Source of the DNA: a virus
IMG/VR virus record: IMGVR_UViG_3300030329_001900
Span: 1-50,165 of that record
Strand: one strand, 5' to 3'
Length of the DNA stretch: 50,165 nucleotides
The notes beneath the pieces were generated by a model. It worked only from the letters and a program-made list of their open reading frames with translations. It did no database searches and had not been told where the DNA came from. Shown here in pieces: positions 1 through 50,165 of the stretch (the stretch's first letter is position 1; every line of letters begins with the position of its first letter). The translations under genes and the position numbers were made by a program.

Positions 1-84
1 CGTAAAGCAAGCGAAGCTTATGACTTGTTTTACAAGACCAAGGACTTTGATCCTAAACAGTATTTCATAAGCAAAACCTTATAA
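1..84 (+). CDS. C-terminal end of an unidentified upstream gene (partial)
   Basis: Frame 1 is open from the first base and ends in TAA at 82-84, giving the last 27 residues of a protein whose start lies outside the window. The fragment is polar and aromatic-rich and ends DPKQYFISKTL. It is too short to assign. Its place directly upstream of the SSB-like and primase-helicase genes, on the same strand, makes a replication protein plausible, but that is context only. The next gene begins 10 bases later. Confidence 0.6.
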   Translation, partial: RKASEAYDLFYKTKDFDPKQYFISKTL

Positions 85-94
85 ACCAAAAATT

Positions 95-262
95 ATGCCA
101 AGAACAAAATCAAAAGTATGTAGCGTAAGCGGAATTAAAACTAGTGTAAATAATTTTTATGCTAATCAAAATCACGTTAAAGCTGTAGATAATTTAAGAA
201 GAAACAGCGGTGCTACTAAAGATCAAATTATGAGAATGTTTAATCAATTAAATAATTATTAA
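95..262 (+). CDS. Small basic protein of unknown function, 55 aa
   Basis: An ATG at 95, preceded by an A/T-rich leader (AAAAATT) and no Shine-Dalgarno sequence, opens a 55-codon frame closed by TAA at 260-262, one base before the next start at 264. The protein begins MPRTKSKVCSVSG and ends FNQLNNY. It has a basic N-terminus, one cysteine, and a probable C-terminal helix over roughly residues 25-53 (KAVDNLRR...DQIMRMFNQL). It fills the space between two genes of the same operon exactly, which supports it being real. I do not recognise a family. The size and charge would suit a small nucleic-acid-binding or regulatory protein, but nothing more specific is supported. Confidence 0.65.
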   Translation: MPRTKSKVCSVSGIKTSVNNFYANQNHVKAVDNLRRNSGATKDQIMRMFNQLNNY

Positions 263-263
263 T

Positions 264-572
264 ATGGCAAGTATTATTAAAACAAGTATTAACCTAAATG
301 ATATACCGAAAGACAAGATCTATGTAGGTAAAAAAGGTAAGTACTTACCAATTACAATTACTTTGAACGACGAGCTAGATCAGTTCGGTAATCAAGGCCC
401 TGTAGTTGTAGAACAAACTAAGGAAGAAAGAGATGCTAAGGCACCTAAGACTTACCTTGGTAATGTAAAAGTGGTTTGGACTAATGGTTCTAATGTTGAA
501 CCTGCTCCAAGAGATAATAACTCAGCTCCAGCAGCAAAAGCTCCTGCAGTTGAAGAAGATTTACCATTTTAG
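264..572 (+). CDS. Small single-stranded DNA-binding-like protein
   Basis: This 102-residue protein has a beta-rich N-terminal part (about residues 1-75, with strands around KYLPITITL and YLGNVKVVW). A disordered Ala/Pro linker follows (about 76-95), then an acidic hydrophobic tip, EEDLPF. That tip matches the C-terminal peptide of bacterial SSB proteins (DDDIPF in E. coli, DLPF forms in Bacteroidota), which docks replication and repair partners. The gene abuts the primase-helicase: its TAG at 570-572 is followed at once by ATG at 573, as expected for a replisome partner. The protein is shorter than host SSBs (about 150-180 aa), so a compact OB-like fold is inferred, not seen. The SSB-like tail is clear; the fold assignment is moderate. 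Confidence 0.65.
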   Translation: MASIIKTSINLNDIPKDKIYVGKKGKYLPITITLNDELDQFGNQGPVVVEQTKEERDAKAPKTYLGNVKVVWTNGSNVEPAPRDNNSAPAAKAPAVEEDLPF

Positions 573-2285
573 ATGAGCACTGAAGAGATCAATGGATTTT
601 TGATTGACAAGTTCAATCAACATGGCCTAAAAGAAAATGCAGCGCAGGGGATTTGTCCCCTGTGTTCGCATACTAGGAAACCTAAAAATCAAAAAGCACA
701 ATGTGCTAGCTATGATTGGGAACGTGGTCTCGGTACTTGTCACAACTGTAACACTACATTTCAACTTCATACTTATCAACGTAAAGGTTCTAGTGAAAGA
801 GTTTATGTAAGACCTGATACACCAAAACAGTTTGATGAGGTAAGTACAAATGTTGAAACGTGGTTCGGTACAAGAGGTATATCAAAGCAAACACTCAAAG
901 ATCTTCAGGTTTCTGAAGGCCCTGAGTTTATGCCTCAGACAGGTAAGCAAGAAAATACTATTCAGTTTAATTATTTTATGGGTGATCAGCTAATCAACGT
1001 AAAATATAGAGATGGTAGAAAAAACTTTAAATTATTTAAAGGTGCTGAAAAAGTATTTTATAATATTAACAGTATTGTAGGTTATGATACTTGTGTTATT
1101 GTTGAAGGTGAAATGGATGTATTAGCACTGCACGAAGCCGGTATACCAAACGCAATATCAGTACCAAACGGTGCTACGTTAAACAATAATAATCTTGATT
1201 ACTTAGATAATTGTATAGATTATTTTGATGACAAGACTAGAATTATATTAGCAGTTGATGCTGATGAACCTGGTCAAATGTTACAGCGTGAGCTTGTTAG
1301 ACGTCTTGGTGCTGAAGTTTGTTTTATAATAGATTTTAACGGTAATAAAGATGCTAACGATTATTTGTTAGAACACGGTGCTGAATCACTACGCGATGCT
1401 ATACACAGCGCACGTCCAGTACCACTAGAAAATGTATCAACATTAAAAGATGTAGAAGATGAGCTTAGAGACTTTGTTAAAAACGGTTTTAAACCCGGTT
1501 TTCAAGTTGGACTTAATAACTTTGATAAAATTTTTAGTACTTACACTGGGCAGTTTATTACTGTTACTGGTATCCCTAGTTCTGGTAAGTCTGACTTTGT
1601 TGATCAAATGGTTGTTGGTTACAATAATAACTATGGTTGGAAAACTGCGTATGCTAGTCCAGAAAATCAGCCAGTATATTTACATGCACACAAGTTAATG
1701 CGTAAACATTGGCAAGATATGCCTAGCGTAAGTGATATTGGTAATGATAAATGGCAACAAGTAACTAATCATGTTAACGATAATTATTTTTTTATTGACA
1801 TGGATAAATACAGTTTAGAAGCTGTATTACGTAAAGGCGCAGAGCTTGTGAAGCGTAAAGGTATTAAATGTCTAGTGCTTGATCCATTTAATAAGATTAG
1901 AGATGTAGACTGTAAGTCAGATGATGTTAATAGATATACTATGGATTATCTAGCTAAGATCGAAGCTTTTTGTAAAAAGTATGATGTACTTACATTTATT
2001 GTAGCACATCCAACTAAAATGTATAAAACAAATGATGGTAAAATTGAAGAACCAACAATGTACAATATAAAAGGTGGTGGTGAATGGTACGATGCTAGTT
2101 ATCACGGTTTATTAGTACATAGAGATTACGAAGCTAAAACAACTAAAGTTAAAGTGTTAAAAGTTAAATTTCAAAACTTAGGTGAAAATGGCGCTGAATC
2201 ACATTTTACATGGGAGCCAAGGTCTGGTAGTTTTGTACCTCATGAATCTGTGGTTGATGAAGCTGAACCAATGCCCTGGGAATAA
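573..2285 (+). CDS. T7 gp4-like DNA primase-helicase
   Basis: This 570-residue protein should unwind the replication fork and prime lagging-strand synthesis. The N-terminus carries a zinc-binding module with cysteines C28, C31, C56 and C59 (CPLC ... CHNC). A TOPRIM primase core follows, with the acidic motif EGEMD at 178-182 and the metal-binding pair D229/D231 in AVDADEPG. After a linker, the RecA-type helicase has Walker A GIPSSGKS at 333-340 and a Walker B-like strand CLVLDP near 430. Domain order and length match T7 gp4 (566 aa) and the mitochondrial Twinkle relatives. The gene starts immediately after the SSB-like stop and overlaps the next gene by one base (TAATG), so the genes are probably translationally coupled. 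All key motifs look intact. Confidence 0.93.
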   Translation: MSTEEINGFLIDKFNQHGLKENAAQGICPLCSHTRKPKNQKAQCASYDWERGLGTCHNCNTTFQLHTYQRKGSSERVYVRPDTPKQFDEVSTNVETWFGTRGISKQTLKDLQVSEGPEFMPQTGKQENTIQFNYFMGDQLINVKYRDGRKNFKLFKGAEKVFYNINSIVGYDTCVIVEGEMDVLALHEAGIPNAISVPNGATLNNNNLDYLDNCIDYFDDKTRIILAVDADEPGQMLQRELVRRLGAEVCFIIDFNGNKDANDYLLEHGAESLRDAIHSARPVPLENVSTLKDVEDELRDFVKNGFKPGFQVGLNNFDKIFSTYTGQFITVTGIPSSGKSDFVDQMVVGYNNNYGWKTAYASPENQPVYLHAHKLMRKHWQDMPSVSDIGNDKWQQVTNHVNDNYFFIDMDKYSLEAVLRKGAELVKRKGIKCLVLDPFNKIRDVDCKSDDVNRYTMDYLAKIEAFCKKYDVLTFIVAHPTKMYKTNDGKIEEPTMYNIKGGGEWYDASYHGLLVHRDYEAKTTKVKVLKVKFQNLGENGAESHFTWEPRSGSFVPHESVVDEAEPMPWE

Positions 2286-2554
2286 TGGCATTTAAAAAAT
2301 GGCAAAAATCACCTAGTAGAAGAGCACCTACAAAAAGTTGGCAGCCAGAAGAAATGAAAATAATAGGCTGGTGTTTAAATAAAAATATAGGCGTAAGCAT
2401 AAGTCCTGACTGGAAAGACGAACTAAGTAGGTGGCAAATTGATATAAATATAAACGGTAATATACATACAGATCCAAATAGATATAACAACGATACTGTT
2501 TACAATAAAGTTAACGAATATTATAAATACTATTATGATAAATACAATAAATAA
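2285..2554 (+). CDS. Hypothetical protein, 89 aa
   Basis: The start ATG shares one base with the primase-helicase stop (TAATG), and the 3' end overlaps the following gene by 20 bases. The protein is basic at its N-terminus (MAFKKWQKSPSRR) and very rich in Tyr and Asn toward its C-terminus (YNKVNEYYKYYYDKYNK). The centre includes a short segment with two tryptophans (SPDWKDELSRWQIDI) that could be a small alpha/beta fold. I recognise no family. Its position inside the replication and nucleotide operon suggests an accessory role there. The tight packing on both sides argues it is a real gene. Confidence 0.7.
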   Translation: MAFKKWQKSPSRRAPTKSWQPEEMKIIGWCLNKNIGVSISPDWKDELSRWQIDININGNIHTDPNRYNNDTVYNKVNEYYKYYYDKYNK

Positions 2555-3191
2555 TAAAGTCTTTAGAAACGCAAATGAAGCGTATGAATATGTACATGAT
2601 CAAATAATACAACATGGTGTAGACTTTGCAAGTACTAAAGCCTTGTTCAACGTAGGTTTTTACATAACAGATCCTATGGATAACAAGATAATAAATAAAG
2701 AACGTAACTGGAAAGAAGAATATGCTCTAGCTGAATGGCAGTGGTATTTATCTGGCGATCCAAGTACTGAAAAGCTAGGTGAAATATACGGTAAAGTACC
2801 TGAAATATGGAAACGTATGGAAGATAATTCTGGAAACGTAAACTCTAACTACGGTTGGCAATGGCAGCGTTATAGTCAGCTTGATAAAGTTATAGGTAAA
2901 CTAGATTTTAACAATGAAACTAGGCAAGCGGCTATATCTATTTATGATGGTAAAGAAATAAATAAATATGCTAACGATACACCTTGTACATACGCTGTGC
3001 AGTTTACAATATTACATGGTAGATTAGACATGTGTGTTGTAATGCGTAGCAATGATCTTTGGTATGGTTTTTGTAACGATCAATATTGTTTTTCTGAGTT
3101 ACAGAAACTAGTCTCTAATGAATTAAATATTGAACCAGGTACATATTATCATTTTGCACATAATATGCATCTATATAATGATAAAATATGA
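2535..3191 (+). CDS. Thymidylate synthase-family enzyme, probable dCMP hydroxymethylase-like
   Basis: This 218-residue protein has the ThyA-fold signatures. The catalytic cysteine is in DTPCTYAVQF (C151), the phosphate-binding RSND corresponds to the RS.D of ThyA, and an N..PG ... HLY C-terminal region matches the ThyA HIY/HLY motif that contacts the deoxyribose. Counting back 19 residues from the conserved PG, the residue equivalent to Asn177 of E. coli ThyA is Asp182 (GFCNDQ). Asp at this site is characteristic of dCMP-using members such as T4 gp42 (D179), whereas Asn selects dUMP. A dCMP hydroxymethylase or methylase role is therefore inferred, which would supply a modified cytosine nucleotide. 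The protein is shorter than E. coli ThyA (264) and T4 gp42 (246). The gene overlaps the next gene as ATGA. Confidence 0.75.
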   Translation: MINTINNKVFRNANEAYEYVHDQIIQHGVDFASTKALFNVGFYITDPMDNKIINKERNWKEEYALAEWQWYLSGDPSTEKLGEIYGKVPEIWKRMEDNSGNVNSNYGWQWQRYSQLDKVIGKLDFNNETRQAAISIYDGKEINKYANDTPCTYAVQFTILHGRLDMCVVMRSNDLWYGFCNDQYCFSELQKLVSNELNIEPGTYYHFAHNMHLYNDKI

Positions 3192-3988
3192 AGTACTACT
3201 TATATCACATACCAGGTAAAAAGGTTGGTGTAACAACTAATCTTGAAGAGCGTGTTCATAAACAACAGGGATATTATCCTGGTGAATACGAAATAATAGA
3301 AACATCTTATGATATAGATTTTATATCAGCAGGTGAAATAATAATGCAAAGGTGCTACGGCTACAAAGTAGACGAAGTACCATATAGCGAACTTAAATTT
3401 AATAATACAGATATGAACATAAATATAACAGAACAAACAACAACATTTCCTTGTCCTGTAAATAAATTAAAAGGACAACTTATGGATAACATAGATATGA
3501 AATGGAAGACAGAACACGGTGAGTGCGTTATTACCGAAGAGTCTATAAAATGGATAATGAAAAACGTGGTAACTTCTAAATATAATGATCAAAGATGTTA
3601 CGTGTATAATAAAGCTTTTGCTAGATATTTTGATAATAACGATGCTTACCCTAGAACTGGTGGCATTATGATGGATCATAATAAAAAATGTGAAACAATG
3701 TGTAGGTTTGATAAAATTAGATTATGGGCAGAAGACAGAGGCTTATATCACAAAGGCGATCCTAAAACACAAACATTAAAGTTAATGGAAGAAGCTGGTG
3801 AAATATGTAGAGCTGTACTTAAAAAAGATGAAGAACAAATCATTGATGGTATTGGTGATTGTGTAGTTGTATTAACTAATTTAGCTCATCTTACCGGTAC
3901 TAGTATTGAAGAGTGTATTGATGCTGCTTATGATGAGATAAAAGATAGAACTGGTAAAATGAGTAACGGAACATTTAAAAAAGATTAA
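3188..3988 (+). CDS. GIY-YIG-like / MazG-like NTP pyrophosphohydrolase fusion
   Basis: The 266-residue protein appears to be a two-part fusion. Residues 1-70 (YYLYHIPGKKVGVTTNLEER ... AGEIIMQ) resemble the GIY-YIG nuclease fold: a short beta hairpin, a basic helix and a helix with a candidate metal-binding Glu, though the literal GIY/YIG pair is degenerate. Residues about 185-266 match all-alpha MazG-type NTP pyrophosphohydrolases, with an EEAGE helix (MEEAGEICRAV) and a second acidic motif (DGIGDCVVVL), the usual E..E/E..D metal site. The middle (about 90-170) is Cys/Trp/Tyr-rich and unassigned. MazG-like enzymes hydrolyse (d)NTPs, or (p)ppGpp in some phages. The gene starts within the stop of the thymidylate synthase-family gene (ATGA), so coupling is likely. 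Confidence 0.65.
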   Translation: MKYYLYHIPGKKVGVTTNLEERVHKQQGYYPGEYEIIETSYDIDFISAGEIIMQRCYGYKVDEVPYSELKFNNTDMNINITEQTTTFPCPVNKLKGQLMDNIDMKWKTEHGECVITEESIKWIMKNVVTSKYNDQRCYVYNKAFARYFDNNDAYPRTGGIMMDHNKKCETMCRFDKIRLWAEDRGLYHKGDPKTQTLKLMEEAGEICRAVLKKDEEQIIDGIGDCVVVLTNLAHLTGTSIEECIDAAYDEIKDRTGKMSNGTFKKD

Positions 3989-3989
3989 T

Positions 3990-4301
3990 ATGAGTAGCAG
4001 AGAAATATACGATGCTAAAAATGGTATCACGTCAAGAAAAGAATATGGATTTAGAGATCCTGTAGTTAGAAACGTAGTTGATAAGTTTGTATCACGTTCA
4101 GATATTGGCTATGATAAATATGGATCAACATTAGATGATGAGCGCAGACTTAAAATGAAAGGCCTCACAAAATATCTTAATGATGTACAAGAAGAGCTTA
4201 TGGATGCTATATTATATATACAAGCTGCACGTGAAGAGCTCCGTGATTTATCTGAAGAAGCTATGATTGATAAGTTTAAGTACGATGAAGAAGAAATATA
4301 A
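3990..4301 (+). CDS. Small all-alpha MazG-like protein
   Basis: This 103-residue protein is predicted almost wholly helical after residue 20. The segment YLNDVQEELMDAILYIQ (about residues 65-82) has the EE..DA.LYI pattern seen in small phage all-alpha NTP pyrophosphohydrolases and related nucleotide-binding proteins. The preceding DIGYDKYGSTL is also typical of that group in marine phages. It follows the MazG-like fusion by one base. Having a second, shorter MazG-like helix bundle beside the fusion suggests complementary dNTP-pool functions, or a partner subunit. The family assignment is by motif only and remains moderate. Confidence 0.5.
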   Translation: MSSREIYDAKNGITSRKEYGFRDPVVRNVVDKFVSRSDIGYDKYGSTLDDERRLKMKGLTKYLNDVQEELMDAILYIQAAREELRDLSEEAMIDKFKYDEEEI

Positions 4302-4740
4302 ACGTAAAAAAGGTCCTGTCAGGGCTAAAAAAGTTAGCTTTGACGGGATAACGTTTGCTTCTGGTTTAGAGCGTTATATGTATCAAGTGTTAAAAAAAAA
4401 CAAGATACACGCTATATATGAAGGTGCAACATTTGTTTTACAAGAAAATTTTAATTTTAAAATAGACTCTTACGAGCGACAATCTAATGGTAAAGGTGAG
4501 ATGGTTAATAGAGGTCAAAAAAAGATTCAAAGTATTAAATATACGCCTGATTTTGTAAGTAGTTCATTTATAATTGAATGCAAAGGTAGAGCAAATGAAA
4601 GTTTCCCAATGCGATGGAAAATGTTTAAAAAATATGTAAATCACAAGATGAAACATGTGACTTTATATAAACCTCAAAATCAGAAGGAATGCGACAAAGT
4701 AATAGAATTAATAATACAAAAGAACAAAATAAATGAGTGA
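4285..4740 (+). CDS. T7 endonuclease I-like / PD-(D/E)XK nuclease
   Basis: From the ATG at 4285 the protein is about 151 residues. A TTG six codons upstream (4267) would also be in frame, but the ATG start yields the typical MKKKYKRKK basic N-terminus and less overlap with the previous gene. The motif order fits phage endonuclease I-type enzymes: an N-terminal helix glutamate (GLERYMYQVL), an aspartate in YTPDF, and E-C-K in FIIECKGR. This corresponds to the E/D/ExK catalytic set of the PD-(D/E)XK fold. T7 endonuclease I resolves branched DNA and degrades host DNA; the same roles are inferred here. The gene overlaps the ribonucleotide reductase start by 8 bases. Confidence 0.7.
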   Translation: MKKKYKRKKGPVRAKKVSFDGITFASGLERYMYQVLKKNKIHAIYEGATFVLQENFNFKIDSYERQSNGKGEMVNRGQKKIQSIKYTPDFVSSSFIIECKGRANESFPMRWKMFKKYVNHKMKHVTLYKPQNQKECDKVIELIIQKNKINE

Positions 4741-6607
4741 CGATTTAAATAAAAAAATACTTTCTGATTTAACTGTTCACATGAAATACGCTAAGTTTAT
4801 ACCTGAATTAAATAGGCGTGAAACATGGGAGGAGTTAGTTACAAGAAACAAAGAGATGCATCAAAAAAGATACCCACAATTAACAGATCAAATACAATTA
4901 GCCTATAAATATGTTTACGATAAGAAAGTTCTACCGTCTATGCGTTCGCTACAATTTAGCGGGAAACCTATTGAGATATCTCCCAACAGACTTTACAACT
5001 GCAGCTATTTACCTATTGATCATGTTGATAGTTTTTCTGAGTGCATGTTTCTTCTTTTATCTGGCTGCGGAGTTGGTTATTCAGTACAAAATCACCACGT
5101 AAATAAATTACCTGAAATAACAAAGCCTTTTAAAGGTAGAACACGTAGATTTGTAATTGGTGATAGTATTGAAGGTTGGTCTGACGCTGTAAAGGTTTTA
5201 ATAAAGTCTTATTTAGGCTCTAAGAGATCATCTAAGATTAAGTTTGATTATTCTGATATTAGACCAAAGGGAGCTAGGCTTGTAACCTCAGGAGGAAAAG
5301 CTCCAGGGCCACAACCATTAAAAGAGTGTTTAGTAAAAATTAAAGGAATATTAGATGGAAAAGAAGACGGTGCAAAGTTATCAACGCTTGAAGTTCACGA
5401 TATTGTCTGCCACATTGCAGATGCTGTTCTTGCTGGAGGAATCAGAAGAGCCGCGCTTATATCGTTATTTAGCGCGTACGATGATGAAATGATATCTTGT
5501 AAATCAGGTAACTGGTGGGAAACAAACCCACAACGTGGTAGAGCTAATAACTCTGCTGTATTAATGAGACATAAAATAACAAAAAAGTTTTTCTTAGATT
5601 TGTGGAAACGTATTGAATTATCCGGAGCTGGTGAGCCAGGAATATATTTTAATCACGATAAAGACTGGGGTACTAATCCTTGTTGTGAAATAGCTTTGAG
5701 GCCATATCAGTTCTGTAACTTGTGTGAAGTTAATGTAAGTGACGTCACAAACCAAGATGATTTTAACTCAAGAGTTAAAGCCGCAGCATTTATTGGTACG
5801 CTTCAAGCAGGTTATACGGAATTCCACTATCTAAGAGAAATATGGCAAGAAACAACAGAGAAAGACGCGCTTATAGGTGTGTCAATGACAGGAATAGGCA
5901 GTGCCGCTGTGCTCCAGCTGGATATGACGGCCGCTGCAAATATAGTAAAAAAAGAAAATACAAGAGTAGCAAAACTAATAGGAATAAATAAAGCAGCAAG
6001 AACAACTTGCATTAAACCTGCTGGCACTACTTCATTAGTACTTGGTACATCTTCAGGTATTCACGCTTGGCATAATGATTATTATATACGTAGATTACGT
6101 GTAGGTAAAAATGAGCCTATATATAATTATTTAAAACTACATAATCCTGATTTAGTACAAGATGAATATTTTAGACCACACGACACTGCTGTTATAGAAA
6201 TACCACAATCAGCGCCTAAAGGTTCTATATTAAGAACTGAGTCTGCTTTTAATTTACTTGAAAGAGTTAAGAAAGTTGCAACAGAATGGGTTAAGCCTGG
6301 TCATAGAAAAGGTAGTAATACACACAACGTATCTGCAACAATTAGTTTAAAAGCAGAAGACTGGGATAAAGCTGGTAAATGGATGTGGGATAACAGAGAG
6401 TGTTATAATGGTTTATCAGTACTACCATATGATGGTGGTACATATACTCAAGCTCCGTTTGAAGATATAACAAAAACAGAGTTTAATAAAAGGATTAAGC
6501 TTTTAAATGATGTAAATTTGTCTAACATTGTTGAAACAACTGACGAAACAGATCTGTCTGGTGAATTAGCCTGTGCCGGTGGATCGTGTGAAGTAACAGG
6601 CTTATAA
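4733..6607 (+). CDS. Adenosylcobalamin-dependent (class II) ribonucleoside-triphosphate reductase
   Basis: This 624-residue enzyme should reduce ribonucleotides to deoxyribonucleotides for phage DNA synthesis, using adenosylcobalamin. Seen in the sequence are a first active-site cysteine, C90 (YNCSYL), the glycine-rich CGVGYSV segment, and NPCCEI with the radical-site cysteine C317. The partner cysteine C328 lies exactly 11 residues later, as in the monomeric Lactobacillus leichmannii enzyme (C408/C419). The C-terminal shuttle pair is C614/C619 (ACAGGSC). The residue after the radical cysteine is Cys instead of the usual Gly. The protein is shorter than the L. leichmannii enzyme (739 aa). Shuttle cysteines imply re-reduction by a thioredoxin. 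Class II enzymes are common in marine phages. The gene closes the nucleotide-metabolism block. Confidence 0.9.
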   Translation: MSDDLNKKILSDLTVHMKYAKFIPELNRRETWEELVTRNKEMHQKRYPQLTDQIQLAYKYVYDKKVLPSMRSLQFSGKPIEISPNRLYNCSYLPIDHVDSFSECMFLLLSGCGVGYSVQNHHVNKLPEITKPFKGRTRRFVIGDSIEGWSDAVKVLIKSYLGSKRSSKIKFDYSDIRPKGARLVTSGGKAPGPQPLKECLVKIKGILDGKEDGAKLSTLEVHDIVCHIADAVLAGGIRRAALISLFSAYDDEMISCKSGNWWETNPQRGRANNSAVLMRHKITKKFFLDLWKRIELSGAGEPGIYFNHDKDWGTNPCCEIALRPYQFCNLCEVNVSDVTNQDDFNSRVKAAAFIGTLQAGYTEFHYLREIWQETTEKDALIGVSMTGIGSAAVLQLDMTAAANIVKKENTRVAKLIGINKAARTTCIKPAGTTSLVLGTSSGIHAWHNDYYIRRLRVGKNEPIYNYLKLHNPDLVQDEYFRPHDTAVIEIPQSAPKGSILRTESAFNLLERVKKVATEWVKPGHRKGSNTHNVSATISLKAEDWDKAGKWMWDNRECYNGLSVLPYDGGTYTQAPFEDITKTEFNKRIKLLNDVNLSNIVETTDETDLSGELACAGGSCEVTGL

Positions 6608-6621
6608 CTAAAACAATTATT

Positions 6622-7020
6622 ATGAATAAATTATTTTTAACTATGCTGTTTGCTGTATTGACAAATATTTCATCAGCGCAATTTATGGCTATTACTACTG
6701 TTAACATGCCAGAAGACGACGCTGAGTGGGAAATGTCAAATGTTACAGATAACATGGGTATCGGTTATATGGTTAATGACCAAGTAACTGTTGGACTTGT
6801 TAAAAACGGTGAAGAGTACGATATGTGGGGTAGATACTATTTTAGTGACTGCTATGCTGTTGTACAAACTCCAGCTGAAGAAATGTCTGACAACATGAAC
6901 ATTGGTATTGGTTATTCTTATAATGCTTGGAAAGATCTTTATATTGATCCAATGTATATGATGTCTACAAAAGAAAATTCAGAAGGAGAGTTTAAATTAG
7001 GAATATCTTATAAATTTTAG
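6622..7020 (+). CDS. Exported small beta-rich (outer-membrane-like) protein
   Basis: The 132-residue protein starts with a clear Sec signal peptide, MNKLFLTMLFAVLTNISSAQ, cleaved after about residue 19 at an A-Q junction typical of Bacteroidota. The mature part alternates hydrophobic and polar residues (IGIGYSY, LYIDPMYM, FKLGISYKF). It ends in an aromatic residue, a hallmark of outer-membrane beta strands. At about 113 mature residues it would be a very small barrel, or a subunit. It sits between nucleotide-metabolism genes and the histone-like gene, so it is probably expressed with the early block. Possible roles are envelope modification or exclusion of competing phages; neither is shown by the sequence. 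Confidence 0.6.
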   Translation: MNKLFLTMLFAVLTNISSAQFMAITTVNMPEDDAEWEMSNVTDNMGIGYMVNDQVTVGLVKNGEEYDMWGRYYFSDCYAVVQTPAEEMSDNMNIGIGYSYNAWKDLYIDPMYMMSTKENSEGEFKLGISYKF

Positions 7021-7046
7021 TATTAACATTTAAATTAAATTAAATT

Positions 7047-7241
7047 ATGGCTTTTAATAAACTAGATTCTTTATTCGATGAATTACAAAACGCAGTTAAC
7101 GATTGTCAATCTGATGTTACTAAATTTGTTGATGGGAATAATTCCGCAGGAACACGCGTAAGAAAAGCTATGCAGACTGTAAAGTCGCTAGCTCAAGAAT
7201 GTAGGATTGAAGTTCAAAAACAAAAGAACAATCAGTTCTAA
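7047..7241 (+). CDS. Histone H1-like Hc1 family DNA-binding protein
   Basis: The 64-residue protein carries the Bacteroidota Hc1-type signature. An N-terminal helical segment (DSLFDELQNAVNDC) leads to GNNSAGTRVRKAMQ and then VKSLAQECRIEVQKQK. The GN.AAGTRVRKAMQ..K.LAQ.IR.EVQ pattern is typical of small histone H1-like proteins in this phylum. Such proteins bind DNA and are thought to organise the nucleoid. In a phage this could compact replicating or packaged DNA, or interfere with the host nucleoid. The gene has an A/T-rich leader (AAATTATGG) with no Shine-Dalgarno. It is the last plus-strand gene, directly before a hairpin terminator, and is a strong marker of the host phylum. Confidence 0.8.
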   Translation: MAFNKLDSLFDELQNAVNDCQSDVTKFVDGNNSAGTRVRKAMQTVKSLAQECRIEVQKQKNNQF

Positions 7242-7246
7242 ATAAT

Positions 7247-7272
7247 AAAGGGAGCTTTACGCTCCCTTTTTT
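7247..7272 (+). terminator. Rho-independent terminator between convergent units
   Basis: A perfect stem GGGAGC/GCTCCC (7250-7255 and 7261-7266), extendable by three A-T pairs, has a five-base loop and runs into a T tract on the plus strand. It lies five bases after the histone-like gene. On the minus strand the same hairpin is followed by TTTATTATTT and comes just after a small minus-strand reading frame, so it may act in both directions. Confidence 0.85.
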
Positions 7273-7348
7273 ATATTGCTATTAAAAAAATAGTGATCAT
7301 TATTGTTATATATATTAACGGACTAAGATCTATTTGTTTTGTTTCCAT
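7271..7348 (-). CDS. Candidate 25-residue single-pass membrane peptide
   Basis: Reading the minus strand from the ATG at 7348-7346 gives 25 codons and a TAA at 7273-7271. A polar N-terminus, METKQIDLSPL, is followed by an uninterrupted hydrophobic helix, IYITIMITIFLIAI, long enough to cross a membrane. It begins 57 bases downstream of the M15 endolysin stop on the same strand and ends right at the terminator hairpin, so it would be the last gene of the late unit. Small one-helix proteins beside an endolysin are often lysis-related (holin or pinholin type), which is only a suggestion. The short length makes chance possible. Confidence 0.4.
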   Translation of the reverse strand: METKQIDLSPLIYITIMITIFLIAI

Positions 7349-7404
7349 AAATATAATATCACTATAATGAATAATGTATTAATATTTACAGTGTTAACAA
7401 ATTG

Positions 7405-7860
7405 TTAAATTACTATATACTTAGTTTTACCATCTTCCTTGTAAGCTTTTAAACATCTATTCCTATTTTTATCAGGTGAAACATAACTAACATGAACCCA
7501 GTTAGGATTTTTATCATCACCAAACTCCCATATCATTTGATCAAAGTCTACATTGTTTTTAATCCAAGCATACATCTCTGCGTTAGTCTTATGGCAACCA
7601 GTATCATCGATGTCCATTGCTTGACCTTTACAGTGTTGAGACTTGTTAGATCCTCCAATCGCTTTGTTTAGTTCTGGTCCTCTATAAAAACTATTAATTC
7701 TAATAGGACCTCCAACCCACTTTCTTAGTGGCTCGAAGATCTTTTCAGCTAATAGCTTCATGTTGTCTAAATGTTCTTTATCAGGTGTATTATCAATACC
7801 AAGACGAGTCGCTGTTATGCTATACACACCTTCTCTGTCGGAAATATGTTTACTAATCAT
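7405..7860 (-). CDS. M15-type peptidase endolysin
   Basis: The 151-residue protein has the peptidase M15 (D-Ala-D-Ala carboxypeptidase / L-Ala-D-Glu endopeptidase) metal site. SQHCKGQAMDID gives H76 and D83, and WVHVSY gives H123, with an acidic residue in MIWEFGDD before it. A preceding RINSFYRGPELNKAIGG segment is also typical. No signal peptide or membrane segment is present, so it would need a holin or another route to reach the peptidoglycan. It is one of the last genes of the late strand, a common place for a lysis enzyme. Length and motif order match phage M15 endolysins. Confidence 0.88.
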   Translation of the reverse strand: MISKHISDREGVYSITATRLGIDNTPDKEHLDNMKLLAEKIFEPLRKWVGGPIRINSFYRGPELNKAIGGSNKSQHCKGQAMDIDDTGCHKTNAEMYAWIKNNVDFDQMIWEFGDDKNPNWVHVSYVSPDKNRNRCLKAYKEDGKTKYIVI

Positions 7861-7861
7861 G

Positions 7862-8284
7862 TTACTCTGTAAAAGCCATAAACTCTATAGTCATAGCTTC
7901 TGCTGTACTAGAAAAAGCATATATATCATGCGATGTAGCCGCTACAGCGTCCCAAGGAATAAGCATCCAGTCGCCACCATAAAGTCTACCTATAGTTTCA
8001 ACAGTGGTATCTCCTAAATCTTCACCATAACCTATTACAAAATAATCTGTTTTACTTGACCCTGTGTTTCTAATATATACTTTAGAAGCACCTGATGCTG
8101 AAGCGTCCGCATTACTAAAAAGTAAAAAACGTGTTTCTGATGCTACTTTTTTATGATTTAAACCACTTGTTTCTTCTAAGCCGTGACATGATCCAGCTTT
8201 TTTCATTGTCATTGATTTATTAATACGAATAGGATAACTCATTATATCACTACTAATATTAACACTTGCATTTATTGTTGCCAT
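7862..8284 (-). CDS. Small beta-type structural protein, paralog 1
   Basis: This 140-residue Ser/Thr/Ala-rich protein starts MATINASVNISS. It contains the segment TIGRLYGGDWMLIPWD, followed by a C-terminal strand with aromatic residues (IEFMAF). The next two genes upstream encode proteins of the same layout, so the three are paralogs. There is no signal peptide. The composition (beta-prone, few charges) resembles phage decoration or fibre-associated proteins, but I recognise no defined family. It ends one base before the endolysin start, so it belongs to the same late transcript. A minor virion component is the most likely role. Confidence 0.65.
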   Translation of the reverse strand: MATINASVNISSDIMSYPIRINKSMTMKKAGSCHGLEETSGLNHKKVASETRFLLFSNADASASGASKVYIRNTGSSKTDYFVIGYGEDLGDTTVETIGRLYGGDWMLIPWDAVAATSHDIYAFSSTAEAMTIEFMAFTE

Positions 8285-8312
8285 TTTATATTTATTTATT
8301 TATTGTTAATTA

Positions 8313-8756
8313 TTATGGATTAAGAGAATCTGCTTGAGTACTATCAGGTAATACATAAGAAGATTTAAAAAACGCGTACTCGTAAGGACAAGTACCACCT
8401 TCAGCTTCTATAGACCATTCTGCATCACCATCGCTTTGACTCCAAGGACTAAACATCCAGTCGCCAGCATATAATCTACCTATTACTGTATCATGTAAAA
8501 CTACTTCTATATAAAAAGTATCATCTGTAGCGTTATTACATAAATATATCCAATTTGCTGTACCTGCAGTTCCTAAAGCTTCATGAAGAGCTTTATGTGA
8601 GTTAGCTACTGTTAACTCGCTTTTACCCATATCTACAATTTCAAGACCTTCTGTTAATCCAGTCTTCATTAACGTTGAGCTAGCGTTAATATTAAGTACG
8701 TTTCCAGGTTGCAAATCACTACTGGAAATACTTAAGCTTGCCGTTGTTGTTGCCAT
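8313..8756 (-). CDS. Small beta-type structural protein, paralog 2
   Basis: The 147-residue protein begins MATTTASLSISSSDL, very like its downstream neighbour. It carries the shared core VIGRLYAGDWMFSPW plus a C-terminal YEYAFFKS strand. The N-terminal half contains a GLEIVDMGKSEL segment matching the GLEE..GLNHKK segment of paralog 1, which further supports duplication. A short Pro/Ser/Asn-rich tail, ending DSTQADSLNP, is unique to this copy. The function is not recognised. The uncharged beta-prone composition and late-operon location suggest a virion surface or tail-tip component. Confidence 0.65.
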   Translation of the reverse strand: MATTTASLSISSSDLQPGNVLNINASSTLMKTGLTEGLEIVDMGKSELTVANSHKALHEALGTAGTANWIYLCNNATDDTFYIEVVLHDTVIGRLYAGDWMFSPWSQSDGDAEWSIEAEGGTCPYEYAFFKSSYVLPDSTQADSLNP

Positions 8757-8795
8757 AATTTTTATTTTTGTTGTTTTTAATTAATTGTTTTTATT

Positions 8796-9197
8796 TTATC
8801 CTTTTGCCCAGTAAGCATACTCTAGTAAAACTACGTCAGAAGAACTAGAATGCTGCACGTGTAATTGAACGCCTACATCTGCCTCTGCATGATGAACTGG
8901 CATAAAAAGAAATTCACCAGCACTTAAACGAGCAATTGCTTCGTCAGTAGTAAATTCAACATCTACTTGTCGTGTTGTACCTGTTGAGCCATCTGTAGTT
9001 CCAGTGTGCCTAACAAAAAGATACCTAATAGCAGTACTTGCTGGTATTATTACAGATTGACTACCAGTAGCAGTTGCCACAATAGTAGATAAACTTTGAG
9101 CTGGAGCTGTTACTGTTAAATCATCTGTTATTGAAAAATTTATTGTATCACTAAAAGTTGAAGTGTCATTTAGTGTTAATGTTGGTTTTAATCCCAT
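8796..9197 (-). CDS. Small beta-type structural protein, paralog 3
   Basis: This 133-residue protein is the most divergent of the trio. It is Thr/Ser-rich with the core IARLSAGEFLFMPVHH and the C-terminal strand LLEYAYWAKG, aligning with the IGRLY.GDW...PW and EYAFF segments of its two neighbours. It lacks the GLE(E/I) segment. The start lies in an A/T-rich leader (AAAATTATGG). It is separated by 4 bases from the large exported repeat protein upstream on the same strand. The most likely role is a small virion or surface protein related to the other two; no enzymatic motif is visible. Confidence 0.65.
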   Translation of the reverse strand: MGLKPTLTLNDTSTFSDTINFSITDDLTVTAPAQSLSTIVATATGSQSVIIPASTAIRYLFVRHTGTTDGSTGTTRQVDVEFTTDEAIARLSAGEFLFMPVHHAEADVGVQLHVQHSSSSDVVLLEYAYWAKG

Positions 9198-9201
9198 AAT
9201 T

Positions 9202-11961
9202 TTATTCTTTTATTAGTTTTCTTTTTACTGTTCCATCACTATAAATGTAAAGCAGTACTTGATTTTTATTTTCTTTTACTGGTCTACCTAATAAATCTGT
9301 AATCATTATTAGTTTGTTTTCTTGCGGTTGAACTCTACTTAACAATGGTCCAGACCAAGTACCATCACAGTAATCATATGTCGCTTGACATACAGTATCC
9401 CACTCGTTTTCACAACAATAATCATCTACTGATAACACCCAAGCATAGCAAGGATCGTTTAACCAATAGGGAATGCCTGGACCAGTAACACAATTAGCAC
9501 TATATAAACAAGATATAGAATCGTTAGTGTTAGCAATTGAGTCGTAGTTATACGCGCTTGGATCCATGCAACCCACAACCACTTCGATACACGAACCGTT
9601 ATCCGTGTTAGCAAGTGAATTATAGTTAAGAGCCAAACTATCCATGCACCCATAAATATAAGGAATACAACTAAAATCCTCCGTGTTTGCTTGCGGGTTA
9701 TAATTAAGCATAGAAGGATCCGTGCAACCATGTATGAAAGGTATACAAGAACCGTTGTCAGCATTTGCTAGTGGATTATAGTTGAACATTATTGAATCTG
9801 TACATCCATAAACAAAAGGAATACAAGATCCGTTATCTGTATTAGCACTTGGATTATAATTAAACATAGTAGCATCTGTACAGCCATAAATAATAGCCAC
9901 ACAAGAACTATCGTCTACGTTAGCATTAGGATTAAAGTTAAAAGCGTTTGGATCTGTACAACCATAAACTATACCTATACAACTACCATCATCTGTATTA
10001 GCATTTGGATTATAATTTAACGCTATAGGTGACGTGCAACCATATACAATAGGTATACAATTACCAGGCGTATTTGCCTGCGCATTATAATTAAAAGATC
10101 CTGGTATCATACAGCCAATAACAACTGGCACACAACCACCATTATCTACATTAGCGCTTGGATCATAATTAAAAGCAGTTGGATCTGTACATCCAAACTC
10201 AGCTAAAATACTACAGCTTCCATCATCTATATCTGCTACAAAACCTTGATTATAATATTCTAAGTAACCAGCATTAGTACAACCAGGATTATAATAACAA
10301 GCACTATTAGTATTTGCTAAAGCATTATAGTTGTATGCTAGTGCATCCATACATCCTGTTACTACTGGCACACACTCATTACCACAATATGGTTGCGCTT
10401 CGTATACATCTAAAGCACTTTTATAATTTCTTAATTTATTTTCATTTGGACCAGGCCAAGGATTATTACCTTGGTGTATTATAACTCCGTAACTATTTTC
10501 TAGTTTAAATGAGTTTTGTATTGTTTGTATATCTAACTGCTGTGGATTTTGTTGAGGTGTAGGTATTTCAAAGTAATAGAAATAAACCTCATCACTAGAA
10601 TTAAGAACTAATTTAAACGTATCAGAATAAACACCATTGTTAGTTATTTTAAACTGCCATAAAGAATCACCGTGCTCAACGCCTAACCAACAAGCTCCCC
10701 AAGAATCACCACCATCGTCATACAATATCAAATCATAAACACAAGGCGATGTTAGTAACATACGATCAGCATTAGGATCGTAATTAAATTGTGTTGGATC
10801 AGTACAGCCATAAGTAGCTAATGTCACACAGCTACTATCATCTACTGTTGCAAGTGAATCATATTCTAAATAATCTTCATTTGTACAACCATATATTATA
10901 GTATCATTGTTACAAGTATCAGATACATAAGGCAAAGAAGATATTGTATTACCAAAGTTTGGTGGATTTAATAAAAATAAAGTATCTTCACAATCTATAT
11001 TAGTTACTAAACAACTACCAACTACAGATCCACCACCAATACCATCACCATAAGTGTCATTAAGTGTAAACACTATTGTATCACCAACAGGTATACATAC
11101 TTGTGTTCTAACTATTTGTCCCGTTTGTGTGTAGTCATAAGTGTTTGAAGGCACGGAATATATTACATTGCCATTTGCTAAAACTTCCCAAGATGTTTCA
11201 TTTGGCCAGTTATCTAGCTTTATAGATACTTCTATTAAAGATTGTGTAGCAGAATCACACGCTACGTTTTGCACGCATGAACCATCATCTACATTTGCCC
11301 ACGGGTTATAATTAGTAGCGTTAGGATCAATACAACCATAATAGTATATACAAGTATTATTATCATGCGTTGCTGTAGAATCATAGTTAGATGAAACACT
11401 ATCAGTACATCCATATATAACTGTATATGGATCACTAATCATTATATCATCTATGGCTATATCACTAGTATAACTTGATCCTGTAACAGCTTTAAATTTT
11501 ATTTTAAACGGTGTTGTTGATATTATTGGGTAATAAGCTAATTGCCATTGGTTTCCTTGGTTTCCAGATATAGTGTCTAACGCTGTATAACCAGCGCTAT
11601 CTAACACGCCTATTTCTAAATCACCTATAGCAGCGCCATACATATGATACCAGAAAGATAATACTTTACCAGGCGTTTGTGATACATCAAATCTAGGTGT
11701 ATATATTGTAAATACTTTATTAGGAAAGTTTGGAGTTGATGATTCTATATAAAAATAAATACCACTACCAGTCGTGTGATCACCACTAGGCCCAGTATTA
11801 AAAGAGCTTGTTGGCCCTTGATTTAATACCCAATCACCAAAATCATTTGTATCTTGCTCTAAAGGTATATTATTTTCAAAGTCATGTATCCACGGAAAAG
11901 TATTTATAACTTGACTAAAGCTAAATATAGGTAATAATAATATTAAAATTAAATTTTTCAT
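9202..11961 (-). CDS. Exported MAM-like / GCTDP-repeat protein with T9SS-type sorting domain
   Basis: The 919-residue protein has a signal peptide (MKNLILILLLPIFSFSQ). Residues about 20-175 form a MAM-like jelly-roll domain (GSGIYFYIE ... LSFWYHMYG ... IAIDDIMI). Then come 15 copies of a roughly 26-residue Cys repeat, GCTDP.A.NYNP.AN.DDGSC, interrupted by two beta domains: one with the TYGDGIGGG motif (about 225-330), one with YDDGGDSWG (about 415-530). The last 40 residues (KLIMITDLLGRPVKENKNQ, then LLYIYSDGTVKRKLIKE) closely resemble type A T9SS C-terminal sorting domains of Bacteroidota. The protein should reach the periplasm by Sec and then the cell surface by the host T9SS. An alternative is a virion surface protein with host-derived modules. 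Its ATG overlaps the stop of the preceding 32-residue gene. Confidence 0.82.
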   Translation of the reverse strand: MKNLILILLLPIFSFSQVINTFPWIHDFENNIPLEQDTNDFGDWVLNQGPTSSFNTGPSGDHTTGSGIYFYIESSTPNFPNKVFTIYTPRFDVSQTPGKVLSFWYHMYGAAIGDLEIGVLDSAGYTALDTISGNQGNQWQLAYYPIISTTPFKIKFKAVTGSSYTSDIAIDDIMISDPYTVIYGCTDSVSSNYDSTATHDNNTCIYYYGCIDPNATNYNPWANVDDGSCVQNVACDSATQSLIEVSIKLDNWPNETSWEVLANGNVIYSVPSNTYDYTQTGQIVRTQVCIPVGDTIVFTLNDTYGDGIGGGSVVGSCLVTNIDCEDTLFLLNPPNFGNTISSLPYVSDTCNNDTIIYGCTNEDYLEYDSLATVDDSSCVTLATYGCTDPTQFNYDPNADRMLLTSPCVYDLILYDDGGDSWGACWLGVEHGDSLWQFKITNNGVYSDTFKLVLNSSDEVYFYYFEIPTPQQNPQQLDIQTIQNSFKLENSYGVIIHQGNNPWPGPNENKLRNYKSALDVYEAQPYCGNECVPVVTGCMDALAYNYNALANTNSACYYNPGCTNAGYLEYYNQGFVADIDDGSCSILAEFGCTDPTAFNYDPSANVDNGGCVPVVIGCMIPGSFNYNAQANTPGNCIPIVYGCTSPIALNYNPNANTDDGSCIGIVYGCTDPNAFNFNPNANVDDSSCVAIIYGCTDATMFNYNPSANTDNGSCIPFVYGCTDSIMFNYNPLANADNGSCIPFIHGCTDPSMLNYNPQANTEDFSCIPYIYGCMDSLALNYNSLANTDNGSCIEVVVGCMDPSAYNYDSIANTNDSISCLYSANCVTGPGIPYWLNDPCYAWVLSVDDYCCENEWDTVCQATYDYCDGTWSGPLLSRVQPQENKLIMITDLLGRPVKENKNQVLLYIYSDGTVKRKLIKE
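9508..10197 (-). repeat. Nine tandem coding repeats of about 78 bp (GCTDP repeats)
   Basis: Inside the exported 919-residue protein, nine consecutive copies of a roughly 26-residue unit (GCTDP.. NYNP.AN.DDGSC plus a four-residue link such as IPFV) lie head to tail. Six further copies lie earlier in the protein. The copies differ strongly at synonymous positions, so they are not a recent slippage expansion. The paired cysteines in each unit could form disulfides after export. Confidence 0.85.
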
Positions 11962-12059
11962 TATTTACACTTACAACATTTACCATCTATACAACACCAA
12001 CCAAAGCACACAACACCATTAGTTAATTCGCATAAAAACTTACATATTTTTTCTTTCAT
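11961..12059 (-). CDS. Cysteine-rich 32-residue micropeptide
   Basis: On the minus strand an ATG at 12059-12057 opens 32 codons ending TAA at 11963-11961. Eight of 32 residues are cysteine (C6, C10, C18, C22, C23, C28, C29, C31), with a core CFGWCCIDGKCCKCK. Its start overlaps the stop of the upstream T9SS-like gene (ATGA), and its stop overlaps the start of the downstream 919-residue gene (TAATG). This double coupling is strong evidence that the frame is translated. There is no signal peptide. The C-terminal Cys/Lys pattern could bind metal (zinc or copper) or form disulfides. No family is recognised; roles as a metal-binding, redox or folding helper for the Cys-rich neighbour are speculative. 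Confidence 0.7.
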   Translation of the reverse strand: MKEKICKFLCELTNGVVCFGWCCIDGKCCKCK

Positions 12060-12565
12060 AATTTTATATATTTTTTATTGTTTCTAATATAAATTTTATT
12101 AGGTAGTATTTTAAATATTTCTCTACCGTATAAATCGTACATCTTATTTTCTTGTGTTTTGTCTTTTATATCTTTTATAAACGTAGGTATTACAGGAGTA
12201 TTTATTATTTTAGATGATAAAGTCCAAAAACCATTACTCCAAAACAAAGTGTCATAAAAGTTGCAAGAATAACAAAAATTAGTATCACACCAAATAATTT
12301 TTAAATCAATGTTATAAATTAATACTGTATCTGCATAAAAGTCTGCTATTGAGTCTTCTCCTATAATACAATTATTAACGTTCCAAACGTATTGTTGTAT
12401 ATAAAATATTTGAGGAAAATTACTTTTTTTAAAATTTGTTTCAAACTCAACATAATGAGTGTCTGTAAAAATTGTAGTATATATATCAATAGAGTCACAA
12501 AGACTAATTTGTGCTGGCGATTTAAAAGAAAATAAAATTAATATTATTAATAATAATTTTTTCAT
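12056..12565 (-). CDS. Exported protein with short T9SS-like C-terminus
   Basis: The 169-residue protein begins with a signal peptide (MKKLLLIILILFSFKSPAQ, A-Q junction). Its mature part is beta-prone with cysteines (ISLCDSI, VNNCIIG, IIWCDTNFCYSCNFYD). The last 30 residues (NKMYDLYGREIF ... LPNKIYIRNNKKYIKL) follow the pattern of Bacteroidota T9SS type A sorting domains (D..GR......G.Y.......K.......), though shorter and less canonical than in the 919-residue neighbour. It overlaps the cysteine-rich micropeptide by 4 bases (ATGA) and the upstream basic gene by one base, so these genes form one translational unit. The molecular function is unknown. Confidence 0.65.
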   Translation of the reverse strand: MKKLLLIILILFSFKSPAQISLCDSIDIYTTIFTDTHYVEFETNFKKSNFPQIFYIQQYVWNVNNCIIGEDSIADFYADTVLIYNIDLKIIWCDTNFCYSCNFYDTLFWSNGFWTLSSKIINTPVIPTFIKDIKDKTQENKMYDLYGREIFKILPNKIYIRNNKKYIKL

Positions 12566-12849
12566 TATTTTTCACCACATTTTTTACTTGGATTACCTAC
12601 TTGTCTCCAGTCTTGTTTAACCCATGTTTTCAAACTACCACCACTACTAGTACCAGTTACATTGCTTTTAGAAGAACGTTTGTACTTGCCAGCTTTACCA
12701 GCTTTACGTTTGGCACGTATAACGGCTTGTCTTTCAGCTTTACTCATGCTAGCGATTTTAGCCTTAGGTAGACATACTTTAGTAGTACCTCCACCCTTGG
12801 CTTTTGTTCGCTTAACCTTCTTTATAGGATTGTTCTTCTGAACGTACAT
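12565..12849 (-). CDS. Small basic protein with C-terminal SLKTW motif
   Basis: This 94-residue, strongly basic protein has a Lys/Gly-rich N-terminus, then a central helix SMSKAERQAVIRAKRKAGK, a Ser/Gly linker, and a C-terminal SLKTWVKQDWRQVGN ... KKCGEK. A similar short W-containing segment ending in K.CG occurs in small viral proteins (DUF5872-like, from memory; low certainty). It shares one base with both neighbours (TAATG-type overlaps). The charge fits nucleic-acid binding. It is the first of a run of six very basic small proteins (12565-15069) interrupted only by a PAP2 phosphatase. Confidence 0.65.
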   Translation of the reverse strand: MYVQKNNPIKKVKRTKAKGGGTTKVCLPKAKIASMSKAERQAVIRAKRKAGKAGKYKRSSKSNVTGTSSGGSLKTWVKQDWRQVGNPSKKCGEK

Positions 12850-13178
12850 TACTTCTTTTTCATCATTTTAGCAGCTGCCATTTTTTTCATCATCATAGCA
12901 GACTTCTTTTTCATAGTAGCCATAGACTTTTTAGTTTTCATAGTCATAGCAGAAGCTTTTTTCATCATCATAGCTCCTTTTTTCTTCATAGCCATAGCAG
13001 ACTTTTCATCTTTTTTAAGCTTAGCCATAGATTTTTTCATTTTAGCCATAGACTCTTTATACTGTAAGTTTGGATTTTTAGCAGCTAAAGCTTTTAAACC
13101 TTCGTCTTTTTTAGCTGGTGATTTTTTTACCATTTTAGCCGGAGCTTTTTTTATTTTCATTGCAGGATCTTTTTTCAT
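12849..13178 (-). CDS. Lys/Met/Ala-rich histone-tail-like protein
   Basis: The 109-residue protein is low complexity and extremely basic. The N-terminus has KKAPAK, KKSPAK patterns, like histone H1 tails. From about residue 40 onward it repeats MKK, SAMMMKK and MATMKKK units, ending MAAAKMMKKK. Methionine is unusually frequent. The gene overlaps its downstream neighbour by one base (TAATG), and the upstream PAP2 gene ends two bases before it, so despite its odd composition it is embedded in the operon. DNA condensation, or a cationic membrane-active role, can be imagined; neither is demonstrated. Confidence 0.6.
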   Translation of the reverse strand: MKKDPAMKIKKAPAKMVKKSPAKKDEGLKALAAKNPNLQYKESMAKMKKSMAKLKKDEKSAMAMKKKGAMMMKKASAMTMKTKKSMATMKKKSAMMMKKMAAAKMMKKK

Positions 13179-13179
13179 T

Positions 13180-13734
13180 TTAAATTTTGTTTTTTATATG
13201 TTTAAACATTGAGTTACCTAATTTTTCGCCCATTTTACTATCTGACTTATAGTGAGCGTGGGCAACTCGTCTACTATAAGATATGTTTTCACCTGTTTTA
13301 GTAAAAGCTGATTTAGCTTTAGGGTATTTACTACCTAGCACTTTAGCTATTAATATACCTTGAACAGAGTGGCCTGAAGGATATGAAGGTGTTTTCATTG
13401 AAGACATTTCATAATCTTTCATTTTTATATTCATTTTTTTAGCTAATACTTTTGGTCTTGGCCTATTAAAATATTTTTTTAATTCTAATATTATTGGTGC
13501 TGACTCTTTAATAAGCTTAGCTGGTATTTTTTTATCGTAGTCTTCTACGTTGTTATCTTTAGCTGTTTTAGCAAACGCGGACTCTATATTATCAAACTTC
13601 TTTACAAACTCTTTTTTTAAAGGTATTTTAGCAAGTGCTTTAATTTCTTGTGAAGTATCAAATGTATTATCACCTGGTGGCTTCATCTTTTTAAAACTTG
13701 ATATGTCAAAATCTTTAAACATTTTTTCTTGCAT
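13180..13734 (-). CDS. PAP2-superfamily phosphatase, soluble form
   Basis: The 184-residue protein contains all three PAP2 / haloperoxidase-fold phosphatase motifs: K86......R93-P94 (KKYFNRPRP), P119-S120-G121-H122 (SYPSGHS) and S154-R155.....H161...D165 (SRRVAHAHYKSD). Spacing within motifs matches the superfamily (KX6RP, PSGH, SRX5HX3D), so the active site appears intact. There are no membrane helices, unlike lipid-phosphate phosphatases, so a soluble non-specific acid phosphatase-like enzyme is inferred. The N-terminal 80 residues are lysine-rich. Two starts are possible, 13734 or 13722; both overlap the upstream gene. It sits among tiny basic DNA-binding-like proteins in the late operon, an unusual context. 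The substrate is unknown. Confidence 0.82.
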   Translation of the reverse strand: MQEKMFKDFDISSFKKMKPPGDNTFDTSQEIKALAKIPLKKEFVKKFDNIESAFAKTAKDNNVEDYDKKIPAKLIKESAPIILELKKYFNRPRPKVLAKKMNIKMKDYEMSSMKTPSYPSGHSVQGILIAKVLGSKYPKAKSAFTKTGENISYSRRVAHAHYKSDSKMGEKLGNSMFKHIKNKI

Positions 13735-14170
13735 TTCTTATTGCTTCTTTACCTTTTTTGAATATTGCAGCTACTTGTGTTTTTTTCATAACCTTAGCTC
13801 TTTGCTCACCTACAGTTAGTATTTGTATCTTACGTGCATAAGGCTTTTTTATTCGTTTAACTTTAGCTACGGTCTTCCTAGCATCACTAGGAGTAGCAAA
13901 CTTAATGCTTACAGTATCTTTTGGGTTTTCATCAGTATATAAACGTCTATCGCTACCTTTTGGTTTTTTACCAGTACCAACTACTGGATCTTTACGTTTT
14001 ACTATAGGTGACTTAGGCCTATTTGTTTGCATGTTAATAAACCAGTTTGCTAATTGTTTATCTCTAGGTGTAGCATCTTTTCTAGCTTTTAACTTTCTAG
14101 CTTTACTAACGGTAACATCACCACCGTAAAGCTTTTTTATTCTAGCCTTCATTACACCTCTATATGCCAT
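13715..14170 (-). CDS. Basic hypothetical protein, 151 aa
   Basis: A lysine/arginine-rich protein starting MAYRGVMKARIKKLYGG. The N-terminal half has an Arg/Lys helix (SKARKLKARKDATPRDKQ) and a short LANWFINMQTNRPKSP segment. The C-terminal half has a beta-alpha segment (DTVSIKFATPSDARKTVAKV) and a basic helix (IFKKGKEAIRNARKNV). I recognise no family with confidence. The overlap with the PAP2 gene start (8 or 20 bases) and the one-base junction with the gene upstream show that it belongs to the basic-protein cluster. Nucleic-acid binding is the most natural guess from composition. Confidence 0.65.
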   Translation of the reverse strand: MAYRGVMKARIKKLYGGDVTVSKARKLKARKDATPRDKQLANWFINMQTNRPKSPIVKRKDPVVGTGKKPKGSDRRLYTDENPKDTVSIKFATPSDARKTVAKVKRIKKPYARKIQILTVGEQRAKVMKKTQVAAIFKKGKEAIRNARKNV

Positions 14171-14448
14171 TACTTATCTTTTTTCTTACCTAAACGTTTT
14201 CTAACTATATCCATTGTTTTACGCATTTTAGCCGCGTAACTAGGGTTTTTACCTCTATTAAAAACTACTTGTTGATTTAAACTACTAATAATTCTAGACA
14301 AATTACCTTTACGTGATTTAATCATCCAACTAGCTAAACTTGATGCTGATAAACTTTTAAACTTACCTTTAGCATCTGGTGCGTCTGAGTGTTTAAAATC
14401 ACCCATACGTTTTTTAAAAGGATTATTACCTTGACTATACATTAGCAC
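14170..14448 (-). CDS. Basic hypothetical protein, 92 aa
   Basis: The protein opens MLMYSQGNNPFKKRMGDF and contains a helical core, SASSLASWMIKSRKGNL then RIISSLNQQVVFN, followed by a basic C-terminal helix, YAAKMRKTMDIVRKRLGKK. The pattern suggests a compact three-helix DNA-binding-like unit. No known family is recognised. Its stop overlaps the start of the gene below it by one base, and its 5' end overlaps the gene above by 7 bases. It is part of the run of small basic late proteins. Confidence 0.6.
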   Translation of the reverse strand: MLMYSQGNNPFKKRMGDFKHSDAPDAKGKFKSLSASSLASWMIKSRKGNLSRIISSLNQQVVFNRGKNPSYAAKMRKTMDIVRKRLGKKKDK

Positions 14449-14666
14449 TTACCTTGTCTCTGCGTTTTAGCAGCCCACATGTTAGCATACGCAGAAGGAT
14501 ATACTTTAAATTTACGTTTAGCAGCAGCTTTGCAACTAGCACTTAATTTTTTTAAAGCTGGTGATTTTTTTGATAACATAGCATCTAACTTTTTAGCTTG
14601 ACCAGCATGTAGATTACTAGCTTTTTTTAACTCTTTAGATATTTTTTTTAATTTTTGTTTGCTCAT
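14442..14666 (-). CDS. Basic hypothetical protein with VYPSAYAN motif, 74 aa
   Basis: A lysine-rich N-terminal helix (KLKKISKELKKASNLH) is followed by the C-terminal module CKAAAKRKFKVYPSAYANMW, ending QGKC. A K.KF.VYPSAYAN.W segment recurs, to my knowledge, in short basic proteins of large DNA viruses and marine phages, but without an assigned function. The cysteines bracketing the motif (C45 and the final residue C74) might form a metal site or a disulfide. The gene overlaps its downstream neighbour by 7 bases. Nucleic-acid binding is inferred from charge only. Confidence 0.6.
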   Translation of the reverse strand: MSKQKLKKISKELKKASNLHAGQAKKLDAMLSKKSPALKKLSASCKAAAKRKFKVYPSAYANMWAAKTQRQGKC

Positions 14667-14679
14667 AGTTTTTTATTTT

Positions 14680-15069
14680 TTAACATCTCCATCTACGTCT
14701 AGCGGCTTTACCTCTTTCGCTAGTCCAACTTTTTGATCTAGCGCAAAATGATTTTCTTCTTTTTGCAGCTTTACTACCTGGTTTAACTTTTCCTGTTACA
14801 GCTGTTTTGAGCTTACTTCCAGGATTTTTACGTCTATATTCTTTAACTCCTTTAGCTGTCATCCCAGCACCTTCCTTGACAGTTCTAAAGTTACGACCTT
14901 TGCCTTTTGTAGTTTTTCTAGGTTCGTTACTTTTTTTTCTTTTAAATAATGGTGAACCGTCATTTCTGCGTCTACCACAACTAGTAACAGGATGAGGATG
15001 TCCTTCCTGTACATATTGCTTTACAGGTGATGCTTCAAACATATTATTTTGTCTTTCTGATCCTGGCAT
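14680..15069 (-). CDS. Arg/Lys-rich protein, DUF6321-like
   Basis: The 129-residue protein is extremely basic. After an N-terminal region, MPGSERQNNMFEASPVKQYV, come CGRRRNDGSPLFKRKK and then the core GAGMTAKGVKEYRRKNPGSK, followed by AVTGKVKPGSKAAKRRKSFC, ending ARRRWRC. The GAG(M/L)T.KG...YR..NPGSKL..AVTGKVKPGSKAAKRRKSFCAR pattern matches a short conserved viral and marine-phage module that I recall as DUF6321 (moderate to low certainty of the name). Its cysteines and Arg clusters suggest nucleic-acid contact or zinc binding. It ends 14 bases before the VYPSAYAN gene and begins two bases after the thioredoxin-like gene. Confidence 0.65.
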   Translation of the reverse strand: MPGSERQNNMFEASPVKQYVQEGHPHPVTSCGRRRNDGSPLFKRKKSNEPRKTTKGKGRNFRTVKEGAGMTAKGVKEYRRKNPGSKLKTAVTGKVKPGSKAAKRRKSFCARSKSWTSERGKAARRRWRC

Positions 15070-15071
15070 AA

Positions 15072-15398
15072 TTAAAAGTCACTCATTAATTGATTATCTA
15101 TTTCTTCTTGTACCTCTTCTTTAGTTGCTGTCATTTTAAAAGATAAGTCTGCTTGAAATCTAGCAACCTCTTCACCATCTTTAAATATTATAATAGTAGG
15201 CACAACAGCTATTTTATATTTTGTTTGTGCATCAGTATCTTTAGCTATGTCAATAATACTTTTAGTTTTACAGTCTTCAAGTTCCATAAACCAACTAACA
15301 CCATTTGCACTGTTCCACCCAGCATTAAAATGTTTTATTTCTATTTGTGCAAAACATATATTACACAATAACATAAATAAAAATATTAATTTTTTCAT
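15072..15398 (-). CDS. Exported thioredoxin-fold protein lacking CXXC
   Basis: The 108-residue protein begins with a signal peptide, MKKLIFLFMLLCNICFA, followed by Q at the junction. The mature part has thioredoxin layout: strand IEIKHFNAGW, helix, DIAKDTDAQTKYKIAVVPTI with the conserved cis-proline before strand IIIFKDGEEV, and a C-terminal helix. At the place of the WCGPC active site it reads GWNSANGVSW, with no cysteines, so it should not do classical dithiol exchange. One Cys remains in LEDCKTK. The signal peptide sends it to the periplasm, so it is unlikely to be the cytoplasmic reductant of the phage ribonucleotide reductase. The role is unknown; a chaperone-like or adaptor function is possible. 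Confidence 0.7.
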   Translation of the reverse strand: MKKLIFLFMLLCNICFAQIEIKHFNAGWNSANGVSWFMELEDCKTKSIIDIAKDTDAQTKYKIAVVPTIIIFKDGEEVARFQADLSFKMTATKEEVQEEIDNQLMSDF

Positions 15399-15679
15399 TA
15401 TCTATTATATAACTTATCTTCTATTTTTTCTATAGATGCTTTTATTTCTTGCACATCTTTTTGCGTATCCATGATAGTATTACGTATCATCTGATCTTTC
15501 ATATTAAACTCCATACGAGTTACTTCGTCTGGTGGTATAACTGGTAATTCTTTTGCTTCAGCGATATCTGCCTGAAGCATAAACCACATACTTATTAACG
15601 TAGCCATAGCAAAACCTATAGCTATTAAAGTTTTAATGCTTAATACAAAACCTGTGTCTTCATTTAATTCTTTTGCCAT
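15398..15679 (-). CDS. Membrane-anchored coiled-coil protein (holin/spanin-like candidate)
   Basis: The 93-residue protein has a short polar N-terminus, one transmembrane helix (about residues 16-35, LIAIGFAMATLISMWFML) and a C-terminal helical coiled-coil tail rich in charged residues (DTQKDVQEIKASIEKIEDKL). This topology occurs in phage holins with one membrane span, in inner-membrane spanins, and in other small envelope proteins. It lies in the late strand between an outer-membrane lipoprotein-like gene and the exported thioredoxin-fold gene; its stop overlaps the thioredoxin-like start by one base. A lysis or envelope-bridging role is inferred from topology, not from homology. Confidence 0.6.
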   Translation of the reverse strand: MAKELNEDTGFVLSIKTLIAIGFAMATLISMWFMLQADIAEAKELPVIPPDEVTRMEFNMKDQMIRNTIMDTQKDVQEIKASIEKIEDKLYNR

Positions 15680-15680
15680 T

Positions 15681-16802
15681 TTAAAATATAACGTAATTTA
15701 AACCTAATTTAAAATCGTACCACTCTCTGTTCCAATACTTGTTGTATTTACCTTCTACAAAATAACCTAAGTTTTTGTTTTTCTTTATACCATATATAAA
15801 ACCAAATGAATAATCATACCACTGTTCATCTTCTATATAATTATGATATGAAAACTCACTACCATCGTTATAATGCCAAGGCATTAAACTAGCCCAAGCA
15901 TGTGTCCATGTTTGTTTAGTATATTTGTAATAATCAAATCCTACAACTAAAGAGTGTTGCAATGTTTTCTTTAGTTCGTTTCTTTTCTTTTGTGTATAAT
16001 CAGATAAAACTTCTGGTATTACTACAGCCTCCCAAACCTCTGCACTAGTTGCTACTAACTCACCAGCCGGATTATAGTATTCGTTGCTATACACATCCAC
16101 CGTATAACCCTCCTGTAAAGCCAAATAAGTATAATGTATATTACCATTATTTAACATCCACTCATCTAAAGCGTTATAACCGTATGGTTCTGCAAGACGA
16201 TGTACAAAACCAACGTTCCAAGATAAATTTTTACCTTTACGTTGTCTATATCTTTCAGAAGCTTCAAAATATTTAACATCAGCAAAACCATCTTCTAAAT
16301 ATTCAAGCTTTAACGCAAAAAAGTTTATACAAACTTCATCAGCACAACCATCATCTGAGCTAAATCTAATAAAATGATGTTGATCCATATAATCTATACC
16401 TTCTTGTCTTTTATAATCAACTTCAAATAAGTATTCAACTCCTTTGACTTTACCTACAGTGGCCGCATCACTGTAATTAGATTCAGTTCCATCATAAAAT
16501 GTTTGCGCTTTATTTTCATAGCCAAACCTTGCTATCTTACGTAAACCTATGGTAAAATTATAATCATAAGGAGTTGAAATAGTCTGTGTAGATAAACCAT
16601 TATCTACAGAGAATACATCAACATCAGAAAGCGACGTACCACCGTTAACAGCAGCATAAAATGTAGAAAACTTTAACAGTTTTTTAACATCTTCTTTTCC
16701 AAATGTTTGCGAACAACATTTTTTAGGAGCAGAACAAGCTACAAAAAGTATAGTTGTTAGTAATATTATTAGTCTTTTCACCATTGTTATATAGTCACTC
16801 AT
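15681..16802 (-). CDS. Outer-membrane lipoprotein / beta-barrel-like protein
   Basis: The 373-residue protein has a signal sequence with a lipobox, ILFVACSAPKKCC, where the first cysteine would be lipidated. The true start may be the second Met (16784, MVKRLIILL). The mature protein alternates aromatic and polar residues over many strands (YEYLFE-type, LSWNVGFVH, HSLVVGFDYYKY, YSFGFIYG, YFVEGKYNKY). It ends in WYDFKLGLNYVIF with a terminal Phe, as in outer-membrane barrels. Its sequence looks like a host envelope protein and not like a virion part. In a phage it could change the infected cell surface or block superinfection; both are inferences. It sits between the giant internal virion gene and a membrane-anchored small protein. 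Confidence 0.65.
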   Translation of the reverse strand: MSDYITMVKRLIILLTTILFVACSAPKKCCSQTFGKEDVKKLLKFSTFYAAVNGGTSLSDVDVFSVDNGLSTQTISTPYDYNFTIGLRKIARFGYENKAQTFYDGTESNYSDAATVGKVKGVEYLFEVDYKRQEGIDYMDQHHFIRFSSDDGCADEVCINFFALKLEYLEDGFADVKYFEASERYRQRKGKNLSWNVGFVHRLAEPYGYNALDEWMLNNGNIHYTYLALQEGYTVDVYSNEYYNPAGELVATSAEVWEAVVIPEVLSDYTQKKRNELKKTLQHSLVVGFDYYKYTKQTWTHAWASLMPWHYNDGSEFSYHNYIEDEQWYDYSFGFIYGIKKNKNLGYFVEGKYNKYWNREWYDFKLGLNYVIF

Positions 16803-16814
16803 TTTTATATGCTT

Positions 16815-19800
16815 TTACCTTATGTTACGTCTAGTTACATTTCTTCTTGTTGGGCTTTTTCTTTTACTTTTCTTTTTGTTTTGTTTATTTATCTTAGCTT
16901 TCTCTTTTGCTTCTATTATAGCTTCGTTATCACCTAAACCTAAACTCCAAGTAGTATAACCACTAAAAAACATTATTCTTTGAAAGTTAGTATAATCTTT
17001 ATCAAGTGCATTACGCATATTTATACTTTTTTGATACAGCCTGTTTGCTGGAAAATTTGTTAACGCTTGTGTGTAGTTAGTTACAGCAGACCACTGTGGG
17101 TTATCAGCATCAAAAGTTTCCATTTCACTTATAACATTTTCATTATAGTTAATAGTTTTTTCAGCATTAACTATTTGTCTAGCTTTAATACCAACAACAG
17201 GTGAGAAATTTAATAACTCCATTAACACAGCGCTTTCATCTTTGTTATAACCTTTTTCTCTTTGTTCCATAAACTTTATTAAAGTATTTTTCAAAGTAGA
17301 TGCTATAGCACCATATATACCAGAACCTCTTAATATAGAGTCAATACTACCGTTTATAACCCTTTCTCTTTTCTTTAATATTTGATCTTCATCTTTATCA
17401 TCATCAAACATAACTGCAAACAAAGCTGTTTGCAAGCTGTAGAATATAACGTTTTGTATACCACCGTAATATAGTATTTTAGATAAATTACCTAAGTTAC
17501 TTTGTGTTCTACTAGTATAAGGTGGTGATATTCTACCTTTACCAATATCTAACGCTGCTTTTTTAATTATTCTATTGTACTGCGATGTTATGTTTTGGAA
17601 GTTTAACACTAACTTACCTATCCAACTAGCTTGTTGTTGCGATGTCATATCAGGTCTTGATGACTGCTGTGTTGACTGTGTTAAATCTTGAAAATCAGTA
17701 AAAGCAGCGGCTTCAGCCTCTTTCTGACTCATACCGTCTTTTATATATTTGTTAACTCTATTTCTATAAAACGTAGCACCACCAGTAGCAATTGCAATAT
17801 TATCACCAATTTGTGTAGGTAAAAAACCTATTTTTAAAAGATAACTTATAACCATCTTGCTTGGGTTTTTAGAACCAGCTACAGCTTGAGCAAGATCAGC
17901 ACCATTAATATCAGTACCAATACCACCACGTCTTTGTTTTAACATATCAGAATTAAATATAAAAGCAAAGTCAGCCCAATATTGTTTTTGATTAGCAAAA
18001 GCTTTAGCAGCTGCAAATATATTGTTATCAGCAAAGTTAATGTAGTTTACAATAGACATCTGCTGTAATATCGCAGATCTAACGTTAAAAAACATCACTG
18101 TACCTACAGATCCATTTAGGTAGTTCATAAATTTATTTGTAGTAGCATGTTGGCCTTTTGGTCTATTAACACCAGTACTAATCCTATGTAACATGTCTTC
18201 TAACGCGCTTCTAAAATCTTTACCATAACCAGCTTCAATTTTATTTAAATTTTCTTCAGAAAATAATATATCAGCATTTTCTTTAAATTCTTTAAAGTAT
18301 TTTGCTCGACCAACTCTACCAGTAGCATCTATTAAATCTGTTTGTATATTACCACCTTCCCAGCCTTTACCTGGTTCTACATATGTATCTTGTTTAGATA
18401 TAACATCTAAAGTTTCTGCATAGGCTTGTAACTGTGAATCCTCCATTACAAGTTCAGATAAATTAGCTTGATCAGTTTTACTTAATCCAGATATTTCGTA
18501 ACCATGTTTATTCCAAAGATAAACTCTTATAGCATCTTCAAATGTAAAATCACCATCAGGTGTTTTCTTTTTAAGCTTCTTTTTAATATCTGGAAACTGT
18601 TTGTTTAATGACTTGTAATCGTTTGCTATAGCTTGTTTAGCTGTATCTATTTCTCTATAAGCTCTATTTAAAGGTTTAACCAAAGCTTGTTCAAAAAAGT
18701 TTCTATGTTGATCACCTTGTCTACCTTTGCCCATAAAGTTATATAATAAACCTACAAAGTCTTCGTGTGACGGTGGTATAAAAAGTCTAAACTTACCTTT
18801 TTTCTCTCCACGTTTTCTAGCTTTAATATCTGAAAAACGTTTTTTAGCATCAATACCAGTAACTTCTTCTAGTATTTTGTTAAAGTCATTGTTCATTGAT
18901 TTACTAAATTTAACTTTAGCTTGAACAGATTTACCTTTTATATCTAGTTGATCAAACATATTTTTAACAGCTTTTACATTTTGTAAAGCATCATCTACAA
19001 AATATATATCATTGTAACCTTTTTCTGAGTATTTATCTAATATCCAAGTTGCTTTAGCTTCACCGGTGCTATCACCTAAACCAGTAACGTTTTCTAAAGG
19101 TATATTAACACCTTCCGATTGTAACCACTCATGAATAGCAACCGCGCTTTCAGGTGCTCTAGCAGTAAGTATAAATACATTTTTTGACCCGTACTTTTCT
19201 ATTTGATTTTTCATTTTTGGTAACAATGGACCTGGTTTACCTTTTGTTACTTTATTAAAATCAGTAAAATCAAACTCGTAACCTTGTTCTTTTAAAGTTT
19301 CACCAACAAGTGGCCATTCGTATGATGGTATTTTTTCTATTATATCACCTTTTTTAGCTATAACAAAATTTTCACTTACACCTACTGTTTCATCAAAATC
19401 AAATATACTAGCACCGTTTGATTTAGACATGTCAGATCTAGACGCTTTAAATAAGTTTGTACCAGTACTTACATCTTTTGTTACACTTTTCTTTACTTTA
19501 AAGTTTTTATTTCCAGACTTATTTATTAAACTAACATCTTGCTTTTCAAAAAATAAAGAGTTTATTTGAGGCTCTACTCTAATAGAAACTGTATAATGCG
19601 TTTTAGCTTTATTTTTATTAAAATTAATTCTAGCTGTAAGTGGTATTAAAACTTTTTGATCTGAAAAATTTTTTAAACCATCTACTTGCATTATAGAATT
19701 ACTATCCATTAAAAACATACCAGCATTACCTATATCAATAGCATTACTAGTTCTGGAGCTGCCATCTTTACCTTTTTTCTGAGCATATGAATTAGCAAAA

Positions 19801-22800
19801 TCACTTGTAGTTATAAAAAACTGTTTTCCGTGTATTTCTAACTGTAAACCTTTTTCTATTATTTTATTATAACCTTCTACACTTATTTGTAAATTTTTAA
19901 ACCTAGAATATGTAAATTCACTTGGACCAACAAGCTTAATCATTTTTTCAAAAATTGGATTTGCAAATTTAATTAAAGCTTCTTCTTGCTTGTTATAATT
20001 TTCTGTTTCTTGTTTTTCAGCTGCTTTTTTGCCTTTAACTAGCTTTTTACTGTCTTGTTTATAGTTAAACGAAACAGAAACACCTCTAGCTGTATTTCCT
20101 TTTATTTCAATAGTAAATACTGTTTTACCTTTTCTAGTAATTCTAATATCTGGATTATTATCTTTTTCTGAAAGGTTTTCTACTTTATAACCTTGTTTAT
20201 CTAAACCTAAATTACTTAATATTTTTTCAGCTCTTTGCTTAGCTATAATTTCATACTTTTTATAAGTAGCAAATTTCTTTTTTCTTCGTTTACCAGTATA
20301 TGATCCATCTCTTTTTGGATCTGTAAAATCAAGTTTTGATAATTCTTCTTGACTTATAGCATCGTTTTCTTCTGTAAGTCTATTTAAATATTCTTCTTGC
20401 GCAGCCCATTTGGTTTCATTACTTATTTTTTTGTTATCATAGTATTTCTGCCAATTCTTACCACCAAAACCATCGTTTTTATTTTTACCTTCTATTATAT
20501 CTACACCTTGATTGACCTGCTCTGTACTAATACTAAACTTAATATTAGGATTTCTACCTATTTCAGCAGCTAAAACTTGTAAATTATCTTTAGCTAAAGT
20601 TTCACCTTTTAATTCAGCTAAATCTGCTCTTTGTTGCATAACATCAGGTTCTTGAGCAACTTGCATTGTCGCGTCATATGCTAAAGCTCCAGTCATATAT
20701 TTAGCTAGTTGATCTTTTCTAGTACCACGTTTACCAGATCTTTTTTTAGTTACTGGATTAAAAGCAGGTATATCAAAAAACGACATAAACTGAGCCTCTG
20801 TTGGATTTGCTTTTTCGTATAAATTAACAGCAGTACCTTTATCTATAATATTTAAAGATTCAGGCGGTAATAGTTTTTGATCAACAGCATCTTGTACTTC
20901 TTGTTTTGATGTAAGCTTTCTAACAAATCTAGTAAACACCCTTTCATCTTGCGGTACGTTTCTTTCTAATTGCACTAAATCAGAAGTAAACATAACTCTC
21001 ATTATAGGTTCTCTAAACTTTTTTAAGTTGCTAATATAATTTTTATTTCCTAAAAAGTTTTTCACTGTTTTAAATAAATATACATTAGCTTCATCTCTCA
21101 ACTTTCTTTGTATATTTCTAACAGACGTACCAGCTTCATAAGCTCTTAATAAAGCTTTACGAGCACCATCTAAAATTTCATTGTATATTTTACTATCAGT
21201 CTCAATACCTATAGCTCTTCTAAATTCAGACTTTTTTTGTATTTCCGCTTTAGCTTTTTCAGCTTTTTTTCTAGCTTGTGCAGCTGGTGATATATCTTCT
21301 CTTTCAAAAGCTTTTGTAGCCGCATCAGTTTCTGCTGCAACTTGTACTTTTACCTCGCCTTCTTTAGTTGTTTGCCCTATGTCTACAGTAGGTGCTGTTA
21401 CTTGACCTTTTGTAATAGCGTTATAAGCTTGTGTTGCTCTGTTAGGTATTTGAGGGTTTATATGACCAAACAAACCACTAGGGTTTTTTCTTTCAGGTTG
21501 GTATTTTTTAAACCAAGAAAAAAGCTCAGCATAAGTTGTATCTAAAAAAGTTTTATCATTAACACCAACGTGTGGTTGTTTTAAAATAAGATTATCTAAT
21601 AAACCTTGTTCTTGTATTTTTTTATAAATATTATCAGCTTCAACTTCAAAATAAGTATTACCAATGCCTTTTTCTTCTAAATTTATAACAGTGCCATCTT
21701 CATCTACAATTTGTTTTCCAAGATCGTTTATTAGTTTTGTTGATTGTGCAGGAGTTAAATCTCTTCTTGGTGTTACAGATTTTTTTACTGATACAGATTT
21801 TTTAGTTTGTTTTGCTCTTTTAGGATCTACTTTTTGTTGCTGATCAGAAGTTAATCTATCAAACATTTTTGGATTCATCACACTTTTGTAATCTTCAGTT
21901 TTATCAAGTGTAATAGTAGCGTCTGTATCTATAACTTCTAATCTTTGTTTTGGAGTAATGTTATCATCGGCTTTTATGTTTAGCTTTTTAGAAGCTGCTG
22001 TAAAATTACTTTCTCCTTGTACTATCGATTGAAAATATACAGAACCATCTAAACGAGTAATAGCTCTATATTTTACTTTTGTTCCGTCACTCATAGTTTG
22101 AGTAAAAGTTTCTCTTTTAACAGGAACTGTATCATCACTATATCTTGGTTTTTCTTTTGTAACAATTGGATCTTCTTTAGCAAATTCTTTAGCTCTTTGT
22201 GTTAATTTACCAGTTTTCTTTATAGTTAAAGAATAATCTTTTACAAAGTTGTAAGCTTGTCTTGCATTACCAAATTCTTTTCTATATAAAAAACTTTCTT
22301 TTGAAAAATAACCCGCGGAACTTAATTGTCTTAATGTTTCTTCAAAAGCATTTTTTATTTTACCAAAAACACCTTCGTTAAATTTAACATCACCATCTAT
22401 TATTACATCAGAAAAAGCAGTGTATAATTCTTCAGTTGTAAATACTTTATTACCAGTTATACCATAAGCACTGGCTAATCTATCTAAAACAGTTTGTTTA
22501 TCTTTTTTACTTAATAAATTTAAAAAGTTTTTATTAAGTTTTCTTTTTGCCTCAGGAGATAATTTATTAAAAGAATCACCTATAATACCATGTAAAAGCT
22601 CGTGAGAACCAACAGCAATAGCACCAGTTTCTCTAGCTGTTTCCATATTTACAAAATAAGTATTACCATCTTCAGATATATGACCATCGGCTTTTAAAGC
22701 TTCATTGTATTCTTTTGAGCCTTTTTCACCAAATAAAGCTGCATATTCTTCTTTTGTTTCAAATAACTTCTGCTCTAAACCAACTGTCTCACCTTCTTCT

Positions 22801-24437
22801 TTTGCTGTTTCAAGTCCAGTTACTAGTAATTGTTGTTTAGCAGCTTCATTTATTGTTTCTATTTGCTCAGTTAATCTTTTATCTTGATTATTTAAACTTC
22901 TAATAGCAAGATTAAATTCGTTAGCTCCTATTTCGTTTTTATTTAATTGATTTTTTAAAGATTGAACTTTAGAAGCTATGTTATCTTTTTCATTTATAGC
23001 ATTAATTAAATCTTGCTTTTGATCTTCATTAAGTATATCAGCTATTTTTCTTTTATCTGTTATATAATTTTTTAAAGCTTTTTCTGCCTCTTTTATTTCT
23101 ACCTCAATAGCTTCTTTTGCCGTTGGATTTATAGCGGTATTTTTAGCAACATTTAATTCAGCTAAATTATTTACTAAACCATTTAGTTCTTTAACACTAG
23201 CTTTGTCACTTCTTAAGGCTCTATTTATCATACTACCTCCAGCTGACATTGTAGCACCACCAATAAAACCATTTAAATAAGCCTCTATACCTTTTTCACT
23301 ATAAACACCATCTATAAAAGCTTTTGCTAAATCTAAACCATCTTTACCATCTGCTTTAGCTAGATTAATTTCTTCAACGCCGCTTTGTCCTATTTCAGTA
23401 AAACCTTCTCTATTACCAGTTAACATTAATTTACCAACAGTGTTTTTAGCTCCTTTGTTAAGTATATAATTTTGAATACCTTTAAAACCTATATATTCAA
23501 AAGAACTACCAATCAAACCTAATACAGCTGGAACCGCAAGCTCGTCTTGTCTGTTATCAAAAAGTTTTTTTATAGCGTCAGGATCGTCTTTACCATAAAT
23601 ATTTTCAGCTTTTCTTTGATTATAATCTGTAACCATTGGCGCTGTTATTTGAAAAGGTATAGATATACCGTAAGTAAGCATTGCTGGCACTACGGTTTCA
23701 ACCATTGAAGCGCTCGCATTAAATATACCACCTATAACATCTGAAGCATCACCTTGCTTTATACCTTTAACTATACCTTCACCGGTGTCTTTTCTAAGGT
23801 ATTTATCAGATGATTCTATTTTTTTTATAGTTTCTACTATTTTTTCGTTTGCTTTTTGTTCTGCTAAACCAGCTGAGCTAGATTTATAACCTTCTAAATA
23901 TTTTATTCTATCAGCGTTTGTTTTAAAACCAGTTGGATCACCTGATGGTTCTTCGTAAGTAGCATTTGGGTCTAAAGTTTTTAAATACTTTAACTCTTCT
24001 TCGTCATACAAGCCATCATAACGAATACTTTTATTAGCTTGTCTTATAAGGTTTGGTATTTCGTATGCAAAATAATTAAATGTTCTACGTTTTACTTCAG
24101 GTGGTACATTACTCAAAACCTCCACGGTTTCTTTTCGTTCTTTAGGATCAGTAATTAAACTTGTTATTATATTGGCGATGTTTTTAGCATATACAGCACC
24201 CGTAGAACCTTTAACAACATCTCCAGATGCAGTACGTCTTTCTTTAATAGAATACATCTCGTCTGACAACCTTTGTCTTTCTTCTTGACTAAGATTTCGT
24301 GCGTCTACTTTTATCTCTTTCATACCATCATCAAGATGAACTTGCATAAACTCATCAAAACTAACATAGTCTTGTTGACCTGCAAAAGCATTTTGTAAAT
24401 CCTGTAAAGTGTATTGATTGCCTTTATATTCAAACAT
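16815..24437 (-). CDS. Giant polyvalent internal virion-type protein, 2540 aa
   Basis: This protein joins many parts. Hydrophobic segments occur near residues 238-266 and 298-316, and a long charged coiled coil near 410-560. A zincin-like site, GSHELLHG, has HELLH at 612-616. A PD-(D/E)XK-like segment (NPDIRI ... TIEIKG) lies near 1428-1447. A HAD-like phosphatase region near 1680-1830 has DFDET, then ILTAR and FVDDALQN. A C-terminal section contains a membrane helix, NVIFYSLQTALFAVMF, near 2328-2343. Phage proteins of this size, placed after gp14-like genes, are usually packaged and ejected with the DNA, as T7 gp15/gp16 or N4 vRNAP are. No RNA polymerase motifs are seen. Its ATG overlaps the stop of the 460-residue gene (TAATG). 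Enzymatic domains are motif-level calls; the ejection role is inferred. Confidence 0.75.
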   Translation of the reverse strand: MFEYKGNQYTLQDLQNAFAGQQDYVSFDEFMQVHLDDGMKEIKVDARNLSQEERQRLSDEMYSIKERRTASGDVVKGSTGAVYAKNIANIITSLITDPKERKETVEVLSNVPPEVKRRTFNYFAYEIPNLIRQANKSIRYDGLYDEEELKYLKTLDPNATYEEPSGDPTGFKTNADRIKYLEGYKSSSAGLAEQKANEKIVETIKKIESSDKYLRKDTGEGIVKGIKQGDASDVIGGIFNASASMVETVVPAMLTYGISIPFQITAPMVTDYNQRKAENIYGKDDPDAIKKLFDNRQDELAVPAVLGLIGSSFEYIGFKGIQNYILNKGAKNTVGKLMLTGNREGFTEIGQSGVEEINLAKADGKDGLDLAKAFIDGVYSEKGIEAYLNGFIGGATMSAGGSMINRALRSDKASVKELNGLVNNLAELNVAKNTAINPTAKEAIEVEIKEAEKALKNYITDKRKIADILNEDQKQDLINAINEKDNIASKVQSLKNQLNKNEIGANEFNLAIRSLNNQDKRLTEQIETINEAAKQQLLVTGLETAKEEGETVGLEQKLFETKEEYAALFGEKGSKEYNEALKADGHISEDGNTYFVNMETARETGAIAVGSHELLHGIIGDSFNKLSPEAKRKLNKNFLNLLSKKDKQTVLDRLASAYGITGNKVFTTEELYTAFSDVIIDGDVKFNEGVFGKIKNAFEETLRQLSSAGYFSKESFLYRKEFGNARQAYNFVKDYSLTIKKTGKLTQRAKEFAKEDPIVTKEKPRYSDDTVPVKRETFTQTMSDGTKVKYRAITRLDGSVYFQSIVQGESNFTAASKKLNIKADDNITPKQRLEVIDTDATITLDKTEDYKSVMNPKMFDRLTSDQQQKVDPKRAKQTKKSVSVKKSVTPRRDLTPAQSTKLINDLGKQIVDEDGTVINLEEKGIGNTYFEVEADNIYKKIQEQGLLDNLILKQPHVGVNDKTFLDTTYAELFSWFKKYQPERKNPSGLFGHINPQIPNRATQAYNAITKGQVTAPTVDIGQTTKEGEVKVQVAAETDAATKAFEREDISPAAQARKKAEKAKAEIQKKSEFRRAIGIETDSKIYNEILDGARKALLRAYEAGTSVRNIQRKLRDEANVYLFKTVKNFLGNKNYISNLKKFREPIMRVMFTSDLVQLERNVPQDERVFTRFVRKLTSKQEVQDAVDQKLLPPESLNIIDKGTAVNLYEKANPTEAQFMSFFDIPAFNPVTKKRSGKRGTRKDQLAKYMTGALAYDATMQVAQEPDVMQQRADLAELKGETLAKDNLQVLAAEIGRNPNIKFSISTEQVNQGVDIIEGKNKNDGFGGKNWQKYYDNKKISNETKWAAQEEYLNRLTEENDAISQEELSKLDFTDPKRDGSYTGKRRKKKFATYKKYEIIAKQRAEKILSNLGLDKQGYKVENLSEKDNNPDIRITRKGKTVFTIEIKGNTARGVSVSFNYKQDSKKLVKGKKAAEKQETENYNKQEEALIKFANPIFEKMIKLVGPSEFTYSRFKNLQISVEGYNKIIEKGLQLEIHGKQFFITTSDFANSYAQKKGKDGSSRTSNAIDIGNAGMFLMDSNSIMQVDGLKNFSDQKVLIPLTARINFNKNKAKTHYTVSIRVEPQINSLFFEKQDVSLINKSGNKNFKVKKSVTKDVSTGTNLFKASRSDMSKSNGASIFDFDETVGVSENFVIAKKGDIIEKIPSYEWPLVGETLKEQGYEFDFTDFNKVTKGKPGPLLPKMKNQIEKYGSKNVFILTARAPESAVAIHEWLQSEGVNIPLENVTGLGDSTGEAKATWILDKYSEKGYNDIYFVDDALQNVKAVKNMFDQLDIKGKSVQAKVKFSKSMNNDFNKILEEVTGIDAKKRFSDIKARKRGEKKGKFRLFIPPSHEDFVGLLYNFMGKGRQGDQHRNFFEQALVKPLNRAYREIDTAKQAIANDYKSLNKQFPDIKKKLKKKTPDGDFTFEDAIRVYLWNKHGYEISGLSKTDQANLSELVMEDSQLQAYAETLDVISKQDTYVEPGKGWEGGNIQTDLIDATGRVGRAKYFKEFKENADILFSEENLNKIEAGYGKDFRSALEDMLHRISTGVNRPKGQHATTNKFMNYLNGSVGTVMFFNVRSAILQQMSIVNYINFADNNIFAAAKAFANQKQYWADFAFIFNSDMLKQRRGGIGTDINGADLAQAVAGSKNPSKMVISYLLKIGFLPTQIGDNIAIATGGATFYRNRVNKYIKDGMSQKEAEAAAFTDFQDLTQSTQQSSRPDMTSQQQASWIGKLVLNFQNITSQYNRIIKKAALDIGKGRISPPYTSRTQSNLGNLSKILYYGGIQNVIFYSLQTALFAVMFDDDKDEDQILKKRERVINGSIDSILRGSGIYGAIASTLKNTLIKFMEQREKGYNKDESAVLMELLNFSPVVGIKARQIVNAEKTINYNENVISEMETFDADNPQWSAVTNYTQALTNFPANRLYQKSINMRNALDKDYTNFQRIMFFSGYTTWSLGLGDNEAIIEAKEKAKINKQNKKKSKRKSPTRRNVTRRNIR

Positions 24438-25819
24438 TATTCTTCTTTTGGTTTAGTTGGAAAGTTTGTTACCATTGTAAATGGATTTTTTCCTTTTGGA
24501 TCTGGTATTCTATCAAAACCTACAAGCTCTCTTAAATCAGCAATTTGATTTGGTGTTTTAATTGTAGATTTCTTATCCTCACCTATGTGTTCAAAATTAC
24601 CATCATTTTTTCTAGTAAAAGTATAACTTACACCGTCTATTTTAACTGTAATTTCATCACCTATTTCACCACTTTTTATAAAGTTATACTCTCTTAACAT
24701 CATACCTTGAGTTCTATACCCATATTGAGAAGGTGTTTTTTCTACATTTTGACCTCTTATTATAGCTTCTTTTCTTCTTTTTTCGTTGTTTATTTTTTGC
24801 CAATGCTCATCATGTTGAGCTCTAGCAGCATTAGTAAGTTGCTCAACCATTATACGTTTAGAAGTATCTAAATTAAACATAGGATTATCAACATTAACTA
24901 CAGCATCTATAAAAGCTTCTTTTTCCTTAGCATCTAACTTACGGTCTTCTCCAGCAATTGCTATAAAACCTTGTTGCCCAAGAGCATTTATTATTTCTTC
25001 ATCTAAAGTTTGAGAGTTCATAAGCATAGTTCTTAAATTTTTATCACCACCAACGTCACCTAATATATCGTCACCCATTACAGCTCTCATATCTTTTTTA
25101 TTATTAGGCATTGATTGCAATAAACTTTGACCAAGCGCAGTAGCGTCAAATATTTCATTTTTTAAAATAGCATTTCTACCTTTTACGTAAGCATTACCAA
25201 GTTTAAAGTTTTTAAATATGGCCATGTCTTTATACTCAGTAGATGATATTAACTTTTCATTACCTTGTCTATCTTTGATATGAAAAACAACATCTCCATC
25301 TTTGTTTCTACTTGTTTTACTGTACTTGCCCTCCATGATTTGTGTCATATCATGTTCTTCATCTGCAGTATGAGCATCTGATAACAATCCTTCTTTTTTA
25401 TCTTTGGCTAATTGCAAATTATAAGCTTTATGTTCTTGAATAAAAGTAGAATGATTTTGTATAAATTTAAGACCTTCTATTCTTTTTTTATCATCTTTTT
25501 GATTAACACCTTCAAGATATGTTTTTTTAGCTTCAACAAGCTCATTGTAAGTACTGTTGTAAAGAGATTCACTTAAAGTACCTGACTTTAATAACACTTT
25601 GTCTGCAGCATCATCAAACAACTTATTTATTTTGTTTTTTTCTTCTATTTCTTTATTTCTTTTGTCTATAGTACTTTTTACTAAATCAGCACCTGCTTGT
25701 GTTACTTTTTCTAAACCTTGATACATACCAGCAACGTTATCATAGTTTCTGTATGCTGTAGCAGCGCCTTGTATTAAAGCTGTATTTGGGTTGTAGTTAA
25801 CTGCTTTTTTCTTTGCCAT
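24437..25819 (-). CDS. Internal virion-type structural protein, 460 aa
   Basis: A mainly helical, charged protein beginning MAKKKAVNYNPNTALIQGAA, with a coiled-coil-prone segment around residues 45-125 (KRNKEIEEKNKINKLFDDAA) and a smaller beta part near the C-terminus (GDEITVKIDGVSYTFTRK). There is no signal peptide and no catalytic motif. It lies between the gp14-like and the giant 2540-residue genes. In T7-like phages that slot holds gp15, an internal core protein that joins gp14 and gp16 in the DNA ejection conduit. The same role is inferred by position and composition only. The stop overlaps the giant gene's start by one base. Confidence 0.65.
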   Translation of the reverse strand: MAKKKAVNYNPNTALIQGAATAYRNYDNVAGMYQGLEKVTQAGADLVKSTIDKRNKEIEEKNKINKLFDDAADKVLLKSGTLSESLYNSTYNELVEAKKTYLEGVNQKDDKKRIEGLKFIQNHSTFIQEHKAYNLQLAKDKKEGLLSDAHTADEEHDMTQIMEGKYSKTSRNKDGDVVFHIKDRQGNEKLISSTEYKDMAIFKNFKLGNAYVKGRNAILKNEIFDATALGQSLLQSMPNNKKDMRAVMGDDILGDVGGDKNLRTMLMNSQTLDEEIINALGQQGFIAIAGEDRKLDAKEKEAFIDAVVNVDNPMFNLDTSKRIMVEQLTNAARAQHDEHWQKINNEKRRKEAIIRGQNVEKTPSQYGYRTQGMMLREYNFIKSGEIGDEITVKIDGVSYTFTRKNDGNFEHIGEDKKSTIKTPNQIADLRELVGFDRIPDPKGKNPFTMVTNFPTKPKEE

Positions 25820-25843
25820 GTTATTTGAATATTATTTATTTAT

Positions 25844-26755
25844 TTAACCGTAAATAGGACTTCCATCTGCATTAAAACCTATTATACTTGTACCTCCTAA
25901 TCCGCTTCCATAATTATATTGAGCACCACCAGTGCTGATTTCTCCACCTGTAGGTGTCATCACAGGTACTGTTAATGGCGCACCACTAGCACTAGTACCC
26001 TCGGGTATAGACATCCTCATGTTAGCCCCACCTAATCCAGTAGAAGCGCTTAATCTTTGTTGGTATTTACCTGGATCTAATTGTGCTGTGTTTATACCAG
26101 CCGTAGCTATTTGTGTACCAGCGGATGCAAGGTCCCCAATAGCGCTCATTTGTTGTGCTTTAGCTTCTGCTATAGCTTGATTAGCAGCGCCAAGTCTTTG
26201 TTGTGACATACCTAATAGAGTACCTGTTTTTGAATATTCTAAACCTCTAGCTGTTTCAGCGCCAGCAAGTCTAGCAGCCTGAGCTTGAACTTCACCTTGT
26301 CTTTCAGCTAATTGTAATCTACTAGCTTCAGCAGCTCTTAATTTTTGTATTTGTGACTCTTGCGCACCAATACTAGCGCTAGCCCTTTGTGTTGCTATTT
26401 GACCTTGATTAGCCAACGCTTGTGCTAAAGCACCTATACCAGAACCACCTGCGGCTCCTTGTAGTGCTTGCATAGTATTGATTCTTTGTTGTTCAGCTTG
26501 CTGTGCTTCAAACCTAGCTTGTTGTTGATTTACGGTCATGTCTTCATAAGCATTTTCCATATTTTCAAATTGATTACGAACGTTTGCAGCTAAATTGCTA
26601 GTGTCTAAATTTTCATACTCTTGTTTAAGTTGATTCATTTCATCTCTAGCTGCTCTTTGCTCATCTCTTCTAGCTGTACGACCAGATAATGACATACCTA
26701 GCTTTACGCCACCACCTATTACAGCTAAACCTATTCCAACACCTATAAACGACAT
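25844..26755 (-). CDS. T7 gp14-like internal virion protein
   Basis: The 303-residue protein starts with a hydrophobic glycine-rich segment (MSFIGVGIGLAVIGGGVKLG), like the N-terminal membrane segment of gp14-type internal core proteins. A long Ala/Gln/Arg-rich helix follows (about residues 30-230; QQQARFEAQQAEQQRIN, LQLAERQGEVQAQAARL), then a disordered Gly/Ser/Thr tail ending GFNADGSPIYG. Such proteins leave the virion and insert in the outer membrane at DNA entry. Its order relative to the 460- and 2540-residue genes is that of gp14-gp15-gp16. There is no enzymatic motif. The assignment is by composition and context. Confidence 0.7.
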   Translation of the reverse strand: MSFIGVGIGLAVIGGGVKLGMSLSGRTARRDEQRAARDEMNQLKQEYENLDTSNLAANVRNQFENMENAYEDMTVNQQQARFEAQQAEQQRINTMQALQGAAGGSGIGALAQALANQGQIATQRASASIGAQESQIQKLRAAEASRLQLAERQGEVQAQAARLAGAETARGLEYSKTGTLLGMSQQRLGAANQAIAEAKAQQMSAIGDLASAGTQIATAGINTAQLDPGKYQQRLSASTGLGGANMRMSIPEGTSASGAPLTVPVMTPTGGEISTGGAQYNYGSGLGGTSIIGFNADGSPIYG

Positions 26756-26758
26756 AAT

Positions 26759-27229
26759 CTATTTGTTTTTATTAATATATTCTTCATATTCTTCATAATT
26801 TAAAGCTACTATTTCTTTTTCTAATTTATCTAAATCTTTTGTATTAGAAGGGTTTTTGTGTATATTTACAAATGTAGAGTCTTCGTTTGCAATTATAACT
26901 CTTTTAACACCTGGCTGTGATATAACATAACAAGGCGCTATATAATCTTCTGTTTTTTCTTCTGTAGCTATTGTAACATGTCCAGTTAGTAAAAACCAAA
27001 CATGTAAGTGTTTGTGTATTGCACCTATAACAGCATTACCTTTTGGCATATCCATTTGCCTTATATAAACGCCATCAGTAAAAGCGTGTTTAATTGGTGC
27101 TATCTTGCTATCTCTAACTATTTTTTTACCATCACCTTCTATATTAACACCATCTGCAATATTTATTAACGCTTTTTCAAGGTTGATTATTTTTTTTCTT
27201 GAGTTTATAGAAACTTCTTTTTTAGACAT
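26759..27229 (-). CDS. Cupin-fold protein in the virion gene cluster
   Basis: This 156-residue protein has a single cupin-like beta barrel over about residues 60-130. GAIHKHLHVWFLLTGHVTIA carries a histidine cluster like the first cupin motif, and YVISQPGVKRVIIANEDSTF, then VNIHKNP, forms the second half with one more histidine. Cupins often bind a metal through such histidines; here H-K-H-L-H is present. An N-terminal Lys/Ile-rich helix and an acidic C-terminal helix (EEYEEYI) flank the barrel. Small cupins occur near tail genes in several marine phages, with unknown function. It lies between the gp14-like gene and the tail-fibre-type genes, so it is likely a virion or assembly protein. Confidence 0.6.
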   Translation of the reverse strand: MSKKEVSINSRKKIINLEKALINIADGVNIEGDGKKIVRDSKIAPIKHAFTDGVYIRQMDMPKGNAVIGAIHKHLHVWFLLTGHVTIATEEKTEDYIAPCYVISQPGVKRVIIANEDSTFVNIHKNPSNTKDLDKLEKEIVALNYEEYEEYINKNK

Positions 27230-27273
27230 AATTATATATAATTTATATATAATATAGTCACAGTTTTAGCTAT

Positions 27274-28428
27274 TTATTTACTACTTTCAAAAACATCAAC
27301 ACCTACGTTAAACAATTCTGCTTTTTCTGTAGAGTTGTTTTTAAACGTAGCGCTAGCATAATAACCTAACACGCTACTTAAGTTTACTTTGTTATCTTTA
27401 CTAAACATTATAAAACTACCATCACCAACACAAGTAGTAGTTGCAGGTGTAACTGTAGTTACAGGCGCTGTTCCTGTTAAAAGATTATTACCAGCATCTT
27501 GAAAATATGGACGAGAAAGACCATAAGGCTGTAAAGCAGCCCAGTAGTCATCATATGTCATACTAGAATTTGTTACACCTGGAAAATACGTGTCAACAAA
27601 ATCAAAAACATCTTGAAAAGTATTACCAAAAACATTTGTTGGGCCACTACTACCTGTACCTATAGGTATACCAGTAAGAGCGTTGTTAGCAGCAAATATT
27701 ATAAAATCGTTGTAAGTTGTAGATATAGTATTAGTAGTACCTGGAAATGGTATAGGATTACCATTTATATCACCATTAAAAAGTGGAACCCTAGTAATAA
27801 TTTGAACTAACGTTGGCGCGTACCAATAATTATTTAAATCTGCATCGTAACCTGATTTACTAGAACTAACTAAACAACCATTGTTAAAAGTTTGTTCAGA
27901 TATTGTGTGAAAACTAACATCGTTAAAATTAACACTAGGATTATCAAAAAACCACGACATGGGATTTTTATAAGGTTTTTGTGAAATATTTGCCCCTGTA
28001 ACAGGATGAAAAGGATAAGTTGAAATATTAATTCCTCCTTGAAAGTAAAAAGGCTCAACATCAGTTCTAGGTATATGATTAGCACAAGTTCCAGTGCCAG
28101 TACCAGGTGTTATTATCGTTGTTGGTGGTGTTGTTATACATACCGGTGTTTGTATTTGCGTAATATATAAATTAAACAAATTTAAAGGCATATCACAAAT
28201 TATAGAACTAACAGCACCATTAAAAGGTACAATTTCTATTATTTCACCAATTTTTATAATATCACCTTGAGGTGAAGTTAAGTGCGGTGTAGTTGTAGAT
28301 GCCCATTGACCACTACCAGTAGGATTACCAACTCCACCAACAGGAACTGGATTAGAAAAATAAGCAACATCGCCAACTTGAACAGAGACGTTTAAAGGAT
28401 TTTGAAAATCTAATCTTACGTTTGGCAT
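27274..28428 (-). CDS. Tail- or fibre-associated structural protein, 384 aa
   Basis: A Thr/Asn/Pro/Gly-rich, beta-prone protein. The N-terminus (LDFQNPLNVSVQVGDVAYF ... GEIIEIVPF) and C-terminus (FIMFSKDNKVNLSSVLGYYA ... AELFNVGVDVFESSK) look like conserved structural ends. Between them, residues about 90-330 are a divergent middle with a Pro/Thr linker (TTPPTTIITPGTGTGTC) and a segment, SMTYDDYWAALQPYG, that recalls MTYAEYTAI in the giant tail protein. There is no signal peptide. The divergent middle between conserved ends suggests a tail-tip or fibre protein under host-recognition pressure. No precise family is recognised. Confidence 0.6.
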   Translation of the reverse strand: MPNVRLDFQNPLNVSVQVGDVAYFSNPVPVGGVGNPTGSGQWASTTTPHLTSPQGDIIKIGEIIEIVPFNGAVSSIICDMPLNLFNLYITQIQTPVCITTPPTTIITPGTGTGTCANHIPRTDVEPFYFQGGINISTYPFHPVTGANISQKPYKNPMSWFFDNPSVNFNDVSFHTISEQTFNNGCLVSSSKSGYDADLNNYWYAPTLVQIITRVPLFNGDINGNPIPFPGTTNTISTTYNDFIIFAANNALTGIPIGTGSSGPTNVFGNTFQDVFDFVDTYFPGVTNSSMTYDDYWAALQPYGLSRPYFQDAGNNLLTGTAPVTTVTPATTTCVGDGSFIMFSKDNKVNLSSVLGYYASATFKNNSTEKAELFNVGVDVFESSK

Positions 28429-28433
28429 ATTAT

Positions 28434-30095
28434 TTATTTTACTGTTATGTTAATTGTTTTTTCTGCACTATCATTTGTACCATCATTAAGCTTGTATAAT
28501 ATTCTATCATTACCAACAAAATCTGGATTAGGCGTATATGAAAAAGTTCTACCACTGATAGATGCTGTGCCATTTTTAGGTTCAGATGTTTTTACTGCTG
28601 TCTTAGTTGATCTATCAATATCACCTTCTATTGTTTTAATAGAAAAACTTGTTGAATTTTTTGGTACTTCTACGTTGTAATTTAAAGCGTTAGGAGTTCT
28701 TGTTATTATATTATTTAAATCTAACGTATAAGTTACATTTCTTTTTCCAAATCTCAAAAAATTAATAACGTTTTTTATTACAATAGTATTAGTGCCACTT
28801 CCTGTAAACGTAGAAGAGCTTTTAACTTTAGAAATATCATCATCAAGTGTTAAAGTCATACCATCTATTATCATTATTGGATTAGTTAAATCAACACAAG
28901 CGTTACCATCTTCGTTTATTTGAGTTTTAACTTTACCTATTGTAGAGCTAGTTCTATATATAAAAGTTATACTAGTGTCTTCAGGTATAATTACTTTTCT
29001 ATCAATTGTTATGTTTTTGCCACAATCAACAGATTGAATTAAAAATTTACCTAAACCAAATACTTCGCAAATCATGTCTGGAATTAAACCAACTGTATCA
29101 CTTAGTTCAAACTTATTAGTAGCTATTTGACATGTTTTAACATCTAAACTTTTATGAACTATTTTTTCTTTTATTAAAACACCTTTAATAAACATACCTT
29201 CTTTTATATCACTATTTATAGGATAATCTTGACCGCCTTTAGTTATATCTCCAGATGTTGTAGATCCTACGCTTGTTAAAGTAGAAGGTTTTAATATTAA
29301 ATACGAGCCTAACTTTGGCTCTTCGCTAGTAGTTACAATACGCTCAAAAGAAGTGTTTTTAGAAATAGAATTATTAAAATTATCTTTAATATAATAAAAA
29401 CCAGCTGTACTTCCAGCTTCACTATCTCCTACATTTTCTATAATTGTTAATGTTTGAGTAGTTGATACTGAAGATTTAGAAAAAGCAGGTCTTGTTACAG
29501 TTATATCGGAACCACCAGAAACAGTTGTACTTACTTCTGTTGGCGCTGAAGTATTAAGCGTTATAGTAGGATCTGCATATTGATATAAAGTTATTGGATC
29601 AACGCTTTCATATTTTGGCATATTAGGTAGTTGAAAACCTTTAAAAAATTCAGGTGTATCTTCTTCTGATAAATTTTTAAGCTCTTTTATTTCTTCTGTT
29701 TCTTCTACTCCGTCAAAATTATAAGGATATTTTTTATAAAAATCTTCTAATTCTTTAATTTGTTTTTCATAAGGTTTTAAAAATAAATCTATATCAAACT
29801 CAGTTTGAACATCTGCGTGTGGTGTTATTTTTATTTCGTAACTTTCTTCTATTAAACCACCTGCTGTATTAGTTGAAATATCTGGAAAAGTTTGATTTAA
29901 AATATAGACACCAGACCTTGGTATCTCTATATTTTCCAAAGGGTTTGCTAATATACAATTACCACTACTATCATTTATTTCTAAAGAAAAACCAGAACCT
30001 TGAGTGCCGTTTATTTTAATAGCTCTTGTTTCTCCTTTAGAATTTATAGGCGCGTCTTGATTATCTACTTTAATTGATGTTATTCTTTTTTCCAT
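28434..30095 (-). CDS. Tail-associated protein with Ig/cadherin-like C-terminal domain
   Basis: The 553-residue protein begins MEKRITSIKVDNQDAPINSK and has an N-terminal beta region (SGFSLEINDSSGN), an acidic helical linker (about 115-160) and a middle with GMFIKGVLIKEK and FELSDTVGLIPDM segments. The last about 60 residues (EPKNGTASISGRTFSYTPN, then FVGNDRILYKLNDGTND) match the tandem-95 / cadherin-like bacterial Ig domain, ending in the typical final strand TINITVK. Such domains are common in phage tail fibres and bacterial adhesins. It starts 13 bases after the giant tail gene, so it is probably a tail accessory or fibre protein. Confidence 0.65.
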   Translation of the reverse strand: MEKRITSIKVDNQDAPINSKGETRAIKINGTQGSGFSLEINDSSGNCILANPLENIEIPRSGVYILNQTFPDISTNTAGGLIEESYEIKITPHADVQTEFDIDLFLKPYEKQIKELEDFYKKYPYNFDGVEETEEIKELKNLSEEDTPEFFKGFQLPNMPKYESVDPITLYQYADPTITLNTSAPTEVSTTVSGGSDITVTRPAFSKSSVSTTQTLTIIENVGDSEAGSTAGFYYIKDNFNNSISKNTSFERIVTTSEEPKLGSYLILKPSTLTSVGSTTSGDITKGGQDYPINSDIKEGMFIKGVLIKEKIVHKSLDVKTCQIATNKFELSDTVGLIPDMICEVFGLGKFLIQSVDCGKNITIDRKVIIPEDTSITFIYRTSSTIGKVKTQINEDGNACVDLTNPIMIIDGMTLTLDDDISKVKSSSTFTGSGTNTIVIKNVINFLRFGKRNVTYTLDLNNIITRTPNALNYNVEVPKNSTSFSIKTIEGDIDRSTKTAVKTSEPKNGTASISGRTFSYTPNPDFVGNDRILYKLNDGTNDSAEKTINITVK

Positions 30096-30108
30096 TTAAA
30101 ATTATTTT

Positions 30109-33100
30109 TTATGCTACAAATGTACAACTTGTATCTACATATATACCAACAACATTACTGCCAGCAGTTGTTCTTTGAGAGTTGCAATACTCAACTCTAG
30201 TTTGTTGACCATTAGCACCAGTTCCACCTGAAGTTCCAGGTACTACACCACTACCTACATGAATAACAGTGTTTGTGTGTACTATAGTGTTATCGTAAGG
30301 TACAGAACCTGTAGAACTATTAGTACCAAAACCACTTGGACCAGATATAAGATCAAGATTTAAACTTGTTAAATCTACAAGTGGACTTATGTATAAATCA
30401 GTTAAATTACTAGGTGTAAAAGTTGTACTTGTAGAAACTTGTCCAGTACCTATACTAGTTCTTTTAGAACAGTAAATATAATTCATGTTAGGATTATTAC
30501 TAAGATCAAGAGTAGTTAGTAATGTATTTTCAGCAGTAATACGATTTAAATTAGTATTATTAGAAAGATCTAAAGATGATATTTGTGTAGAATCAATAAA
30601 AAGTTTTTCTAATGAAGTATTTGTAGTTACGTCTATACTAGTAAGCGCCACGTTGCCACGCACGCCTAACAGTCTTAAATCATCAAGACCTGTAACATTT
30701 ACACTGTTTAATGGTTGCGTGTTATTAAAAGAAAACTGTCCTCCGGTTACAAAACTTGTAAGTGTACTAGGCTGTAAACCAGCTCTTCCTTGCTGGCTAG
30801 GTATGTTTATATATTTCAATTTACTATTGTAATAATTAGGAACGCTTGCTAAAACAGAAAAATCAGGATTATGTAAAAAGGTTCTAGCAGCAATAAAATG
30901 TGTAAGATTTATAAAAGCGCCAATACCAGTTATATCTTTTATATAATAATCTTTATTTGGATAAAACGCGTCATTAACATTCATACTTGATAATGTCATA
31001 TAACCTGATATATCTAAATGACTAACCCAATCAATTCTATTTTTATTAACACAGTTGTCTTTAATATTATTACCCATATTATTACTAGAAGTAAAAGCAG
31101 GAGAATTCGTAGTAAAATCGTTAATATCGCTATTGTTAGAAATAGCACCAGAAGGATTGTTTAAAGAACCTGGCCAAAATTCACTATAAACAGCGCTGAC
31201 ACCTGCTGAATATCCTTGTCTAGTTTCTAAAAACTTCTCAAAATTATCGTCTGGAATGTGCACGCCATTAATCCCGCAATCACCACCTGATGAACTTGTA
31301 ATATGATTACAACTAATATTTAAACCTTGATACAATTGACAACCTAAATTATCAGTTATTGTGAAATACCAATAACCATTATAATTAGGATTATTACTTG
31401 ACCATATTTGTGGTTGTGGATTTGCTTGAGAAGTACTTACCGACTGTTGAACAGGAGTTGTTAAATTACCAGAGTCAAAAACAATTTGCGACGTATTTGT
31501 ATTAAGATCATACCAAAAAAGCTGTACACTACAACTAGTTGCATTAGTTTGGATGTTAATAGGCGACCATGTTATTTTAGCATCTTCGTTGTCACCAGAC
31601 AAACACTCAATACTTGTTGTATTTTGCACTTGAAAATTACAAGTAGGATTTGTAGCAGGCGTACAAGGTACTATTTCATTACAAGGAACATCAAAACTAT
31701 GGAAACTCTTACAACCATCTTGAGCTGTCCACACTAGCATATAACTATTGCCTGATACTGCTGTGCTTTCTAAACCAGGAACAAAACCAATATTTCCATT
31801 ATTGTTAGAAATAGATGTAAAAGGACCTTGCAAACTTCCTACAGGTGTTGCAGTATTAATGTCAAATTGCGTACCTGCAGTATAAGAATAATACTGAACA
31901 TTATAACTAGTAACAGAAGCAGGTAGAACTATTTGTAGTACTTCGTGAGAGCCATTAGCAAAGCCTGTAATAGAAGTACAGTCATCAGAGTCAGAAGATA
32001 TTATATCTTCACCTGGTGATGCGTTAGGATCTATAATTATTGTGTCTACACAAAAATCAACGCACTCTAATATTACATTTACATCGTTATAAACACAACC
32101 TGTGTTATCTGTATATTTTATAGTATAAACACCCTGTTCAAGACCTTGTATATTATCTCCTTGTTGAGCAGTAAACCCAGATCCAGAAGCAACTAAATTT
32201 TGTTGACCAAAAAATGGGTTCCAAGGATTTGGTGCGTTTATATATAATTCATAACCCCAAGTTGTAGCAGGTGGTAACAAAGTAAAATTAGTTATACTAA
32301 TAGAACCATCGTAAGATCCACCAGGATTAGCGTCACCTATTTCCCAGCATCTATTAAGTGCAGGGCTAAAAGTAGGATCATTTTTTGAAACATTAAAAGT
32401 TCCAGGAGAAGTTTGACAAGGCAGTTGATCGCACTCAATATCAAACGCGACTATAGTTTTACATCCTAAATCATCTACAACAACAGCGTTGTAAGAACCT
32501 TCGTTTAGTTGTTGATTAGAAGAATAACCACCAACAGTATATGTAGTGTTGTCTACAAGAACTGTTACTCCTGACATGTCTTCATAATGAACGTTCCAAC
32601 TCGTAGCAGTTCCAGACAAATAAACTTCTACAGACACGCTTCCAATACAAAGACGATTTGTAACTGTTGTAGGTATACCGTTAACAGGGTGTACAGTTAC
32701 TAAATTAGGAACACTACAATCTGTGTTGCATTTAGAGTTAGGATCGTTTTCACATTGTGACAAGCTAGAATATGTACCGTTTACACCTTGTATTTCAACA
32801 CAAATATGTGTAGCGCTTACTGTTGAACCTGGTGGAGTTGCTGTGTTTATTGCCGTGTATTCAGCATATGTCATGCCTTTAAAATATCCTGTGTCAGGAC
32901 ATAATCTTATTAACTCGCTTATAACATCGTCAATAGTCTTATAAACACCTACAACATTTCCTAAAGTTGAATCTACAAGAGAAAATCCTTTTAATATTCT
33001 TCCTGTGTTGTAAGTAAAATTAGAATTATACATAGGATCTGTAGAAGGAGTTAAACAAATATCTGCTGGAGCTGTTGGCGAAAGAGCATTACCAACTACA

Positions 33101-36100
33101 GGATATCTCCAATTATCTACGTTTTCTGAAGGATTATCCCAAAACCATTGTAACAACGTTGAAGCGCCAGGATTACCAGAAGTAGTAGGATAAATAGGTA
33201 TACTTTGTCTACTACTACAACTTCCATTAGAGTCGGTTGCTCTTGCTGGATGTCCACTTGTAGATACTCCATAAGGACAGTGTGCACCTTGTTTTATTTT
33301 TTGTTGACAATCCCAAGATGTGAAATCATCGTCATCAAATGTTAAAGCTTTTAACTCATCAATACCTTGATAAGACAACTCTCTAGTATCTATATTACCA
33401 GCGTTACCATCATCTAACCATTCTGTAGCAACACCTTTAATAGTAGAAAACCATTTACCTTCTTTATTTTTAAACTCTTCAGGTTCTACTTCTTGTAAGT
33501 TAGTATACATGTTATCTACATACCAACCAGTTTTTTCATAGTTATCCCAATATTCACCAGAGTTATCTACATCAATACTAATTTTAGATTGAGTACCTTC
33601 GTAATCTATTGTTTGAAAACTTTTTACAGAACCAGGTTGCTCGTTAAAAATAACTTCTACACTAGACTCTGTAAACTCATTGTAAAAAGTATTATAAAGC
33701 TCGTTGGCGTGGTGCTGATATAATAAACCGCTTTTAAATGTAAAATATTCATTGTTTAAACTTAAACCGTTTTCAAAATAAAAAGATTTAAAACTTGGCC
33801 AACCTTTAGATCTTTCAGAATAAGATAAAGTGTAAGGTTCTTTATCATCACTTGAAGAGTATATTCTAGTTTGATATATACTATCACCTGGAACACCAAA
33901 AACTTGAATACCATAAGGTATTGGATTTCCTAAAACACTAACATCATTTTGGTCTGGAGTATTGTTTATATTTATTTTATACAAACCTCCACCTAAATTT
34001 ATCTTAGAAGTAACTATAGTACCAACAGGTATACCAGCGCCGTATATAGTGTCACCAACTTGTATTTTGTTAGCTTCTTTATAAGTAGCAGTTAAAACGT
34101 TTACAGGCGCGTAAGTAGGCGGTGGAGTCGGTTGTCCTGCAGGAGCAAAAGTAAATTGTGGTGTACTTAAAATACCTACTGGCAAGCTTTCATAGCTAGT
34201 ATAATCTAAACTAATATTATATTCTTTTTTCTTGTCGTCAAAACTACCTATTACTCTACCAGCTTCTGGCAAGTTATCAGCAAACCATTTAGACATACCA
34301 TATTGTGATATAGGTGTTAAACCGTCCATAGATAATCTCAAAACTGTACCTCTTGTTCTATCTGAAAAATATAATCTATAATTATCATAAGCAAAAGACT
34401 CAGGGTTTGTTGAAATACCGTAATCACCAGCAAAAGGTACAGTTTGACCTAAAACATTTTCTGTAGCTGTTAATTGCGGATTACCATCAGCGTTAAACAA
34501 AGCGTCTTTATTTGCTAGTATTTTAAACACTTTGTCTTCACAAAAAGTTACTAAATCTGTATTTCTAGCAAAAAGTTTTTGTATGCTACCGTGACTAGGG
34601 TTTAAGTCTTTAGTTATTTTTTCTGCTTGTATAAATTGATTTAAATTATTAATACCACTAATAGAATTATATATACCAGAGTATATAAGCCCGCTGCTTC
34701 TACGTTCTTCTTTATAAGGTTCTTCAAGCACAGCAGAAACTTTAGGTCCTTTGTCTATAGTAACTTGATTAAAGTCATCTCTAATACGATTAGATTCAAC
34801 ACCATTACCAAACGAATAAGCATTAAAAAACGGAAGTGTCATCCTGTAATTGTGAACATCAGTAAAAAGTTCGTATTTGTTTGAATTACCAGGAGACACT
34901 ACGCTTTTAATTTGAACACTCGTAGAGCTTCCATCAGGCCTTGTAAAAACTAGTAAATGTCTTGCTGATGGAATAATTTGTCCACTTCCAATAGCACCAT
35001 TTAATGGGTTATAATTTACATCTATAAGATACACAAAAACTTGATCATTGAAAGTTGTAACACTAGAAACTCTAATATCAGTATCATCATTAGTATTATT
35101 AGCTGCAGTATTTAAATTTATTTTATTTCCGTTTGTGTCAAAACAAGTTACAACAGGGTTTTTTATAGGTTGTGGATGTATAGGGCCTATGTAGTTTGAT
35201 AAAGTTTCTCTTGTTAATTCCGTAGGATACACTTGTCCAACTTCGTGATATATTTCAAGTCCTAAATTATCTTTTGGTTCTGTTTCCCAAACAGCAGGAT
35301 TTAAAGTAAAATAACCTTCATCTAAACCGTCTGGAGTATAGGATTCTAATAACTGCCATGTAACACTTCCAGGCGCTGGGCTAATATTACCAGATCCATC
35401 TTGCATTTTTAACTTTGGAATATCAGTAAAATTATTACTATTTAAAGTATAATATACACCACCAGAAGCACCACCTGTCATATCATAACCAGAATACATG
35501 CCATCTGGACGTATACCCGGTGCTGGTGTAGAAGGAAGTGTAGTTAAAACATCTCCATTTTGATCAAAATGCGGTGCGTTATTAGGATTGTTTGTAGGCT
35601 TGTAAAAGTGAGGACTAACACCACCTACACCTTCTGTTCCAGTTAAGCCTCCTTGTGGAAAAACGGCACAGTGAATAGTAAAACGTCTTCTTTTGTTGCT
35701 AGCGGAGTTCCATTTACTTGTAAAAGTAGGATATCTTTTTCTATTACCGTAAAAACCAAAATGATCTAGTCCTTCTTGTACCACTTGTAAATCTCTTTGG
35801 TTATATTCTCTCTGAACAAGAAAATTACTAGCATCTACTGGAAGAGCGCCTTTGTAATGCTCTTGGTAATTTCTTAAACCATAAGAAGCTAAATTATTCA
35901 TTTCATAAGTTCCACTACCGAATAAAAACCAACTCCAACTAAGAGGATTAAATAAATAAGCCCGAGCCGATCTTGTATGTGTTGCGGAATAATCAGAAAT
36001 ATAAGCGTAATTATAAAGAGAAACACCAGGATAATTATCTATTGTATCAAATTCGTTTGCTGCCCATATAGAAGCGTTAGTACCGAAAGAAGTGCTAGCA

Positions 36101-39100
36101 GCATCAAGCGGTAGTGTTCTGTAAACAACTTGACCTGGATCTTCTTTCCATCTCCATATAGCTCCAGGGCTAGTTATAGTGTTTATAAATAAAGTTTGAT
36201 CAACGTAATCATTTGCGTTATCGGCAATTGTAAAATAAGATTTAACATTACTTAAACTATCAAAATCTTCTACTGGTTTATTTAACTGATTAGTACCAGC
36301 GAAAGAAAGAGTAATTAAAGCACTATTTTTATTTGACATATTGTTTTCTGAAATACCAACGCCAGGCAATATACCACCTCCATCAGAAATTGGTGCTCTT
36401 CTAATAACAGAAGTACCAGGATAAGCGGTATTAAAAGGATTAAATGTAACGTTAGTTTCTATTGGTGTTTTTACAAGCGGATTTTCTAAATAACCACCGC
36501 TTGGTCCACCTTGCCCTCCACTAATGTGATTTGTACCATCTCCAATTAATTGCATCATTTGTTGAGGCCTTTGAGGTTGACCATAGTTATAACCAGGGTG
36601 GGCATTATCAAAAGCACTTTTTGGGTCACCTGAATCATAGAGATCATTGTGAGTTTTTATAGATCCATCACTATGGTAAGATGCTAATCCATCCATGTGC
36701 ATGCTTGTAGTTATGCTTAAATATGAACTATTTGCATAGTTAGACGATGGTGATACAAAATACTTATTATTAGACTCATAAGCTCTAAAACCTTCTATAC
36801 TATCTATAAACCATCCACTAGACTGACTTTCATTATTTTCTGTTTTACCAGCCAACTCCCAATAGTCCTGACCAACACCATCGTCAAAATTACCACCTGG
36901 CGCACCATATCCGTTGTCGTTATTGTCATTATCTACAGAAACTAAACTTGTATTACCGTTGGCAACTACACCGTACCAGCTTGAAGCACCGATAGCAGTG
37001 CCAGGGTCATAAACACTTCCTGTTACAGCAGCTGGTGAATTAGGATTTATATATTGAGATTTTATAGATTGACTTACTGAATATGCGCCTGTAGTTACTT
37101 CGTAACCTAAAATATTTTGTGTTAGTGTTGCGTCTTTTAATATTTTTACAAAAAATCTACCTTCAAACTCTGGAAGATTTTTTTCTTGTCTAGTTATAAA
37201 TTCTATTCTATTACCACTATAAGCTGGTTCAGTAGGAGATATTTGAGTGTCAAAAATAGTTGTTATACCCATATCAACTCCAAATTCTTTTGTAGGTCTA
37301 AATCTTATATAATCATCGTTAGCTGTTGAAATTTCCACAGATTTAAGATCATACCAATTAGAAGCTCCTTCTTGCGAGCTTATAATTCTAAACTGAAACC
37401 TAGTACCACCACTAGCTATATCAGCAGCTAAACTCTCGTCATAAGCATTTTGAACAGCTTCGGCAAAGTCTTTGTGTATATCTATAAATCTTCCTCCTGT
37501 AAAAGGATAAGAACTATTTTCAGTACCAGGAGCTGTTGGACTACCAACCATAAAAATAGAAGCTACATTATTACCAGCTGCATCTTGAACAAAACCGTCG
37601 GTTATAGTTCTAACCGGTGTTCTTTTTGTTTTTATAAAAGCAGGCGCTTCATTTTCTATATCTAGTATTTTATATCTCGCTTTGTTTGTAACAGGCTCAT
37701 TTGATTCATGAGCTTTTTTAAGAATTAAAAACGTTTCTAAATCTACTTTGTTTCTATCAGAAGAAGGAAAAGAAAGCCATATATTACCATCTTCAGCTGG
37801 ATACCAACGATCCATAGCTAAATTATAATACTCACTTGTAGTTTCTTTAACTAAAAATTTAAATGATTTTGCAAAATCAGGTTTAGCGTTTAATATCTGC
37901 GCTTGAAGTTTTGTTTGTTGTGGTGCTGAAGTTTTAGATACGTATGTTGTATTAGCATTATTTTTTGATGTAGAAAAAACAGGTGTTTCTCTACCATATT
38001 CGTCAATATAAATAACACCTAATTGATATGTTCTAAGAGATTTTATTGTTTTAGCAGACTTATAATTATAAGCGTTACCAGCATCTAATTGTTCTGGTAT
38101 TAAACTAGTATTATCATTTATAGATAAAGATTTATAATTAAGTTTTAAATCAGTCGTTATATTGTTTGATGGTCTAAATCTTTTAACACCGGTAGCATCA
38201 CGAAGTGCTTCTGAATTGTAAGTTTTAGAAGAAGACATATTAAAGTTTTGCAAATAATTTGCGTAAACTAATCTATTACCTATAACTTCTTGTGCTAAGG
38301 CTTTTCTAGGCACGTTATCATAGTTTCTTAAAAGTTGATTTGAAGGCAATAAAGAGTGTATCATTTCAGCTTGAACATCTACATAACCGTGCATGTTATC
38401 CCAAGCTGTTCGTAATCCTGTAGGTGATATAGCGTTCCAAGAGTCATATTCTGTACCTTGTGGATTAGACCAATAAGGCGTGATCTTATCTATTGTTTTA
38501 ATAGAAAAAACAGATGGAGAGTCTGACTCTTTGTATAATACATCTATAGAAACAACATCATCTGGTATAGCGTGTTTATCTATAAATTTACAAACACCAA
38601 GCTGTCTAACTCTATTTACCATTGCTAAATTATAACCTTCTTTAGGTAAATAATCATATTCTCCAGGTAAAAAAGCTACTTCTGAAAATGGTGAAAAAGA
38701 AGAATACTCGCCATCTTTATATTTATATCTAGTAGCAAATCTAGGAAATCTAAATTCAAAAAGAGCTTTTTCTTGAGAAAGATAAACATTAAATTGAGTA
38801 TCAGATAAATCTATAGAATTATCCCAGCTTAATAGCTCTACTGTACATGATAATCTTCCACTAGAATAAACTATGTTAGGATAATTATTACTAGCAACAA
38901 TTTGTACTAATATTTTTGTTTTTTTAAGTGTAGATGTACTAGCATCAAAAGATTCTATAATTAATATATCATCTATCTTAAAATCTGGATCTGTGTCAAA
39001 AGTAACATCAAATGTACTATTTATTTTTGGTTGTTGATCATTATAATCATACCAGTTTGTTATATCAAAAGGAGTTGCACCACTACCTAGCGTTGTTTGT

Positions 39101-39825
39101 ATTTCACCTATTATTGGACCAGATCCAACCTGATCTTCACGTGAAGTGTTTTTCATTTCTAGCGTAGGCGCTATTTGAGGACTTTTTTTAATTACTGTTA
39201 TATGCTCTTCTTTTAAATCACCAACAGAAACAAAAGGTATAGTATTAGCTTGAGGTTTAAAAGGATTAGGAATAAAAAACTCTGTATGAGTAAAAAAGTT
39301 TGTAGTACCTATTCTTATTTGAGGTATGTTTATTCTTTTTGGCTCTGTATTATTATCTGTCCAAAATAAAGTTTCATCTACTATATTAATACCTGTTATT
39401 AAATAACTTTTGTCATAGTTTAAAATTCTACCATTTGCTCCTGGTGGCAAAGAAGGTTGAAATATATCAACTACAATTGGTGAAACTTTTTTTGTGTTGT
39501 AATCATATTCAGCTATAAAATCAATACCAGCACCGGAAACTAGCCAATATAATCTATCAGTTTTTTCATCAAGAATACTTCCAACACAATAAAAACCATA
39601 AGTTTCTAAAGTAGTAGTAGGTACAACATCTCCGTTTTGATCTATAAAAAAAGCAGATGAAATATCTAAATTACCCATAATATTCTGCAAAGAACCAATA
39701 TCAGAATCGTCAGTAGTAGATACTTGCGCGTTCATTGCATCTCTATACTCTCCGTTTGGAACTAGTCTTTCGTCCAGGTCTTTGTTCATACGACCTGTTT
39801 GAAACCTGTGATTTAAATCCGGCAT
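30109..39825 (-). CDS. Giant tail protein with SprB-like and leucine-rich repeat adhesin modules, 3238 aa
   Basis: Residues 1 to about 2190 form a tail core of a type frequent in marine podoviruses. It begins FQTGRMNKDLDERLVPNGEY, with RYKYKDGEYSSFSPFSEVAF near 360 and YDNYRLYFSDRTRGTVLRLS further on, suggesting a tail-tube/hub protein. Residues about 2390-2845 hold four Cys-rich modules, each ending in a pattern like GLEQGVYTIKYTDNTGC and then a strand ending in Cys. These resemble SprB repeats of flavobacterial gliding adhesins. Residues about 2849-3238 are a Bacteroidota-type leucine-rich repeat domain opening VHIPDDNFEKFL, with LDLSNN repeats. The C-terminal part is probably the receptor-binding region. 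It starts five bases after the adaptor gene's stop. The core assignment is moderate; the module resemblance is clear by motif. Confidence 0.78.
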   Translation of the reverse strand: MPDLNHRFQTGRMNKDLDERLVPNGEYRDAMNAQVSTTDDSDIGSLQNIMGNLDISSAFFIDQNGDVVPTTTLETYGFYCVGSILDEKTDRLYWLVSGAGIDFIAEYDYNTKKVSPIVVDIFQPSLPPGANGRILNYDKSYLITGINIVDETLFWTDNNTEPKRINIPQIRIGTTNFFTHTEFFIPNPFKPQANTIPFVSVGDLKEEHITVIKKSPQIAPTLEMKNTSREDQVGSGPIIGEIQTTLGSGATPFDITNWYDYNDQQPKINSTFDVTFDTDPDFKIDDILIIESFDASTSTLKKTKILVQIVASNNYPNIVYSSGRLSCTVELLSWDNSIDLSDTQFNVYLSQEKALFEFRFPRFATRYKYKDGEYSSFSPFSEVAFLPGEYDYLPKEGYNLAMVNRVRQLGVCKFIDKHAIPDDVVSIDVLYKESDSPSVFSIKTIDKITPYWSNPQGTEYDSWNAISPTGLRTAWDNMHGYVDVQAEMIHSLLPSNQLLRNYDNVPRKALAQEVIGNRLVYANYLQNFNMSSSKTYNSEALRDATGVKRFRPSNNITTDLKLNYKSLSINDNTSLIPEQLDAGNAYNYKSAKTIKSLRTYQLGVIYIDEYGRETPVFSTSKNNANTTYVSKTSAPQQTKLQAQILNAKPDFAKSFKFLVKETTSEYYNLAMDRWYPAEDGNIWLSFPSSDRNKVDLETFLILKKAHESNEPVTNKARYKILDIENEAPAFIKTKRTPVRTITDGFVQDAAGNNVASIFMVGSPTAPGTENSSYPFTGGRFIDIHKDFAEAVQNAYDESLAADIASGGTRFQFRIISSQEGASNWYDLKSVEISTANDDYIRFRPTKEFGVDMGITTIFDTQISPTEPAYSGNRIEFITRQEKNLPEFEGRFFVKILKDATLTQNILGYEVTTGAYSVSQSIKSQYINPNSPAAVTGSVYDPGTAIGASSWYGVVANGNTSLVSVDNDNNDNGYGAPGGNFDDGVGQDYWELAGKTENNESQSSGWFIDSIEGFRAYESNNKYFVSPSSNYANSSYLSITTSMHMDGLASYHSDGSIKTHNDLYDSGDPKSAFDNAHPGYNYGQPQRPQQMMQLIGDGTNHISGGQGGPSGGYLENPLVKTPIETNVTFNPFNTAYPGTSVIRRAPISDGGGILPGVGISENNMSNKNSALITLSFAGTNQLNKPVEDFDSLSNVKSYFTIADNANDYVDQTLFINTITSPGAIWRWKEDPGQVVYRTLPLDAASTSFGTNASIWAANEFDTIDNYPGVSLYNYAYISDYSATHTRSARAYLFNPLSWSWFLFGSGTYEMNNLASYGLRNYQEHYKGALPVDASNFLVQREYNQRDLQVVQEGLDHFGFYGNRKRYPTFTSKWNSASNKRRRFTIHCAVFPQGGLTGTEGVGGVSPHFYKPTNNPNNAPHFDQNGDVLTTLPSTPAPGIRPDGMYSGYDMTGGASGGVYYTLNSNNFTDIPKLKMQDGSGNISPAPGSVTWQLLESYTPDGLDEGYFTLNPAVWETEPKDNLGLEIYHEVGQVYPTELTRETLSNYIGPIHPQPIKNPVVTCFDTNGNKINLNTAANNTNDDTDIRVSSVTTFNDQVFVYLIDVNYNPLNGAIGSGQIIPSARHLLVFTRPDGSSTSVQIKSVVSPGNSNKYELFTDVHNYRMTLPFFNAYSFGNGVESNRIRDDFNQVTIDKGPKVSAVLEEPYKEERRSSGLIYSGIYNSISGINNLNQFIQAEKITKDLNPSHGSIQKLFARNTDLVTFCEDKVFKILANKDALFNADGNPQLTATENVLGQTVPFAGDYGISTNPESFAYDNYRLYFSDRTRGTVLRLSMDGLTPISQYGMSKWFADNLPEAGRVIGSFDDKKKEYNISLDYTSYESLPVGILSTPQFTFAPAGQPTPPPTYAPVNVLTATYKEANKIQVGDTIYGAGIPVGTIVTSKINLGGGLYKININNTPDQNDVSVLGNPIPYGIQVFGVPGDSIYQTRIYSSSDDKEPYTLSYSERSKGWPSFKSFYFENGLSLNNEYFTFKSGLLYQHHANELYNTFYNEFTESSVEVIFNEQPGSVKSFQTIDYEGTQSKISIDVDNSGEYWDNYEKTGWYVDNMYTNLQEVEPEEFKNKEGKWFSTIKGVATEWLDDGNAGNIDTRELSYQGIDELKALTFDDDDFTSWDCQQKIKQGAHCPYGVSTSGHPARATDSNGSCSSRQSIPIYPTTSGNPGASTLLQWFWDNPSENVDNWRYPVVGNALSPTAPADICLTPSTDPMYNSNFTYNTGRILKGFSLVDSTLGNVVGVYKTIDDVISELIRLCPDTGYFKGMTYAEYTAINTATPPGSTVSATHICVEIQGVNGTYSSLSQCENDPNSKCNTDCSVPNLVTVHPVNGIPTTVTNRLCIGSVSVEVYLSGTATSWNVHYEDMSGVTVLVDNTTYTVGGYSSNQQLNEGSYNAVVVDDLGCKTIVAFDIECDQLPCQTSPGTFNVSKNDPTFSPALNRCWEIGDANPGGSYDGSISITNFTLLPPATTWGYELYINAPNPWNPFFGQQNLVASGSGFTAQQGDNIQGLEQGVYTIKYTDNTGCVYNDVNVILECVDFCVDTIIIDPNASPGEDIISSDSDDCTSITGFANGSHEVLQIVLPASVTSYNVQYYSYTAGTQFDINTATPVGSLQGPFTSISNNNGNIGFVPGLESTAVSGNSYMLVWTAQDGCKSFHSFDVPCNEIVPCTPATNPTCNFQVQNTTSIECLSGDNEDAKITWSPINIQTNATSCSVQLFWYDLNTNTSQIVFDSGNLTTPVQQSVSTSQANPQPQIWSSNNPNYNGYWYFTITDNLGCQLYQGLNISCNHITSSSGGDCGINGVHIPDDNFEKFLETRQGYSAGVSAVYSEFWPGSLNNPSGAISNNSDINDFTTNSPAFTSSNNMGNNIKDNCVNKNRIDWVSHLDISGYMTLSSMNVNDAFYPNKDYYIKDITGIGAFINLTHFIAARTFLHNPDFSVLASVPNYYNSKLKYINIPSQQGRAGLQPSTLTSFVTGGQFSFNNTQPLNSVNVTGLDDLRLLGVRGNVALTSIDVTTNTSLEKLFIDSTQISSLDLSNNTNLNRITAENTLLTTLDLSNNPNMNYIYCSKRTSIGTGQVSTSTTFTPSNLTDLYISPLVDLTSLNLDLISGPSGFGTNSSTGSVPYDNTIVHTNTVIHVGSGVVPGTSGGTGANGQQTRVEYCNSQRTTAGSNVVGIYVDTSCTFVA
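31300..32660 (-). repeat. Four SprB-like coding modules in the tail protein
   Basis: Four divergent modules of about 125 residues end in NEGSYNAVVVDDLGCK, EQGVYTIKYTDNTGCV, GNSYMLVWTAQDGCKS and NGYWYFTITDNLGCQ, each followed by a strand ending in Cys (FDIEC, VILEC, FDVPC, LNISC). The G.Y...V.D..GC signature is that of SprB and similar Bacteroidota surface repeats. Copies are diverged at the nucleotide level. Confidence 0.65.
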
Positions 39826-39829
39826 TTAA

Positions 39830-41161
39830 TTAATGTTTAATTTGTTTTGATTTACCTCTTAATATTTGAGTAATTTCTTCTAGTTTGATGTTAGAAAGTC
39901 TTAATTTTGCTTTTCTTGTTTCAGCAAATCTTTCTTTTTTAAATCTTCTTATTATATATTCTGGAACACCTATTTTAGCTGATAAACAACCGTAAATTAT
40001 CCATTTGTATATAGCTTCTTCAGCTAGTTTAGGTACAATCATTTCTCCGTGTGTACCTACGCTGTCACTTATATATTCTAATATCACAGTTTTTCCAGAT
40101 AAATTAGAGCTAAAATGAATTAAACTAGTTTTACAATCTATATAATAACTACCGTTTACTTGAGCATGTTGTGGGTCTAAACCATATCTTTTACCTTCAT
40201 TTGGCCAATAAATATCGTTTTGATAATCTTGATAATCATTTATATTGTTTTCTGAAGGAGTATGTGATTTAAATTTGGACCAAGTGTCTGATATTTTATC
40301 TGTTGATAAAAAATTTACATTTTCAGCTGTACCAGTGACTGCTGCTGAACTAGACGTTGTTATAACAGCACCTTGTATATCTATTATAGTAGTACCAGTA
40401 ATAAAGTCGTCATGTGAAACTAACATACCTATAGATAAATTACCAATAGAATCTGATGAAGAAGCTGTTATTTTATCTTCACCAGAAGTCCAAGACAAAC
40501 CTGTTACAACTTCAGAAGAAGATCTTTGCATTAATAAATCTCCATCAGTACTAGAAAAAGTTAAAGTTTCATCTCCACTAAATGTAGCATTATTACTTAT
40601 AGTTATAGTTGTTATACCATTAACAGTTGACGTTGCTTTAACAGTTGTACCAACTGGTATGTTAGCAGCAGACACAGGCATGCCAACAAAAACATCAGTA
40701 TAAGAATTATCAAGTGTTATAGAATCAGAACCATCTACAAGCGTGCCTATAGCTGTTAATTTATAATCACCTTCAGAATTTTGTTGTATTGGATGTGGAT
40801 TTGAGGTTTTACTAGTTGGATATATGACATGTTGTATACCAGCATCATCACTCCAAGACAATTTAACATAGTTAACATAGTCCTGGGGTAAAGGCATTGT
40901 TAAACTAGGTGGTATTTCTATTTCTTGAGTTTTACAAGATTTTAAAGTATCATAAGATAATTCTTGAAGAGCTCTATGAGCGTGAAAGCTAACGTCAGCT
41001 CTAAGAGTTTTTTGTAATAATTTTCCTTCGCCAATATAAGTTGCTGTAAAATTATTTATAACTTCTTCTAAAGTAATAAATTGATATGAACCAAATCCAA
41101 TTAAGTTGTCGTAATATTGTTGTTGGCTAATTCCTTGATTTCCTAATAATCCGTGTGGCAT
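39830..41161 (-). CDS. Tail tubular A-like / adaptor protein with inserted beta modules
   Basis: The 443-residue protein has helical ends of adaptor type (FITLEEVINNFTATYIGEG ... DVSFHAHRALQELSYDTLKS at the N-terminus; MIVPKLAEEAIYKWIIYGCL at the C-terminus). These resemble head-to-tail adaptor or tail tubular A proteins of podoviruses. Two beta modules are inserted in the middle (about residues 138-285): GMPVSAANIPVGTTV ... ITISNNATFSGDETLTF, and GMLVSHDDFITGTTI ... TGTAENVNF. They look like a repeated surface domain. It follows the 232-residue connector gene and precedes the giant tail gene, the position of T7 gene 11. The role is inferred from order and helical pattern. Confidence 0.62.
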   Translation of the reverse strand: MPHGLLGNQGISQQQYYDNLIGFGSYQFITLEEVINNFTATYIGEGKLLQKTLRADVSFHAHRALQELSYDTLKSCKTQEIEIPPSLTMPLPQDYVNYVKLSWSDDAGIQHVIYPTSKTSNPHPIQQNSEGDYKLTAIGTLVDGSDSITLDNSYTDVFVGMPVSAANIPVGTTVKATSTVNGITTITISNNATFSGDETLTFSSTDGDLLMQRSSSEVVTGLSWTSGEDKITASSSDSIGNLSIGMLVSHDDFITGTTIIDIQGAVITTSSSAAVTGTAENVNFLSTDKISDTWSKFKSHTPSENNINDYQDYQNDIYWPNEGKRYGLDPQHAQVNGSYYIDCKTSLIHFSSNLSGKTVILEYISDSVGTHGEMIVPKLAEEAIYKWIIYGCLSAKIGVPEYIIRRFKKERFAETRKAKLRLSNIKLEEITQILRGKSKQIKH

Positions 41162-41164
41162 ATT

Positions 41165-41863
41165 TTATTGTTTTTCTTGTTGTATTTTTGCCGTGTCTAA
41201 AGCAATACCTGTTTGCGCTAGTCCTGGTTTATTTATTGTTATACCGGCTAAAGTTAATATTTTATAAACCAATTCTGTTTCTTCAGACTCGTGTAATTCA
41301 AAATTAGTTGCTCTACTAGCGTTGTATAAAGCTTTTTCATTTATAACATCATAACCCCATTCAGCTTTGTTAGGTCTAGATATTATTTCACAAGTAACAT
41401 TGGTTGTTACTATGCCGTTGTGATCGTATACTTCTATATCAGAACCGCTAGAACTACTTTTGATATATATTGGGTTTCTAAATAAACCTCGTCTATGAAA
41501 TTGAGAATAAAGATAATTTTTTGCTTCGTTAGTTTCTACTAATTCAGCCTCATGAATTACAGTATTACTTTGAACATAAACACTGCCTGTTCTATAATTA
41601 TCAGGATAATTAGATCCATTTATAACAGTTTGCACTGTTGTAAAAGGCGCTAGTTTATTTTCAATCAACTCTATCATATCTGAAGTAGAAGTTGTATCTG
41701 TAGGTACTTGTTTAGCTATATCTAAATCGTAAAAGTATTGTTCAAATATTTGTTGTTGAGCTTGATTTGCATGCAAATTAAATTCTAAAGGTGTTATATA
41801 ACCTCTTTGCTCTTTGTTTGCTAAAGCTAAAACTCTTTGATATACAGTATCTATATTTACCAT
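41165..41863 (-). CDS. Head-tail connector-type structural protein, 232 aa
   Basis: The protein starts MVNIDTVYQRVLALANKEQR with an N-terminal helix pair (ITPLEFNLHANQAQQQIFEQ). A beta middle (IYIKSSSSGSDIEVYDHNG) follows, then a C-terminal helix (ELHESEETELVYKILTLAGI). This layout is common for marine-phage proteins between the capsid gene and the tail genes and is compatible with an adaptor or connector. No sequence motif identifies a family with certainty. It ends four bases before the 443-residue adaptor-like gene on the same strand, which suggests the two act together at the head-tail joint. Confidence 0.6.
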   Translation of the reverse strand: MVNIDTVYQRVLALANKEQRGYITPLEFNLHANQAQQQIFEQYFYDLDIAKQVPTDTTSTSDMIELIENKLAPFTTVQTVINGSNYPDNYRTGSVYVQSNTVIHEAELVETNEAKNYLYSQFHRRGLFRNPIYIKSSSSGSDIEVYDHNGIVTTNVTCEIISRPNKAEWGYDVINEKALYNASRATNFELHESEETELVYKILTLAGITINKPGLAQTGIALDTAKIQQEKQ

Positions 41864-41868
41864 TTTTA

Positions 41869-42057
41869 TTATTTTTTATATGGAAAAGCTTTATTTAAAG
41901 CTTCTTGTCTTTTTTTACAGCCACAATCTTTTTTTCCAACAGCTCTTGCGCTCATTTGCGCTAAACTATGAATACCTGTTGCTTTTGTAAACTTATGTAT
42001 TGTATCTCCTAAGCCCCTAGATTTTTTAATGTAATTTGGTAAATTATTCGTATTCAT
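41869..42057 (-). CDS. Small Cys/Lys-rich conserved phage protein, 62 aa
   Basis: The 62-residue protein has an amphipathic segment GLGDTIHKFTKATGIHSLA and ends in KKDCGCKKRQEALNKAFPYKK. The CGCKKRQEALNKAFP ending recurs in small phage proteins that I recall from Bacteroidota and marine phages, with no known function. The paired Cys could bind metal. Its ATG lies shortly after a strong hairpin on the same strand (42081-42098). A structural or assembly role is likely from position between capsid and connector genes. Confidence 0.6.
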   Translation of the reverse strand: MNTNNLPNYIKKSRGLGDTIHKFTKATGIHSLAQMSARAVGKKDCGCKKRQEALNKAFPYKK

Positions 42058-42080
42058 GTTAAAAATTTTTGTAGCTTGTA

Positions 42081-42098
42081 ATCGCCCCGTAGGGCGAT
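42081..42098 (-). terminator. GC-rich hairpin between late genes
   Basis: A perfect seven-base stem ATCGCCC/GGGCGAT with a CGTA loop lies in the 57-base gap between the 271- and 62-residue genes, standing out in AT-rich DNA. No T tract follows directly on the minus strand (the run TTTTT comes 15 bases later), so it could be a weak terminator, a processing site or an mRNA stabiliser. Confidence 0.45.
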
Positions 42099-42114
42099 CA
42101 CCACTACAGTTAGA

Positions 42115-42930
42115 TTAATTTAATCTTTTTTCTATATTTGCATATATTTCCATACCTTCATCAGTTTTAAACCAATGCGCTAAAGCAGTGTATGGATGCT
42201 CATCAAAAGGAACTGTCATTATAGGTCTATTATTTGATCCCCATAAAAAGTTTCTCTGGTCATTAGATAACTTAATAATACCAAGCTCAACAGCTTTAAT
42301 ACCAAAGTTTCTAAGTTGAACATTGTCATCAGCAGCTAATTCTAAGAATAAAGCAGGATTATTACGAGCAAATAATAATAAATCTCTTTTAAGTTCTTTA
42401 GAACTCATCTCTGATACTTTAGAACCAACTTCTACACGCATAATAGCTTCTGCTAAATCAATATCTATACCTCTAGCTATAACTATTGCATCAGCTTCTA
42501 ATTCTAAAATTTCAATATCTTCAGCAGCTTCTTCAACTGGATTATATTCATAATATATCTTATCTTTATGAGGATGCACGTCTAATAATTTTTGTAGTAC
42601 TGTTTTTTCTTTTTCTACAAATAAAGTACCGTTTCTAAAAATAATATGCTCTAATCTCTGATCACCTATCATTTCGTCTACAAAAGGAGTTTTTTGATTT
42701 TGACAATATTTTAATTCTCTTTCATAACCTTTTTCTTCGTCAAACCAATATATGTTTGAACTTCTTAACATATAAGATAATGGTTTTTTGTCTCCTTTTA
42801 AATAATAAACTCTATCTTTTATTTCCCAACTAGGTTTTTTAGGTTCAACTTTTTTAGGTTTTGGTGTTTCAACAACTGGTGTTTCAACAACAGGTACCTC
42901 TACCTTTTCTGTTTTTTGTTTTTTTGCCAT
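42115..42930 (-). CDS. Head-associated protein of unknown function, 271 aa
   Basis: The N-terminal 35 residues are a Lys/Val/Pro-rich linker with a duplicated VPVVETPVVETP unit. A small beta segment follows (WEIKDRVYYLKGDKKPLSYM), then mixed alpha/beta, an acidic helix (EEAAEDIEILELEADAIVIA) and a C-terminal helical region (LKRDLLLFARNNPALFLELA). There is no signal peptide or catalytic motif. It lies immediately after the major capsid gene and its terminator, so a head-accessory or head-completion role is likely. The same type of protein follows capsid genes in other marine phages, to my knowledge, without a defined function. Confidence 0.6.
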   Translation of the reverse strand: MAKKQKTEKVEVPVVETPVVETPKPKKVEPKKPSWEIKDRVYYLKGDKKPLSYMLRSSNIYWFDEEKGYERELKYCQNQKTPFVDEMIGDQRLEHIIFRNGTLFVEKEKTVLQKLLDVHPHKDKIYYEYNPVEEAAEDIEILELEADAIVIARGIDIDLAEAIMRVEVGSKVSEMSSKELKRDLLLFARNNPALFLELAADDNVQLRNFGIKAVELGIIKLSNDQRNFLWGSNNRPIMTVPFDEHPYTALAHWFKTDEGMEIYANIEKRLN

Positions 42931-42954
42931 AATATAATATATAATAAAATTAAT

Positions 42955-42989
42955 AAAATAAAAAGCCGAGGCCGAAGCCTCGGTCTTTT
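42955..42989 (-). terminator. Terminator after the major capsid gene
   Basis: On the minus strand the stem CCGAGGC-TTCG-GCCTCGG is flanked by AAAAGA on the 5' side and a T-rich tract (CTTTTTATTTTATT) on the 3' side. The UUCG tetraloop gives high stability. It begins 10 bases after the capsid stop and precedes the next gene by about 30 bases. It probably ends most transcripts after the highly expressed capsid gene while letting some continue. Confidence 0.85.
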
Positions 42990-42998
42990 AAAAATAGT

Positions 42999-44516
42999 TT
43001 ACTTCATTAACATAAAGTTGTTAGCACCTTGAGTGATCAAACATCTTTCAGTTAAGAAATGTAGTTGCATTGCATCTAAAGCAGCAGTAGCAGCACCTAC
43101 AGAACCAGTAACCCAAGTTTTCATTCTTCGGTCATCAGTTTGAGAAGCTCTATATCTAACGTGTAAGAAAGGACGCTTCATGCTTTGTCCAACAGTTTGA
43201 TCATAAACTGATGAAGTACCAGCAGGAATCATGACTCCTCTAATTGCGTTAGCAGAAGCAGCATCATTAATACCACCTCTTGTTGCTTTGTCATTTAAGT
43301 ATCTGAAATCAGATTTGTAGAAATCATAAGAACCTCTTCTAAAACCAGTAAAACCTAAATTTAACGCCATGTCTTCAGAGTTGTTAAATACACCGTAAGA
43401 TGTACCGCCAGCTCCATAAGAATTCATTGAGGCTAACATATCATCAATAGCTAAACTAGTTGATCTGTTAACAAACATCATGTATTCTTCAATAGCACCT
43501 TGTTTATCAAACTCAGCTAAAATAGCATCGAACTCACCTAAATCAGTAGCTGGATTAACACCAGTCACACCAGTAGTAACATTACCTCTTGATTCAATAG
43601 CTGCAAACAAACCTTCAGTTCCAGCATCGTTAGTAGCATCTGTAGTAGATCCAGGTATTATAGTAGAACCTTGAACTTCAGAAGCAGCAGCAGCAAATTC
43701 AGATTCTAACATTGCCATTTCAATGTAATCAGTAAATCTAGACCTTGTGTCTGCTTCAGCTTTTAAGTACCATAAGTAACCTGATTGACCGCTTTCAGCA
43801 GAAACTTCAACCCAACCAATTCTTGAAGAGTCAGAACCAGATACTTCGTAGTAATCTTTCATAATAATAGGTTTATTAGAAAAAGATTTAAAGTCAGGCT
43901 CGTTAGCACCTCTTTGATCAGTAGTATTATTAGTACCAGCAGCAGCTGTATAATTCATACCTTTACCAAATTCAGAACCATAAACTAATATAGTTGTTGC
44001 TTTTGACACAGTATTAGCTGATAACGCAGACTGCCCATAAGGTAGCACGTCAAGTACAGCACCATTAACAACAGATACTAAACATTTGAAAACACCGTCA
44101 GAGTTAGCAACGATAATAGTATCGTTAACTCTAACACCATGATTAGCAGCTGTAAAACCTGAAGTTTCATCTATATCAGCCTCAATTGTTACTTGAGAAA
44201 TATTACTTACACCTGTACCAGGGTTAGCACCAGCAGTAGCTGAGTTAACATTACCTTTGTAAGATAAATGTAATCTTGATTGTTCAGACCAAACGACACG
44301 ATCAGATGTCATAGCCTCTTCTGCACCAACTTGAGCAAGGAAACCAGAAATTGTTCTAGGTCCGAAAACCTCAGCTTCTTTTTCCATCAAGTCTGGCAGG
44401 TATTGTTGAGCCCACGTTACATCAGTGGTACCCGTAAAATCTAAGTAGTTTGTTTGTAGTGTTTGCTTCTGTGGAGAAGGCACACTATTTAACAAACTTC
44501 CTCCTGTAATTGCCAT
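42999..44516 (-). CDS. Major capsid protein
   Basis: The 505-residue protein is assigned as the major capsid protein from its place after the portal and acidic scaffold genes, its length and its composition. The N-terminal part, LLNSVPSPQKQTLQTNYLDF then LPDLMEKEAEVFG, resembles capsid proteins of marine phages. Residues about 105-190 look like an inserted beta domain (NDTIIVANSDGVFKCLVSVV). The C-terminal part (RPFLHVRYRASQTDDRRMKT ... ALDAMQLHFLTERCLI) is mixed alpha/beta. Its codon use is more G/C-rich at many third positions than in neighbours, as expected for a highly expressed gene, and a strong terminator follows it. An HK97-type fold is expected but not shown by motif. Confidence 0.85.
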   Translation of the reverse strand: MAITGGSLLNSVPSPQKQTLQTNYLDFTGTTDVTWAQQYLPDLMEKEAEVFGPRTISGFLAQVGAEEAMTSDRVVWSEQSRLHLSYKGNVNSATAGANPGTGVSNISQVTIEADIDETSGFTAANHGVRVNDTIIVANSDGVFKCLVSVVNGAVLDVLPYGQSALSANTVSKATTILVYGSEFGKGMNYTAAAGTNNTTDQRGANEPDFKSFSNKPIIMKDYYEVSGSDSSRIGWVEVSAESGQSGYLWYLKAEADTRSRFTDYIEMAMLESEFAAAASEVQGSTIIPGSTTDATNDAGTEGLFAAIESRGNVTTGVTGVNPATDLGEFDAILAEFDKQGAIEEYMMFVNRSTSLAIDDMLASMNSYGAGGTSYGVFNNSEDMALNLGFTGFRRGSYDFYKSDFRYLNDKATRGGINDAASANAIRGVMIPAGTSSVYDQTVGQSMKRPFLHVRYRASQTDDRRMKTWVTGSVGAATAALDAMQLHFLTERCLITQGANNFMLMK

Positions 44517-44536
44517 AATTTTGTAATTTTAAATTG

Positions 44537-45751
44537 TTATTTATTGTTTTTAATTTTAAACTTAAAATCAGAAGAATTATCACCTAACACTTTTACTTTT
44601 ATTCCACCCGCTTCAACAGTGCCATGACTTTGTCTTGGACTCATATCAACGTTTTTAGCTTTAGCAACGCTATTCTTCATAGCGTCAGCTTTGCCTTGCT
44701 CATAAAAGTGTTTTGCAACAGCGTCAGCATTCATTGCTGTAAATAAAGACTTGTGATAACCCTTAGCGTCTGATAATGTAGAATTTTTATCTAAAAACTT
44801 TTTAGTAAAATTATTTATATCACTTTGAGTATTTTTAATCTCTTCAGCATTGTTTACGTTAAATCTGTATTTTTTATCACCGACATCATATTCAAAACCT
44901 TTGAACTTGTCGTTAAAAACTTGATTAGTTTTTTGTGTAAAAATATCAGTATTTTTTTTAACTGTTTTTTCTTTTGCTTCTGACTCTTTGTTGTATCTAT
45001 TAAAAAAATCCCAAGCTTTTTGTTGTTCAGGCGTAAGCCTCGAACCAGCTTTAATTTCTTCATAGTATTTGGACTTTTGCCCGTCCAGGTGGCTTCTAGC
45101 ACTGGCAACTTGCTCTTTTAATGCTAGTTTTTTTCTTCGTATATCTCTTTCTTCGTCAACTTCTTCATCGTAAGAAAACGAGTCTTCCATCAGGAAGTTA
45201 ATCTCTTCGTTTGTTAAATGTGGTTTTGTCTGCCTATAATACTCATACAAAACATCATTGTCATTTAGTTTGCTATAATCTTGATTTAGCTTTACGTAAT
45301 CGTTTATATCACCACCAGTTTCTTCCATAAAATCAACTAGCTTTTGAATATTATCTGGTAGTGGCTTGCCTGTAGATTCTGCTTCAGCAACAGCTTCTTC
45401 AATTTTTTCTTCTACTTCTGCAACTTCTTCTTCAGTAGAATCTTCAGTTATTTCTTCTAATACTACTTCTTCTTTTTTCTCTTCACTTTGTTCGGTAGAC
45501 TCTTCAAGCTTTTCTTTGTTTTCTTCACGAACTTCTTCGCTAGTTTCGGATTTGTCGCGAACAGGTACCTCATCTGTGCTTTGCTTCTCAGTGGCATCTT
45601 TATCTTCTTTTGTTTCTACTGGTTTATCTAAGTTTACTTTAATAACATTATCTTCTTGTTGATTTTTTTTAACTTCAACTTTAGTAACATTATCATTTTG
45701 TTTTTGTTCCACAGCCTTTTCAGGTGTGGTTTCTTTTTTATTTTTTGCCAT
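44537..45751 (-). CDS. Capsid scaffold protein
   Basis: The 404-residue protein has a very acidic, disordered first part (about residues 1-150; EESTEQSEEKKEEVVLEEIT) and a helical middle (EEVDEERDIRRKKLALKEQV). The C-terminal part is basic and helical (ITHTLSDAKGYHKSLF-like region, ending VKVLGDNSSDFKFKIKNNK). Acidic N-terminus plus helical, basic C-terminus is the usual plan of internal scaffolds such as T7 gp9. It lies exactly between portal and capsid genes, as expected. No protease motif is seen, so the scaffold is probably not self-cleaving. The start has an A/T-rich leader ending in TATTATGG. Confidence 0.8.
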   Translation of the reverse strand: MAKNKKETTPEKAVEQKQNDNVTKVEVKKNQQEDNVIKVNLDKPVETKEDKDATEKQSTDEVPVRDKSETSEEVREENKEKLEESTEQSEEKKEEVVLEEITEDSTEEEVAEVEEKIEEAVAEAESTGKPLPDNIQKLVDFMEETGGDINDYVKLNQDYSKLNDNDVLYEYYRQTKPHLTNEEINFLMEDSFSYDEEVDEERDIRRKKLALKEQVASARSHLDGQKSKYYEEIKAGSRLTPEQQKAWDFFNRYNKESEAKEKTVKKNTDIFTQKTNQVFNDKFKGFEYDVGDKKYRFNVNNAEEIKNTQSDINNFTKKFLDKNSTLSDAKGYHKSLFTAMNADAVAKHFYEQGKADAMKNSVAKAKNVDMSPRQSHGTVEAGGIKVKVLGDNSSDFKFKIKNNK

Positions 45752-45778
45752 AATATAATATAATAATAGTTAATAAAT

Positions 45779-48196
45779 TTATCTAGGTGTAAAACCCCCT
45801 AAATCAATGCCGCCTCCTAGTATATCATTACCTGAAGACTCAAAGTTTTTAGGTGGTTTTCCACTTTTTCTTTGGTCAATCATTTCTGATTGTTGTGTAG
45901 CTTGTATTTTAGTTCTTTCGTCTTTACGATCTTCTTTTTCTTTTTCTCTACTCTTCATACCTTCAACTTCCATACCTTTTAATTGCATGTTGTATTGAAA
46001 CTCTAACTCCATTAATTCTTTTTTCATAGCAACTTCTTGCATCATTTTGTTAGCTGCTATTTGAGCTTCTACTTGCATAAGCTCTGCTTTACTAGCGTTT
46101 AAAGCTTGATTTTTTTGAACGTCAGCTTGTGCCGCAGCTTGTGCTGATTGTTGATTAAGCTCTGCTTGTTGTTGCATGTTTTGTTGTTGTATTGCCTGGT
46201 CTTTATTTTGTTTCTTTCTTCTTCTTATTTTTAAAAGTTGATTAGCTAGTTTTATATTTCTTATTTCTCTTACATCTATAGCATCTTCTAACTCTATAGT
46301 TTTTTGTTGTAATGCCATTTGAATATTATTTTCTAACTTTGCTTTTTCTTCTTCATCAGGAGAAAGTTCTAAAAATATTCCAAAATCGTACAAATGTAAG
46401 CTTTTCATCTCTTCTAAAGTAGCAACGTTATGTGTTCCTATTGCTTCAATAAAAGCATCTCTTGTTGGTGAATACTCAATAATGTCAGATATTCTAAGTG
46501 ATAAACACTCTGCAATTTCAGAGGTTAAATATAAGCCAGCTTGTAATATATGTCTTGTTGCTGTATTACTATTTGCAGCAGCTAATTTTTGTATTCCAAC
46601 TAGAGCATTTTTATCTGGAGTACTACCATCTCTAGCTTCGTTTAACCCGGTTACATCTCTTATCATTTGTAAATAATAATTATAATTACCTATAAGCGCT
46701 TGCATTTTATTACCTCCACTACCAGATGTTATTTCTTGTATAGGGACTTTACCAGGGTTCATATCACCATCTTGTGTGAATGATCTACCAATTACAGAAC
46801 CTGTTTGAAAAAACATATTTAAAGCTTCTTGCGGGTTATAATTAGTACCGTTGCCAAGATCAACTTCAGCTAAACCATCAGCATCTAAATAAACACCATC
46901 TGGAACCATACGTGACATTACTTGTTGTAGTTTTAAATGAGTAAGCTGTATCATATCAGCAAAACCAGTTATACGTTTTACAAGCGAGTCAATTTTGCCG
47001 TTATACATGCGAGGCGCTACAATAGCATAATTCATTTTTACTTTAGTGTAATTACTTTTAGGACGCATCATATTTGTAGCCATTTCCCATTTAAGTAATT
47101 TATCTGTGCCTAGTATTAAAGCGCCTTCATACAAAACTTCTATAGATCTTAATAATCTTGAATAATCACCTTCTTTATTTTGTGGTGGATTAAAAGAATC
47201 GTCTTTAGGTATTATTTTATCTGCTCCAGTTCCAGTTTCTTTTATTTTGTATACTTCATTCATGTAAGTTTTATAATTAAAATATAAAACTTGAATAGTA
47301 TTATTGTCTTCTTGTTTTGCAGAATAATTAGTATTATAATTATTTCTATTATAATTTTTATTATTCATTATGTCTTCAAGGTCGCTTTCTGTTAAGTGTG
47401 GGAATTGTTTTGCTAGTTCATTTACAGGTATTGATTTTACTTCACCAACGTAATATATGTCATCAAAATTAGGAGATTCAGAATATGAATAAACTAAATT
47501 AGCTGGATCAACATAGTCTATAGTAACGCCTTCTGAAGTAGTAAAATTTGTTTTTGTAGCTCCTATACCAAGAACCGCTAAATCATAATAAAATCTTTTC
47601 TTTATTGACTCGTAATCATTACCTTCAAACAAAACGTGTAACGCTTGTTCTTCTGCTATTTCAACCGCTTGCTTGTAGCTTAACTGCATGTGTAAAGCTA
47701 ATTCTTCTTCACTTTCTGGAAGTTCTTCTTTTTTATTTTCGTACAAGTCAGCATTAAAGTTTTCCATTGCGGCATCATTAAACTCTTTACTTTGTATATC
47801 TCGTAAAACAGATTCCATATATTCTGTTCTTTTTGCAATACCATAAGGATCTTGAGAATAAGCTTTTATATCATAAGTTCTTTCAGCTATGCCGTTAACA
47901 ACTATATCTACAAACTTAGATATTATAGGTACTGGCTTCCAGTCTAAATTTAAATAAGATAAATCACCATTTATAGATAATTCATCTTTGTACTTTTGTA
48001 TTGATTGTTCGCCTCTAGCATACAGTCTTAGATTATGAAAATCTTTAATATTAGACATATATCTATTAACACTTCTTTCTTCATTAAACCATTCTGCTTC
48101 TATAGCTTTAGCCACTTTCATACCGTAGTCGTAACTAATCTTTTCAGCATCACTTACAGTTTGACTTGGAAAATAACTTTTATTAGAATATGCCAT
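45779..48196 (-). CDS. Portal (head-tail connector) protein
   Basis: The 805-residue protein forms the dodecameric DNA gate of the head. The region DWKPVPIISKFVDIVVNGIA (about 80-105) is typical of large podovirus portals. A wing region carries YYDLAVLGIGATKTNFTT and VDPANLVYSYSESPNFDD. The stem and crown region has FADMIQLTHLKLQQVMSRMV and YYLQMIRDVTGLNEARDGST. The C-terminal about 170 residues are a Gln/Ala/Lys-rich coiled coil (QQQNMQQQAELNQQSAQAAA) followed by a Gly-rich tail. It begins two bases after the terminase stop and precedes the scaffold. Length is at the large end for portals, mainly due to the C-terminal extension. Confidence 0.88.
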   Translation of the reverse strand: MAYSNKSYFPSQTVSDAEKISYDYGMKVAKAIEAEWFNEERSVNRYMSNIKDFHNLRLYARGEQSIQKYKDELSINGDLSYLNLDWKPVPIISKFVDIVVNGIAERTYDIKAYSQDPYGIAKRTEYMESVLRDIQSKEFNDAAMENFNADLYENKKEELPESEEELALHMQLSYKQAVEIAEEQALHVLFEGNDYESIKKRFYYDLAVLGIGATKTNFTTSEGVTIDYVDPANLVYSYSESPNFDDIYYVGEVKSIPVNELAKQFPHLTESDLEDIMNNKNYNRNNYNTNYSAKQEDNNTIQVLYFNYKTYMNEVYKIKETGTGADKIIPKDDSFNPPQNKEGDYSRLLRSIEVLYEGALILGTDKLLKWEMATNMMRPKSNYTKVKMNYAIVAPRMYNGKIDSLVKRITGFADMIQLTHLKLQQVMSRMVPDGVYLDADGLAEVDLGNGTNYNPQEALNMFFQTGSVIGRSFTQDGDMNPGKVPIQEITSGSGGNKMQALIGNYNYYLQMIRDVTGLNEARDGSTPDKNALVGIQKLAAANSNTATRHILQAGLYLTSEIAECLSLRISDIIEYSPTRDAFIEAIGTHNVATLEEMKSLHLYDFGIFLELSPDEEEKAKLENNIQMALQQKTIELEDAIDVREIRNIKLANQLLKIRRRKKQNKDQAIQQQNMQQQAELNQQSAQAAAQADVQKNQALNASKAELMQVEAQIAANKMMQEVAMKKELMELEFQYNMQLKGMEVEGMKSREKEKEDRKDERTKIQATQQSEMIDQRKSGKPPKNFESSGNDILGGGIDLGGFTPR

Positions 48197-48197
48197 A

Positions 48198-50165
48198 TTA
48201 CTTTATTATTTGTGAATTAGATCCAGCGTTATTATATCTGGAAATATTTATATTTAGTTTAGGTTTTTCAACCTTAACGTTTGGCGCGTACAAATGTCTA
48301 TTGTTAGCCATTATAGCTAAACCAGAGCTTATAGTAGCGTCAAACTTTGTTCTTCTGTTTATATCAAATTTAGCCCAATCATTTAACAACTCGTTGAAAT
48401 AAAGATCACCACAGCTACCATCTTTTTTTATACCTACGTGATCTTGTATATACATTTCAATTGCCGCTGCGTGTGCTTGTTTTATATCTTCGCTAGAGTT
48501 TGGTATGCCACCAACTTCTTTTTCAGCAACAGATAACTTATTCCAAACTTTATCAGGTCTATTCATACTAAAACCTCTGTATCCTCTACGTCTTAAGTAG
48601 TATAAAAGACGAGGTTTATTATTCTCTGCAAGTATTGGCATGCCATAAAAAACTAAAGCCATTAAAACATCTTCAAAGAATATTTCAGCCGTAGGTGGTC
48701 TTGATAAGTATTCTAAAAAAAAGCTGTTCGCAGGAGCGTCCTCCATACTAAACTTGGTTAAGCCGTGTAATGCTCCTTTAGAACCTTCTCCATCTACGGT
48801 TCCTGATATATCATAAGAGTCGCAACCAAACGCTCCCATGTGTTCATTACCAGGATATTTAATACCATTTTTAAGTACCACTCTATTTTGTAATTGCTGG
48901 GGTGGAACCCAGCTAAGTTTAAATCTACCTTTATTATCTGGATAAAATATTACTTGTGAATCTTTAATACCATTAACCCATTGAAAATTACCAGTTGTAA
49001 TTCCTAAAGTTCTAGACATTTCTTCGTTATAGTCTATCTGCTCATATATTTTAACAAGATTAAATATAGAATTTTTAGTTTCATCTCTAAACGCATGTTC
49101 TTCAGTTCTTGGAAACTGTCTGTAAAACTCATTTAAAGCGTCTTGATCACCTTTTAATCCTTCTGCTTCATTATTCCAATGATCAACTACACCTATATCT
49201 ATTAGTTCACCGTCTGGGGCAAACACATCTGCGTCAGGAGTAGTGAATACTGGAACTCCGTGCTCGTCAATAAATCCTTCGTAGTTCCACTCCATTGGGA
49301 TAAACAAAGAGTATAAACCAGATTTTGTCTGACCATTTCTATTTCTTTTAGTGACATCTGATGCATTGTATAGTTTTTTAAAATTATCACCACCTTTATC
49401 TAAAGCGTTTGACGTTGAGCCCATCATACACTTGCCTATAATTCTACTACCTAATCTAAGACATGTTTTTGTAACACGCCAATTGTTTAATATATTATCC
49501 GGTCTTTCCCACTTACCACTTTCATCGTGTACTAATAACGCTAATTTTTCACCGTCATAACTATTGTCACCAGTGTTTTTCCAGTCTATAGTTGTATCTA
49601 GACCTTCTATTTCTTCTAGTTGCTCGTTAGCAGTAATCTTTTTTCTTGTAAACTTACTAGCTGGAACTCTATAAGCTAACTCAGTTTTAGGACGATCCAT
49701 ACCATCTTGAATAGGTTTAAAGAAAAAAGGATAATTAATACTAATAGGTACTACTTTGTCTGTAAACATTTTTTTAGCATCTGCACCTGTTTTAGAAAGT
49801 ATACCATATCTACTATCACTTGATATAGTGGCTAAATTAACTGTTTCTGCAGATGACATAAACGAAAAGCCTGATCTTCTGTTCTTTAGATAACACATAC
49901 CATAGCATCGTTTATCCGCTTTACAAGCTTCCCAAAATATAAAGAACAGTCTATTTGCCTCTCTAAAATCAGGCGCACCTACATCTATTTTACTCCATTG
50001 TAAATACATATAATGAGTTCCTACTATATAAGTTGGTTTACCATTATTTGTAAACCAAAAACCTTCATCTCTACGTTTAAACTCTTCATCTATATAGTCG
50101 TACCACTGTTCTTTTTGATCTTCAGGATAATTACGCCAGTCAAATATATTTTTAAGACGAGATAA
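48198..50165 (-). CDS. Terminase large subunit (5' end outside the window)
   Basis: The frame is open to the very edge of the window, 52 codons beyond the first in-window ATG (50009). These extra codons read ... NIFDWRNYPEDQKEQWYDYI ... EGFWFTNNGKPTYIVGTHYM, a conserved-looking N-terminal region, so the true start is upstream of position 50165 on this strand. The ATPase has a deviant Walker A-like segment YLKNRRSGFSF, a Walker B-like KLALLVHDESG with the D-E pair, and GSTSNALDKGG as likely coupling motif. The nuclease part starts around GAFGCDSYDISGTVDGEGSK, with Asp residues for metal. The enzyme cuts and pumps DNA into heads through the portal encoded next to it. Confidence 0.88.
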   Translation of the reverse strand, partial: LSRLKNIFDWRNYPEDQKEQWYDYIDEEFKRRDEGFWFTNNGKPTYIVGTHYMYLQWSKIDVGAPDFREANRLFFIFWEACKADKRCYGMCYLKNRRSGFSFMSSAETVNLATISSDSRYGILSKTGADAKKMFTDKVVPISINYPFFFKPIQDGMDRPKTELAYRVPASKFTRKKITANEQLEEIEGLDTTIDWKNTGDNSYDGEKLALLVHDESGKWERPDNILNNWRVTKTCLRLGSRIIGKCMMGSTSNALDKGGDNFKKLYNASDVTKRNRNGQTKSGLYSLFIPMEWNYEGFIDEHGVPVFTTPDADVFAPDGELIDIGVVDHWNNEAEGLKGDQDALNEFYRQFPRTEEHAFRDETKNSIFNLVKIYEQIDYNEEMSRTLGITTGNFQWVNGIKDSQVIFYPDNKGRFKLSWVPPQQLQNRVVLKNGIKYPGNEHMGAFGCDSYDISGTVDGEGSKGALHGLTKFSMEDAPANSFFLEYLSRPPTAEIFFEDVLMALVFYGMPILAENNKPRLLYYLRRRGYRGFSMNRPDKVWNKLSVAEKEVGGIPNSSEDIKQAHAAAIEMYIQDHVGIKKDGSCGDLYFNELLNDWAKFDINRRTKFDATISSGLAIMANNRHLYAPNVKVEKPKLNINISRYNNAGSNSQIIK

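Follow-up and report, generated by a model that had tools for sequence, protein, structure and literature searches.

Why should a phage tail protein end in modules that resemble those of flavobacterial surface adhesins, and what might they do there? The question is raised by a gene in a 50,165-nucleotide stretch of viral DNA (IMG/VR record IMGVR_UViG_3300030329_001900, the whole of which we refer to as the window). A first-pass annotation had described the N-terminal two-thirds of its product as a normal marine phage tail protein. It is a tail protein, but not a generic one. By its domain content and gene order, it is a crassvirus-type muzzle protein, since it matches phrog_14478 in a PHROG search (E 1.2e-128), carries the Pfam domain crAss_MUZ_C (PF25729; 36.1 bits against a cut-off of 27, and 39.1 bits for the core alone), and follows terminase, portal, and structural genes in an order shared with Cellulophaga phi38:1 and the Flavobacterium elemo phages (elemoC), whose muzzle gene neighborhoods match that of the window. 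The relevant features are as follows.

30109..39825, minus strand: muzzle protein gene with a C-terminal adhesin-like extension (3238 aa, single uninterrupted ORF)
33436..33696, minus strand: crAss_MUZ_C domain, residues 2044-2130 (Pfam, above gathering cut-off)
39830..41161, minus strand: virion structural gene immediately upstream of the muzzle (phrog_13977)
41165..41863, minus strand: virion structural gene, candidate tail ring protein by gene order (phrog_14543)
45779..48196, minus strand: portal protein (phrog_6547, E 1.2e-152)
48198..50165, minus strand: terminase large subunit, running off the window (phrog_6681, E 6.8e-161)

The crAss_MUZ_C model also exceeds its gathering cut-off in the muzzles of phi38:1, elemoC, and two IMG/VR relatives (L007 and L008). 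By tblastn, the muzzle matches 87 phage records, the hosts of which are nearly all flavobacterial (Cellulophaga, Flavobacterium, Tenacibaculum, and Maribacter); at the nucleotide level, positions 28000-48000 of the window had no match among named phages. The C-terminal third of the protein recurs unchanged in a longer IMG/VR record, IMGVR_UViG_3300030098_003745 (L002; 100% over 1053 aa). In phage crAss001, cryo-EM revealed the muzzle to be a tail-tip hexamer that gates ejection, and it was proposed that it contacts the cell surface and opens upon contact (PMC10172136). The crAss001 muzzle, gp44, has the C-terminal domain PF25729 in common with the window muzzle, where it scores above cut-off; however, the window muzzle adds to this an adhesin-like C-terminal extension of 1082 aa. 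Published length variation among muzzles concerns the crass and IG2 domains and not a C-terminal arm (PMC10172136).

The boundary between core and extension was set by aligning extension-less relatives (L007, 2041 aa; L008, 2078 aa) and isolates. The core ends near residue 2156, at a conserved.QGI. motif where the extension-less relatives stop. Beyond it lie a variable spacer, four Ig-like modules, and a leucine-rich repeat (LRR) domain. Cysteines are concentrated in this extension, which holds 31 of the 37 in the protein, compared with 6 in the 2156-residue core. The interval initially singled out (30109-32660) falls on the modules and the LRR but cuts into the first module; together these domains cover 30112-32718.

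33358..39825, minus strand: muzzle core, residues 1-2156 (alignment with L007, L008, and isolates)
32719..33357, minus strand: Cys-containing spacer, residues 2157-2369 (alignment)
32419..32718, minus strand: SprB-like Ig module M1, residues 2370-2469 (module profile; AlphaFold all-beta, pLDDT mostly 90-96)
32053..32418, minus strand: SprB-like Ig module M2, residues 2470-2591 (module profile; pLDDT mostly 58-89)
31666..32052, minus strand: SprB-like Ig module M3, residues 2592-2720 (module profile; low model confidence)
31300..31665, minus strand: SprB-like Ig module M4, residues 2721-2842 (module profile; low model confidence)
30790..31269, minus strand: Bacteroidota-type LRR cap with a long insertion, VHIPDDNFEKFL ... 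DITGIGAF, residues 2853-3012 (bacteria-only profile, domain E 6.6e-9)
30346..30756, minus strand: 21-residue leucine-rich repeats, residues 3024-3160 (bacteria-only profile, domain E 5.9e-19)

The extension was initially credited with four SprB-like Cys modules, and four are indeed present, starting at residues 2370, 2470, 2592, and 2721. An iterated profile search found 30 copies of the module in 11 muzzle extensions and, among the viral loci examined, its matches were confined to muzzle ORFs. Two Cys (the first and a C-terminal one) and the signature G.Y....D..GC are conserved. Literal membership of the SprB family had to be rejected, however, because the Pfam SprB model (PF13573), the very search proposed at the outset, returned no match in the window even at E 10; the same model exceeds its cut-off in 9 of 10 flavobacterial genomes. 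When the modules were instead compared with SprB repeats taken from flavobacterial genomes, hhalign gave a match of 96.4% (P 1e-9) that is collinear over 60 columns and includes the first Cys and the D..GC signature, whereas ten column-shuffled control profiles all scored below 0.3%. Likewise, a flavobacterial SprB-repeat profile matched the window extension modestly (E 4e-4) and the extensions of relatives with values down to 2e-9, compared with 0.0098 for the best shuffle. The modules thus appear to be remote relatives of SprB repeats, SprB-like rather than members of the family. They share the first Cys and the G.Y....D..GC signature with the SprB repeats (PF13573) found in the gliding adhesins and in other surface proteins of flavobacteria, but are longer (ca. 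100 to 130 aa, versus ca. 76 to 83 aa), have an additional C-terminal Cys, and go undetected by the Pfam model. AlphaFold predicts an all-beta fold for the tandem (pTM 0.37), in which only M1 and M2 are well predicted and M3 and M4 are poorly modeled; the structural matches of the model are tandem Ig-like proteins, among which is GhpA, a giant adhesin from the bacterium Aureispira.

The identity of the terminal domain is firm: it is a Bacteroidota, internalin J-like LRR, and the initial description of a Bacteroidota-type LRR was borne out. A profile built from 48 bacterial domains only matched the window protein with E 1.1e-24 (cap match at residues 2857-2990, repeat match at 3048-3156) and found none of 200 shuffled copies of the domain. 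The motif VHIPDDNFEKFL begins at residue 2855, and the [IV]PDxxFE cap is followed, as in the bacterial proteins, by I.D.TG...F; the cap columns P, D, F, E, L ... I, T, G, F are invariant in the 52 rows aligned, including the window. No Pfam LRR model exceeded its cut-off in the window. Internalin J (3bz5), on the other hand, matches the domain by sequence (E 4.1e-12), and it is also the top Foldseek match (E 5.6e-7) of the AlphaFold model, a solenoid with a pTM of 0.70 and pLDDT values of 85 to 95 at model residues 200-280. Overall, the confidence of the AlphaFold models of LRR and modules is moderate. The cap motif, the 21-residue repeats, and the predicted fold are those of internalin J and of Bacteroidota [IV]PDxxFE LRR surface proteins; the window domain differs in its long cap insertions, its few recognizable repeats, and its location on a virion protein. 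The motif [IV]PDDNFE was rejected as a diagnostic on its own, since several of 20 viral pattern matches were chance occurrences in short or unrelated ORFs.

Both module types are, as had been suggested, types found in host surface adhesins; they are common in Flavobacteriales, occurring in 98 and 65 of 196 sampled genomes, respectively. The best 80 genome loci for the LRR family are, by title, nearly all from Bacteroidota and overwhelmingly from Flavobacteriales. At best, however, the phage LRR is 31 to 53% identical to bacterial LRRs, over short stretches. The initial suggestion was that the phage may have captured host adhesin parts. The modules are widespread in Flavobacteriales, and transfer was presumably from bacterium to phage, but because the phage copies are divergent, a recent capture is unsupported.

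The extension differs widely among related muzzles. In IMG/VR, a profile of the muzzle C-terminal core matched at least 510 stretches, the best 80 of which were examined. Among the 77 muzzles with complete cores, the extension is shorter than 50 aa in 26, between 50 and 99 aa in none, and at least 100 aa long in 51 (for the eight of the 77 that are cut at contig ends, the length is a lower limit). Within the clade of the window, the core is 66 to 74% identical and the modules are only about 30% identical, and the terminal domain is not shared. The nearest relative, L034, has a core 74% identical and four modules 32% identical to those of the window, and a Hint domain instead of the LRR (Vint, PF14623; 46 bits, above cut-off; L034:11507-14563, plus strand; extension residues 882-1002), possibly a self-processing domain on a phage muzzle. 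In L035, the terminal domain is a divergent LRR, and in L036, the extension terminates in unrelated sequence; the terminal repeats of the latter resembled chitin-binding modules by eye, an assignment we dropped because no Pfam model backs it. In L023, whose muzzle occupies two frames on its contig, CTDPxAxNY Cys repeats link the core to a clear LRR (LRR_4 exceeds its Pfam cut-off). In L065 and L067, a motif resembling the cap is present, and any LRR signal is weak at best. As judged from these alignments, the C-terminal part of the muzzle is exchanged between phages with similar cores, which answers in the affirmative the question, raised at the outset, of whether this region is swapped. Global-alignment identities of 0.31 to 0.50 between extensions were discarded as evidence, as unrelated sequence scores about 0.3.

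The following counts come from a rapidly built tree in which there are open forks and some of the branches are long, which makes the exact numbers of changes and p-AU values uncertain. On this tree, extensions were gained or lost at least 11 times. A single clade was rejected (p-AU 1e-5; at least four changes) for the five rows initially scored as LRR bearing, again when L035 was added (five changes), and for the four strong LRR cases alone (four changes; p-AU 0.0002), although a single origin is not rejected for the LRRs of the window, L035, and L045 (p-AU 0.16). Variation is also seen on a finer scale. The block equivalent to the spacer is hypervariable among aligned relatives; between L004 and L005, the core is about 98% identical, residues 2201-2400 drop to 8 to 26 identities per block of 50, and identity then returns to about 94%. 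We ruled out diversification of the type driven by a diversity-generating retroelement (DGR), given that searching the rest of the window for a template copy of the extension yielded nothing beyond one 17-base match and that the L004/L005 block also varies by indels. Nor did the window extension match any Pfam or NCBIfam model of a type IX secretion (T9SS) C-terminal tail, as expected for a virion protein.

Taken together, we consider it probable that the C-terminal extension of the muzzle is a modular, exchangeable surface-binding arm at the tail tip. The muzzle would close the tip of a crassvirus-type short tail, and its ca. 1080 C-terminal residues would form a flexible arm consisting of the spacer, four presumably disulfide-rich Ig-like modules, and the terminal LRR. 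The arm would extend outward and most likely bind a surface structure of a marine flavobacterium; binding would draw the muzzle to the outer membrane and so permit it to open. If the muzzle is assembled as in crAss001, there would be six such arms. As in receptor-binding proteins, a conserved anchor is combined with a distal part that is exchanged among relatives; if host recognition is under selection, this would account for the loss, gain, and re-tipping of the arm among close relatives while the core stays constant. One detail of this arrangement may differ: a PDB sequence search returned no muzzle structure, that of crAss001 included, and with the muzzle C-terminus unplaced, the arm might depart from the ring-proximal side rather than the tip. 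A broader proposal, which we advance only tentatively and regard as rather doubtful at present, is that, in a very common phage group, arms for host recognition dock quite generally at the C-terminus of the muzzle and are replaced rapidly there; the host surface would then be read, and opening triggered, by the tail gatekeeper rather than by a separate fiber. The modules that come and go at this site are LRRs of host type, SprB-like modules, and Cys repeats, with a Hint domain in one relative.

Other explanations deserve consideration. The arm may be a general adhesive that holds virions near their hosts by sticking to particles, exopolysaccharide, a mucus-like matrix, or many bacteria, leaving recognition of a specific receptor to another fiber protein. 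Ig-like modules of phage virions have been linked to carbohydrate binding, and tandem BACON repeats occur on crAss tail proteins (PMC6949934). Moreover, further genes of the window look adhesive (Big_9/cadherin at 28434-30095, MAM at 9202-11961), and a third of the relatives are armless, so another protein can evidently suffice. Against this, the tip differs among close relatives and a single block varies alone, as would be expected of a specific binder. LRR domains, furthermore, usually bind particular proteins or glycans. On balance, we think a purely general adhesive unlikely. The extension might also be a ligand-free spacer or stabilizer made of filler domains, the exchange reflecting neutral turnover of a dispensable tail. 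This could account for the 26 of 77 relatives that lack an extension and for its repeated appearance and disappearance on the tree, but it sits poorly with frames that remain open for up to 1218 aa beyond the core, with the conservation of Cys positions and LRR cap residues, and with the repeated recruitment of the LRR, a kind of domain known from extracellular proteins that bind ligands; we regard it as very improbable.

Equally improbable, in our view, is molecular mimicry, in which the arm would copy host adhesins and join cell-cell contacts or engage the partners of SprB and LRR adhesins, perhaps homotypically. SprB-like and LRR modules are both found in host surface proteins, and the gliding machinery of F. 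johnsoniae has been proposed as a phage receptor (PMC7345892). However, SprB repeats are not known to self-associate, and the phage modules have drifted so far from the bacterial ones that Pfam SprB fails to match them.

The nearest precedent is the set of BACON repeats on crAssphage tail-associated proteins, for which host-surface binding was proposed (PMC6949934). In both cases, tandem Bacteroidota-type Ig-like modules are found on crAss-like tail proteins, and flavobacterial adhesin-type modules on virions thus parallel the BACON case in gut crAss phages; the window differs in that its modules are SprB-like, are followed by a terminal LRR, and are fused directly to the muzzle. In the papers we searched, coverage of which is incomplete, we found none that joins SprB or LRR modules to phage tails, describes SprB-like modules with an LRR tip on a muzzle, or reports turnover of such an arm across a large group. 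By tblastn, the C-terminal third and the LRR had zero matches among named phages, and we therefore know of no isolate in that collection with the window arm. Host recognition by crass-type phages is still largely open, and the phage of the published muzzle structure was not described with such an arm. Should the muzzle of marine relatives indeed bear an exchangeable arm for host recognition, host range in this group could be partly readable from one gene, and the link from surface contact to tail opening would be testable within one protein.

Several further observations concern related muzzles and neighboring genes. Cys repeats of the CTDPxAxNY...DDGSC type are frequent among the muzzle extensions of these phages (e.g., in L049, L063, and L023). 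L006, first taken for an extended relative by its length, was set aside, since its extra length is a large insertion within the core, possibly an alternative site for recognition domains; the muzzles of L006, L073, L075, L087, L100, and L113 are 2800 to 3500 aa long and armless. A number of viral contigs (L025:4325-4942, L028:847-1470, L029:609-1265 on the minus strand, and L224-L232) encode a ca. 206- to 219-aa protein of the VPDDNFE-capped LRR family with a signal-like start (MKKLLIILFMPLISMAQ) and a tail that resembles a T9SS sorting end, although without Pfam or NCBIfam support; it is possibly a phage-encoded, secreted protein. In the window, a Big_9/cadherin-like bacterial Ig domain (PF17963, 41 bits) ends the minus-strand gene directly downstream of the muzzle, and a 919-aa protein encoded far from the muzzle on the same strand combines a MAM domain (PF00629, 83 bits) with three Cys repeats of the CTDPxAxNY type. 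Genes on the opposite (plus) strand encode thymidylate synthase (2535-3191), a MazG-like protein (3188-3988), and ribonucleotide reductase (4733-6607). Finally, the product of window 27274-28428 (minus strand) and muzzle residues 1998-2081 match different ends of phrog_18548, and in phi18:3 and MW202828 a separate gene carries the sequence that matches the C-terminal part of the muzzle, which suggests splits and fusions of this domain.
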